Below are positions 1 through 64,000 of a DNA stretch of 64,000 bases, one piece after another. The first letter of the stretch is position 1; the number at the start of each line of letters is the position of its first letter. Below the pieces are notes generated by a model. It did no database searches, was not told the origin of the DNA, and saw nothing but the letters and a program-made list of their open reading frames with translations. The stretch is from Triatoma infestans. Its lineage: Eukaryota; Arthropoda; Insecta; Hemiptera; Reduviidae. The stretch covers positions 62,001 to 126,000 of the forward strand of contig JAAEAF010002403.1 of NCBI GenBank assembly GCA_011037195.1, read 5' to 3'. The translations under genes and the position numbers were made by a program.

Positions 1-439
1 ATATTTGATTTAAGTCGTATGATGTTTGTAAGCCATTAATATGTACGAGTCTTCACGGATTGAAAAGGAAGTATAAACCAGCGGCTGGGAGATTGAAAAC
101 TCTTGGCATCTTTGCCACAGAAGTAGAGAAATGTGTTGCAGAACTTAAAGCTAGCACTTGAAGCTTCACAAAATCACCCTTACCTATCACAGTCAGATTC
201 ACTGATTCGCAAGCAGCTATCCCTTTCCTTGCCCCCGCAAGGGGTATATGTGTTATGCAGTTACTTGGGGAATAGTGACCGCACGGGTTACCACAGCTCA
301 GTACTCCATGCACTTCATCAGAACAGTAAACAGTACACTTAAACAACATACATTTTACACTTTACAGACAAGGGCAAACTCAGTACACAAACTAGGGTCT
401 CCGTTCCTAGTTAATTGGCTAAAGCCAAGGGAGAAGGAC

Positions 440-635
440 GGAATTAGCTGAGTGGTAGCGCGCTGGACTAGCAACGCGGAGGTCCCGGGTTCTCGAATCC
501 ACCATGCTGCTCTTAGATTTTTTTCTTCCTAGGAGCCTCTATAACACATCTCCGGTGATGGGCAGTGCAAGAGAACGCTATTTGGAGGAGTAGATCTTTA
601 AGGTCGCAGTGCAATAATCCCCTACAACAATTACA
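440..635 (+). mobile_element. SINE family 1, copy 1 (tRNA-derived)
   Basis: The head resembles a tRNA gene, with an A-box-like stretch around TAGCTGAGTGGTAGCG and a B-box-like GGTTCTCGAATCC that has an inserted base. The body contains TTCCTAGGAGCCTCT, and the tail reads GCAGTGCAATAATCCCC. The same body and tail recur at about 17750 and 41320. It is not a working tRNA because the B-box is broken and the acceptor stem does not close. Confidence 0.8.
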
Positions 636-689
636 ATATATCCCTTTGCTTGCAGATGATGCAAGAAGTGAATCCTCAGAAGTCCTAAA

Positions 690-1010
690 ATGGCGGCAAT
701 TGATAAAAATTGCAACAGACCGCGGCATCGAAAAAGGTTTTCCACTGGATACCTGAACATTGTGGCTTGCATTGGGATGAAGAAGCGGACCGATTGGCTA
801 AGGAAGGTTTGTAGATGGAGCAACCTAACAATAACCCTCTCAATCGAAAAGCGCTAAGAGAATGATAAAAGCTAAATTAATCTCCCGAGTAAACTTTTGG
901 TACCCTGCAACCTGAGGAGATAGTGAGGCACAAAGATCTGGTGATGATAGTCGTGAAACTTCTCAGAAGAGGAGGGTTCACATACTAGACCATCGGGGAT
1001 GCTATCCCAA
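690..1010 (+). pseudogene. LINE RNase H remnant
   Basis: One frame at about 748-812 reads WIPEHCGLHWDEEADRLAKEG, the end of the ribonuclease H domain found in some LINE polyproteins. Stops and frameshifts surround it. A similar decayed fragment lies at about 61880-62040. It is clearly non-functional. Confidence 0.7.
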
Positions 1011-1014
1011 GCCT

Positions 1015-3041
1015 ATGGTAGCTGAGGTCCTGGGATATTGCCCACCCGAGTTGTTAATCCAATCTAATCACCCGAATGAATGCACTTTATTATGATAAGT
1101 CCGAGGGAAAAATGTGGGAGAGGATAAGTGAGCCAAATAGACAAAGACATCGGGACCTTCCAAGACTTAGAATGCTGAATTAAAATAAAATTCGGCATGT
1201 CTAACGACCCAAATTGTCCATTGTACGACATAGGCATATTTTGACGGCAGAACATGGGTGGCCTTCCATGGAGGACATTTGATATATATATTTAGGCAGT
1301 ATAATCGGTATATTGAAAAAAATAAGGTTAATGAAAAGAAAATATTCAAAGAAGATAATAAATATTAATAAAGAGAAATATTCAAAGATAATAGATAAAT
1401 ATTGAATAGTAATTTGTAATAAATAATTTATGATGGATAAAAAAATTGTATCAGTGCAGCACTTTTGGTCGACGAATTTTTGTCGAGTCAATGACGATGT
1501 TATGTATGTCCAGTTAATAGAACAGTGTCAATATGTATTGGGTATGATAAAGGAGAGGAAATGGTTTGTCTTCGGATTAATAAACTAGATATAGCTGAAC
1601 ACTGCATAATGTAAAAAGTGACACTGACTGCTTTGGACGTTACACTAAAATGGTAGAGTATGGTAGAGTGGTAAAGGGTAAGATAGATGACACGTTGTGA
1701 CTGGCGAATGAACTGTGTTATATATCTACCTCCTGTCGCTGTATTTATGTAGTTTCTCCCACTCTAGTCCGAGAGAGTGTTCCTATCATTTTTGTCTCTC
1801 TTTCTCTGCAATGGATCGCTCTCTTTGGATCCTATTAAAGGCAGTAAGGAGCGTTTGAAAAGCGCAGTACAATACTGTGCAGCTATAAAGTGTTTGACGG
1901 TTTGGTAACGTTTAGGCGTAGGAAAAAAAAATGTTAAAGAGCCTATTAAGATATGACCTTTTTTTTTTTTTTTCAATTTGTGGTTAATGATGAAACCAAT
2001 CTGAAATTTCATTAAGTAAATAGGTTCTCATAGTTCTTTTAATATCTATTTCTTGAGATAAAAATCTAATATTAAATAGAAAAATACATGGTCATCAAAA
2101 AAAAAAAAAGGTTAAACACGTGGATCTTTCAATGAGTTATTTATTTCTTAATTGCAATATTTTCAATTTATTTCTAGTAAGGTGATTATAAAAAATATAC
2201 ATATAAAAAAAAATATTTATATACAAACACTTATGATACAAAAATTACGAAAAATACAGTATTTACCTATAAAGAAATAAATTGTAAAATTACATAATAT
2301 AAAACTATTGCACCTATCTCTAATAATTAAGGCACAATTTTTAATACAAAAAAATTCCTCGAATGAAATATTTTTATATTTTCAGTGCCAATCACAGATT
2401 TATTTCTTAAATTTTTTTATTATTTTTAAAAAAGGAATACAAAAATTTAGAAAAATATACATTATTTTTTTACATATTGTTTATTAGAATTATATATTTA
2501 TATACAAATTAAAATTAAAAATGTTTTATTTATTAATATATATATATATATGATTATAAATTATATTATTTCTGAGATCATTATAAAATTATTTTATTTA
2601 ATTATTTATTATAATCTAATATTTTTTCACTGGATTAGTCTATAAAGTTTTTTTCTTCAGAAATAAATGCACTTTAGATGTGTTCCCATGTGGAATGACT
2701 TCCCCTGCTATAGAAGCCCTTAGGCTCGTCCAGATTTTCCTACTCGCGAAAACATATGCGATTCCGGAGTAATTTACATTGCAAGCAAAGAAAAAAAATA
2801 ATCTAGGCGAACATTAAGAGCTTGAGGAAACTCTTTTGGATTCGCACGATGACTGTGCAACAAAAATAAAAAAGGGGCTTATCTTTAAGCCAAAGCTGGA
2901 AGACGAACCTTGAAGTGAATTTCCAAACAGATCAAGGCTGGACCATAATTCAAAACAGGTTCTAATTTATTCCTGTCATAAAAGTAATTATAAAAAAAAA
3001 AAAAATAATAATAATTACTATCTTATATATATAAAATTATT
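1015..3041. other. AT-rich stretch without recognised genes
   Basis: The sequence is strongly AT-rich from about 1900 to 2700, with many A/T homopolymers and a TA run near 2535. A GC-richer piece at 2700-2940 has no open frame I recognise. It lies 3' of tailless and may include its 3' UTR and terminator. Confidence 0.6.
2966..2971 (-). promoter_or_regulatory. Possible tll polyadenylation signal AATAAA
   Basis: An AATAAA hexamer on the minus strand lies about 70 nt beyond the tll stop. The region is so AT-rich that chance matches are common, so this is only positional support. Confidence 0.3.
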
Positions 3042-3301
3042 TTATGGTCCATTAGATTTATACATATCGCAGATAATTCTTTCAATAGTTACTGGGCCAA
3101 TTGTTCTTCTAAAAAACATTTCTTCAATAACCCTAGGTGATACTAACCGTAGACCAGGTAAGGCTAATAACAGTTTTCCAAGTCTATATGGTTGATCCGG
3201 ATAGGCGGTGCTTATATATTTACTGAGAGCTAAACTGGTTTGATCTTGTAAAGCGGCCACACCGGCAACATCGACCAAAGTCTTTCCTTCACCTTCTAAT
3301 G
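3042..3301 (-). CDS. tll: tll last exon: end of the ligand-binding domain and stop
   Basis: The exon begins after TATCTAG and ends at a TAA stop at 3044-3042. It encodes [14 protein letters not shown], the dimer-interface helices ([20 protein letters not shown]) and the C-terminal [12 protein letters not shown] and [14 protein letters not shown]. The last segment corresponds to the short AF-2/helix-12 region of Tailless. The protein ends a few residues after it, as in the family. Confidence 0.95.
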
Positions 3302-6300
3302 CTAGATAAACAAATTGTTTTTATTTAAAAAAATATTGTTCTGATAAGCAAATAATTAAGATTAATAACTAGACACAAAAGACATTTTATCAGATTAGAT
3401 TGTTCAATACTGTAATGTACCGAATTGAAGGTTTTTTGCTATTAAGAAAATAGGGTTTCCATATGGGACATTGTCAACTCAAGAGGTTACTTGAAGAAAC
3501 GGCTTAGAACACGATAGAACCTGCAGATTCTTGGGGAGATGGAGGAGAGATTCTAATACACCTCCTAAAGGACTGCGAAACTATCATCCAAAAAAGGTTC
3601 AGAAACCTGGACTCCTACCAGGTGATAGAGAAGGATATATCCTCCATAGAACCTTCCTAGTTCCTGGCTTCCTTGGGGAAATTAATACGGAAGGGTTGAG
3701 AGATTGAGATGTCTTATCCCAGCATCGGTAGCGGGCCCAGTAGAACTCTTCTGGTTGCAATGCACTATATATCCCTTAAAAAAAACATTGAAATTTTCTC
3801 CGAGATATTGTCCTTTATTAATATGTGAAAAAACCCGAAAAGGTTGTAATTGTAAAGTATTTGTGATTTATTGAGATATATATATATTTATATAAAAGGT
3901 ATTTATAAAAGAGGCAGGGAACAAATACCGAAGGTCATAACCTAGGCTGAGTGCGTCAATCCTCGAATACTAGATAATATTGTTAATTTTTTATTATTCC
4001 TTTTTGAAATTCATTGAAAATAAATTGTTGCCGTTTCAATAAATACATCCTTTCCTGTGAGGATGGGAAGTAGGACGAGAAGCCTAACAAGGCTCAATCT
4101 CTGCAACGTAGAAAACGTATTGTTGCTCGCCTGCCAGGCGATGTTGTAGCCTCTGTAAAGCTGTCAAAATGTCTGGTAGAAGAGAGTATATATGTAGGAA
4201 GTTAAGATTTTGTTTTAGACCTAAACCCAAATAATTGCACAGGCTCCCTTTATAGGTGTATGAATGCTGAATGGTCTAGTGTAAGTGTTTATCGTATTGT
4301 TAGGCTGAGACGACACTCTGTAGGAACGCCAACGGAAAAAAATTAAGTGATTTGTTTTTGTTTAATTGCCTGGGTTGGTTACTTCATTTTACAGCCATCG
4401 ACCAATTTTGTAGTGTTCGCCCATCAACCATGTGATATGACATAAGTTTATCAAGATAACTTGAAAATGGCTACGCCTAAAAACGCCAGTGATAACAAAA
4501 TGAAAATAGACTACCATGAAGAAAAGTTTTACATTTCTATACTGAAACTTCTTCAGTAAATAAATCCCGACGCTGACGCCAGCCTATTGCATTACAGAGA
4601 GAAGAAGGGACAGATTTAGAATATAAGTCTTTTTATTATAATATTATGTATTAATAAAATTATTAGAATATTGTTTTGCAATAAACGGAGAATTACCTAC
4701 ATAACTACTATTGATTAACATTTGCTTGATTAGGTATACGATTTTGTAAATTTATTACTTGCCCAACTCACAAGTGATTAATAACATTTTTATTCACTTC
4801 CAATGTGGGATATATAAACATAATGTTTATATTGTAATATAAATAAATATAAACCTAATTTGATCGTTTCGTGAATAAATAATTAATTGATATCAGCGTA
4901 AAAAAAAAAAAAAAAAAAAAATTAAGTAGATAATAACAAAGGAAAAAGCCAACAAAATTCAAAATGGTGGTATGCTTTTTTTACTTTTTTATAATTGCTC
5001 TGTATATTATTATATAAATAGTAAAGAATACGTATCTCACATACCGGTTATTAACGATCTTTTTTTTACTGGAAATCATCAACACAAACAAACAACTTTG
5101 TATTTGTCCGACAGACAGACAGAGATCTGTATCAGTGTCCGATTAATTAATGGTATATTCAATACACTCACGGAAGATAATTTCTTGACTCAACTTATTG
5201 AATTATTTTTTTTTATTTATTTAATCATTCATATTATTTAACTTCCACCCCCAACCTTCCTTTACTTACACACTTATATCATTTCCAAATATAGTAATGA
5301 CCTTCAAATTAAACGTCACTTTTTTTTTCTTTCTTTTTAATTGCAATATAAATAATAGAGCACAATAACTAGAATAATAATAATAATAAAAAACTAATTA
5401 TAACATACCAGTTTTAAAAAGGAGTACAGCTCTGAGACAAGCAAATTCATGATGATCCAATGAAAGACTTCTCAATTTTGCCAGACAATCTTGAAATAAG
5501 GCAGCTTCGTGTATTAATGAAGATGATTGGGCATCTGTTGTTGATGTGGACCTTTGGGCTAATAATTGTGTGAGATCCGTTGGTGGTAATAATTGAGCCC
5601 AACCTAATAGAAATAATTCCCGCCAACTTTCCTCTAATAAGGTTACCTGGAATCATTATATTTGGCAGATTTGTGAATATGTTTTGATGTCTATTGTTCA
5701 GATAATTTTTTGGAGAAATAATTAAATTATTCTATAAAAATTAAGTTTCCGTATATAACTATTTTATTTCAACTTACTTGATCTTTCATATTAAGTGTAG
5801 TAAACGCTGGAACATGTCTTGCCCATCTAACATTCATAAACAAAAGTCTAGCTGCAGTTTCGCAAATAGATTCCGGTTCGCTCAGCGCTTCAGTTCCCTA
5901 TTTTAACATTTTAGAGCAACTACGATTAGTACTTAAATTAGTGCTACTCCACTACTTTATAAAGCGCTCAATCTTTGCATCACTAAATTTAAATTTTTCG
6001 TTTCATTGGGCAAAAAAATTATCCCTTGCAACAGAACATTTAATAGTTTTCAGTTTATTACTTTCTCTTATTCCTAGTAAGAGGAAGTATTGTAATCGTG
6101 TCAAATTTTCGATATTGAGTTTTCACCGGAAATATCGGTTTTGAGGTCCCGTGAGTCCAAAAAAGTGGTTTTTAGCAAATGGTCTGTGTGTGTGTGAACA
6201 GCATAGCTCAAAAAGGAAAAATCGTAGAAAGTTCGAACTTGATATTCCGTTTAGATATTTCAATGGAATCCGACAGTGGGTCATCTGTCAAAATTCCTCA

Positions 6301-9300
6301 ACCGGAAGTACCACTTTATTAGTTGTTTTTTTTTACGTTTTTGTGATTTTCTCAAAAAAAAAAAATGGCTCCAACGATTTTCTTCAAACTTGGTATATGA
6401 ACTACACATACAAAGAGCTACAACTTTTATTTGAAATGTTTCTCCGGGAAAATTCATTTAAGGGCACTTCTGGGGGAGGGGTGGGGTTAGGTTTTCATTT
6501 AAAGTGCCATTTCAGTTTATTAGACAATTCTGCCGTCTAATGGTAATTAGAATTGAATATGTTGTTGAAATTCCGAGTTTGAAAAAAACGGATAACCGGA
6601 AGTAAGTTTACTTTACCACTTTATACTAAATGATTTTTTTCACTTTTTCGCGATTTTCTCAAAAAATGGCTGTGACAATTTTCTTGAAACTTATAATATA
6701 AACTAAACATCATTTATTTAAAACATTTCTCTGGGAAGATTCATTTAAGGGCACTTTTAGGGGAGGTGTGGGGGCTTACAGCTTTCTCTAAAGTGCTGTC
6801 ATAGTTGATTATACAATTCTATCATCCAAAAAAAAATTAATTACAAATAAATAGATGGCCAAAATTCCGAATTTCAAGAAAATTAGTAAACCGGATGTGC
6901 GCTTTTACTGAACAGTTTTTGTTTCAGTTTTCGGCGAATTTCGTTAAATTTGGTACACAAACTATAAAATTTGTCAGTTATAATTTTTAAGAACTGGAGT
7001 AAGAGAAAGTTGTGTGAGTGTTTCACACCAGATTTTTTTTAGATAAAGCCTTGCAGGCGATCAATTTTTTTTTTTTTTTTACTTTCTCTTATGAGTTATA
7101 ATTCGAGTTTTCATCAGAAAGTTCCTTGAGTACGGAAAAATTGTTTTTAGCCAATGATCTGCATGTGTGTGTGTGTGTGTGTGTGTGTGTTTGTGTGTAT
7201 ATATGAACAAAATATCTAAAAAACGAAATCTCGCAAGAAGCTTAATATTTGGTATCCCCGTTTAAGTACTATCACACGCATATTATACGAAGTTTTTTCC
7301 GGGCAAAATCCATTACTCCGGATGTAAGACTTCACTGACTGTTTTTTTTTTTCAATTTTCGCAATCTTCTCGAAAAATCTCCAACGATTTTTCATAAATA
7401 ATACTAGCATTAGACAGTTTTAGAATTCTGTAGAGGTTATTCAACTTCACTCAAGACAGTGTGGATATTTTTTTGTTTTTTTGTTCCTGACTCATCAACA
7501 CCAAGTTTATGTGAGACTGATATATTTTAGGGTTTCCAATTTTTAATTAAATTGGAATTTCCTGAATGAAAGCGGAAATTCCAAAATATAATGAACAATC
7601 TAGTTTTTCTCTTTATTAGCATTCATTAATGAGATCATCTAACCACAAAAATGTTTCCTTTATAAAACTCTAACTTTCCTTAGTTATTTATTTTATTTTA
7701 TTTTTTCTACAAAAGATAATGAACTTACCATGACTGACGAGGGTGGTGGATAAAAGTAGCGTTGTGGAGATACTGATAAATTTGGTATTGATAGGTCAGA
7801 TGGTGATGCAGAACTAGTTGGTTCTTCCTTCATCATTAATATCTGCCTTCGTAATGTTGAATTTCTAGGGCCTCGCTCATGTTGTACAGCTGATATAAAT
7901 ATTAAAAAAAAAAAAAGAAAACAATTTTTGGAATCATTTAAATATGTATTTTAATAATAATAATAAAAAAAAAGAAAGATTAAAAATCAGAAATATTAAT
8001 CAGCTTACCATCTCTGTTCATGCCAGCTTCAAGACATTTACGTAATCTACATGCCCGACATTGATTTCTATGGGTTTTATCTACTAAACAGGTACCATCA
8101 CCTTTTGCTTTGCAAACATATTGTCTATTTCGGCGTATTGATCTCTGTAAAAATGAATAATTTATATACTTATTTAATACGATAAAAATTATGGTAAGAA
8201 TTGTTTATGGGAAAAACTGTTTAAATTAGCCCAGTGCAATTAAATATTAAGATATATTGTTTTTAATAAAAAACATCAGATGAATTTTATGTCTGAGAAT
8301 TCGTACCCAGTACAACATTTACGAAACTAAAAAAGATGATCGTAGTTATAGAATAACAAAATAGAGGTGTACTTCCCAGATGCTGGCTGAGAGTTTGTTT
8401 TAGTTCAAAATGCAGGAATATAAATATCTAATATCTAGTACAGGATGGAAGAGCTGTTAAATTCTTTAGGTCATTAACTCTATCCTGTAATTCAGGTTCT
8501 TAGTTGTGTGTACAGAATGGTAAATATCGCAAGCTATACCGGCTAACGTTCTCTTAAGAAGTTGTGGTGGTTCGTTCCGCAGACCTGGAAAGCATCAGAG
8601 ACATTTTCCGTGGTAGCCTGCTTCATTTTGTGGTCATCGACCGGTTTCGGGCGTTCGCCCATCTTCAGGATGCGTTTTTCAGGCAGTGTGACAACACAGA
8701 CTTGCACAGAGCAAATTTAGTTTACACACTCAATTTACTTGTAAAAATAGTTAAGATACTTAGCCTCACTGGCTCTATAGTTGTTGGGTGGTTGGTTCCG
8801 CAGAGCTGGAAAGCATCAGAGACATTTTCCGTGGTAGCCTGGCTTCATTTTGTGGTCATCTTGCCGGTTTCGGGCGTTCGCCTACCTTTAGGGTGTGTAA
8901 ACTAAATTTGCTCTGTGCAAGTCTGTGTTGTCACACTGTCTGAAAAACGCATACTGAAGATGGGCGAACGCCCGAAACCAGTCGATGACCACAAAATGAA
9001 GCAGGCTACCAAGGAAAATGTCTCTGATATTCTCTAAGAAGATTGGGTCATACCAAGTATACTGCTTGAATCTTCTAGTAGAAGAAATTCTTGACAAAAG
9101 GAAGAGGTAATGTTGGCAAGCATCCTTATTTAAGATGACGGAGGAAAAAGGACACTTATTGAGCTTTTTAAGCAACGGATTAAATGCAGAAGAGATAGAT
9201 CTTGAAGAAGTGTGAGGCCTCTTCTACTATTGAAAAGAAAATAGATATCTTTATGGAAATAGAACTATAGAAAATTATAGAGGAAGGTTAGAAAAGTTCT

Positions 9301-12300
9301 ACAGTGATCCTTCTCAGCGGATATTTGAGGGCAAGTGAGCTTCTTCGGTTGTCCGCTCTTGAAAGAAAGAAAAGGGGTCATAATAAATAATTAATCAGCA
9401 ATGGATCGGGCAATTGAATTCGCTTGTGGCATAAATATAGAACACCACTTCATATGGTCTTTGGGAATCGTGAAAAAAAAAGTTTTAAATTTTATGTATA
9501 AATTAAGTAAAGTAATGCCTACTTTGTCAGGCGGGCTTAACGTCCATCTACCAAATTAGGTGTCGTGGACGGGGGCCGAAGCACCTACCTGTAACATTTT
9601 TCATACCAATATAAAATTTAGCAGTATAACGCAGGATCGAACTGGGGTCCTCCCACTTACAAGTCAATGTTCATAACCACTATACCAACACCCGCCCCTA
9701 AAAGTATAAATTAAGTTCCTCAATTATTTTATTTTCCTAAGAAAATTTACAAAACTAGGACAAGAAAATGAGAGGAATGTAGGAAAAAAGAAAGAAACAA
9801 AAATCCAAGATAGAACCAGAAGGACAAAATTGCAATAAAATACGACAGTACACTCCTCAGACTTTTAATTCACACTTTATTGACATCTTCAAATGTTAGA
9901 GATGAAGAAGCTATAGTTTATTATAATTTGTTTTTTTTTTTTTTTAACTCTTAATATTATTCATTTTCTAAACACTTATCTGATCTACCTTTAAGTTTAC
10001 AACTTATTACAAAATGTAATAAATATGTAAATAATGAATGATGAAAACAAGCTATAAGGAAGTTTTATCTAGTTAAAAAAATAAAAGTAAAAATGTCTCA
10101 GAATTATATAGGCTACTGTTCGAATGTTTATTGTATGAATAACCAATTCTATTAATAACCTGCATATGTATGTTGACATCATATTATAAATATTTGAAAA
10201 CATATCAACAGTTAACCAATTTAATTTAATTATAAATTTAAACATAAAGTTTACCCATATCCTCAGGTTATGTTTTGTTAAATATGATAATATAAATAAA
10301 TAAATAAATAAATTAAAAAAATTGAAAATATAAATAAAAATTACTAAGAATGATTTGCTACTTATATAATGGCTTATAAATTTATTTTTGCCACTTTTTT
10401 TTGTGTGAATTACGCATTAATTATAATACTGTCATTACTTATAATTTACAATTAGGGAGCTTACTTTTTTTGTAAAGATTATTTATTAATTTTTTTGAAT
10501 TTTTTTTTTGCTTATAGATAACTTATAAAACATTCGGTTTACTTTTTCACTTTTAAAGCAATTCTCAATTTGAATTAGATAATTTTTTTGTCTAAAGCAG
10601 CATTTTTTTCAACACATGTCTGTATGAATATATGAATAATGGTGATGCTATTATATTAAAAATCCCGTGTGAAACACTCACACGACTTTCTCTTACACCA
10701 GTTAATAGTTATAGGGTGCCTAGTTTTTCCAACTCTAATGTATAACGCTTTTTCTTATTATAATTTATTTGTTTAATTGCCCTAATAATTAGAATAGAAT
10801 AGAAGTGGGGGGGGGGAGCCTCATTCCACTGCGACCTACAAATTGAGGTCTATTGTGGATCCCCTTAAGTTACAGAACAGCCCCCAGCTTTGCCCTCCTA
10901 ATCAATCCTAGCAAAGCTGAGAGCGGCTCCGTCATGAAGCTTCCAGCTTCGGGATTGCCCGTCCCCAATTGAAGAAACCTAATCCTCGCCAGGCCGGCGC
11001 ACTCACAAAGGATGTGCGCCGGGGTCTCCTCCTCTACCTTGCAGAATCGGCATACCGCACTATCCGCAAGTTGTAGGTGGTGCATGTGTCTATTCAGCCT
11101 ACAATGCCCTGTTAGTAGACCCACAATTAACCTTATATCCCTTCGGGTCTGGCTCAGTAGGTCTCTGGTAAATTTAGGCAGATGTCTTTTAATGAAGAGC
11201 TTTGCCTGCCTCTGTCCAGGTGTTCCCTCCCACCAACGCAGACGCTGATCTTCTAACCAACACCTGATAGAAGTTTGGATGAGACTCCTGGACAAGCCGC
11301 AGAAGGGTTCGGGGCCTGTAAAGGAATCCTGCGTACCCTCCCTCGCTAGGGCATCCGCCCTCTCATTGCCCAGGAACACCGCATGTCCCGGCACCCAGGC
11401 GAGTGTCAGTTTATTCCGAGTACCCACCTCGGTGAGGGCAAGTAGGCAGTCCCACACCAGTCTTGAGACTATTTGGGCGTGAGGAAAGTGCCTTCAGGGC
11501 TGCCTGACTGTCGGAGTATATGGCCACTCTTCTACCCACTATCCTTTTGCCCTAATAATTAGTTCGATTCCTTGTTTTTTAAGTTGTTATGAGATACTAG
11601 ATTTCGATTGAAATAGTTCATACGTAGAATACCATCCATCTTTTTAATATTCTTTCAATACTTTGTGGATTGCGTCACATACATAAAGTTGAGAGCAATA
11701 TTCGCTAAAAACTGCAGGTCGAAGAAAACTTTTTATGGGAGTTTAACATCAATTTTATGTTGTCCCACTAGTCTGCACGGCCAAAATTCAAAATGGGACT
11801 CTTGAATTGCCGCCTAATACTCTTCTTTTTTTGCCTTATTTGCCAACAATGGAATGAAAATTCTGAAATTTTTCTTTATAACTCACAGTATTATAAAACA
11901 GTAAATATTATGGTAAAAATAACTTGATATTTTTTCATTTTTTTTTTTTTAAACGTTTTATGGCACAATTTGTAAAAAATTAATAAAAAAATGTCTAAAC
12001 TAGTTTTTTCAAAGAAATAATTAGCTATATTAACCATCAGAATATAGAACAGAAGGTGTGAAATATGGATGTATATTAGGCTAAACAAAAATTTAGAATT
12101 ACCATATTGATCACGCCCATATTTGGTACCCTTATTTCTACACTGTGATTGGTTAATTATTTATTTGAAAAATCTAGTTCTGCAATAAAATTTTGTTTAT
12201 AAAAAATATGCAAAAAATCAAGTTATTTTTAATATATTATTTACTGTTTAATATATAATTAATGTAAGTTATAAAGAAAAAAATTCCGCATTTTCATTCC

Positions 12301-15276
12301 ATTATTGAAAAATAAGGCAAAAATGAATTAGTCGGAAATGAATTAGATCCGCCATTTTGTAACTGGTCGTTTATAATGAGTGGGATAAACTAAAATTGAT
12401 GTTAAACACCCACAAAAATTTCTCCAAGGAATTTAATAATTTCCAATTAAAAAACTTTTTTTTAGACCTGGAATTTGTAGCTATTCATTATATTGTCCTT
12501 AATTTTATGTAGTTGGCGCAGTCCACAAAGTATTGAAAGAATATCCTAAATATAGAAATCCACGCAAGAGCTATAATTGAATCGCATTTCCGGTCAACTT
12601 ATTTTCATCAAACTGGGAATTTAGGCAACTTATATGATTCTAATTAAAATTATTTAGTTGACAAATTTGTATAGGCTCATTATTGAACTAAAATGGGCAC
12701 ATTAGAGAAAAACATAACTTCCCCCCCTTCCCCAAAAGTTCCCTTAAATGAATTTTTCCCGAAGAAATGTTTCAAATATAAATTTTTAGCTCTTTGTGTG
12801 TGTGTAGTTGATATATTAAGTTTAATAAAAATACTTTGGTGCCGTTTTAGAAAAAAATAGCTGTAAACTTAAAACTACGTTCAGTAAAGCGCACTTCCGG
12901 TCATCCGATATTAGTTCAAACTCGGGATTTCGACAATATATTTAATTCTTAATAATATTATTTAGATGATAGAATTGTATAATAATTGAAATAGCATTTT
13001 AAAGGAAACCGTAACCCCCACCCCCCCACCTCTTCCCCAAAAATGCCTTTTAAATTAATTTTCACAGATAAATGTTTCAAATAAAAGTTGTAGTTCTTTG
13101 TATGTGTAGTTGATATAACATGTTTAAAGAAAATCGTCGTAGCCATTTTTGAGAAAATAACAAAAAACTGAAAAAAAAAACATTCACTTTGTGGTACTTC
13201 CGGTTGATGGATTTTTGCCGGAAATCTTCGTGTCTGATGCGGTTGTAGTAACTTAAACGGAATACCAATTTTGAGCTTCCTGTAACTTTGAGATATTCTT
13301 TTCCTACACAACCACTCTCTCACACACACACATACATTGCCATTTTCTAAAAACCACTTTTTTGGACTCAGGGGACCTCAAAACATGTATTTCCGGTGAA
13401 AACTCAATTTCAAAAATCTGGAACGATTGCAATACTTCCTCTTACTACAGAAAGTAAAAAAAACAAAAAAAAACATGATCCTTTTAGGGAGTAATAGTTC
13501 TCCAAGAAATACTTCTAAAATTAATTTGCTCCAAAAATTGTTATCAGACAAATATATTGGACCTACATCTCTATAAAATATGAAAAATCCTTTTAGGGAG
13601 AAACCTATAAGTAATAGTTCTCCAAGAAATACTTCTAAAATTAATTTGCTCCAAAAATTGTTACCAGACAAAAGTATTGGACCTACATTCTCCATAAAAT
13701 ATGAAAAAATCCATGAAACTGTTTAATAGTTAAATTGGCAAAACAATCAATAATGATTAAAGATTTTTAAAAAAACCCATGATATACGACCTAATTATAA
13801 TTAAATAAGGTAATATTACGCATAGTTTCAACTCTCAGAAAAAACATAAATCGAATGGTCATATCCATTCATTACAATACACTGCCTGCTACCTACTACT
13901 AAGTATACGTATATCACAAAAGAAAAGGGGTGCTCTTACCTTAAAGAAACCAGCACACCTGAAACAGAAGAAGAATGTTTTAGTGAACAACAATGAAAGC
14001 AGAATGGAATAATAGAAGAGGGATCCCACAGAAAAAAAAATATATATGTATTACTAAACAAATAAAAAAATAAAATAAAAAAATTAAACAAAAAATCTAA
14101 GTTTTCTATAATCTTCGACAATTTTGAATCACTTTCAAAGATCAAATATTAAATCTGTCTTTTTTAACTCCATAAATTCCTAAGCACATTGTCTGCTACA
14201 TATAATTAAAGTGAAACAATTAAAATGCTAAACAAATTAAGCAATCAGTGTTGTTTTTTTTTTTTTTTTTGTAATTACATGGGGAAAAAGAAAGGAGAAA
14301 AATCTGCTGTGAAACGGTCATTCGATTTTCTCTTACTTAATAATTATTATATTCTCTTAATACAATAATTATTTATATAGAATGACAAATTTTCTATACC
14401 TAAACATCATATTTTACTCATTTATTTTAACATAAATACAGTGAAGATGGAAGGACAAATATGAACCTACCATCACAGGCAGGTAGAATAATAATTACAT
14501 TATAATCTAGAAGAGCGCGCTAATAAATTTTAACACGACAAATTCAACAGAACTATATAAAAATCATTTTTTTTTTTTAATAAAAGTGATACGTTAATAA
14601 CCAAGCAGTTCAAATTCCCAATTTAAATAAAATCGAGAGAGTTGTTTTCGAGAAAATCCCCCCCCCCCAAACTCAATTAACCTATTCCCTAAACTCGCAC
14701 TTTCGGTCAAATGGTTTCCTTCAAATTTCGTATTCTAACAATGCTTATATCGTAATTAATATTATAGAGTAAGCAGAACCAAGCAGCATACCAACTGGTA
14801 CTTTAGAGGAAAGTTTACTTACACTACTTTCCCCCCCAGAACCCCCAAAATTCAATTTTCCGGAGAAAAAATGTTTCAAACGAAAAGTTGTAGCTGGTAT
14901 ATGTGTAGTCTCTATATTAAATTTAAAGAAAATCGTTTAGAACCGTATTCGGGAAAATCACAGTAAACTGAAAAAATTGTTCAGTAAAAAGGTTTATAGA
15001 TATAATAAACTAAAATAGCACTTAAAACGATAAATTATAGCTCCACGTGCAAGATCGGGCATGCTGTTTTCTTAAAGAATGTACAATTCATTTAAAGACA
15101 CCATCTAATTAAAGGAAACTAGCTAACTTCTTCGTTAAAACAACCTTAAACACAGAAATAAATGGAGGATAAAAATCTAAGTCTTAATACTTACCCATCA
15201 CATGCGAAAATTCCATAATGTTTTCCAGAGGAATGATCTTGACAAACTTTACAAGGAATATCGTACAATATACGAC
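3042..15276 (-). CDS. tll: Nuclear receptor Tailless (NR2E1), seven coding exons, 5' end missing
   Basis: Tailless is a nuclear orphan receptor that binds DNA and mostly represses transcription in embryonic termini, brain and eye development. Exons on the minus strand are 15276-15195, 13958-13940, 8144-8009, 7889-7729, 5897-5778, 5646-5409 and 3301-3042. All junctions are AG/GT and all phases agree, giving 337 residues and a TAA stop. Zinc finger 1 uses Cys 8, 11, 25 and 28; zinc finger 2 uses Cys 44, 52, 62 and 65. The seven-residue spacing between Cys44 and Cys52 and the tract [16 protein letters not shown] after the DNA-binding domain are typical of the Tailless/TLX group. The ligand-binding domain runs from about residue 140 to the end and includes [14 protein letters not shown] and a helix-12 region [11 protein letters not shown]. 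Dissatisfaction and NR2E3 fit the second finger less well. The first complete codon follows a split codon ending GT, so an upstream exon must carry the start. I could not identify it. The introns hold SINEs, a LINE and ribozyme-bearing palindromes. Confidence 0.96.
3500..3785 (+). pseudogene. LINE C-terminal fragment with 3' tail, in tll intron
   Basis: A frame reads [17 protein letters not shown], then [20 protein letters not shown], matching the C-terminal Cys/His tail and following helix of RNase-H-type LINEs. It is interrupted by stops. Downstream, CCAGTAGA and GCAATGCACTATATATCCC run into an A-stretch, resembling the 3' ends of the SINE family 1 copies. It is antisense to tailless. Confidence 0.6.
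3790..5400. other. tll intron sequence, nothing recognised
   Basis: This is AT-rich intronic sequence with a 20-base A-run near 4900. The only long frames are low in complexity. I see no element ends or coding similarity. Confidence 0.6.
5409..5646 (-). CDS. tll: tll exon: ligand-binding domain core
   Basis: This 238-nt exon starts after TTCCAG and ends before GTATG. It carries the nuclear-receptor signature around [16 protein letters not shown] and the later helix [17 protein letters not shown] Ser/Thr/Gln-rich loop ([12 protein letters not shown]) lies between them. One base is carried over to the last exon, where it completes an Ala codon. Confidence 0.94.
5778..5897 (-). CDS. tll: tll exon: start of the ligand-binding domain
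   Basis: This exon is 120 nt (40 codons, phase 0 at both ends) between an AATAG acceptor and a GTAAGT donor. It encodes [14 protein letters not shown] and [16 protein letters not shown], matching ligand-binding-domain helix 3 of the Tailless group. A 131-nt intron separates it from the next exon. Confidence 0.94.
6060..7031 (+). repeat. 1-kb dispersed repeat, copy a (in tll intron)
   Basis: It begins with ACTTTCTCTTATTCCTAG followed by its inverted partner TAAGAGGAAGTATTG, and ends with TAAGAGAAAGTTGTGTGAG and the hairpin GTGTGAGTGTTTCACAC before CAGATTTTTTT. The interior is built of modules repeating about every 300 bp (accggaagt, cattttctcaaaaatgg, aaaattcatttaaggg). Short frames exist but are not conserved between copies, so I treat it as non-coding. 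A diverged second start lies at 7076-7420. Confidence 0.85.
7729..7889 (-). CDS. tll: tll exon: C-terminal extension of the DNA-binding domain and hinge
   Basis: This 161-nt exon completes an Ala codon and reads [15 protein letters not shown], the conserved extension after the DNA-binding domain. It continues into a Ser/Pro-rich hinge ([21 protein letters not shown]) and ends in phase 0 at a Met codon before GTAAG. The hinge is short and low in complexity, as expected for a flexible linker. An 1831-nt intron follows. Confidence 0.94.
8009..8144 (-). CDS. tll: tll exon: second zinc finger
   Basis: This 136-nt exon sits between a TTTTTACAG acceptor and a GTAAGC donor. It starts in phase 0 with [11 protein letters not shown] and runs through [16 protein letters not shown] to GMNRD, with one base left over. 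It contains the four Cys of finger 2 and the D-box with seven residues between the first two Cys, a Tailless/TLX feature. The following intron is only 119 nt. Confidence 0.96.
8632..8673 (-). ncRNA. Hammerhead ribozyme, family A, complete core, sense to tll
   Basis: On the minus strand, stem I strand CATC is followed by the core CTGAAGA, one extra T, stem II GGGC/GCCC closed by GAAC, the core GAAA, the short self-complementary ACCGGT and the cleavage triplet GTC, then stem I strand GATG. Every invariant hammerhead position (CUGANGA, GAAA, UH) is present. It sits in the 5.8-kb intron and is transcribed in the sense direction with tailless. Confidence 0.8.
8950..8987 (+). ncRNA. Hammerhead-like copy, family A, slightly damaged
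   Basis: Core CTGAAGA, stem II GGGC/GCCC and GAAA are intact. Stem I has lost its closing C (CATA instead of CATC), and stem III reads CCAGTC instead of CCGGTC. It probably cleaves poorly. Confidence 0.6.
9509..9703 (-). mobile_element. SINE family 2, copy 1, with 13-bp target duplication
   Basis: On the minus strand the head reads GCGGGTGTTGG, an A-box-like TATAGTGGTTATGA and a B-box-like GTTCGATCC, then a body ending in GGCGGGCTTAACG..TAGG. The flanks carry GTATAAATTAAGT at 9496-9508 and again at 9704-9716. A second copy is at 15338-15535. It lies in a tailless intron. Confidence 0.85.
9720..10776. other. AT-rich intronic sequence, plus a repeat tail near 10665
   Basis: The stretch is mainly AT-rich. 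At about 10665-10705 the sequence GTGTGAAACACTCACAC then GACTTTCTCTTAC matches the end of the 1-kb repeat in minus orientation, so a short fragment of that family is present. No genes were recognised. Confidence 0.6.
10793..11546 (-). pseudogene. 5'-truncated LINE, RNase H and C-terminal zinc knuckle, with 16-bp target duplication
   Basis: The minus-strand frame from about 11546 reads [17 protein letters not shown], with the RNase H Asp. After a one-base frameshift near 11460 it continues [21 protein letters not shown], then the C-terminal Cys/His motif [18 protein letters not shown], ending at 10870. TTGCCCTAATAATTAG occurs at 10777-10792 and again at 11547-11562, framing a truncated insertion with a short TTCTA-type 3' tail. 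GC content is far above the flanks. It is a relic in a tailless intron, antisense-neutral because it lies on the same strand as tll. Confidence 0.88.
11563..12585. other. Inverted-repeat intronic sequence without genes
   Basis: Segments at 11600-11880 and 12300-12545 are approximate inverted copies: both contain the theme of CTTTGTGGATTGCG, tttatgggag/gttaaacac and CCATTTTG, in opposite orientation. They bound a ~400-bp AT-rich centre, as in a fold-back transposon. No coding similarity was found. Confidence 0.5.
12590..13457 (-). repeat. 1-kb dispersed repeat, copy b (in tll intron)
   Basis: This is the reverse-orientation copy: it ends on the plus strand with CAATACTTCCTCTTACTACAG after ATTTCCGGTGAAAACTCAAT. 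The internal modules match copy a in reverse order. Its right end is missing. Confidence 0.8.
13479..13712. repeat. Two-unit tandem duplication (~110-120 bp)
   Basis: Each unit begins CCTTTTAGGGAG, contains AGTAATAGTTCTCCAAGAAA and AAATTGTTA(T/C)CAGACAAA, and ends CATAAAATATGAAAAA. The second unit has a 13-bp insertion (AAACCTATA..). It lies about 230 bp beyond the donor of the tll microexon. Confidence 0.85.
13940..13958 (-). CDS. tll: tll microexon (19 nt) encoding the P-box CAGFFK
   Basis: Between the acceptor TTTCAG and the donor GTAAG lie only 19 nt. Joined to the preceding exon they complete Gly and encode C-A-G-F-F-K: the fourth zinc ligand and the recognition helix (P-box) that reads the DNA half-site. 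The Ala after Cys matches the Tailless-type P-box. Without this exon the frame breaks (19 is not a multiple of 3) and finger 1 loses a ligand. It is separated by introns of 1236 nt upstream and 5795 nt downstream, so an ORF search misses it. Confidence 0.93.
15195..15276 (-). CDS. tll: tll exon: first zinc finger up to DG
   Basis: This 82-nt exon follows a TTACAG acceptor and ends before GTAAGT. It starts with the last two bases (GT) of a split codon, probably Ser or Gly, and then reads [16 protein letters not shown] and [11 protein letters not shown]. It supplies three of the four zinc ligands of finger 1. A Gln follows the second Cys where fly Tailless, as I recall it, has Arg. It ends in phase 2. 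It is the most 5' exon I can recognise. Confidence 0.95.
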
Positions 15277-15337
15277 CTGTAATGAAAATAAACATCATAA
15301 ATATAATCTACTAATATTATATTATGATAAATAAATA

Positions 15338-15535
15338 GGAGCGGGTGTTGGTGTAGTGGTTATGAGCATGGACTTGTAAGTGGGAGGACCCCAGTTCGAG
15401 TCCCGCGTATAACTACTAAATTTTATATTTATTTAAAAAATGTTAATGGTAAAGTAGGTGCTTCCGGCCCCGTCCACGACACCTAATTGGTAGTTGGACG
15501 TTAAGCCCGCCTGAAAAAATAGGCATTACTTTACT
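15338..15535 (+). mobile_element. SINE family 2, copy 2
   Basis: It starts GCGGGTGTTGGTGTAGTGGT, carries the B-box-like GTTCGAGTCCCGCG, and ends in CGTCCACGACACCTAATTGG..GGCATTACTTTACT. The tRNA-like head has an ACTTGTAAGT anticodon-arm-like segment. It lies 60 bp upstream of the first recognised tll exon. Confidence 0.8.
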
Positions 15536-15706
15536 AATAAATTAATAAATAATAAATTAATTAGGAATGAGTTTTTCCTTACACTTTATTTCTTAAATTT
15601 CAAATTACTGATTTTATTCATTCACAAGAGTTTATTAAATTTTTACTTTCTATTTTGTAAATTGGATGTTGAGGTTCGGTCATACAAAAGAACTCTTTTT
15701 AATTTT

Positions 15707-15746
15707 CTACCGACGTTTCGGCAAATTTATTGCCTTCTTCAGGGTA
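15707..15746 (-). ncRNA. Hammerhead ribozyme, family C, complete core
   Basis: Minus strand: stem I TACC, core CTGAAGA, one extra A, stem II GGCAA/TTGCC around a 5-nt loop, GAAA, palindromic ACGT with cleavage triplet GTC, then stem I GGTA. Stem I can be extended by several more A-U and G-U pairs. All helices differ in sequence from family A but pair equally well. It lies upstream of the first known tll exon, in sense orientation. Confidence 0.8.
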
Positions 15747-15864
15747 AAAATTTTCAGTTAGAATTACTTATAAAGTCTAGTTTAACCTGTGACATACCAC
15801 AACACTTGATGATGGTATGTCACAGGTTAAACTAGAGTTTGTAATAATTCTAATTGAAAATTTA

Positions 15865-15903
15865 TACCCTGAAAAAGGCAATAAATTTGCCGAATCGTCG
15901 GTA
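15865..15903 (+). ncRNA. Decayed hammerhead in the second arm of the family C palindrome
   Basis: Stem I (TACC/GGTA) and stem II are kept, but the core reads CTGAAAA and GAAT, losing required G and A residues. It is predicted to be inactive. Confidence 0.55.
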
Positions 15904-16004
15904 GAAAATTAAAAAGAGTTCTTTTGTATGACCGAATCTCAACATCCAATTTACTACAACATTGAATACAGCGGCCGTAACGATCACCAAAACAGTTTTA
16001 TTTT

Positions 16005-16952
16005 CTCTAATTCCCTAATAAGAGGAAGTATTGTAATCTTGTCAAATTTTCGATATCGAGTTTTCACAGGAAATATTCAGTTTTGAGGTCCCTTGAGTCC
16101 AAAAAAAAAAAGTGGTTTTTAGAAAATGGTCTTTGTGTTGGACTTGATATTCCGACATTAAGGTGTCTGTCAAAATTCCTCAATCAGAATTTTGAACAAA
16201 AATTTTGAACTGATTTTTTTTCTTCACATTTTTACCATTTCTCAAAAAATGGCTACAACGATATTTATTAAACTTCGCTCATCAACTACACATATAAAGA
16301 ACTACAAATTTTATCTGAAACATTTCTACGGAAAAATTCATATAAGGGCACTTTTGAGGCGACATAGGGGGAGATTTACCTCTAAAGTGCTATTTCATTT
16401 TTTTTTTACACAATTCTATTATCTAAATAATATTAATTAGAATTAAATATGTTGTTGAAATTCTGAGTTTGAAGTAAATCGGATAACCGGAAGTGCCTTA
16501 TTATTAGAAAGTATTTTTCACTTTTCTGCTATTTTCTCTAAAACGGCTGCAACGATTTTTTTTTTAAACTAACTGTGTAAACTACTCGTCTAAGGAGCTG
16601 CGACTTTTATTTGAAACATTTCTCCGAGTAAAGTCATTTAAGGGGCCTTTCTGGAAGGGTTGGGGGTTATGTTCCTCTTAAGTGTTTGTTATCTTAGTTG
16701 ATTATATTTACAATTCTACCATCTAAACAAAATTAATTAAAAATAAATAGATTACCAGAATTCCGAATTTCAAGAAAATTAGTAAACCGGAAGTGCTTTT
16801 TTACTAAACAGTTTTTTTTTCAGTTTTTGCGATTTTCTCCATAAAAACATCGACGAATTTCATTAAATTTGTTATACTTACTATAAAATGGTCAATTACA
16901 ATTTTGAAAACTTGAGTAAGAGAGAGTTGTGTGAGTGTTTTACATCAGATTT
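16005..16952 (+). repeat. 1-kb dispersed repeat, copy c
   Basis: It starts CCCTAATAAGAGGAAGTATT and ends GTGTGAGTGTTTTACATCAG. A middle section is deleted relative to copy a (no tract for CAGCATAGCTCAAAA). A more diverged continuation of the same modules runs from about 17010 to 17580. Confidence 0.8.
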
Positions 16953-17749
16953 TTATGTTTACACTGTATGAAGACGAAATGTTGTGATGGTGGCAGATTT
17001 TTTATTAATTTGATTCTGCTATTTTCTCTGAAACGAATCTAACTATTTTCTTTAAACGAACTGTGTAAAATTCATGTTACGGAGCGTTTCCTAGTTGCAA
17101 ATACTTCCAGAATTTTTCTTAATATTTTACTAAAATCTTCTCTCATATCTCTCTCTCTAGTGTGTGGGCGTGTTTATTTATGTGTGGATTAGATACGAAA
17201 CTTCGGTCTACATCAACTGTAGTGCCAATAAACTGAACGTTTCTTTAGTTTTTGGCATCTTTTTCGAATACTATCGATTTTTCTTCAAACTGGTTATAGC
17301 TACTGTAAATATATAGGTCTATCACTTTTATTTACAAATTCCTGCCCCTTCCCCAAATGGATTTTAGAAGGATGTTCTGGGATATTTGATGACGCTATAC
17401 TTCCGTCTAGATTGCAGTTACGGTATATGTAACTATTTTAAAAGCTATATATAGATTTACTATTCTTCTTCTACTATTTCATTACTAAGTAGTACTCTGT
17501 AATAATTCCACGATGATGAAAGATCTGCAACTTGAGAAATTGAATAAGAGAAAAGACATGAAAGTGATCACATCAGATTTATTTTACTTTCTATTACTGA
17601 TGTAAATAGTAAATATTGCGAACGAAACAAATTTTAGAATTTGAATTACTTAAGAAATAAATGTTTTCAGCAAATGGTCTCTGTGTGTATGGAGGGGGGT
17701 TAGTCAAAATATATCTCAGTTTAACGTTTATTATTGTTAAGTAAATAAA

Positions 17750-17985
17750 ATGGGGCGGGATTAGCAGAGTAATAGCGCGCTGGACTCCCACACGGAGGTC
17801 CCAGGTTCCAAAACACCGACGTTGTCCTTAGATTTCTCTTCCTAGGAGCCTCTACAGTTTACTTCCCGGTAATGGGAACTGTTGTATGCAACTAGAGATC
17901 GCTGCTTGGAGGCCTACAGCGTACTTAGAAGGCTCCGGTACAGTAGATCTTTAGATCACAGTGCACTATCCCCTAAAGAAATCTA
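17750..17985 (+). mobile_element. SINE family 1, copy 2
   Basis: The head is GGGATTAGCAGAGTAATAGC with GGAGGTCCCAGGTTCC. The body is TTCCTAGGAGCCTCTACAG, and the tail CAGTAGATCTTTAG..CAGTGCACTATCCCCTAAAG. It is about 235 bp long and the most complete in the tail region. Confidence 0.82.
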
Positions 17986-17989
17986 AAAA

Positions 17990-20900
17990 GTATTATAACC
18001 AACGAATTCGACACGGTCTTAGTCAACATCTGTCAACTATGAGAGCGAATTTCTAAGACAGGCATTTCCTTTTAAAACTTTCTTAAAACAGTAAGAGAAA
18101 GATAAAAAAAACAAAAAAACTTTGTGACAATTATCAGAACATAACCGATTTATAACGGTAAATATCTATCTATATAAAAACAGAAATTAAGTATTTAAAA
18201 AAAAAATTACTTAAATGAGGGTAGAATTTACTCATACGTGACACGCTGATTGTCAGGTGATAGCATCAATTAGATCGTGTGAACTATGGGTTAGTTAGTA
18301 GCGCATCTGTCTTGTCCAGTCTACTCTTGGAATAATAATAATAAAAAAAAAAGTATGTTTTTTTTTTAAAAACGATTACATTGAACATATGGTCCATTTA
18401 CGTATTAGAGATGGCCACTTGTGTCCGCCCTTGCTACTCTGGTTCACATATTACTGCTAATTTTAAAGATCTCACATGACAGTTGTATTGTGTGAGAAAA
18501 TTTCAGTTTATTAATTTATTTATTTATTTATTTTTTTTTTACTTTCCATAACCCATCAAATAATCATCATTAATAACATGATACTTCCATCTATTTCGTG
18601 TGAACTAGTTAGTAGGGCGACTTGTTTATTAGCGTACATTCCTCTGCAATAATATATATATAAAATATATATATATAAGAAATAATAGAAAAGCTTTTTA
18701 AAGCTGACTGGTCAAAACATGATCTTTTTTTATAATGTAATTTAGTTCAATATACTGGTGCTGAAACCAGTTGCAGTAACTTTCCTGATTCACCAGCTAT
18801 GCCTGCCTCAATATGAGAAGACTCACTAATTTTACGTCTGTTGCTACTGCTTGTTGATGAAATTAGTTAGAATTCTTTCCAGCGCTTTGGCATGACACGC
18901 CATTATGCACATTCAGTCTGACGTAGCTTGCTTGTCTACAGGAAGAATCATTTATTTGATTCTTCTTTCAAAGCGACGATATTTTCATCTTTCTGTTGTT
19001 GGCCATTTTTGATAGCAGCTAAGCATATTGAAGGTGGTTAAATGATTTTGAGTTCAGCTAAATCAAAACCATGATAGATTTAAAGAGTGATTAGCTTATT
19101 GGTAGTAAAATAGCTTTAATTTTATATCGTTATATTGTTGCTTATACAAAGAACTTCATTGACTAGTGCAGTGTTGATGTTAAATAATATTGTTTAGTGG
19201 TGATACTCGAAACTTGATCTACTCCAGCACTGATATATTTTGCAGATAATAAGATGAATTCTTGCTTGTCAAGCCAATTGCAGCTGGTTAGGCTTCATGC
19301 ATCCACCTCCACTACTATTTCAGCAAATCTGTCCTTGTATTCCAGCTGTTGTGTACGAATATTATGCTGATAATCCTACGTGGTTCATTTTTTTTTCTCT
19401 GTGAAATCAGCTCCTTGATGCCTTCTATAACTGATGAAGGGACACGCGTGTGTGTATTGTAAGAAAATATTATTTATATATTTAATTAATATCGGATGTA
19501 TTTGGAAAAAAAATAAATAAATAGAAAGTTATATAATATTTGTGTGTAATTTGAAAAAGAAAGAAATATAAAATTTGAAGGTCCATTAATATGATTCAAT
19601 TAGTGTAATAAAAATTTCTATGATTTATTGAGGGAATAAACTAGAACTGTGTGTTCCCTAAAAAAAATATACGTTAATGAAACCGTGTTTTATTACTACT
19701 TTAAGATAACAATAAATTAATAAATTGCAGAATTTAAAAACTCTTCTGTATTTGAATTGTTCCAAGAATTTACCCTAGATTCGTAAGATATTTTCTGACG
19801 TGGTACATTGAAAAAAAGGCTGAACCATAAGAAAGAAATATCACAGGTGCAATCGAGAGAGGAATTAAACAGCTTATTTTGCGTGATTATGATTAGTAAA
19901 GCAGGTAACATTTTCTAACATGATGGCCGAGTGTAATAAAATATTCTTCCTAGTCTATCTTAATATCTAGGCCGGTTGGGGGAGTTTATATGTATCATAA
20001 AAAATATATAAATACGAAGAGGGAGTAGTTTGGAAAAGAACAACAGTTTTGCCAATTTCAATCAGCTGACAATGTTTACAAACACTTGTTGACAAATTTA
20101 TTGCCAAATAAAAATGGTTGATGGCTATGGTAAAAAGACTTAAAAATAAATTGCTCAATTTAAATAAATTGTTATATATTTAGCCGTTCCCTGAAATATT
20201 TTATTATCGAGGCCAAGGAAATAGGGATTAAATATTAATATATATAGAGTAAATATATAACTCACATGAAATACTAATTGAATTTTTTGTTTATATATTT
20301 ACTATAAATATTAAATATATAATATAATCTTACAATTTTTCCTATTTATTGTTTTTTTTTAAAATATATTAATATTAAAATAAAATATGGCCTTACGTTT
20401 CTTTTTTTTTACAATGCTTTATCTCCTTCCTTAATCGGGCTAATCTATATTTACTATTGTTTAACCTATAATTTTTATTTGCCTTAGTGCAATTTATTAT
20501 CCAATTATCTAATATAATGTTATATTGATTTTTTTTTTTCTTATTGTATTTTAAAATTCAAAATTCTTTTAGATAATTTTTTTCTCTCTCTTTTTTTTGA
20601 TTTCTTTGTCTAAACTTTGTCTAGTTCTGTTTCTTTGTATGTGGCAATCTCAGGTAATCGTAATACTCACTGAATCTGTGTTCTGTCTGTGTCTTTAAAA
20701 CTGTGAAACACCATAATTGTCTTCACCTAAAATGATCGTACTAGAATAACTTTTTCAAAGAAAGTAAACAATCTAAACCAGTAATAAGTGTTGGGGAAGT
20801 TGGAGCGTTTTTTGAAGATTGACAACGACACACAAACTAACTAATAACTACCAAAATATCTCCATATTCGTGTAGAAGGTCTTAAAGTATAATTTTTCTT

Positions 20901-21480
20901 TGTGAATTAACTTCGAAAATACAAACTTTTAAAGAAATTCATTAGAACCATTTAAAAAAAAAATGAAATCGAATAAATTGAAAAAAAGTGGGATTTCCGG
21001 GCCAAACTTACGAGGGAAAAATCCATCCAATGGTGATATTACTTAATTGAAATATCAAGATTTAACTTTCTGTGATTTTTATTTTTTGAGTTAATCTGTT
21101 CATAAAGGCTTATCTACTAACAAAGGAACCAGTTTGAATAATGTGACAATGTAATCAACCTCTTGGTATTAAAAAAAAAAAAAAAGTAATAATAATAATG
21201 ACAGTGCTGCCACCATAACAAGGAAAGTAGAAGTGCTTTTAAATTAAATGTCCGTTTAACATTTTGAAATCAATTCAACAAAAAAATTACATATTAAAAG
21301 CAGTATAGAATTTTTACTGAACTTAACCTTATGTTCTACAACATTTCTGAAGGTAACCTCCCATTTTTAATGGACGGCATTCTCTTAGATGGTTACCTTA
21401 CATTCTTACAAGTTTTTATTATTATTATTATTATTATTATTTTTTTAAATCGCTTTAGCTGTTATAGAAAAAATCTTGGT
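17990..21480. other. AT-rich region without recognised genes
   Basis: 18700-19470 is GC-richer and may be a decayed element, but no frame is recognisable. 19470-21300 has many homopolymers and a TTA run near 21415. If tailless has a far-upstream first exon, it could lie here. I found no candidate with the right splice phase and an in-frame start. Confidence 0.5.
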
Positions 21481-22096
21481 GTGCTACACACAGACAACTT
21501 TCTCTTACTCCAATTTCAAAATTATGATTGACAAATTTTATAGTTAGTATACCAAATTTAATGAAATTCTTCGGTGTTTTTAAACTGAAAAAACTGTTCA
21601 GTAAAACGCACTTCCGGTTTACTAATTTTCTTGAAACTTGGAATTTTTGACAATCTATTTATTTTTAATTAAATTTGTTTGGATGGCAGTATTGTATATA
21701 ATCAACTTATGATAGAACTTTAGTGAAAAGCACAACCCCATCCGTCTGCCAGAATCCCTCTTAAATGACATTAACAGGAGGAATGTTTCAAATAAAGTTG
21801 TCATTTTTTATATGTGCAGTTCCATATTCCATGTTTAAAGAAAATAATTGGAATAGTTTCAAAGAAAACTGAAAAAAAAAAAATAATTCTCTGTAAAAAC
21901 GCACTTGTACTCATTCGACGTTTTTCAGACTCGAAATTTCAACAAAACATATTTAATTTTTATTAATATTATTTAGATGATAGAATTTTGTAATAACTGA
22001 AATAGCACTTTAGTGGAAAATCTGTCCCCCAAAAGGCCTCTTAAATGAATTTTCACAGAGAAATGTTCTAAGTAAAAGTTGTAAAAGGTGTATATA

Positions 22097-22988
22097 CGAG
22101 GAGTGTAAATTAAGTAATGAGACTGATTTTTTATCTTTTTTTTATTCAAATAAAATTACAATTCAACATTGTCCCCTTCAAAGTAACTACCTTGGGAAGC
22201 CACACAACGCTGAAGACGATTCTTCCATTCGTCATAGCAGTGCTGGAACTCGGATACTGGAATAGACTTCAGTTGGTCGGTTACGGCTGTTTGAATATTC
22301 TCCAATGTTCAAAATGACTCGTCCCTTGAGGTGATAACACGTTCCAAAAAATTGGGATCGTTTTCAATTGCTCCCAAAAAGTCAAGGCTTCTTTCCTTTC
22401 TGATGTCTTTTTGCTCTTGTGAAAGATTTTTCGGAACCATTTTTGCACAAATTTTTCTCATCCCCAATTCATTAGTCAAAATTTGATGAACGGTTGTGTG
22501 AGTCAAATTCAACTCTTCGCCGATCATTCGGACTGTCAAACGACGATCTGAACGCACGAGATCGCGGATTCTGCCAACATTTTCGTCGGTTCTTGAAGAT
22601 GAAAGCCTTCCGCTGCGAGGCTCGTCTTCAATTGATTCCCTTCCTTCTGCAAACGACTTAAACCACCTAAAAACCTGTGCTCTCGACAAAACATTGTCTC
22701 CATAGGCCTGGCACAGTTTTCAAACGTTTCCGTTGCACTGTGCCCAAGTCTGAAGCAAAACCTGATAGCACAACGTTGCTCGTAATTGATGTCACTCATT
22801 TTTAAAACGCACTGAAAAAACCTTGCTCACAAAAAAGCCACTACGGACAGTGCAACAACTCTAGCATTTTCAAATTTGCACTAGAGTGTATCAGATGTTT
22901 ACTTGCCCTACCACGCATGCGCCGCGTCTCCAGTGTTGCAAGATCGAACACTAGAAAATCAGTCTCATTACTTAATTTACACACCTCG
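22097..22988 (-). mobile_element. Internally deleted mariner element with terminal repeats and TA duplication
   Basis: Terminal inverted repeats of about 34 bp begin CGAGG(A/T)GTGTAAATTAAG, pair across 892 bp with a single difference, and are bordered by TA on both sides. An intact mariner is about 1.3 kb, so roughly 400 bp are missing. It is nested in a 1-kb repeat copy. Confidence 0.93.
22156..22799 (-). pseudogene. Mariner transposase pseudogene
   Basis: The frame opens MSDINYEQRCAIRFCFRLG, then shifts near residue 27 and continues SRAQVFRWFKSFAEGRESIE (helix-turn-helix domain). It runs on to VPKNLSQEQKDIR and RVITSRDESF, the first catalytic Asp region. The catalytic core is then deleted and the frame resumes as PVSEFQHCYDEWKNRLQRC, ending SYFEGDNVEL at a TAA. 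With two catalytic Asp residues lost it cannot transpose itself. Confidence 0.92.
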
Positions 22989-23334
22989 TATGTTGTTGTG
23001 ATATGTTTAATATAATATCGTTGGAGCGATTTTTGAGAAAATCGCAAAAAAGTCAAACAAACCATTCAGCAAAGTGGTATTTCCGGTTGAGGAATTTTGT
23101 CAGATAACCTACTGTCGGGATCCCATAGTGATACCTAAACGGAATATCAAGTTTGAATTTTCTACGATTTTTTAGTTTTTTAAGCTATGCTGTTCACATA
23201 CATACGCATACACACACAGACCATTTTCAAAAAACTACTTTTTTGGACTCAAGGGACCTCAAAACGGATATTTCTGGTGAAAACTCCATATAGAAAATTT
23301 GATACGATTATGATACTTTCTTACTAAGAGTTAA

Positions 23335-24690
23335 TATATTTAACACCAAAATTAAGTAAGTCCTTTTACAATTCTCGTTCAGTTGACACACTCGATTGTG
23401 TTCGAATGGGCAAACTTGAACTCAAGTATGTAAACGTTTTTTTTTCCTACTTCGGACTTCAGCTATTCAGCCATTCTGCGTCATGCGGCCCAGTATAAAA
23501 GAACAGGCTGCGATGGCGTTTGATGTTGTTCATTTAGTTGGATATCCAGGAAGCACGTGAGAACATCTCGAACGCGAACACTTCACCCCATCCCCCAGTA
23601 TGTAAAAATATCATTTTTAGCCCCTTATCTAGTTTCTTTCTCTTCTTTTATTTTTATCAATCAGGTAATCTCAGTCAGTTTTCTCGGGGAAAATCAAATT
23701 TTGACATTATGACTCATCATTTTATATATATATATATATATATGTATAATACAATGTATCTTATGTAAAAATTACAGCAATGAGAGAAAGTAACAAAACT
23801 TCTTGTGAATATACCAATTAAATTTATGCAAACTAGATATTTAAGGAGGGGGCAATACGGTCGGGCCTTCATTACTTGGGTGTAATGCCGCTTGTATAAC
23901 AGCATGTTGGGATGTATTTAGACGCGATGAACCGTATTTAACTCCTACAGAATGAGTTGTGAGTGAGTGTGTGTGTGTGTGTGTGTGTGTGTTTGTATGT
24001 AAGTACGTCGGTCCATATGCAATAACATGTCTTGCCTGGTGTTGCGCCCATATTAGTGGCATATTACATAGCAGCCGGCCATCAAAATCTCTAGGAACAG
24101 GTCAATCACCACAACGTTGACTAATTATTACACATAGATACGATGCTTTCAAATGAAAGGTTTATATATATATATATATATAAAGAGGGCCCCCCTTGTT
24201 AGTTAAAAAGCTTCTTTTAGCTTCTTTGTGGGATTTGTGGCTTATATACAAAATGCATAATTCCGGCTGGCTTGTTATACATTATAATAAATGGGATCGG
24301 ATAATATGTCTTTAGTTATTTGTATTTGTTCTTGTTTAAAAGATATTTAAATAATATGCTCATATTGTTGAGCTGTTTAAATAATATTTTTATGTTATTG
24401 TTTATTTCTTTATTATTTAATTTTTGTTTGTTTTTAAATTAAAAGTTCGCATGACAGGTTTCAATAAAATACACAACTATCTCTTAATACAATTATGTTA
24501 TAAGTTTTCTTAATATTATTGAAAATATGAATACAGTGCCTTAATTGAAATTTCAGATACTCCAATAGCCTTTGAAGTAATGTTTTATTTTACGTAACAC
24601 ATCATTGTTTCTTCCTTATGTTTCGACAATGAATGTCACATTCAAGTTTCAACTATATTAATGAAAAAAAGTTATAAAAACTGTATGTTC
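23335..24690. other. Non-coding stretch with GT and TA microsatellites
   Basis: It holds TA runs near 23725 and 24165 and a GT run near 23970. There is no coding similarity. 23400-23620 is moderately GC-richer but not recognised. Confidence 0.55.
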
Positions 24691-24699
24691 TATAATAGT

Positions 24700-25263
24700 A
24701 TAGTAAGTTGAACGAATGGATGGGTCTGCAATGCTGGATAACATCTGATATTTTATCCATCGTAATATGTATATTTGTGATGTTCCTGACCGGTTTCGGT
24801 TTTCATCCATCGTCAGAGTAAATTGATCAAGTTCATGCGGAAAGTTCACTTCAACGCAATGTTTCTACTACACTTTACACTCGTTGGTTAGTTGATTGTA
24901 TGTATGTGCGGGAGGTTATAAGGTTATGTTACTAATCTAAGGGTATATAATGACAAAATGGGATTCTTACAAATTATGATTTGACAGAAAATAGTGTATA
25001 ATAATTAGCGTATAATAAATAATAGTGTATAATAATTAATAATAAATAGTGTATAATAAATAGCAAGTTAATAATTTATTAGTACGGTATGCTCCTGAAA
25101 TTTCTTATCGCCCTGCCACTAATGAAAATGACTTGATAAAACAATGACCATACTTAACAACACTATTAAAATGTAGCTATATTGTATTCTTCAAAACATG
25201 CTAATTTATTATACACTATTTTCTAATTCAAATCATAACTTATAATAATTCCATTTTGCTGTT

Positions 25264-25307
<44 letters not shown>

Positions 25308-25350
25308 TAACATAACCGTATAACCCTCCCGCACATATATACAACCAACA
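24700..25350. mobile_element. Family B element fragment with inverted arms
   Basis: 24720-24900 carries the family B unit (TCTGCAATGCTGGATAACAT, a hammerhead remnant, then GTTCACTTCAACGCAATGTT). 24890-24990 and 25210-25350 are inverted copies of each other (GTGCGGGAGGTTATAAGG versus its complement). A CA microsatellite occupies 25267-25305. Confidence 0.65.
24783..24821 (-). ncRNA. Hammerhead-like motif, family B (stem II damaged)
   Basis: Core CTGACGA, extra T, GAAA and CCGGTC are intact. Stem II has lost one base compared with the family pattern GGAT/ATCC, so only about three pairs form. Confidence 0.5.
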
Positions 25351-25365
25351 AACCAACAATTTGTT

Positions 25366-25530
25366 GTGGTGGTTGGTTCCGCAGAGCTGGAAAGCATCAG
25401 AGACATTTTCCGTGGTAGCCTGCTTCATTTTGTGGTCATCGACCGGTTTCGGGCGTTCGCCCATCTTCAGGATGGGTTTTTCAGACAGTGTGTCAACACA
25501 GACTCGTACAGAGACTTAGTTTCACACTAA
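25366..25530 (-). mobile_element. Family A unit, single arm, inserted beside family B sequence
   Basis: One arm from TTGTTGTGGTGGTTGGTTCC to ACTCGTACAGAGACTTAG, with the opposite arm missing. It directly follows the family B arm ACAACCAACAAACCAACAAT. Confidence 0.8.
25434..25474 (-). ncRNA. Hammerhead ribozyme, family A, complete core
   Basis: Stem I CATC/GATG, core CTGAAGA, stem II GGGC/GCCC with GAAC loop, GAAA, ACCGGT and GTC cleavage triplet are all intact. Confidence 0.78.
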
Positions 25531-25534
25531 CTCG

Positions 25535-27100
25535 TTATAATGATTTTTTTCCATTATTACCAATTAAGAATTATGTTCTATACTCATTTTTTCAGGTACA
25601 GAGTATTACTCAATACGGGGCTTACATTTTTATTGTCTCTATATCTTTTAAACAGTTTACAAATTTTGGCGGTTTCCTAGTTAATACGAGTATTTCCAGG
25701 CCGGATGTAGGGAATCATTCTTTGATACAGATATAATCAAAGCTGTAAAGATTTCCAAATTATCCTTATTATATCATTGTATTCAGTACCTAATAAAAAG
25801 CAGGTGGTTCTGCTTTTATGTAAAAGAGGGTTTAAAGAAACAAGGGGAAGTATCTATGTGGGGACGGATTTTACACTTTTGATGGCTTCTGATGCAAGAA
25901 CATTATGAGATTCCTGAGGAAGTCAGGTCAAAGTCAGTACAAATAAAATTATTACTGAGTGAAACAGACTGGATATTTTCTTACAGAATTTCTTAAATTT
26001 CAACTTTCTTTTTTTTTTCAAATGTGGTATTTTTATAATACTTTAGTGTAATTTATTCAGAATTCCCCTAGAAATCCGCTGAAACTAATATTATGGGAAA
26101 TATATGTTAACCAATCAGTAAAATTGCCCGGTCAGTCTATATTTTGTCCGAAGTCATTATTTACGGTACTTTTACGAGTTATCAATCAGAAGTCCAAAAC
26201 TTAATAGCTTGTTTAGGGTATCAGAGAACTCTCTCTTGCTTCAGCTCGGGTTTTTTTTAAGTAATAAAAGGTTGAGATATTACGATGTATTATGTATAAA
26301 CGCTTCATGAAGCACAAGCCCCTAAGTGCTTTTTCTTTTCCGAGTTTTAGTTAAATGTTCAAATTTCATATTTCATTTAGGTGTAAAAAAAAGATCGTTC
26401 CTTTGGCATTGATTGCAGAGGCCATAACTTTTTTTTTATTACGCCTGTGAATCGGTGGCGGAATGTACCATTAGGTATCGTGCTGCCCAGTAAAGTCTGG
26501 ACAGGCTATAACCATGAAGAACCATTTTACTGAACGGATTTATCAAAATCGCAAAATACTACAAACATACAAACTCATTTATCGTCAACAGCGTAAAATA
26601 AATTTAAAAGAAACGTTAAAAAAAACAAACAAAAAACAGACGGATTTATTCATTTTTTATAGAAAAATATTCTTCATTAGATGCTATTTTAGATTTGAAT
26701 ACTTTAAATAGACCAATTGACAAAACCATGTCTAATTATATGTCAGTACAATTATTACGAGATGTTTATGCCTGCAATGGCTAGTGGAAATTCTTCTCAG
26801 TGTAAATTGCTGTAGGGTTTCGGACATGATTAGTGCCCTTTTTCAGGAGCTCTACTCTTTTTTTTTTTATCCATCCCATCTTTTAACTGTTTTTAAAATT
26901 TTAAAAATACTATCCCATCATTTCAATCTCTCCTACCCCAAAAGTATCTTTATCTTTTTTTTACTTTCTCTTACTGTTAATGATGGTTATTGCATTTAAT
27001 TAAATGTCCACTTCTGGGTTATAATTTCTTGTTTTTTAATATCTTATGTTTAATATTTCTTTAATTTAAAAATTGTTTTGTTTCCTTTTTTATTTGCTCT
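25535..27100. other. Non-coding stretch, nothing recognised
   Basis: Mixed AT-rich sequence. The open frames are short and low in complexity. No repeat family of this window is present. Confidence 0.5.
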
Positions 27101-27104
27101 TATA

Positions 27105-28050
27105 TACTTCCTAATAAGAGGAAGTATTGCAATCGTGTCAAATTTTCAATATCGAGTTTACACCGGAAATATCCGTTTTGAGGTCCCCTGAGTTAAAAAA
27201 AGTGGTTTTTAGCAAATGGTTTGTGTATGTGAACAGCATAGCTCAAAAACGAAAAACCGTAGAAAGTTGAAACTTGATATTCCGTTTAGGTATCACCATG
27301 GGATCCAACAGTGGGTCATCTGTCAAAATTCCTCAACCGGAAGTACTACTTTACTAGTTGTTTTTTTTTACTTTTTTGCGTTTTACTTTTTCTCAAAAAT
27401 GGATCGACGATTTTCTTCAAACTTAGTATATCAACTACCATACAAAGAGCTACAACTTTTATTTGAACGTTTCTCTGGGAAAATCCATTTAAGGGCAGTT
27501 ATGGTGGAGGGGTAGGGTTAGGTTTTCCTCTAAAGTGCTATTTCAGTTTATTAAACAATTCTCTCATCTAAATAAAGTTAATTAAAATTGAATATGTTGT
27601 TGAAATTCCGAGTTTCCAAAAAATCGGATAATCGAAAGTGCGTTTACTTTACCACTTTACTAAATGATTTTTTTTTTATTTTTCGCGATTTCCTCAAAAA
27701 TGTCTCCGTCGATTTTCTTGAAACTTCTTATATACAAAGATCTACAACTTCTACTTGAAATATTTTTCTGGGAAAATTCATTTAAGGGCACTTTTACGGG
27801 AGGGGTGGGTTTATGTTATTCTCTAAAGTGTTATCATAGTGGATCATACAATTCTATCATCCAAAGAAAATTAATTAGAAATAAATAGATGGCCAAAATT
27901 CCGAATTTTAAGAAAATTAGTAAACCGGAAGTGCGCTTTTACTGGACAGTTTTTTCAGTTTTCGACGAATTTCATTAAATTTGTCAATTATAACTTGGAA
28001 AACTGGAATAAGAGAAAGTTGTGTGAGTGTTTCACACCAGATTTTTTCTT
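27105..28050 (+). repeat. 1-kb dispersed repeat, copy e
   Basis: Starts ACTTCCTAATAAGAGGAAGT, contains CAGCATAGCTCAAAAACG and CTCAACCGGAAGTACTACT, and ends AGAGAAAGTTGTGTGAGTG, TTTCACACCAGATTTTTT. Confidence 0.85.
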
Positions 28051-28715
28051 TTATTTGTTGTAAATCAATGTAATTTTTCTTGTTCACGAATACTTTATTA
28101 TAATGTATCTTTTCTCTAATAAAAGGCCATCAAAAATACCTCCGAAACGTAGAGCAAAAAAATGCATTCTTTTTCCTTTAAAAAAATAAACTCCTCTGGC
28201 CAATGCCTTTATAAACATCTCGTTATAATTTTAAGGCCTGGCGATTTAAAAACCCTTTTCAAAAAACAGTACAGTCATTATGTGGGTAATAAAGTTATTG
28301 CTTGAAACATATTTATTGCCCAGATTCTACGCCACACGTAGTGCCATACTGGTGAGAAATAGTTGAGTAGTGGGGGTGACATAGTATATTAATAGCCATT
28401 CATACATGGAATTAAACTGTAATATCCAAATAATAATAGAATAACCCAATTAAAAAAAAAAAAAAAATAATATAATTAATATTATTTATTTATTTTATTC
28501 TCTTAACAATAACAATATTCTAAGAAAAAGATATTCATTTTAGTTATAAATAAATTAATAAAGTAATAAAAAAGAAATCTATTTTTATAATTTATTTAAT
28601 TGGTTTGTAATATTATTTATTAATTAAAAAATATCTACATTCGTTTTTAATGTAATTGGAATTTCATTAAATGAAGTTTTTAAAGTAGTGAATTATAGAA
28701 GTAGTTTTTACAACA

Positions 28716-28788
28716 GCCCGGCTAGCTCAGTCGGTAGAGCATGAGACTCTTAATCTCAGGGTCGTGGGTTCGAGCCCCACGTTGGGCG
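28716..28788 (+). tRNA. tRNA-Lys (anticodon CTT)
   Basis: A 73-nt cloverleaf: acceptor GCCCGGC/GTTGGGC with two G-U pairs, D-arm GCTC..GAGC, anticodon arm TGAGA-CTCTTAA-TCTCA with CTT at positions 34-36, T-arm GTGGG-TTCGAGC-CCCAC, and discriminator G. There is no intron. A TTTT run follows at 28795. The A and B boxes are intact, so the gene should be transcribed by RNA polymerase III. Confidence 0.97.
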
Positions 28789-28799
28789 TAAAAATTTTG

Positions 28800-29390
28800 C
28801 ACACAACCCTTAGTTGTAAACTACTGTAATTATGTTATTTTTTTTTTTTTTTAGTGGAATTATTTATTATTTATTTAAGTACCTAAAATAAATTCCCCGA
28901 GATTATGGATACTTTAGTTATCTAAATCAATTAAATTGCAGCATTGTGCTACATATGTAAATAGACTTTTCCCATCCCTTTTAATAAATAAAATCACTCA
29001 ACAACAGATAAATACATTATTTTTATTACAGTTTACCCCCAACGGTCAAACTATAATTTACATTTTATTAAAGTTTATATACGACAAAGTACCATTAATT
29101 CCAAAAATAATAGCAGGTTATATGAAATGTTATTGAGTCTGTGTAGGGTGCATTAAGTCCTCTTACATTATAAAAAGAAATTAACTTGAGGTAAGGACTG
29201 AATGGGGATCTTAGTAGTGAGAGAAAAGGAACCTGTAACTTCCGGTTTATTTCTATGAAAAGGAAGTATGCAAGTGCTCTTTTTTAAAAAAAAACGCTAG
29301 ACATTTTATGATTAAATGGCGTAATACTTTTTAAAAGAAACTCATGTATTTATTATATAAGTGTGTTTATTTGTTAGGTATTATTTATTT
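28800..29390. other. AT-rich stretch, nothing recognised
   Basis: Downstream of tRNA-Lys, with no repeat or coding match visible. Confidence 0.5.
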
Positions 29391-29394
29391 ACTA

Positions 29395-30130
29395 TATTAT
29401 TACTTGTTTTTACTAATCTGTACGATTCTATCCCGGAGAGTGTATTATTATATCTTTCTGAGGTTTGGGGTGCTGAACACTGTAGTGTAGTTGAAAAAGT
29501 GGCCAGATTCGTTTTGTTAAGCCTTTCTAAAACGACACCGAATTCCTTTGTTTGGCTCGAAACAGGAAGAACACATACAGAATTCAGAATATTTAAAAGG
29601 ATAGTGGCGATTGCTACTTCGGTTGTCAGATTCTCGGTTACCAAAAATGTGTCACCTTAGGCTGCTTGAGCTAAGTCATTTTAAGATGCCATTCAATTGG
29701 GTGCTGAGACTTAGAAAGTATTTAAAAGTGTATCAGTGCTGATTTCTTTTGGCAAGCTCAAAGCTGGGAAATAGTTTCAGATAATTATAATGCTTTACTG
29801 GAATCGTTCAAGAACAATTTGTACAGTAAGGATGTAGAGTTCGTATTAAATAACCGGTATAATCTCCTCTACAGAAATCTTTGTAGCTTCAGTCGTAAAG
29901 AAATTTATCTCCAGTATAATGTGAACATTAACATGTTAAGACTAATTGCTCAATTAAGTTTAGTATACAAAAAAAAATGTACCATATATTTGAATAGAAG
30001 CAAATATTTGTAAATTTTGTACATTCAATGCAATAGATGATTTAATACATGCGATTATAATGTGTCCTGCTTACGCGAATCGCAGGAAATTGTATATAGA
30101 TAAGTATTTAACACACGGATAATTAAAATG
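29395..30130 (+). pseudogene. LINE ORF2 C-terminal fragment
   Basis: The frame at 29400-29655 reads LYLSEVWGAEHCSVVEKVARF and TPNSFVWLETGRT, typical of the region after reverse transcriptase. Later, in a shifted frame, ICKFCTFNAIDDLIHAIIMC gives the C-terminal Cys/His tail. Several stops and shifts separate the two, so it is dead. Confidence 0.75.
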
Positions 30131-30134
30131 AGAA

Positions 30135-30885
30135 TTTCATAAACTTACATACATTTACAAAATCAGATAATATAAATAAAATAAAAGATATATATTTATT
30201 CTGTCTTTATATATTTCAAAAAAGGGATGTCTTAATTTAATTATTTTCTATATTTGTAATTTGATAATAAGTTGATTTTTTGTTTATTTGTTCGATTCTT
30301 TCTTCTCATGTGTTTTAGGAAATGGGTAATTACTTGAGGAACAAAATTTGTCGTTTGTTTTTTTATTTCTTTTATTTTCTTTTTTTTGATGTTTTATTTA
30401 TTTATTTATTTTTTCCTTTCCTATGTTTTATTTATTATTTGTAATTATATCTAAGCTTAGTAGTAAGGTCAACTACCCTCGTATACCTTTAAAAGATGCA
30501 AACAGTTGTAAAAAAAATAATATAAATATATAATATATATCTATATATTATTACTTATTTTTGCTAATTTTCTTTTACTGTTGTAAGAGAAGGCATTATG
30601 ATCGTGCCGTAGGCGTACGAATAGTTTGTGGGTATTTAGTGAACAGCATAACTCAAAATTGAAATATTCACAAGAAGCTCATTGATATGTATATCCCCTA
30701 TATGTATACTTTGGGTATCTGGGACATCCGAAACCATGGTTTTGGCATATATATATATATATGTGTTTATGATTGCGTATATATATATGTTTTTATAGGA
30801 ACAAAAATATCTTAAAAAGGTTGGCAGTAAAAAACACTCAAAAACAACTATCGCTGACAAATTTGCTTCAAATTTATAATTTTTA
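30135..30885. other. AT-rich stretch, nothing recognised
   Basis: Includes TATATA runs near 30525 and 30750. The piece at 30560-30680 (GTAAGAGAAGG..GAACAGCATAACTCAAAA) resembles the start of the 1-kb repeat in degraded form. Confidence 0.5.
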
Positions 30886-30889
30886 AAAT

Positions 30890-31100
30890 ATGGGTGGGTC
30901 TGCAATGCTGGGATAACATCCGGTATTTTATCCGTTGTAGCATGCATATTAGTTTTGTATTGTTCTTGACCGGTTTCGGATTTTCATCCATAGTCAGAGC
31001 AAATTCACCAAGTTCATGTATAGAGTTCACCTCAAGGAAATATTTCTTGTAGACTCACGCTTGTTATGAGTAAAACCAACAAGTGTGAGTTGCAACAGAA
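30890..31100 (-). mobile_element. Family B unit with hammerhead remnant
   Basis: Contains GGGTCTGCAATGCTGGGATA, GACCGGTTTCGG and GTATAGAGTTCACCTCAAGG, shared with 24720, 33960, 40030 and 47640. The ribozyme remnant at 30963-31002 (minus) has perfect stem II GGAT/ATCC, but its core reads CTGACTA (required G lost). Confidence 0.7.
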
Positions 31101-31239
31101 ACATTATTGGAAAGTTTAACTATTGTATTGTTTTAGTGACTGGGAGAGGAGGTTACAAAGAAGGAATTTGAGGAAGAAGTTTTGTTCAATTCAATTCCTC
31201 ATTGCCATAGTAACTAATTATCATTCAATTCCTCAATTT

Positions 31240-32266
31240 TTTTTACTTTCTCTTACTCCTAGTAAGGGAAAGTATTGTAATCGTGTCAAATTTTCGATAT
31301 CGAGTTTTCACCGGAAATATCCGTTTTGAGGTCCCCTGAGTCCAAAAAAGTGGTTTTAGCAAATGGTGTGTGTGTGTGTTTGTGTTGTTGTTTTGTGTGT
31401 GTGTGTGGTGTGTGTGTTGTGTGTATGTATGTGAACAGCATAGCTCAAAACGAAAAATCGTAGAAAGTTCAAACTTAATATTCCGTTTAGGTATCACCAT
31501 GAGACCCGACAGTGGGTCATCTGTTAAAATTCCTCAACCGGAAGTACCACTTTACTTGTTGGTTTTTTTTACGTTTTTGCAATTTTCTCAAAAATCGATC
31601 TAACGATTTTCTTCACACTTTCTATATTAACTACACATACTAACAGCTACAACTTTTATTTGAAACATTTCTCTGGGAAAATTCATTTAAGGACACTTAT
31701 GGGGGAGGGATGGGGTTAGGTTTTCATCTAAAGTGCTATTTCAGTTTATTAGACAATTCTATCATCTAAATAATGTTAATTAAAATTAAATATGTTGTTG
31801 AAATTCCGAGTTTGAAAAAAATCGGATAACCGGAAGTGCTTTTATTTTACCACTTTACTAAATAATTTTTTCACTTTTTCGCGATTTTCTCGAAAATGAC
31901 TCCGACGATTTTCTTGAAACTACTTATATAACTAAACATACAAAGATCTATAACTTTTATCTAAAACATTTCTCTGGGAAAATTCATTTAAGGGCACTTT
32001 TAGGGGAGGGGTGGGGTTACAGCTTCCTCTAAAGTGGTATCATAGTTGATTATACAATTCTGTCATCCAAACAAAATTAATTAGAAATAAATAGATGGCC
32101 TAAATTCCAAGTTTTAAGAAAATTTGTAAGCCGGAAGTGCGCTTTTACTGAACAGTTTTTTCAATTTTCGACAGATTTCGTTATATTTGGTACACATTCT
32201 ATAACTTTTGTCAATTATAATTTTGAGAACACGAGAAAGTTGTGTGAGTGTTTCACACCAGATTTT
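31240..32266 (+). repeat. 1-kb dispersed repeat, copy f, with matching empty site
   Basis: From ACTTTCTCTTACTCCTAG to GTGTTTCACACCAGA. It is bordered by T8 on both sides. The unoccupied form of the same flanks, CATTCAATTCCTCAA joined directly to T7-ATTG, exists in reverse orientation at about 40830-40860, which fixes both element ends. Confidence 0.88.
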
Positions 32267-32890
32267 TTTTATTGTCATCTCCTTTCTCAATAATTTCAAA
32301 AGTCTTAAAAATAATACAAGTAATTACGCTTCCCTTTATTAACAGTAGTTTCTTAATTTCTTTTATAAGAAACGGTAAAAATGTGTTCAAATTGCAACAG
32401 AGAAAAATGTTAATTTTTACAATACAGATTATTTTAAAATAAACGTAATTTAACTTAAAATAATAAAATTATTTGTGTTTTTTTATATATATTTATGGTT
32501 TGGCACTATTTGATAATGAAATCATCATAAACTTGTTTCAGTACGGAAGTAAATATTTAAACACGCTCTATAAATTCAGTTAAATGCTAAAATATACATA
32601 TGTACAGTTTGGAATTAAGTTCCGTTCCCCCATCACCATAAATTGCAAAGTTCCTTTAATTACGGAAGTTTATATTAGTAATAACTCAGTGTTTTTTCCC
32701 TGTAATATTATTGCACCGATGCAAATTTTGCAGTATATATATGAAGAAGATTAATGCACTCTTGTAACAAATGGTAATAAAAATATTCATGGTTCTAATT
32801 AGTTTAAACTTATCTGAAATATTTAGAAACTCGTAATTTTTTTTAAATAGATATAAAATTATATATAAAACCTCATATATATAATTATAT
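32267..32890 (+). repeat. ~600-bp repeat, inverted partner at 40240-40860
   Basis: The sequence from TCTCAATAATTTCAAAAGTC through GCACCGATGCAAATTTTGCA to AAGATTAATGCACTC recurs in reverse complement at 40240-40860 with high similarity. It appears to be the body of a longer family B element. Confidence 0.85.
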
Positions 32891-32969
32891 ATATATATGA
32901 GACATATACAATCATATATACAACCTCATATATATATAATCATATATATACATAATCATATATATACCA

Positions 32970-33930
32970 CGACATATATAATTTTTATTAACGACCTGCT
33001 ACTAAGGATCTCGGACGTTGTGGTACTTGCATTTGCGGATGACTTGAAATTTTTCCATAAAGTTGCCTCTCAGTCGGACTGCATTATAATTCAAGATACC
33101 CTCCGCATTGTTTCCGACTGGTGCTGCAGTAATGGCATGGAGCTTAATGTTAAAAAATGCCAAGAAATTTCTTTTTATCGTAAAAAGAGTTTTGTATCGT
33201 ATCAGTACCTCATTGATGGCAAACCATTGGAGGTGGACTCGTAACGTGTAGGATTTAGGAGTTACTCTGAGTCATGACTTCTCTTTCACGAATCAGATTG
33301 AATATGTATGTAGGAAAGCATCGAGAGCGCTGGGTTTTCTAATAAGGCACTCTCGTGATCTTAGAGATCCCAAAGTGGTGCTAACTGTGTATAATGCGTA
33401 TGTTAGAAGCCTTCTGGAGTATGCATCGTTGATTTGGTGTCCTTACACTAAGATGGATATAGCTAGACTTGAAGCTATACAAACCCGTTTTATCAGGACT
33501 TTTGACGAAAGGTTATCCAGCGGTGCTACTCATTTCTGCTCTCTAGAGTCTTGAAGCCGTAATGCTGGTTTTCTATTCTTAAAGAAGCTCTTGAATGGTG
33601 AAATTGATTGCATGGCGCTACATGCTGCCATTCCTTTTCATTTACCACCTCGCTGCTTACGCAGTACTTCGCATTTCGTGGTCCCTGTCGATAAGACTAG
33701 TGTGCTGTTCAATGCTGACATCATTTGTAGAATATGCAGGTCATGGAATGAGTATATTCCTAGTGATGTGGATTTCCAAATGGCGTCTGGACTTTTCAAG
33801 AAACATTATTTCACTACTTGAAGTTTTATGTGCATGTATTACTTTACTATTATTATATTTATGTAATACTTGTAACGACTTCAACCATAAGGCTTATGCC
33901 GTTTGTTGATAAAAAGATTAAATAAATAAA
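32970..33930 (+). pseudogene. 5'-truncated LINE (jockey/CR1-like reverse transcriptase end)
   Basis: The frame at 32985-33240 reads FINDLLLRISDVVVLAFADD, the last part being the reverse-transcriptase catalytic motif, then LNVKKCQEISFYRK. After a frameshift: DLGVTLSHDFSFTNQIEY, RKASRALGFLIRHSRD, LLEYASLIWCPYTKMDIARL. A third frame carries the end, NEYIPSDVDFQMASGLF to 33821. It ends in a (TAAA)n tail at 33917-33935 and interrupts a family B element. Confidence 0.85.
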
Positions 33931-33939
33931 TAAATATAT

Positions 33940-34100
33940 ACAACCAACAAGTGTGAGTGCAACAGAAACATTTCGTTGAGGTGAACTCTATACATGAACT
34001 TGTGGTGAATTTGCTCTGTCAATGGATGAAAATCCGAAACCGGTCAGCAACAAAACTAATATGCATGCTAGGACAGATAAAATATCGGATTATAATTTTT
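33940..34100 (+). mobile_element. Family B arm with hammerhead remnant
   Basis: ACAACCAACAAGTGTGAGTG, AACATTTCGTTGAGGTGAAC and GACAGATAAAATATCGGAT form the arm. The motif at 34011-34050 has a perfect five-pair stem I (TTGCT/AGCAA) and perfect stem II, but its core reads CTGTCAA, so it is inactive. Confidence 0.7.
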
Positions 34101-34437
34101 ACTTAAATGTTTACTTGTCTTCAATTTTATAATATCAATGGGAGAATTTAAATTAAGTAAAATGGCTTTTATTTTGAGCAATACAGTTGCTACACTTTCT
34201 TTGCCATCTTTATGAAATCGATGAATGAGAGCTACTTTCAAGTATCTAAGCCCATCAAAATCTCCACCTAGCTCCCTCAGGGCGCTCCCAAAAATCGTAC
34301 TTAACCCTAGCAATTTCAGAGTTAAATCATCATTCGAGAAACCATCAAGTAAACAGGAAACATAGTTGTTGTGGTTGGTACCGCAGAGCTGCAAAGTATG
34401 AGAGACATTTTCCATGATAGCCTGCTTCTTTATGTGT

Positions 34438-34476
34438 TCATCAACCGGTTTCGGGCTTTCGCCCATCATCAGGATG
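34438..34476 (-). ncRNA. Hammerhead ribozyme, family A variant
   Basis: Stem I CATC/GATG, core CTGATGA, stem II GGGC/GCCC with a GAAA loop, core GAAA. The cleavage triplet is GTT instead of GTC, still a permitted NUH triplet. Confidence 0.68.
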
Positions 34477-34571
34477 TTTTTGTCAAACCGTGTAATAACA
34501 TAGACTTGCATAGAGCAAATACAGTAGATACACTCATTGACAAACTTTGTTGTCACACTGTTTGACAGGTG

Positions 34572-34609
34572 CATCCTGATGATGGGAGAACGCCCGAAAC
34601 CGGTCGATG
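34572..34609 (+). ncRNA. Hammerhead ribozyme, family A, opposite arm
   Basis: CATC, core CTGATGA, stem II reduced to GGG/CCC, GAAA, ACCGGT, GTC and GATG. All core residues are present. Confidence 0.72.
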
Positions 34610-34889
34610 ACCATAAAAAAAAGCAGGCTATCACGGAAAATATCTCTTGATGCTTTCCAGCTCTGCGGAACCAACCACAACAACCACTTGTTTCCTGATT
34701 ACTTGGTGGTTTCTCGAATGATGATTTAACTCTAAAATTGCTGGGTTTAAGTACGATTTTTGGGAGCTCCCTGAGAGAGCTAGGTGGAGATTTTGATGGG
34801 ATTAGATACTTGAAAGTAGTACTCATTCGTTTATTTCATAAAGATGGCGTGACAGAGGAAGTGGAGACAACTGTATTGTATCAACTGTA

Positions 34890-35010
34890 TTTGCTCTGTG
34901 CATGTCTATGTTATTACACTGTTTGTCAAAAACATCCTGATGATGGGAGAAGCCCCTAAACCTGTCGATGACCACAAAAAAAAGCAGGCTATCACAGAAA
35001 ATATCTCTGA
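34890..35010 (+). mobile_element. Decayed extra family A arm
   Basis: Contains TTTGCTCTGTGCATGTCTAT and a motif where GAAA has become TAAA (CCCCTAAACCTGTC), so the ribozyme is dead. It abuts a partial 1-kb repeat (35010-35590). Confidence 0.65.
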
Positions 35011-35590
35011 TGATTTTCTTTAAACTAGTTATATCAAGTACACATAATAAAGCGCTAAGAACTTTTATTTGAAACATTTCTCCGAGAATATTCGTTTAAG
35101 GGGGCTTTTGTGAGAGAAGTGGGGGGGTTATGATTTTTCTCTAGAGTGCTATATTAGTTTATTATAAAATTCTATCTTCTATATAATATTAATTGGAATT
35201 CAATATGTTGTCAAAATTTCGAATTCGAGAAAAATCGATTGACAGGAAGTGGTACATTTTACTGAACCATTTTTCCTTTTTTTTTTTTGCAATTTTCTCC
35301 ATAAACACACTGACGTGTTTTATTAACTATTAATACAGAGACCTACGATTTCCGTTGTAAACACTTTTCCAAGAAAGTTCATTTAAAAACGTTATGGGGG
35401 TTAGGAGAGAGGAAGGTTATAATTCCCTCAAAAAAAAAAAGTCATTTTATTAATTTTGGTATCACCATTGTTATAAAACTGAAGATAAATAAATATTTAT
35501 TAAAAATTATAAGCTTGAAAGAAATTTGACAATTAAAACTTTGTAAACTGCAGTCAGAGGAAGTTGTATGAGTGTTTCATACCAGATTTT
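35010..35590 (+). repeat. 1-kb dispersed repeat, partial and diverged
   Basis: It starts mid-element (GATTTTCTTTAAACTAGTTA) and ends GAGTGTTTCATACCAGATTT. Similarity to the other copies weakens after 35230. Confidence 0.7.
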
Positions 35591-35954
35591 TATTTTTTTT
35601 TAGATATTTTGTATATATATGACCGATCTTGTGTCTAAAGGAATATTAAGTTTGAGGTAACTGCGAATTTTCAATTCGTATAGCACGCAAAACAGAAAAT
35701 TTGATATTTTATCATACTTACAGTAGTAAGAGGAAAAGTAGCAAAAAAAAAGCTATTGTTAAGGAGTTGAGACAGATGGCGCTGCCATACTATGTGGTCT
35801 CATTCGTGTAAACAACTATAATCCCCACCACATTTTACACGTAATACAATTACAACAAAACGCTCAGTAAATATTTTAAAATTAATGAAAATTATATCAT
35901 TTAAATGGTTATGATTCCAGCAACAGAATTTTATCTGAGTGTTTCAAACCAGGT

Positions 35955-36942
35955 TTTTTTTTACTTTCTCTTACTCCTAGTAAGAGAAAGTATTGTAATC
36001 GTGTCAAATTTCGATATCGAGTTTTCACCGGAAATATCCGTTTGAGGTCCCCTGAGTCCAAAAAAGTGGTTTTTAGCGAATGGTCTGTGTGTGTCTGTGT
36101 GTGTGTATGTATGTGAACAGCATAGCTCAAAAACGAAAAATCGTAGAAAGTTCAAACTTGAATTACGTTTAGGTATCACCATGGGATCTGACGGTGCGTT
36201 ATGTGTCAATATTCCTCAACCGGAAGTACCACTTTACTAGTTGTTTTTTTTTTACGTTTTTGCAATTTTCTCAAAAATGGCTCCGAAGATTTTCTTTAAA
36301 CTTGCTATATCAACTACACATACAAAGAGCTACAACTTTTATTTGAAACATTTCTCCAGGAAAATTCATTTAAGGGCACTTCTGGGGGAGGGGTGGGGTT
36401 AGGTTTTCATCTTAACTGCTGTTTCAGTATATTAGACAATTCTGTCATCTAAATAATGTTAATTAGAATTAAATATGTTGTTGAAATTCCGAGTTTGAAA
36501 AAAAATAGATAACCGGAAGTGCGTTTTTACTGAAATATAATTTTCAGTTTTCTGGTATTTTCTCGAAAATGGCTCCAACGATTTTCTTTAAACCAGCGTT
36601 GTTAACTATACATATAAAGAGCTACAACTTTTATTTGAAACTTTTCCCCTGATAAATTCATTTAAGGGGACTTTTGGGGGAGGGGGGTTATGTTTTTCTT
36701 TAAAATGCTATCACAGTTGATTATACAATTCTGTCATCCAAATTGAAATAACTAGAAATTAATATATGACCCAAATTCCGAGTTTCAAGGAAATTAGTAA
36801 ACCGGACAGTTTTACTGGACAGTGTTTTCACTTTTCGACGAATTTCATTAAATTTGGTACACTAACTATAAAATTTGTCAATTATAATTTTGAGTACTGG
36901 AGTAAGAGAAAGTTGTGTGAGTGTTTCACAACAGATTTTTTT
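35955..36942 (+). repeat. 1-kb dispersed repeat, copy g
   Basis: A full-length copy from ACTTTCTCTTACTCCTAG to GTGTTTCACAACAG. Just before it, GAGTGTTTCAAACCAGG is the end of another copy, so two copies abut at a T-run. Confidence 0.88.
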
Positions 36943-36944
36943 AT

Positions 36945-37980
36945 TAAGTAAAAATCACCCAGTTTTCATTTTCCATAATTAAAAATACGATGCTAAAATG
37001 CAGGAAATCAAAAAGATCACATAATACTATATATCCAATACAACGAATTAAACAAAAACAAACAAAAAATAAAAGAAAGGCAAAAAAAACCGTTTCTGAT
37101 TAAATTAATGATGCGCTAGGCTTTTGCACCATCTGGCGATCTATTGCCTTCTCATCGCATATCGCACGACATATCCCCCTTTTGTTTATAATTATTGTAG
37201 ATGGCCCAATTCCCATACTGGTTTTTTTTTTTTTTGGTTGTACTCCTCTCTTCTATTACGTATGTCTATGTCCAGATCTGTAATTTTGTATGGAGTACCT
37301 GCTGCTTTTGTTTTTGTTTTATTTATTACCTACAGCGAGAGAGAGAGAGAGAAAAAATTACATCAGATGTGATAGTTTTTTAAAGAGTAGGGGGATGTCA
37401 CTGATCTGTGGGAAAAATTACCCTTCTCAACAAAGGTATATTTTACTGTAGAAATGGTTACCAATTATGGCGGATTCCTACCCTACTGTTCGCATCCCCA
37501 CTTTTCTCTTACAATCGAGGAAATCTTTCCCTTCTGACCATTTAATGGAATTTAAAAGTTTCAAAAAAAAAAAAAAAATTGATAAATATGCTTGAATAAA
37601 AAGTCGACTATGTTTTAAACCTAGGAGACGGATCTGTTCTAGTAACCTTAATTTTTCGATGTCATAATTTAACAATAAATAATTCTCATCTAAGCCAAAT
37701 AAACTAATTTCTCTAGATTCAAACTCGGACTAATTGAATTTCCAAACTGGTCACCATAATTGTCCTTTCAAAAAAATATTGAATTAAGTTTTTATTTGAA
37801 AAAAGAGCGAAATCGTGGTCAAGTAAATAGAGTTTATGGCGATTTTGAACCGTTATTTTAAGCATTGAAAATGGATCCGCTCTCAAAGAGACTGGCCAGT
37901 TAGTGAAAAAGGGAGCATAAAAGGCATTGCCAATTCGTCCCCATACGTTTTTATACAGAAAAAGGATTAGTCAGAAAGGA
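36945..37980. other. Non-coding stretch with GA microsatellite
   Basis: Carries a GA run at 37336-37353. No recognisable coding or repeat family. Confidence 0.5.
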
Positions 37981-37984
37981 ATAG

Positions 37985-38225
37985 TATAAAAGCGCAGAAA
38001 GGGTGTGTAGGCAGGTGATAAAGGACAAAATATGGGCAGTTCTGTTGGATAAGGAGAACCGCGTATCATCCACTTTATCAAGAAGAGATGCAATAGCATG
38101 TGTCAGAGCCCTGACTGGACATGATTACCTCAACTTCCATTTCCAACGGGTAAGAGTTAAGGAAAACCCAACTTGCATTCTGTGTGGGCTAGCTCCAATG
38201 AGTTTTGAGCATCTTGACCTCAGTT
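37985..38225 (+). pseudogene. LINE C-terminal fragment
   Basis: The frame reads RRDAIACVRALTGHDYLNFH, then NPTCILCGLAPMSFEHL, the Cys/His tail found after RNase H in some LINEs. The closing Cys is lost by a stop. It is a truncated relic. Confidence 0.7.
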
Positions 38226-38389
38226 AGTTCTTTTACTTCACACTGCGACGAATGGACGAAGATAGCCAGGAATGTTATGGGTTGCTAGAGGTCGTATGGT
38301 ACTTTGCTTTAAAGGATCAGGCGTAAGGAAGAAAAAAAAACAATCAAACATTTTTGCCATCGAGATTTAAGTTGTTTTTTTTATTTCTG

Positions 38390-39330
38390 TAACTAAAAAT
38401 TCGTGCTTCGGGATTGGATGAACTCTAGGAAAGCATTGCTGGTTTGTATGCATGCTGGGTGCAGAAGCGTTTGGCCTGCAAAATGGTTTTGAAATTCTTG
38501 AAGAAGTGGTTGTCAGTTTTATATGAAAAGCGGCGGATGAAACAAACTTCGTAGCCCAATTCGTTCAACTTTTAAAGCGTTGGTTATGCGATCTGAAATT
38601 TAGGCGATGGAGAAGAATTGAGCCCTTTCTGTTGATCAATGTCGACTGTAAGCGTAGCAGTTCTCGATGCATCTCAGCGATTTGCTGAGCATACTTCTTA
38701 GATGTTATAGTTTAACGGGGATTCAGAAAGCTACAGTGGATTAGTAGATCAGTAGCGAACCACTATCAGTGACTATAACCACTTTTTGGTGGCAGTTGAC
38801 TTTGGGAAATGCTATGGAGCTTCCTCTCAATCCAACAATAAGCTGGTCAGCGCCGGTTATCATATGAAATTCATCTTCTATCCCACGTCCCAATCGACGG
38901 AGAAATAGTTTTGTTGTTGTTGGATAGAATAAGAGAAGACGACACTTCAAAATGACGATTTATTTTTTATTTTTCGGTCAGCTCATGAGGTTTTTCACCT
39001 TTCCAATTTGCTTCAAATGCCGAACGACCGCAGAAATATCAACGTTGAGTTCTTCAGAAAACTTCTCGTTTAGGTGCCCTCAATCGGTGGTTATCAACTT
39101 TCGATGTCCGGCCTCTACGCTCTTCATATTCAAATCTCTTGACTCCTTTGTACCACTCCTGCACTGTACGTTTATTAGCAGTTCCTGGGCCAAATGCATT
39201 GTTGATATTTGGGAGTAATCTTTGCTACTTTATGATCCTTATTGATTGCCAATAAAAAAATCGCTCGAATTTGCTTTTTACGAGACTAAAATCATCATTC
39301 AAAAACGATCATTTAAGAGACTAAAATGAA
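38390..39330 (-). pseudogene. Irritans-type mariner transposase relic
   Basis: Read on the minus strand with many shifts and stops, the order is that of a mariner transposase: RTVQEWYKGVKRFEYEERRG with SKVDNHRLRAP, HLKQIGK near PHELTE, HFEVSSSLI, then AQQIAEMHRELLRLQS, NRKGSILLH and a C-terminal DNHFFKNFKTILQAKRF. Several catalytic residues are unreadable. No terminal repeats were found. Confidence 0.82.
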
Positions 39331-40029
39331 TATCGCGAACAATACAAATAAATATAACAAAAAATAAATAAAGCGTGAAATGCGCTTTAAGATTTATAAA
39401 ATAACCACTTTAAAAAAAAAAAAAAAAATACCAATATCAAAGATCAAATTCAACAATGCAAAAATACGCAATTACACCAACCCAGAGAAGTTTTTAGCGA
39501 AAAAAGCAAAGCAATTATAGAGCACAATGATTTTTGCCCAATTTGGCTAGTCGACGATAAAACACATTTTTGAGAATCTTATTATTTTTCCTTATTTAAT
39601 AGATTAAGTTTCAGTTTAAATATTTTCAGTTGCATTTAAATATATTGTGAGGTCCCGTCATTTATATATATATACTAAATTTAATAATAAGTCCAACATT
39701 AAAGAATGTTTGTCAGTTAGCGAAAAAAAAAACAATAAGAATAAGTCATGTCAGAGAGTGAAATCAAATCCCAGATTTATGCCGGTAAAGTGAGTATTCA
39801 CTACCGGCCAAAACACGTACTTACGAAACCTGATATCTAGATTACTTTATATTGTCATGTAATTTAAAATTAAACCATGTATTTAAACTGTGCTAATAAT
39901 TTTGATTGTTTTGGACTCAAATTTTATTAAATCATTGTATATACATATTGTAGAGAACTTAAACACCATATTCAAAGATTCATTAAATTCATTACTTTTT
40001 TCGTTCAGATTAAACTAAAATCAAAAGAT

Positions 40030-40880
40030 TTTTTATTTTTGGTATTATATCCGTCGTAGCATGCACATTTACATTGTTCCTGATCGGTTTCGGATTTTTA
40101 TCCATCGTCAGAGCAAATTCACCAAGTTCGTGTAGAGAGTTCATTTCAACGTAATGTTTCTGTTACACTCACACTTATCGGTTGTATATATATGTCGTTG
40201 TGTGTGTATATATATATATATAAGGTTGTATATATGATTTTTTATATATAAATAAAAAGAGTTTCTAAATATTTCAGATAAGTTTAAACTAATTAGAGCC
40301 ATGATTATTTTGATTACTACTTGATACAAGAGTGCATTAATCTTCTTCATACATGCACTGCAAAATTAGCATCGGTGCAATATTGTATTACAGGGAAAAA
40401 CCACTGAGTTATTACTAATATAAACTTCCATAATTAAAGGAACTTTGCAATTTATGGTGGTGGGGGAATGGACTTAATTCCAAACTATACATAATATGTA
40501 TATTTTATCATTTAACTGATTTTTTTAGAGGGTTTTTAAATATCATTATTTCCAAAATGAAACAAATTTATGACTATTTCATTATCAAAAAGTGTCAAAC
40601 CATAAATTAAAAAAAAAAAAGAAAAGGTAATTTTATTATTTTAAGTTAAATTACGTTTATTTTCAAATAATCTGTATTGTAAAAATTAACATTTTCTCTG
40701 TTTGTTGCAATTTGAACACATTTTTACCGTTTCTTATAAAAGAAATTAAAAAACTACTGTTAATAAAGGGAAACGTAACTATTTGTATTCTTTAAGACTT
40801 TTGAAATTATTGAGAAAGTAGATTACAATAAAAAAACTTGAGGAATTGAATGATAATTAGAATGATAATTGAATGATAAT
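40030..40880 (-). mobile_element. Family B element, longest copy
   Basis: The ribozyme-like end (40077-40116) leads through AGTTCATTTCAACGTAATGT into the ~600-bp body shared with 32267-32890, up to the unoccupied 1-kb-repeat site near 40830-40860. The ribozyme keeps CTGACGA, stem II GGAT/ATCC and GAAA, but stem III and the cleavage site read CCGATC. Confidence 0.75.
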
Positions 40881-40881
40881 G

Positions 40882-40962
40882 ATGACCACAAAATGAAGCA
40901 GACTACAACGGAACATGTCTCTGATGCTTTCCAGCCTGCGGAACCAACCACCACAACAATGG
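40882..40962 (+). mobile_element. Family A arm fragment
   Basis: GATGACCACAAAATGAAGCA through CCAGCCTGCGGAACCAACCA, the outer half of the unit only. The ribozyme core is absent. Confidence 0.7.
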
Positions 40963-41011
40963 CTTTTTTTCTTTTACAATCCTGACCCAGAAAATCCAAT
41001 AAAAAGATAAG

Positions 41012-41825
41012 CATCAAAGAAATAAAATATTTTATGAATGGGCTTGAAAGATAGGCTGTGCTTCATTTTATAGTTTTTGAACTATAAAGGACTAGGTTTA
41101 AGTTAACTTCAGAGCTACTTTTATATATTAAGGTTTGTTAATTATTTAATTAATTTATAAGGGCGATAATATCCAGGTAAATGTTATATGAAATATTGAA
41201 AGTAACTAAAAACTATAAAGGAAAACTTAAGATATCAATTTGTAAATGTAATGTTTAAAATGGTACTGAAATTTTTATGTGGAATACTGAAAACTATAAA
41301 CAAAAAAGTTAAAAAGGAAGGGAATAGCTAAGTGGTTAGCGTATTGGACTCCCACGGGGAGATCCCGGGTTCAAGTCCAGCTGCGCTGCCCTTAGATTTT
41401 TTCTACTAGTAGCCTCTACAGCTTACTGTCCGGTGATGGACAGTGTTGTCTGTAATGAGAGAACAATGTCCGCAGGCCGGCAGTGCACTGAGAAGGCTCC
41501 GGGCGCCAATGACCCCGGAGCTTCTGTTTATAGTTTTCAGTATTCCAGAAAAATTTCGATATCGTTTTAAACATTACATTTACAAAGTGATATCTTAAGT
41601 TTACCTTTATAGTTTTTAGTTACGTTTAATATTTCATATAACATTTAGGTGGTTATAATCCTCCTAAATATAAATTAATAAAATAATTAACCAACCTTAA
41701 TGTATAAAAGTAGGTATGAAATTAACTTAAACCTAATCCTTTACAGCTCAAAAACTATAAAATGAAGCACAGGCACTGTCTATCTTTCAATCCCATCTAC
41801 AAAAAGTATTTATTTCTTTGAGCGC
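41012..41825. mobile_element. Fold-back element with a SINE at its centre
   Basis: The left arm 41012-41305 and right arm 41529-41825 are inverted copies (TTGAAAGATAGGCTGTGCTT versus AAGCACAGGCACTGTCTATC; AACTATAAAGGAAAACTTAA versus its complement). SINE family 1 copy 3 occupies the centre. No coding sequence. Confidence 0.8.
41320..41525 (+). mobile_element. SINE family 1, copy 3
   Basis: Head GGGAATAGCTAAGTGGTTAG with a good B-box GGTTCAAGTCC, then body TAGCCTCTACAGCTTACTG. The anticodon loop position reads CTCCCACGG, unlike a functional tRNA. The 3' tail of the family is cut short at CCCCGGAGCTTC. Confidence 0.82.
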
Positions 41826-42034
41826 CTTAAATTAAAAAAAAAATTAATTAAAATTAAAAAAAATAAAGTAGATCTAGCAAATAAACATCATAAATTTGAT
41901 GAAGAAACTTAAAATATATAATAATATTAAAAAAAAAATAATAATAAAATAAAAATTAATAAAGTAGAATAGAAAAACGGTAATATTAACAGGATATAGA
42001 TTAATGTTACTATTTTAAATATTATTGATCATAG

Positions 42035-42514
42035 TGTAGTGGAAGAACGAAATTAAAAATAATAGTTTTTAAAAATAATTTAGAATATTTTATAATGTGA
42101 ATTTAACTTCAAGTTTAGTATCAGGTACTGTAAATTGGGATCATACTAAATAGAAAAACAAAGGCACAAATCCCGTTAGGGCAAACCTTTTGTAAGAAAA
42201 TTCCCCCGCGAGAGAGAGCAATTCCAAAGAAGAGAGCCATCAGCTTTAATAGAGTAAAGAGTAGATAGTCTAAACTCAACCTTCAAACAGGACACTTCAG
42301 GAATTGCTCTCTAAATATCAGTGCCAGTTATAAATTAAATAAGTTTATAAACCAAATAAGTTGTTATTATTTTAACAGAATATATTTATTATAAAACAGT
42401 AGTGTGTACTTAATTACTCTTAATTCTTATAATCTATCTCAAGCAAACATACAAGCCCTTTTCGCTAAAACGCTCACGACACAACCAACTACTACAAACA
42501 TCACCAAAATTACA
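42035..42514 (+). repeat. 5' LTR
   Basis: 480 bp, TGTAGTGGAAG...ATTACA. It is nearly identical to the 3' LTR for about 430 bp apart from small indels (A-run, GA-run), then differs over the last ~45 bp. Confidence 0.93.
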
Positions 42515-42534
42515 TTGGTGCCAGCTGTTTGGGA
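42515..42534 (+). promoter_or_regulatory. Primer-binding-site-like sequence
   Basis: TTGGTGCCAGCTGTTTGGGA follows the 5' LTR directly. It begins with the TGG complementary to a tRNA CCA end and partly resembles a tRNA-Leu-type site. The exact tRNA is uncertain. Confidence 0.6.
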
Positions 42535-42741
42535 TATTTTCAACAAGAATCCACAAATTTACAAGTACGTAAAATTTCCAATTTAATAATTAAACTAATT
42601 ATCCATCAGATAATTTTATTAACTTTAAATTAGTTTCTCAACGGAAGTATCTAAATATTTCCCATAATTGAATTTTTATTGAATTTCATTTTTCAATTTT
42701 TGTATTTGCACCCTTATCCCGTGTGAATTTGTATTTCCAAA

Positions 42742-43947
42742 ATGTATAAAATTAACGGACAAAACATGAAAATCGACGCCGCTGTAGAGTATTTGCTTGC
42801 TCAGCAACAATTAGCAAATCCTCCCACCCCCAGCAATCAACCAGCTAGTTCTTTAAGAAATTTACAATTAATTAATAGTTTACCTACTTTCGATGGCGAA
42901 AATTCAGCCAAAGTGTCCGATTTCCTAGACCAAATTAGCCATTGTGCTAGTCTTTCTGGCTGGGACGACGCTGCCAAATTAGAAATATTAGCACTTAGAC
43001 TCTCAGGGTCTGCAAAAATATTTTATGACACCCAGAAAGCGGAATTACAACGCCAGGGTACAACTATAACGTATCCTCTAATTTCAGAGCGACTTCTAGC
43101 CCGATTTCGTAAGGAGAAAACACCCCTAGTCCTCTTACAACAGATGACTAATATTCAGTCCTTGCCCACTGAGTCTCCTGAAACATTCGCGGATAGGATT
43201 AGACATATCCAATCCGCCATTCATTTAAAAGCTCAAGCTAACCCACTCGAGGCCTTACAAACAATTTTAGATAAACTGGCCACTGATGCATTCTTGAAGT
43301 CACTTCCTCAACCGCTTTGTAATGAGGTGCGAACGAAGCTTCCTCAAAAATTAGATGAAGCACTTTCCTATGCCAATGCCCTAAAAGAAGTTCAGGCTTC
43401 TGAAACAAACCCCACAGTTTTCGCTGTAACTTCGAAAAATTCAAATCGTACACCTCCATCTCCTTGTCGTTACTGTGGACAAATGCATTTCCACAGAGAA
43501 TGCCCACATCGTAATAAAAGTCAAAAGCCACAATTAAAACCAACTACCACTTGTAGAGTTTTTAATGTAATAAAGAACAGACCTTGTCGCCATTGTTCCG
43601 GTCCACATTTTGACGTGGACTGCACCAACAAATTGCAATCAAAACCTCGTACTAACTTTGGCAAAATGCCTAACAATTTTAATGTACCAAAAAATTTCAA
43701 TAGTAGGGTATATAATAATAATCGTTATAACAATAATAATAATAATCAATATTATAGTAATAATCATAGCCCTCGAATTAATTCAAACAATTCGCGATTT
43801 AACCCTTATTCAGATAGATCCCAGTATAGTCATAATAATGGTAACGAAACTAGCAATCACCTCCAAAATAGGCCCACTTGCCAATATTGTTCAACATTTG
43901 GACATACAGCTCGTAATTGTTTCCAAATACAGCCCAAAACGAGTTAG
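42742..43947 (+). CDS. gag: Gag protein of the LTR retrotransposon
   Basis: A 401-residue intact frame. The N-terminal two thirds (about 35-230) is helical and resembles retrotransposon Gag capsid domains (LPTFDGE, DFLDQI, LRLSGSAKIFYD, FADRIRHIQ). Three zinc knuckles follow: C242-C255 and C282-C294 with CX2CX3HX4C spacing, and C380-C393 with the usual CX2CX4HX4C. An Asn-rich linker (about 310-360) separates the last two. Such proteins form the particle and package the RNA. There is no frameshift site into a pol frame, and none follows. The intact frame implies recent activity. The start at MYKINGQ is the first in-frame ATG. Confidence 0.93.
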   Translation: MYKINGQNMKIDAAVEYLLAQQQLANPPTPSNQPASSLRNLQLINSLPTFDGENSAKVSDFLDQISHCASLSGWDDAAKLEILALRLSGSAKIFYDTQKAELQRQGTTITYPLISERLLARFRKEKTPLVLLQQMTNIQSLPTESPETFADRIRHIQSAIHLKAQANPLEALQTILDKLATDAFLKSLPQPLCNEVRTKLPQKLDEALSYANALKEVQASETNPTVFAVTSKNSNRTPPSPCRYCGQMHFHRECPHRNKSQKPQLKPTTTCRVFNVIKNRPCRHCSGPHFDVDCTNKLQSKPRTNFGKMPNNFNVPKNFNSRVYNNNRYNNNNNNQYYSNNHSPRINSNNSRFNPYSDRSQYSHNNGNETSNHLQNRPTCQYCSTFGHTARNCFQIQPKTS

Positions 43948-45672
43948 CCTTCAGGCGCTTTCTCGAACACCTGGATTGACCATGGCTATCATACCTGCTT
44001 CCACCAGTTCTTAACCTAAGAACCTTAACATACCTAATTATGGCATCACGTCCCTTCATTTGCATGCGGACAATGTCAAAAATTCAAATTTTTCTGGCTA
44101 ATCTATACCTTCGCAATTAAAAAGTGATTTCCAATCAATACTTGTAGAAATTTTCTTACTGGGCAATCATTAATTTGCGCACGCATCTAACACTTAAATT
44201 CAACATTCAATTTTTAACTAGTACTCAAACGCATCAATTTAGTACTAATCGCTATGTTCACTAAAATCCCTAGTAACTAGCCACAAAATTTCTGTGTCAC
44301 CTCGCGCACACAATACATAACACTTGAAATAACATATCTCTTGAAATAATTATCAATCTATCACACTTCTTAACTTTACATACTACACCACATGTAAATG
44401 TTATATGTAACAATAAATGTATCAGGTTTATATCTAATTAAGTTGTTGCAATAATGACATATATTTTTGTTTCAGCACTGAAAACTATCGTACTTCGAGT
44501 CATAAAATTATTCCGGCTTTAATATTTGTAATTATTGCATTGTATATTTAAATAATAATTGTCATTTATTTTATTTTGCAGAAATCAAGATCACCAAGTG
44601 AATTCGTAGTTACTTTTGATGAGATGATATTAATATTTTTTTTATATATTGTATTTACCTAATTAATTAATATTTTTTTTAGTTTGCCTTAAAAGGAAAT
44701 TAAATAATTTGTATTATTCTTGTACTTGTCTGTCATTTTTATTTTAATGTTGTATTTTTATAATACTTAATTGTTTTCTTGTATTGTTCAAGGTTATATT
44801 CAACTCATCTAGAAAACGCAAAACAGTTGAAAGAACTCATAGCTATAGAAACAGCCGAAATACTTGCACATACCCCTCAAGATATATATTTCATCTTTAC
44901 CTCTTAGCTTTAATAATTTTACACTAATATAAGTTGAAATTTAAGTTTGTTTAACCTCACTTTTACAGATCCAAGAATATTCGTCGTCTGCACGATTGCA
45001 TGTGCATGAATGTTATTGCATGCGCATAAATTTAATTGCATGAAAATTGCATGTTACTTCTAAATATTTAAAATGATCATTCATTATTTGTAATTTAATA
45101 CTCTGTTGAATACTATCATTTTCAGAAACACAAGATTTCTACAAAAGGAAAAGATCTTCATCTTCTCATGCCCTTTGCTATTATCCTCACATCCTTGCGC
45201 ATCCCTGCACGCTTATTAAATATATATATTTTTTTTATTTGCGTATTTTGTGTATTTATTTATTTGTTAATTATTTTTGAAATACTTAAGAGTTTTTTTT
45301 TGTCCATATAGAGTTAATTCAAGATAGTACATACACACCTACAGTACCGACTTGCCTACACTTATCACCTTGTCTACCCTTGCCAGTCACATCTTCATCA
45401 GCAACACTCTCACTTGCCAAGCAGTGTTCGCTGTTCGCCTATCAGTCTACCACCACAGCAACGTTCACCCGCTCACGCAGCGTTCGCTCGAGTAGAATAC
45501 ATTCAAACACCACGCAACGCTCACACCTTCAAGCAGCGTTAGCCGCAGAAGAAGATGACTGCACCCTACAACACACGGCCACCTTGCAGAGGTTACACAC
45601 ACGCCTCTCGATAACACAAGCCTCTTCAACTCCAGATTATCTCCCAAATTTTTCGTGCCGAAAAATTTCTCC
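43948..45672. other. Pol-less internal region of the LTR element
   Basis: 1.7 kb with no recognisable protease, reverse transcriptase or integrase. A ~100-residue Ser/Thr-rich frame (45380-45691) runs into the purine tract and may be a remnant or chance. The rest is AT-rich. Confidence 0.75.
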
Positions 45673-45686
45673 AGGAGGGGGGATAA
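45673..45686 (+). promoter_or_regulatory. Polypurine tract
   Basis: AGGAGGGGGGATAA stands immediately before the TGTAGT of the 3' LTR, the expected primer for plus-strand synthesis. Confidence 0.88.
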
Positions 45687-46176
45687 TGTAGTGGAAGAAC
45701 GAAATTAAAAATAATAGTTTTTAAAAATAATTTAGAATATTTTATAATGTGAATTTAACTTCAAGTTTAGTATCAGGTACTGTAAATTGGGATCATACTA
45801 AATAGAAAAACAAAGGCACAAAATCCCGTTAGGGCAAACCTTTTGTAAGAAAATTCCCCCGCGAGAGAGAGAGCAATTCCAAAGAAGAGAGCCATCAGCT
45901 TTAATAGAGTAAAGAGTAGATAGTCTAAACTCAACCTTCAAACAGGACACTTCAGGAATTGCTCTCTAAATATCAGTGCCAGTTATAAATTAAATAAGTT
46001 TATAAACCAAATAAGTTGTTATTATTTTAACAGAATATATTTATTATAAAACAGTAGTGTGTACTTAATTACTCTTAATTCTTATAATCTATCTCAAGCA
46101 AACATACAAGCCCTTTTCGCTAAAACGCTACGCTACAAGCCAACTACAAACATTCAAACATCACCAACACATTACA
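45687..46176 (+). repeat. 3' LTR
   Basis: 490 bp. Relative to the 5' LTR it has one extra A, one extra GA and a re-ordered final segment (CGCTACGCTACAAGCC.. instead of CGCTCACGACACAACC..). Confidence 0.93.
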
Positions 46177-46184
46177 ATAGCTAT

Positions 46185-47635
46185 TGAAATCAAACATCTA
46201 TTTAAGAAATATATAACACAAATGTTATATAACAAATATGTAACATAAATAAAATCAAATTCTATCAAAAATGTTTGAATTATTTAGGCAGGAGATGGAA
46301 AATATCACAATTTGATGGTAACGTGTTTGTTGATTCAATAAATCTGAGGATAGGACTGAATTTTAAATCACCTGTATCAGAGGTAGACATTGAAAAATTA
46401 TTGCACTGTAGAGCGTGGAAATTCAGTAAGTTTACGAATGTCAGGACAGTCAATGTGGTTGTTTATGATTTTTTTGTAGAAGTACGTCATGTCAGTATTT
46501 TGTCTTTTCCTGTGTACAGATAATGAAGTCTTGTAGGCTTGTTGATCAGAATCGTAGGAATACGTCAAAGTAGGTTCTTGTTTCCGGAAACCAAAGTAGG
46601 CGAAGAAATCTTGTTTTGAATTGCTTCCGGTTGCCTTAATTTATGTTTTTGATAAGATGATTATAAAATTGAAGCATATTCTAAAATAGGCCGTACCAAA
46701 ACTTCACCCTATGGGGTCCTTAAATTTAATTTAATATTAAGGTTTATATACCATTCTTAAAAAACAAAACAGTTATGAAATAATGCTATTTTCATTCACA
46801 GATTTAATTAATTTTTTTTATTCAAATTTTGAATTAATACAAGGACTTTAAAGGGGACTTCAGACGTTTCCCACCTCTCCGAGAACTGCTAAAAATTCAT
46901 TTCTTCCCAAAAAAAAGTCTAGAGAGATTGATTTATATTTTTTGGCTCAAAAAACTGCTGATTATTCGCGACCGGAGCCATCTCCAGCTTCCGGTTAGTG
47001 AGCTGTAGAGGATTTTCTCCTAGGAAGAGAAAATCTTAGGTACACGAAGCTGGACTTCCGTATGTAAGTCCAGAGCGGAAATTCCCAGCTGGAACTAAGC
47101 CATTCCCTATATAAAATTATGATTATTTATGAAGGAAGCAACACACTATACATATGGAAGCAAAATTTCTGTAAAACCAATGTCGCAAAAATTTTTTGGT
47201 TATAATTCAATTTCAAAATTTGACACAGTCGTAATACTTACAGCACTCTTCCTTACAACAGTAAGAGAAAGTGAAACTTGATTTGTAATCAAGCATATAC
47301 TGGAAATTGAAATATTTGGCGAGATTTTTTTTCGGGAACCAAATCCGCCTTCAAATTAAGAATATTTTTTTTGGATCTAAAATGGACTTTTTTTGGAAAT
47401 TAGTTTACATTCTATAATTAGGATAAAGATTAATGTTGCCATAGTAATTGATACAATAATTTTAATAATTATTCCTTTTAAATAATAAACCTTTTTTTAA
47501 TTGGAAGTTGTATTTTTGAAAATTATAAGTTTTACACCTCAGGAAGATAATCTATAAACAAGATGCTTGTAATCTCACTTTTGGAAGCAAATCTTCTAGA
47601 ATCATGTTTTTTCTATTGACCATTATTTTTACCGT
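46185..47635. other. Non-coding stretch with weak 1-kb-repeat similarity
   Basis: 46880-47280 contains TTCCGGTTAGTG and the end TTACAACAGTAAGAGAAAGT, so a heavily decayed 1-kb repeat is likely. The hairpin GATTTTCTCCTAGGAAGAGA at about 47012 is part of it. Nothing else was recognised. Confidence 0.5.
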
Positions 47636-47639
47636 CATT

Positions 47640-47890
47640 ATTTTAGCATGCATGCATATTTGTGATGTTCTTGATCGGTTTTGGATATTCCTCTATCATC
47701 AGAGTAAGGCTAACAATTTCGTGTAGAGAGTTGACTATGCAACACTTGACAGAAATATTAAGTTGAAGTCAACTCTCTTACAGGAACTTGAAACCTTACT
47801 CTGACTATGGATGAAAATCCGAAACCGGTCAGGCACCTCACAGTATGTATGTATAATCCTAGATATTATCCAGCATTGCGAATTCGATCC
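47640..47890. mobile_element. Family B palindrome with two hammerhead remnants
   Basis: Two arms share GAGAGTTGAC and GTAAG in opposite orientation. The plus arm (47796-47835) keeps stem II and GAAA, but its core is CTGACTA. The minus arm (47668-47706) has stem II altered. Neither should cleave. Confidence 0.65.
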
Positions 47891-47899
47891 ACATATTCA

Positions 47900-49580
47900 A
47901 CATTATTCAATTGTTTGCAATATTATTTAGATCACTTGCATTCTGTTTTTCTTTTTTATTAACAATATTTTTAATTTAACTGAAAATAAAACAAATATTA
48001 TTGAAAATTATTTCCATTTTCTTAAGAAACACATGCTTTCCAAATTCGCGTATTTGCTAATGCGCAGGCCTGGTTTAGTGCTGGACCGATTTTTCATAAC
48101 AAAGTAAATCATTTGAAAGTAGAGAAAAATCTTTAATCATGACAGAATTTCCTTACCACAAAGTGACAAACTTAGATTTAGTGGAAACGTTTTACAACAT
48201 GTCTGATGTAATCTTTGTATTAAACTCTTGAATTTCATTTCAATCAACACAATATGTATGCTTGCCAGAACATTAAAATCTTTCTGTTCTCTTGGTCTAA
48301 CATGATAAACTCTGAACTTGGTCTAACATGATCATTTAATTCTGCAAATACTATTTTTTTTTTTTTCTTTTTTGGGGGAATAGGGCAGAATTGCGTTACA
48401 AAAACTAATTCTATTTTCGATTTGAATTTAGTAATAAAATAAGAGCTAAAACTTACTTGATGTTCCTTGTAATTTTGCATTCAACGAACTATGCCCCATT
48501 TGTTCCATGTTACGTGACCAAAACATATAAATATCACTGATTTAAAAATACTCCTAAAATGATAGAAAATAAAAAATTTTTTGGTTCAAAAAAAGTAATT
48601 TTCAACCCCCTAACTGGCTGACTTATCAGCTTAATACTGACTCTAGTTTAGTCAGTCAGTGACTCTAGGGTGCAATCACCCCCTAAATGCTAACACTTGA
48701 TTGGTTAGCCGACATATAATTTAGCTCCGCCTACTTGACTAATAGTGGGGGGTTGATGTTAATTTTTTTTTTTTTTTTTATTTCTTTTGGATGGTTGTAC
48801 AAAAGGGCAGAAGAATACATCCCTCTCTTCCAAATAAACAAGCCCCTTCTCCCATTAGAGTTCATCTTTTAGCCCTTGAGATTCTACTTTGCTATCCCCG
48901 ACTTCTAGCAATCTCTCTCTCTCTCTCTCTCCCTTGACTTGGGATTTACTATTATAAGGGAGATGCAAGAAATCAAAAGGGCATATGTACTAAATATTAG
49001 CACTCTTTAAGAAGGATTTGGGGGCCAATTATCTGAAACATAGTACTTCAAAAGTTTTATAAAATTTAAGATAGGGAACTGAATTTCAAAAATACAGATT
49101 TAAACTGTAATATAATAACCATCCTCTTAATTTTTAATATCATATAATCCTTCTTGACATGACTGAAAATCTAAGAATTCTTCCCACCAGAGCTAGAAAT
49201 CCTCTTTTAGATCCATTCTATACCAGTGAGATTAAACGAAATGTGTACCTTCTACTGTGACGAATTGCTCAATCCAATTGGGACAATTGGTGGTACGCAA
49301 TATACCTGTCCAGTATCTGGGAGGTCTACGTATCTTAGTTCATATTGGTTTAAGGTATTTCTGTATCAGAAAAATAGAACAATTATTTTGTGAGAACCAT
49401 TTAGTTTCGGGCAATATTTTTTTCAGGTACGAAAAACCTCTGATCAATTGTAGGAAGTTTCTTATTTTTAAAGTGAGAGTTTTTTTTTTTGGACAGAATT
49501 TTTGTAAAAATGTAAACATGGGTGTGTAACAAATCTATGCCATTTTTCCGCTGATTATAAAAAAAAAAAAAAACCTGTAC
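47900..49580. other. Non-coding stretch, nothing recognised
   Basis: Includes a T-run at 48762, a TC microsatellite at 48911-48931 and no coding similarity. Confidence 0.5.
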
Positions 49581-49648
49581 ACAAAAGTATTGTCGTTGTG
49601 GTTAGTTCCGCAGAGATGGAAAGTATCGGAGATACTTCTTTTTGTGGT

Positions 49649-49686
49649 CATCGACCGGTTTCGGGCGTTCGCCCATCATCAGGTTG
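49649..49686 (-). ncRNA. Hammerhead ribozyme, family A (one stem I mismatch)
   Basis: Core CTGATGA, stem II GGGC/GCCC, GAAA, ACCGGT and GTC are intact. Stem I is CAAC against GATG, with one A-A mismatch. Confidence 0.68.
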
Positions 49687-49802
49687 CGTTTGTCAAACAG
49701 TGTGAGAGAATAGTTTTGCACAAAGCAAATTTAGTTGATACACTAAATATCAACTAAATTTGCTCTGTGCAAATCTATGTTATCACACTGTTTGACAAAA
49801 AG

Positions 49803-49840
49803 CATCCTGATGATGGGCGAACACCCGAAACCGGTCGATG
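49803..49840 (+). ncRNA. Hammerhead ribozyme, family A
   Basis: CATC, CTGATGA, stem II GGGC/ACCC (three pairs plus a C-A mismatch at the loop end), GAAA, ACCGGT, GTC, GATG. The core is complete. Confidence 0.72.
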
Positions 49841-50043
49841 ACCATAAAAAGAAGCAGGCTATTACGGAAGATATCTCTAAAAGTATTGTCCATTTTTTTG
49901 AACATGGTTATTTACCGTACTCATACATGTTTCCATTATTTTTCATGGTTACTTCTTTGGTGTAAAAAGATAATTTGTGGTAAATTTAAATATGACTGAA
50001 GTAAAGTTTGCAAATTAGAGCAACATTAAAGTTTCAAAATATT

Positions 50044-50196
50044 TGTTGTGGTGGTTGGTTCCGCAGAACTGGAAAGCATCAGTAAGTCTGTGTTGTTACA
50101 CTGTCTGACAAACATATCCTGAAGATGGGCGAACGCCCGAAACCGGTCGATGACCACAAAATGAAGCAAGCTATCACGGAAGCATGTCTCTCATGC
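50044..50196 (+). mobile_element. Short family A element with 12-bp target duplication
   Basis: 153 bp: only ~38 bp of the left arm remain, joined to a nearly full right arm. TTTCAAAATATT at 50032-50043 is repeated at 50197-50208, so the shortened form itself probably inserted, unless the deletion came later. Confidence 0.85.
50115..50152 (+). ncRNA. Hammerhead ribozyme, family A, complete core
   Basis: Stem I TATC/GATG (one G-U pair), CTGAAGA, stem II GGGC/GCCC, GAAA, ACCGGT, GTC. Confidence 0.76.
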
Positions 50197-50399
50197 TTTC
50201 AAAATATTGTTGCATCAAGGGAGGCGAGGTGATTAATGAGTGGAGAGGGTGATAATGTGTCAGTCTGTACAGATGTTGGTGTTGGAAAATTAGAGATGAT
50301 TAGCGATATAAACCTAGGGACCAGACCCCCCGTGACTGATTTAGCAATCTATCACGTTTGTTAGAAGATTTTTCCCGGTAAAGTTCTATCAAAACTTTA

Positions 50400-51045
50400 T
50401 ACTTTCTTTTACTCCTTTCTCTTTTTTCATGCCAAATTTTCCATATCGAGTTTTTACCGGAAATATTCCCATTTTGAGGTCCCCTGAGAGAGACCAAAAA
50501 AGTGGTTTTTAGAAAATGGTTTGTGCGTGTGTGAGTATGTGAACAGTATAGCTCAAAAATGAAAAATCGTAGAGAGTTCAAACTTGATACATCGTTTAGG
50601 TATCATCTTGGCATCCGACAGTAGGTTAACTGTCAAAATTCCTCAACCGGAAGTACCAGTTTACTAATTGATTTTTTTCACTTTTTTGCAATTTTCTCAA
50701 AAATGGTTCCAAAGATTTTCTTCAAACTTGGTACATCAACTACTCTTATAAAAATCTACAACTTTTATTTGTAAGATTTCTCCGGGAAAATTCATTTAAG
50801 GGCACTTTTGGGGGAGTGGTGGGATTAGGTTGGCCTGTAAAATGCTATTTTAGTTTATTACACAATTCTATCATATAAATAATATTAATTAAAATTAAAT
50901 ATGTTGCTGAAATTTCGAATTTGAAGAAAATCAGAAGACCGGAAGTGTGTTTTTACCGGAACAGTTTGTTTCAGTTTTTTGTAATTTTTCTCCATAAAAA
51001 TACTGACAAATTTCATTGAATTTGTGAGGGTTTGAAACCAGATTT
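50400..51045 (+). repeat. 1-kb dispersed repeat, copy h (internally shortened)
   Basis: From ACTTTCTTTTACTCC through CAGTATAGCTCAAAAATG and CTCAACCGGAAGTACCAG to TTTGAAACCAGATTTTTT. About 350 bp of the middle modules are missing. Confidence 0.82.
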
Positions 51046-51439
51046 TTTTTTTTTTGTTACAATATTGTGCTACAAAACAGGGGGAAATTAAATGATTCAT
51101 AACAGTTCCGTGTTCAATGTACCGCTTTAGGTGAGAAGTTTGAAGTATGGAAGGAAGTTCAAGGTAGGTATCAGGATGGATTGTACTACTGTACGGGATT
51201 TGATTCCCGATCTTCATAGGGAGGTGTTTTAATTTACAGTTCCATGGTAACGTGATTCATATTTATACATAATGTCTGCCCGAAAGATTATTTAATATTC
51301 CCTGTTTGGAAAAAATATGGAAATTGAGAGTTTGTAGGTCAAGATAAAGTCGTGTAAATCTCCGAAGTTTTTTTTTTTAATTTTCAAACTAAATTCTGCA
51401 GCGATGCATAATCATTAATATTTATTTTAAAAATTTGGT

Positions 51440-52125
51440 GTGAAACACTCACACAACTTTCTCTTACTCCTGTTCTCAAAATTATAATTGACAAAGGTTA
51501 TAGTTTGTGTACCAAATATAACGAAATTCGTCGAAAACTGGAAAAAACTGTTCAGTAAAAGCGCACTTCCGGCTTACTAATTTTCTTAAAACTTGGAATT
51601 TTGGCCATCAATTTTTTTATAATTAATTTTGTTTGGATGATAGAATTGTATAATCAACTATGATAGCACATTAGATGAAAACCTAACCCCACCTCCCCCC
51701 ATAAGTGCCCTTAAATGAATTTTTCCAGAGAAATGTTTCAAATAAAAGTTATAGCTGTTAGTTTGTGTAGTTGATATAGCAAGTTTGAAGAAAATCCTTG
51801 GAAGCATTTTTGAGAAAATCGCAAAAACGTAAAAAAAACAACTAGTAAAGTGGTACAATCCGGTTGAGGAATTTTGACAGATGACCCACTGTCGGATCCC
51901 ATGGTGATACCTAAACGGAATATCAAGTTTGAACTTACTACGATTTTTCATTTTAGAGCTATGCTGTTCACATACACACGTACATACGTACGTACATACA
52001 CACACACAGACAGACCATTTGCTAAAAACCACTTTTTTGGACTCAGGGGACCTCAAAACGGATATTTCCGGTGAAAACTCAATATCGGAAATTTGACACG
52101 ATTACAATACTTCCTCTTACTTGGA
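51440..52125 (-). repeat. 1-kb dispersed repeat, copy i
   Basis: Reverse orientation: GGTGTGAAACACTCACACAA at the start, and GACCTCAAAACGGATATTTC then CTTCCTCTTAC at the end. One ~300-bp module is deleted. Confidence 0.85.
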
Positions 52126-52129
52126 AGTA

Positions 52130-55100
52130 AAAAGATAGCAAAATCGAATGTAAACAGGAAGTAAAAAGTAAAAAAATCGATTGTAAAACACTTACGGCTA
52201 TAATTACAATTCCACTTGAAGAATTTCCTATTAACTTGAAATATTGATTATACAAATAGTTGGGCTTGTAATATAATACAGACAAATAAGGATGGTGAAG
52301 ATTATATTGTTAACAATATGACTACATTGTACGGCAGCGTCCTCTGACTTAACTCCTTAGCATAAATTGCTACATAAATTTATGCCTAACTCACCCACCA
52401 ATACCCCTATAATACTATTAAAATCGATTTTTCCAAATAATTATTACAAATAATAGTTATCCTTTTATATCAGTGCAGTAAGCGTTCCAAGTTTAAAAAA
52501 AAAATTGAGGCTCAATTAAGTATATTCCATAAAAAAGGACAGTAAAGTCGTACTTCCGGTTTACTTAATTTCTTCAAATATGAAATACTAGTAATACTTT
52601 TAATATACTTTAATAATAATATATAAATGGTGGAACATTATATTGAAGATGACCTTTAGAGGAAGTTTAATATTGCAACATCTCCTCTAATTCTCCAAAA
52701 CTTCAATTTTTCTCGAAAAATAGTAAATTCGTCGCACTTTTGGTTAATGGATTTTGAGCGAAACTTTCGTGTGTGTGCGGCTTTTTTCACACTTATGGCC
52801 TCTTGCAGTAGTAAGTGAAACTAATAATATACCATTTATATTTTTTGCTATCTTTTTTTTTTTTTTAAAGTAATAAATTCTAAAAATTATAAATCTAAAT
52901 AAATTGGAGTTAAATTTGCCACCATAGTTAAGATCCATTGATAGACAACAAAGTCATACTAACAAAAATTAGTTCTTTTTAAAATATTTTGCTCACCTTA
53001 TTGTCACTTTCTAAATGTTAATAATAGAGTATGTTTTTGTTAAAGAACTGTTACTTGAAGTTACCCTCTTCGTTATTCGTAAGTGGGGTGACTTGAAGTG
53101 GCTCTGCTACTAATCGACAGACGTTCACTGGTAATGTTTTTTTTTTTTTTTACTATTGAAATCAGCGTTATTACGTCATCAACGTCTTATGCCAACAAAA
53201 AATAGGAATGACAAACGTTAGCCAAACGTCTCTATTATAACAAATAGAACAGAAGAAAAAAATACGAACCAAAATTTCACACACCGGATGTTGTGCGAGT
53301 TTATTTTGTAAGTGCGAGTATTAATTTTGTATAGCCCTATCAGTTTCCGGTCATATAAAGAACTTCCGGTTATTATATTCTCATGTTACGTGAATATTGG
53401 AGGGAAATTTTTCAAAAAAAAATTTCATATATTAAATTTTATGACCATTGTTGGAAGTTCAGTTGTTTTTTTTTTTTTTTTTAGATAGAATAAATTGTTG
53501 CAAATAACATTGTTTTAATTTCTTTTGGTATCCGGGCATATAGGCAGCGCGTTTGATTAATTAAGAAATCTTCCATATTTTTTTTATAAGATTTTTGACT
53601 CCGAAAATAACGATTGTAAAAATCTTTTCTCTTCCAAGTCTTCGTTTTTTTTTTATTGTGTTTCTTTTCGATTATTTTATTCAGGCTAATATTGTAAGGT
53701 AAGGATGCTAGTTGGAATATGAATACGTTTTTCACTTCTTATTATGGTTTATTGGAAATGAGGAGTAGTAAACATTTTTTTTTCCCCTTACCTTAAATAT
53801 TTGATATTTTCAGGTTAAAAATGAAAGGTTAATAGAAGAGAAAAAGTTGTTTAAGAAATCCTACAAAACCTATAGTACAATCTTATGACGCCTTTTACCC
53901 GAGAATGGCTGTATCTTCCTGAAGAGGTACCAAACTTCCCATCCACCATCTTGTCAGGCTCAATGGAACCCCCTTTTTTTTTTTATATATTTCTCTAGTA
54001 GATAATAGAACGCCAACACTTGAACTAGTGTTCCTGCTGGTCTTCACTAGCTTCATGTTAGTATTTTTTTTTTTTTGTGAATCACTAAACATTTTTACTT
54101 TGGCATTCAGGCATATTGTACAACAATAGAGACATCAGTTTTTTCTGTCTATTTTTTATTTTTTAAAGTATTGTTCCTATTTTGTAAAGCATCTACTGTC
54201 AGTTTATGCTGGGATAATTCAAAATGTCTTTAATTGTTCATATTGCTTTTGTATTTATGATTTTTGTGGCTTAAACTTTTTAGCTTTTCGTTGGAATTCC
54301 ATTTTTTTTTTTTCCTTTTTTTATATAGAGTGTATTTTTTTGTCCAACCATATTCTTTTCATAAATATTTTGAATTCACTGAAAATCAGATTAATTAAGG
54401 ATGAAACAAGAAAAAGCGTATGTTCCATTCAATTACCATCGTGTATAATTGATCAGTCCTATACGAATTAATAAGAATATATGAATTCAGGATAAGGTGC
54501 CAGATGAATTTGGTCTGTAATTAATTAATAATTTGCCCATTTTATAAAAAATGGAATAGAATATATTGGATAAATTACAGAAGAAATTGCGTTACTTACT
54601 CTACGAGATTATAGCAAACGTATTTGCAAATAGACTGACAGAATATTCGTTTTTTGCGAATGAGGTTGATTACAATGAAAAAATGCCACGCTGGTACATC
54701 ATAGATTTTCACTATCTATTATTTATAGATTTGAAGCAAAGCTTATAACAGTTGGAACCTGAAAAAAACTCAGCTGCTAGAAGTTCAAATGCAAGAAGCA
54801 CTGTTTTTGACGAGTTTCTCAAAAAATGGGGATCTTTGCCCTTTTTATTTTTAATAGTAAAAGTTTCATAAGAAATGTAAATGAACATATTAGTAAAAAT
54901 GCCGAATTTGAAGAAACTTTTATCAATTGTAACTTGGATAATCATAGTAAGACACAAAGTCGTTTCAGTAAATAAATATTTACTTTCGCCTGCTGTAGGA
55001 TTTATATAATACTTTTGAAAATTTAAGTTTTCATTGAACGAGCGCGGCTACTTGAACAGCGTTCAGTACTTAACAATGACAAAAATGGCGGATATAAACG

Positions 55101-55980
55101 CAATGGAACGAGACTTAAAACACGAAATATGAGGGGGGGAGTCAGTGAATCATTTAAATATCTAACCATCACTAGTTATTTTACAGTCCTTACATTCTAG
55201 AAACTGACCATTCAAAACGGACCTTCAACATATCTATTCCACAATTTACAATTACTTCAACATACACTACATATTCTTCAAGGACTTAATAATATTTCTC
55301 TATTAAAAAAAAATTGCACACACTTCTCTCTGGTCATCCACTAATTCATCAGTTTCATCTCTAAAGCTGCCTGACAATTACTATTCAACGTCTAAGACAT
55401 CACAGGTCGCGCAATACTTTTGGCGATGGAAATCAGCAAATAATGTTTAGGAGAGTGTGAACTGGGGGGGGGGATGATAACGCCATTCATGTTTTTTTTA
55501 TAGCATCTTATTTACTATACTTGTTACATCGGAGCTTTACTGTCCCATTTATAAGTCCCGTTTTTATAAGTTTAAAAAGTTTTTACTTAATTAGAGATTT
55601 GAGGTCCACTGAGCATGAAAAAATATTTTTTTGTAATTGGTGGTAGGCAGTGTGTGTGTGTGCGTGTGAGAGAAAATGAGTTAGAAAAACGAAATAATTC
55701 CATATTATTATTATTACATATTTTCAGTGAGATCCTGGGGATTATATAGCTGGGAATTTTTTCGAACAGCTATATAGATTAACTATATTAGATTAGAAAC
55801 CTAAAAAATGTCGCACTATGTGGCGTGTATCTAATATACCTACCTGACTTCTGCAGATTAACTTATAAATTTTCGTCAATAAATATGAATGAATGAATGA
55901 AAAAATTCTGTATTTAAGTCATAAGACTATTACAGTGAGTTTGAGTTACATATACCTATAAACAACATAAATTCATTTCA
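52130..55980. other. AT-rich stretch without recognised genes
   Basis: 52490-53400 retains traces of the 1-kb repeat (GTCGTACTTCCGGTTTACTT; ACTTCCGGTTATTATATTCT). The rest, including 53400-55980, has long T-runs, a GT microsatellite near 55650 and no coding similarity. Confidence 0.5.
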
Positions 55981-56137
55981 AATATTAAAACAAAATATTT
56001 TTTTTTTTTTTTTTTTTTTTTTACAGAAAGAAATTAGATAAAATTATATAATAGAAAGAAAAGGAATTACAAAATCATCTAGATTCTAGAGAAAAAAATA
56101 AATTAAAGTTACTCATTACAAATAAACGCTCTTATCT

Positions 56138-56410
56138 TCAGAGCTGTTCGAACACAATAAGTAATATTTTTAATTTCACTGATACTGGGCGACAAAAGAA
56201 TTGAGGAAAAATTACCTTCATTAAAATTCGAGTACATTGGCAATGTAACCTAGCCGAATGATACATAGGACATTCAATTAATAAATGAAATAAATTCTCA
56301 GGTTTTTGTAGATTACATATCGAGCAATTAATTTGAGTATCCAATCTCACAGTGCAATTATTATATGTTAATTTGACAGTATATTTGCCAGAGGTATTCG
56401 TCAATAAATA
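56138..56410 (-). pseudogene. LINE C-terminal zinc-knuckle fragment
   Basis: Minus frame: FIRYLLTNTSGKYTVKLTY, then INCSICNLQKPENLFHLLIE with a following CPMY, a Cys-Cys-His-Cys tail of a LINE ORF2. Downstream on the minus strand a short TTCA-type repeat near 55888-55902 could be the 3' tail. Confidence 0.7.
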
Positions 56411-56414
56411 GCGA

Positions 56415-56864
56415 ATGAATATTTCTCCTCAGAGAACTAGGAATCACGCCTGTTGATGAAATGAATTATATAATAGGAATTATCCTTATAATCCCCACAT
56501 TCCTAATTTGCTTAATTTCTTTGGAAAGCTCAAAATATTTCTGAATTTTGTCGTTGTAGGTTGACTACAAATTTTCACTGTTAGGGACCGCCATATCTAT
56601 TAAATGGTATTTCTTTTCTTTTTCTAATAGGATGATATTTGGCCTGTTATGTGAGATATGCTGGTCTGTTATCATCACACTTCTGTCCCAATAAAATTTG
56701 CAGCTTCCATTCTCCATTATGGTTGCTGGCTGATACTTATAATATGATGTGGATTCTTTAAGTAATCCATTATTCATTGCTAGTCTTTGATGGATCTGCT
56801 TGGCGACACTATCGTGTCTGGCTTTATATAGAGCCTGCGCTATGGCTCGACAGCCTGACGTCAC
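56415..56864 (-). pseudogene. LINE fragment with endonuclease-like PD..D motif
   Basis: Minus frame: ARHDSVAKQIHQRLAMNNGL, YYKYQPATIMENGSCKFYWD, NRPNIILLEK, YHLIDMAVPNSENL, a stop, then KYFELSKEIKQIRNVGIIRI and TGVIPSSLRRN. This layout (HNRP(D/N)I...LIDMAVP) is the restriction-like endonuclease region commonly annotated with R2-type LINEs. It carries two stops, so it is a relic. Asn replaces the usual Asp in the PD motif. Confidence 0.72.
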
Positions 56865-57389
56865 GTGTTGAATCGTCTTATTATTATTATTATTGTTTGT
56901 CTGTGGGGATGGGCGAAATCATGCGCTATCCAAAGCCCTATTGGGCCCATAAGGCTACCCTAAGGAAACAACAAACCGGGTCTAGAACAAAGGGATTCAG
57001 ACCCCGGTTTAATCCATCTAAGATTCACCGCAGTCCGAACAAATCGACAATAACCTTAAAGGGAAATGGCCTAAGCTCTTCCAAAAACATGCTGTTCCGA
57101 CCAAACAGAAGTCCTGAACCTAATTTCCTCACAACCCAAGCAATCTTTCATAAGATGGATAGGTTTTTTTTCTCCTTCCTTTACCTCACAGACTCTATAA
57201 AATGGATCCAGCATAAGCCCCAATATTTCCATAACAAAATCGTTGATGTGTTGTTCAGTTATCATTATGGGATTTTAGGAAGATTTCGGTCAAAATTCAC
57301 CATTCAAAAATGCAAATTAAGGTCTCAGAATAAAATTCTCAAGCTCCTGAGTTTCCCGATTTTTAATAGCAATAAGAGTAAGTAAGTGC

Positions 57390-58600
57390 GTGGGTGTGTT
57401 ATAACACAGATATTTTTCCTAATTATTACGCGATTTACTATACGTCTTTGAGAAATAGATAATTTTTGAAGTATTTTCGTTTTCCATAGTTTTATTAAAC
57501 TTCATAAGATATTTTTTTTTATTTTCTCCCAACAATGAAGCTAAATGAGTAATTTGTACTGGTATTTCAACTTATATTTGTTAAAAAGGAAATGACAGTT
57601 GCAAACTTCTACGAATCACTTTTCCACTTTAAATAGTTCCCCCCCGTCTTCCAACTAAAAAAAAAATAAAAAAAAAAAATAAATAATAATAGAAAAGAGT
57701 CGCCACTTGAAAATTCCGTGTGATTGTGTAAGAAGAGTTTAGTGGAGAATTTACTATTGGTATAGTAAATAATAACTGACATACACCCGAAAACTACATT
57801 AACACAATAATAATGTGTACAAATGTGGCAAACAGCTGACATTCTATATATATATAAAGTGAACATATAGCAGGGTGATTTTTCTCTGCGGATACTCGAG
57901 CTTCTTTTTCACTCTCACCACCTCTCTCTCTCTAACTATCTGTCTGTCTGTGTTTCTCTCCTTCTCTTGCATACTCTCTGTGCCATACATAAATGCAGGT
58001 GGTGATAATGTCAATACTCAAAACCGCTTATATTCTAGACCTCCATAGGGTGGTGATTTCTGTCTGTGTATATGTACGCTTGTTCACCCCTCTTATTACA
58101 TCTCACTCCAATCTCTCTTCAACAGCATGATGCACTTACTGTTCTGGTCACCGTATCTCTTATAAAAATCTCCCCAAGCTATCAGATACACAGCTATTTG
58201 ATACTAAACCATATAATTAGGTGGGGTTGTTCTATGTATACGTACTCCTTATCTTGTGGTTTTTAACGAAATAATCTTCATCGTTTTTGTACGTTGATAA
58301 TCCTTTCGACAATCTGCTAATAATAAACAATAAAGTTTTGGCCTGTTTGATTGGACCGGTAACCATTCATCGGTAGTGGTTGCTTTGGTTGTACTGATCT
58401 AGAATATTATGGTTCAACTCGAGGCTTAAAAAAATAAAAAAAAAAACATTGGAAAATGATAGGGTTAAACCATTTTGAACAATATTCAGAGACATTAATG
58501 TCCCATATCATTCATTATATTATCTTATATAATAAAACTACATACATTTTCTTATCTATTGCACATGTCGTTTCTCCATTCTTTTTGTTTAACTGTTTAA
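57390..58600. other. Non-coding stretch, nothing recognised
   Basis: Homopolymers near 57660, CT-rich tract near 57925. No repeat family of this window until family A at 58615. Confidence 0.5.
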
Positions 58601-58614
58601 ACAATAACTTCATT

Positions 58615-58851
58615 GTTGTTGTGGTTGGTTCCGCAGAGCTGGAAAGCATCAGAGACATTTTCCATGATAAACCCGTCTTCATTTTGTGGCCATCGACCGG
58701 TTTCGGTGTGTGAGTGTGTAAAACTGAATTTGCTCTGTGCAAGTTTGTGTTATCACACTGTATGTGACAAACACGCATCCTGAAAATGGGCGAACGCCCG
58801 AAACCGATCGATGACCACAAAATGAAGCAGGCAATCACGGAAAATGTCTCT
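58615..58851. mobile_element. Family A hammerhead palindrome P4 with 12-bp target duplication
   Basis: 237 bp. The left arm is truncated inside its ribozyme (GACCGGTTTCGG then GTGTGTGAG). AATAACTTCATT at 58603-58614 recurs at 58852-58863. The plus-arm ribozyme at 58776-58813 has CTGAAAA (required G changed to A) and CCGATC, so it is likely dead. Confidence 0.87.
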
Positions 58852-59093
58852 AATAACTTCATTCTTTCGTAATTTTTACTAATTTGACATTACATAAACT
58901 ATATGAACTTCATGTCCTTGTTTTTTTTTGTTTTTTGTTATTTTTACATTCTCTTACTACGGTAAGAGAAAGTGTTGCTATCATGTAAAATTTTGAAATT
59001 GATTTTAACCAGAAAATTTGTTGTGGTGGTTGGTTCCGCAGAGCTGGAAAGCATCAGAGACATTTTCCGTGGTAGCCTGCTTCATTTTGTGGT

Positions 59094-59131
59094 CATCGAC
59101 CGGTTTCGGGCGTTCGCCCATCTTCAGGAGT
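59094..59131 (-). ncRNA. Hammerhead ribozyme, family A (stem I shortened)
   Basis: Core CTGAAGA, stem II, GAAA, ACCGGT and GTC intact. A small deletion leaves ACTC opposite GATG, so only two stem I pairs form locally. Confidence 0.6.
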
Positions 59132-59268
59132 TTTTCAGACAGTGTGCCAACACAGACTCGTATAGAGTAACTTAGTTTCACACTAACTAGTGTGAAACTA
59201 GGTAGTAGAGTTAGTGTGAAACTAAGTTACTCTATACGAGTCTGTGTTGGCACACTGTCTGAAAAACG

Positions 59269-59306
59269 CATCCTGAAGATGGGCGAACGCCCGAAACCGG
59301 TCGATG
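59269..59306 (+). ncRNA. Hammerhead ribozyme, family A, best copy
   Basis: CATC, CTGAAGA, extra T, GGGC-GAAC-GCCC, GAAA, ACCGGT with GTC, GATG: every expected position is present. Flanking TGTCTGAAAAACG and ACCACAAAATG could add loop contacts to stem I. Confidence 0.82.
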
Positions 59307-60224
59307 ACCACAAAATGAAGCAGGCTACCACGGAAAATGTCTCTGATGTTAACCAGAAAAATTTCAATGTGTGTGACCAAAAAAATAACGTTTTTAGCGA
59401 AAGCTTAGTGTGTGCGTGTGTGTGTGTATGTGCAGTAGTATCATCATGTATAGTATTAAGCAACATTAAGAGTATTGCTAGAATCTTAAATTTGAAGAAA
59501 ATCGATTAACCGGAAGTGCCACTTTACAGATTATGTTTCTGGGATTTTTTCGGGGGGAGGTCCTCAACTCTTTTCTATTTTTGAGATCACTTTTATTGTT
59601 GATTTTTGTGGGAGTTCTGAGGATTTTTGTCAGTAGATTTCAATGTTATTTGGATTTGATGGAAGCGCTGCCTTCTGGATTAGGATTCCATGTGCCAATC
59701 TGCAGAGAACCAATATATATTTATTTCCTAAATGTCATAAAATCAATTTTATTGGAAAAAAATGTTTCAAATAAAACTGATAGGTTCATATCTGTTCAGT
59801 TAGCAGTTCGAGTTAAAAAAAAAATTCATCGGAAACGCTTTCGAGTAAATCCCCCTCCCCCAACTCGGAATCTTATTCTGTAAAATCACACTTCCGGTTA
59901 ACCCTCTTTTTTTAAAATCTGGTTTTCTAGTAACGATTTTAATGTACCTTACTTAGTATTATATAATTCATAGGGTATGTCCACAAGTCTTGTGCGCTTT
60001 CCTCTTCCTCTTCCCTCTCAACTTGCGCTTCCTCTTTTCCATTTCAACATGCGTTGCGCATGCCTCTTGAGGCATTCAATTTTGTTGTCCACACTTCATC
60101 CGTTCAGTGTGCATTTTAACGATGGATTCAGAAGCGTCATTAGCTATTTGTGCAGGTTACCTGTTTTTGAAAAGTGCACGAAAAAGAAAAAAAGCAGCGA
60201 GCTGCTCATCTTATGAAACCATTT

Positions 60225-60600
60225 GCAATTGACCTTAATAAGGGCTCGCCAAAAAAAACAGAATTCAATTACAGGCTATCGAGAGTAAGGAGAATCGTTG
60301 AAAACGCTTTTGGGTTGATGGCGCCAGCGTTCAGAATTTTTCGTAAGCCTATAGAAATTTACAGTTATTGGGATTGTAGTTGATATAGTGTTAACTTGTC
60401 TTCTGCTTCATAATTTTCTCCGGGCGCGGCCGGATGCAGCAAGACAGAATTCACCTCCTGGAAGTTTTGATCACGAGGATGAAAGCACTAGTGAAATTAT
60501 TTAAGGCACATGGAGAGAAGTTACTTCGTGATAGTGGTATGAGACCTCTACAGCAAGTACCACGGAACAAAAGCATCACTTCACGCACTTTTGTTGGCAT
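60225..60600 (+). pseudogene. PIF/Harbinger nuclease C-terminal relic
   Basis: Frame 1 reads FNYRLSRVRRIVENAFGLMA, then FRIFRKPIEI, the conserved region of DDE_Tnp_4 (HARBI1-like) nucleases. After a one-base shift near 60375: VLTCLLLHNFLRARPD, PPGSFDHEDE, a stop, GTWREVTS, then GMRPLQQVPRN. The order matches a HARBI1-like C terminus. The N-terminal part is missing. GC content is above the flanks. Confidence 0.82.
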
Positions 60601-60949
60601 ATAATTTTGAATTTACATCCCACAAAACTGTTTGAAGACGATAATCTTCTATAAAATCAAGTGTCTCTTGATTACAGACATAATCAGAAATCTGCTGTCG
60701 GAGATATTATTAATTAATAATAATAGTTGAATACATCAATTACTAATAAAATTATTATTAAAATAATAATTAAATAATATTTAAAATTAATTATATAATA
60801 TATAACCTATAAAAATATCACACAACACGCAGCCAGATCAACAAGACGCATAGAATGTTGAACGCTTCCCCAGAACGCAACAGAAATCCATTTTTATGGA
60901 ACTATGTACCAGATAGTAATTTATTGTGTAAATAGTATATACGAAGATC

Positions 60950-61650
60950 AAAGAAAATCGTTGCATTCATCGTACAAAAGCTTGTAAAATAAAAAATCAT
61001 TAACGGATGTTGCACTTCCGGGATGATGGCTTTTTGATCGAAACATTCAATCAGATGCGATGGTAGTACTTAAAAAAAGTTATTGTCTGCGTTTTTTTCG
61101 TTATCGAGACATTTATTCACCTAAAAATAACAGGCATTACAAACACACACACATACACGCATAACACACGCAAATTTGACACGATTGCAATACTTCCTGT
61201 TACGATTTAATACTCATTCTTACGGCTGAAACAGAAAGTTACTGTTTCGTAAGAGAGTGTTGAAATTCTGTTTTGACCGGAAATAAATATTTCTGTCAAT
61301 TCACTTTCTCAGAAATAGAAGTTTTTTTAAAAAAAACAGTCTCAGAATTTTGAGTGTCCTATGTGTTTGAGGATACAGCATAAAATATATGAAAGAAAAG
61401 TCGTATTATATTTCATTTTGTAACATTAAGGAAGATTTCGGTCAGAACTTTAACTGGTATAGCACTTTACTCAGGATAGTTTTTCAATTTTTTTTTTTTT
61501 TTTTTTTTTGCAAATTTCTATAAATTGTAAGAACTCATATTATTTGGCGAGTTTGATAAAATAGATTTTTATCTAGGAGGTCTTATCTTTCAGTAAACTG
61601 CGTTTATAGGGTAGTTCTATTATCTCTACTAAAACTTTTGATTTCGAAGA
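60950..61650. repeat. Decayed 1-kb repeat fragments in opposite orientation
   Basis: 60990-61205 (GTTGCACTTCCGGGATGATG..GACACGATTGCAATACTTCC) is minus-oriented. 61230-61640 (GTAAGAGAGTGTTGAAATTC..GTTTTGACCGGAAATA) is plus-oriented. They meet head to head. Confidence 0.55.
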
Positions 61651-61739
61651 ATATCGGTTGAACGAAACGCAACCCACCTAAATGAAAGGTTTTATAAGAG
61701 TTATGAAATTCTCACAATTGAGGAACTAGCTTTAGAGTG

Positions 61740-62045
61740 ATCCGCCAAGAACATTATTGTATCTGTAGGTATTCTCAAAAGATACAAAAAAGATCTCCTT
61801 CAGATGTTGTGGCGTGTGTCCAGAGTGTCCATGAGTATTGGCGAAATACAGAGCTTAGGGATAAGACTGGTTGTGCAATGGATCCCGGCTCATTGTGGGC
61901 ATCCGTGAATGAATTGCGCAGACAGATTGGCCAAAGAAGGGTCTAAGAAAGTTCAGCTACATTCTAGCGCCAGAAGAATAATAAAAACGCATTATGAACA
62001 AAAGGTTCAACAAAAATGGTGCGAGGAACGGAAAAGATAAGAAGT
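61740..62045 (+). pseudogene. LINE RNase H relic
   Basis: One frame reads QWIPAHCGHP, a stop, then NCADRLAKEGSKKVQ and QKWCEERKR before a TAA. It is the same family as the fragment at 690-1010. Confidence 0.72.
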
Positions 62046-62299
62046 GGGAAAAACTTATGGATCCCCGTAATCTTAATACTCGTAATTAACCGAAGGATTT
62101 TAAGAGGTGTGACTACCTGGCGACTGATCATGACTGCCTCCAGCGGGGCACCTCCATAGAATAGATAAAGTGAAGAGTCCCTTCTGTTTCCCAATCAAGA
62201 AGACATGAACCAAGAACAACTTGTGGTTTGCCCACAATTAAGCGACACCAAGCAACTCCTCAGTAGGGGAAGCTATTCTGAATTGTCATTATTTTATAT

Positions 62300-63435
62300 T
62301 GGACTGCTTATCATATTTTATACGATACTTAGGCTGCGTCCTAAGTAAGGGGGGTAACCTATGCATTTTCTCTCTCTCTCAGTTAGTCGCTATCTAACAT
62401 TCGTTGGAGTGAGTTGTAATGCAGAAGTAAATCTGTCTATACAATTCATGCCAGTTCGCTTCGGACCCAAGTTTGCTACTTCTGGTATTCCTGAGTTTAA
62501 ACTAGTCCTTTTGTCGAGTAAGCGGCTCCGGTTCTCCAGGCGTGCTAGAGCGCACTGAGAAATCACATGGTTGCTACTTCCGGTTGAGTTTCCTGCTGTG
62601 CAGCTTCTGGGATGGCAGATTATCATATATTATAATTACATTTTTTGAAACTTCTTTTCCAATTTGAAAGACATAACCGCAGATTCTTGGTTAAAAACAC
62701 ACACACACGCACACAAACATCTATCAAAAAAAGCAAACATATATGTCCATGAAAATACAAAATTTCAAAATTTTGACTTGATAATAAAATCTTCCTCTTA
62801 CAGCAGTAAGTGATATAACTTAAAATGTTTTAAAAAAATATTTAAAAGGAAAATGTACTTGATTAAAGGAGCCGACATATATGATGACTAGTGTACCCAT
62901 AAGTTTTTTAACATTTCTCCAATTATATTTACATTATGAAAGTTAGTCTATTTTCCATATATATACACACATTACTTCTTCCAAAAGACCATAGTTAAGC
63001 CGGCTTACTTAGTTTACTTGGTAGTTTATCCCTCAGGTACAGGTAAGTTGTCCACACCTTTTGTGGCGGTACTTTCTGAAACTTTCTATTTGCAATTATT
63101 CCTAATGTTTCTGAAAAAAACAAACTGAAAATGCAAAAAATATTGAAAGTTTGCGTTTTAATTTTTGGGGGTAAAGAAAATATAACTCCTAGTCAATATT
63201 TCCATTTTTCTTTAATTTTGTGTATTGCAATATCATTTGTTTTTAAATCTGTGTGTGTAAAACTCAAGCGACTTACTCTTGCCGTAATGAATACAATTTT
63301 TTCTTTTTCTTTTAATCTTCATTCATGCTACAATCAGCGCGATAGCGTTATAAATAACAATCGTACAAACAACATAAATACAAAATGAGCGGAGAAGCTA
63401 CCCAATAGTAACACTCCAAAACTATACAAAATCAC
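62300..63435. other. Non-coding stretch, nothing recognised
   Basis: 62340-62600 has even base composition and overlapping short frames on both strands, but none that I recognise. Microsatellite CA at 62698-62720. Confidence 0.45.
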
Positions 63436-63439
63436 ATTG

Positions 63440-63840
63440 ACTCTCTCCACTTGAGAGGAGATCACGAGGCCATTGTCTTTTAAGAACGTCTAGGACGGTT
63501 ATTAGGAAGTGTTCGGGAAGACAGGACTGTTGAACTAAAAGGTTTGTGCGAGTCTGTAGATTAATATGGAATTTCCTGTAACGGGTTTGGGCGACTTGAG
63601 CAATGAATGGGATTTTCAGATCAGTGTGTGGAGATGGTTCTGTTGTTGGAGAATAACGTCAAAATGAGCGTTTACAATGTTACGGAGGATTCTGGATTGT
63701 AGGGATTGGAATCTCTGAAGATTTTTGAGCGTTTGGTTGAACCCCATAGTTCTATCCCGTACGCCCAGAGAGGCTTTCAAATTGATGTATAAATTTGTCT
63801 TTTCTGTCCAGTAGTCTTTTAAGTTGTCGAGAGCGTCTCT
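63440..63840 (-). pseudogene. Jockey-type LINE fragment
   Basis: Minus strand: YGIELWGSTKRSKIFRDSN in one frame and NLQRFQSLQSRILRNIVNAH in another correspond to the region after reverse transcriptase in jockey-clade LINEs (YGIQLWG.., IQRFQ.K.LR.I..A). Frames are broken several times. Confidence 0.75.
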
Positions 63841-64000
63841 TTATACAATTAAACTGATATACTGATTATATAATTAATTAACTTTTTATATTAACTAACA
63901 GATTAATTAACAGATTGTGCAATTAAACTGAAAATACAATTAAACTTTTATATTAACTAACAGATTAATTAACATAGTATACAATTAAACTGAAAGTCTG

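Follow-up and report, generated by a model that had tools for sequence, protein, structure and literature searches.

A stretch of 64 kb from the genome of Triatoma infestans, referred to throughout as the window, holds at positions 59017 to 59348 a palindrome with a hammerhead-like core in each arm. An initial annotation took this palindrome for a complete, non-autonomous, ribozyme-bearing mobile unit, which raises the question of whether such a structure moves as it stands or is the by-product of another element. We consider it very likely that it is an insertion of a Penelope-like element (PLE) containing the beginning of that element only, twice and head to head, and that it arose by priming on both target strands, through a protein presumed to be that of a PLE and by steps whose order we have reconstructed.

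An exact duplication flanks a near-perfect palindrome

The opposed arms are as nearly perfect as the annotation had described them. Positions 59044 to 59129 are 97% complementary to 59271 to 59356, and 59130 to 59188 are 100% complementary to 59209 to 59267. Aligned with each other (59053 to 59188 against 59209 to 59348), the arms show 0 substitutions and a sole difference, a 3-nt deletion in the left arm, and the first base of each arm is the same element position. Immediately outside them lies TTAACCAGAAAA, an exact 12-bp duplication around the insertion. Swapping the right ends among this and four related insertions (A, E, F, and G; Table 1) gave a match of at least 6 in 0 of 20 pairings, and 6 of 2,000 random junction pairs shared at least 11 bases. 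Both controls support the sequence duplicated at either side as a target site duplication (TSD).

Eight places in the window carry the repeat family

A BLAST search of the window with the left arm as the query found 16 pieces, the query itself counted, which we grouped into eight places named A to H, H being the insertion at 59017 to 59348. Five of them (A, E, F, G, and H) are two-armed insertions bounded by a TSD. In copy C, both palindrome arms continue beyond the tail, and a third arm, which lacks the tail, follows them.

Table 1. Features of the repeat family, given as positions in the window
Feature	Positions	Strand	Remarks
Insertion A, two minus-strand arms and one plus-strand arm	8549..9041		TSD TTCTCTTAAGAAG against TTCTCTAAGAAG, by eye
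Copy B, single arm with tail	25359..25532	-	No TSD found
Copy C, longer palindrome, arms 84% alike	34179..35016		No TSD at the ends tried
Copy D, single arm with tail	40881..40961	+	5' end at predicted hammerhead cut; no TSD found
Insertion E, CTGATGA-core subfamily	49583..49890		12-bp TSD AAAAGTATTGTC
Insertion F	50032..50208		Left arm approximately the tail only, right arm ~112 nt; 12-bp TSD TTTCAAAATATT
Insertion G, two-armed	58603..58863		12-bp TSD AATAACTTCATT; left arm truncated near the hammerhead
Insertion H, left TSD copy TTAACCAGAAAA	59005..59016		12 bp
Insertion H, left putative PLE arm with tail: 5' UTR, hammerhead core, ORF start, AC-rich tail	59017..59188	-	3' end outward (left)
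Insertion H, tail, left arm only	59017..59051	-	35 nt (34 with the query starting at 59018)
Insertion H, putative PLE ORF start, left arm with tail	59017..59121	-	105 nt
Insertion H, left-arm hammerhead-like segment	59094..59131	-	Helix I of 2 bp
Insertion H, central filler between the 5' ends of both arms	59189..59208		20 nt
Insertion H, right putative PLE arm without tail	59209..59348	+	3' end outward (right)
Insertion H, right-arm minimal type I hammerhead (sequence motif)	59269..59306	+	
Insertion H, putative PLE ORF start, no-tail version	59279..59348	+	70 nt of ORF
Insertion H, right TSD copy	59349..59360		12 bp

The TSD is exact and 12 bp long in four of the five two-armed insertions (E, F, G, and H), and 9 to 11 of its 12 positions are A or T, in a window that is itself about two-thirds A/T. 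The duplication at insertion A is 12 to 13 bp with an indel; because of that indel between TTCTCTTAAGAAG and TTCTCTAAGAAG, a scan for exact matches yields 7 bp. No duplication was found at copies B, C, and D at the ends tried.

All five two-armed insertions have a tail at one end and none at the other. The outer end with the tail reads CCAC(M)ACAAC(AA) and the outer end without it reads RTCTCT(GATG); the two types lie 34 to 38 nt apart in all five, this being the tail-specific stretch. Coordinates of the arm ends were set by hand from the BLAST results, and the inner end of the left arm of E (E_L) and the right end of H were set by eye. The tail end is the left side in all five TSD-bounded insertions, an arrangement that has a 1 in 16 probability of arising by chance.

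These ends bear on whether the insertions could be fold-back or MITE-like DNA transposons with long inverted repeats, to which near-perfect inverted arms and a target duplication would be equally suited. We regard such an origin as extremely unlikely, since the ends are asymmetrical, with the tail on one side only in all five cases, since the 5' ends of the arms differ between copies, and since the one-armed copies B and D exist. In addition, we know of no DNA transposon superfamily that has a constant 12-bp duplication.

Each palindrome appears to have formed at its own insertion

The two-armed insertions differ most at their centers. Between the arms lie a 20-nt filler in H, TGTGTG in G, CACT in E, and TA in F, and the arms abut directly in A (boundaries partly by eye). 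The five insertions thus have five different duplications, five different centers, and differing arm lengths. Since both the duplications and the centers differ, each palindrome formed at insertion, so that it would have been made anew each time from PLE RNA and not itself copied.

We therefore rejected the palindrome as a mobile unit, its center differing from one insertion to the next, and with it the description of this locus as a complete non-autonomous element. Its content does not support completeness either: the anole PLE is reported to have needed its first 172 nt to insert in vitro (PMC11167929), and no arm of H holds more than ~105 nt of the ORF start. A self-sufficient, non-autonomous ribozyme element resembling a retrozyme, transcribed, cleaved, and copied as a unit, would account for the hammerhead cores, the small size, and the repeated copies, and animal retrozymes of ~170 to 400 nt with type I hammerheads have been described (PMC7229834). 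The locus is like them in being small and in having a type I hammerhead. Its arms are inverted, however, and not tandem, they overlap a coding start, the left ribozyme of H has a helix I of 2 bp, and centers and arm lengths vary among all five two-armed insertions, all of which makes a retrozyme-like unit very improbable.

Two arms could also match because one was copied from the other, or from antisense RNA, through snap-back self-priming during a PLE insertion, an origin that the authors of the work on rotifer Penelope elements proposed in their Discussion (PMC3846280). In insertion F the arms hold 35 and 101 nt that are private to one arm, and in insertion G they hold 35 and 74 nt; F is nearly without a palindrome because its left arm comprises hardly anything beyond the tail. 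Since the arms of F and G have mutually unique sequence, neither arm was copied from the other, barring a later central deletion. If A3R is paired with the arm A2L, the corresponding figures for insertion A are 35 and 55 nt; most of A3R is also present in the outer left arm, A1L, however, which makes A an equivocal case. In E and H, everything in the right arm is also present in the left, and these two, taken alone, fit the copying of arm from arm.

Whole-arm identity gave a mixed answer. The arms of E are mutually closest, those of H are closest or near-closest, and A1L and A3R are 97% alike (BLAST), all of which, like the lack of substitutions between the arms of H, is in keeping with snap-back; the arms of G, in contrast, are not mutually closest. 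Moreover, a hairpin copy is not expected to yield two different outer ends together with a 12-bp TSD. On balance, we judge snap-back self-priming to be doubtful, though with a real chance of being correct. The pattern in F and G favors separate priming of reverse transcription by each cut strand, with later central deletion as a possible alternative.

The arms probably span the start of a PLE ORF

Reading outward, the right arm of H runs CATC-CTGAAG-ATG-GGCGAACGCCC-GAAAC-CGGTC-GATGACC..., and the left arm has the same sequence except that ACTC replaces CATC. The ATG at 59279 to 59281 of the right arm overlaps core position A9 of the hammerhead motif, and the predicted cut falls 24 nt inside the ORF that the ATG at 59279 opens. 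The left arm ends at ...CCACCACAACAAA and the right arm at ...GTCTCTGATG, 105 and 70 nt into this ORF, respectively. At the inner side, both arms of H and copy B share the 5' start AGTTAGTGTGAAACT, and A1L, A3R, and the right arm of G (G_R) start at or beside AGTGTGTAAA (boundaries partly by eye); we read these shared starts as the putative 5' end of the RNA. Each arm is thus probably the junction between the 5' UTR and the ORF start of a PLE, whose protein we infer.

The copies carry the ORF start, copy C somewhat more of it. The protein characteristic of PLEs is a telomerase-like reverse transcriptase with a GIY-YIG endonuclease. Of the 24 ORFs with 110 or more amino acids, 10 were searched against Pfam, and no reverse transcriptase or GIY-YIG domain was found with any copy. 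Three of the 10 scanned ORFs had matches, and these were fragments of other elements. With the beginning of the copy C ORF as the query, two protein searches returned no relatives, and exact-pattern scans of viral and genome contigs returned no match. As neither a reverse transcriptase nor an endonuclease was found with the copies among the ORFs scanned, the PLE identity rests on architecture, of which three features are present: a hammerhead sequence motif at the pLTR/ORF start; two outer ends with a tail stretch between them and an AC-rich end, in five insertions; and inverted head-to-head pLTRs with a TSD, again in five insertions, B, C, and D having no TSD that we could find. The link to Penelope-like elements and the reading of the locus as a retroelement insertion with a target duplication and hammerhead-type cores, both present in the initial annotation, were right.

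Other repeats share the window. The fragments with Pfam matches lie at 22309 to 22719, 32885 to 33241, and 10870 to 11490 and include an HTH of the Mos1 type, a reverse transcriptase domain, and an RNase H match that is weak and under the curated cutoff; none of them adjoins a PLE copy. Direct repeats of ~490 bp at 42031 to 42514 and 45683 to 46176 are 96.8% identical, and between them an ORF of 406 amino acids (42727 to 43947) has Cys/His-rich stretches and no Pfam match; together they may be an LTR retrotransposon of recent origin. Another repeat family, dispersed and ~900 to 1,000 bp long, has many copies in the window (6054 to 7039, 27086 to 28047, 31239 to 32271, 35957 to 36942, and others).

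The closest parallel by description is PAc (Poseidon of Anolis carolinensis), a PLE of the Penelope/Poseidon clade (PMC11167929). Its ORF begins at hammerhead stem II and its cut lies 26 nt in, against 24 nt here; both have stems I and II of the hammerhead at the ORF start. Reverse transcription of PAc is reported to start at two adjacent internal sites, the commonest being an AC-rich stem loop 111 to 118 nt into the ORF, and the optional 30- to 40-nt tail of its genomic copies is the stretch between these two starts (PMC11167929). The Triatoma family likewise has two adjacent candidate start sites, the AC-rich one ~105 nt in, and a tail of that size. The likeness is one of description, and the Triatoma family is represented in the window by short ORF-start fragments.

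Penelope of the rotifer Adineta vaga is described as having inverted head-to-head pLTRs with palindromic junctions, TSDs of 8 to 10 bp, a 31-bp tail at one end, and an inverted pLTR that is 37 bp shorter (PMC3846280). The Triatoma insertions share the head-to-head pLTRs, the tail at one end, the shorter pLTR at the other, the palindromic junctions, and the TSD, and they differ in that the TSD is 12 bp and in that an ORF or captured DNA lies between the rotifer pLTRs. To call the head-to-head palindrome unusual, as had been done, was therefore too strong, inverted pLTRs with an optional tail having been described for Penelope.

A minimal hammerhead motif with putative activity

Both arms of H contain CTGAAGA, a stem II of GGGC/GCCC, GAAA, and GTC; a single additional T separates A9 from stem II. 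In the right arm, CATC and GATG form helix I, the extra T is at 59280, stem II occupies 59281 to 59292, the sequence ACCGGT is palindromic, and the predicted cut is at 59302/59303. The 3-nt deletion in the left arm reduces helix I there to 2 bp (ACTC against GATG), and as a consequence the plus strand alone of H passes our hammerhead descriptor. The hammerhead-like core described in each arm is real, with the correction that helix I of the left arm is broken.

The hammerhead core is defined by C3, U4, G5, A6, G8, and A9, by G12, A13, and A14, by the pair A15.1-U16.1, and by H17. We tabulated these positions in the 12 arms that have the whole segment, leaving out A2L, which starts inside the core; D and the left arms of F and G (F_L and G_L) are without a core. 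All twelve constrained positions fit in 10 of the 12 arms, the exceptions being G8 to A in G_R and G12 to T in the arm C3R of copy C. Position N7, at which a hammerhead accepts any base, is A in seven arms and T in five, a split that follows the subfamilies. Helix I is fully paired in all but A3R, E_L, and the left arm of H (9 of 12), and helix II has at least 3 bp in every arm, with a fourth pair in nine. Within the family, no compensatory changes were found in the stems; one variant, C-G to T-G in helix I, keeps pairing, and the others are breaks.

A general hammerhead descriptor matched 8 sites in the window, 7 of which lie in the repeat family and are copies of one sequence rather than independent matches, against 10 matches in 500 dinucleotide shuffles. 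A stricter descriptor had 7 matches in the window against 2 in 300 shuffles. The covariance scan that had been proposed as a check went against the annotation, as the Rfam hammerhead models gave no match at the gathering threshold or at E values of up to 10. Rfam matches to miRNA precursors, e.g., MIR5380, had scores below gathering and were set aside as long-hairpin artifacts of the palindromes.

Elsewhere in the window, 15657 to 15954 is a second head-to-head palindrome, unrelated in sequence and with the same hammerhead-like motif. On the minus strand (15742 to 15712), this motif has a helix I of 8 bp, a 5-bp stem II, and GAAA-CG-TC, with the sense strand pointing outward and one extra base (A) between A9 and stem II; the core in its right arm has decayed. 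The Rfam hammerhead models did not match this palindrome. We infer that it too is a PLE product.

The hammerhead likeness might be coincidental, the conserved letters being PLE coding and 5' UTR sequence. The lack of an Rfam match and of compensatory change within the family, as well as the mispairing of the core in predicted folds, would be consistent with coincidence. We nevertheless think it improbable in view of the excess of descriptor matches over shuffled windows, the occurrence of the motif with different stems in the second, unrelated palindrome, and the equivalent position of this motif in the anole PLE, for which cleavage has been demonstrated (PMC11167929).

Whether the RNA cleaves itself is a separate matter. 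The helix III segment, after GAA, is ACCGGU, which has no loop and cannot close in cis. Folded in silico on its own, the right arm is predicted to form helices I and II, with the CTG of the core paired to CGG; when two arms were co-folded, the prediction was an extended duplex instead of a double hammerhead. The full plus-strand transcript is predicted to fold into a hairpin of -284.5 kcal/mol in which each core is paired with its complement. The earlier proposal that both transcripts could self-cleave is doubtful given the 2-bp left helix I, the lack of a helix III in cis, and a hairpin that buries both cores.

Hammerheads of PLEs are described as minimal type I motifs without helix III that are possibly active as dimers (PMC7761336, PMC6155905). 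The motif here shares the type I layout and likewise lacks a real helix III; its helix III segment is a six-base palindrome, ACCGGU. We take it for a minimal type I PLE motif without a closed helix III and with putative activity, and both the element and the ribozyme belong to known kinds. Cleavage, if any, would probably take place in a dimer held by the self-complementary ACCGGU or with the aid of protein; cleavage of the PAc hammerhead was reported only with its protein present, and PAc ribozyme mutants retained insertion (PMC11167929). Those arms that span the cut site we read, as in PAc, as putative copies of uncleaved RNA. Copy D starts within up to 4 nt of the predicted cut, the uncertainty arising because AATGAT repeats in the target could have supplied GATG, and this single case is suggestive of a possible cDNA of cleaved RNA.

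A model of paired priming

In the model that we favor for 59017 to 59348, a PLE protein on its mRNA would cut both target strands 12 bp apart, and both freed 3' ends would then prime reverse transcription at internal sites near the 5' end of the mRNA. One start would be the AC-rich site ~105 nt into the ORF, which would give the tail, and the other would lie 35 nt upstream. Each cDNA would extend across the start of the ORF and the still uncleaved hammerhead as far as the RNA 5' end, and the two cDNAs would be joined 5' end to 5' end with the 20-nt filler between them. Because synthesis would start near the 5' end of the mRNA, a transcript without an upstream tandem copy would yield only short pLTR pairs, which would explain why there are several in the window. 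The cutting and extension of both target strands, which we propose here, have been shown in vitro for PAc (PMC11167929).

We searched the literature to which we had access, most subscription papers being outside it, and found nothing on Penelope-like elements with twin priming, which does not establish priority; for Penelope head-to-head pLTRs, the same search returned PMC3846280 as the only match.

With their TSDs, their single tailed and single tailless ends, and the unique arm sequences of F and G, the insertions bear on how PLEs make inverted pLTRs. The 2013 study favored self-priming on an antisense template, to which it ascribed the palindromes of Adineta vaga (PMC3846280), and the 2024 in vitro study saw both strands extended but left the subsequent steps unvalidated (PMC11167929). 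In our reading, the set, which is small, fits the rotifer architecture, but priming on both strands in a paired manner accounts for it better. We see an even chance that these natural insertions record a PLE priming both strands of a fixed 12-bp staggered cut, one strand at the tail site and the other upstream of it; the palindromes and inverted pLTRs of PLEs would in that case arise directly from such priming, with run-off at the 5' end of the RNA, and not from antisense self-priming.
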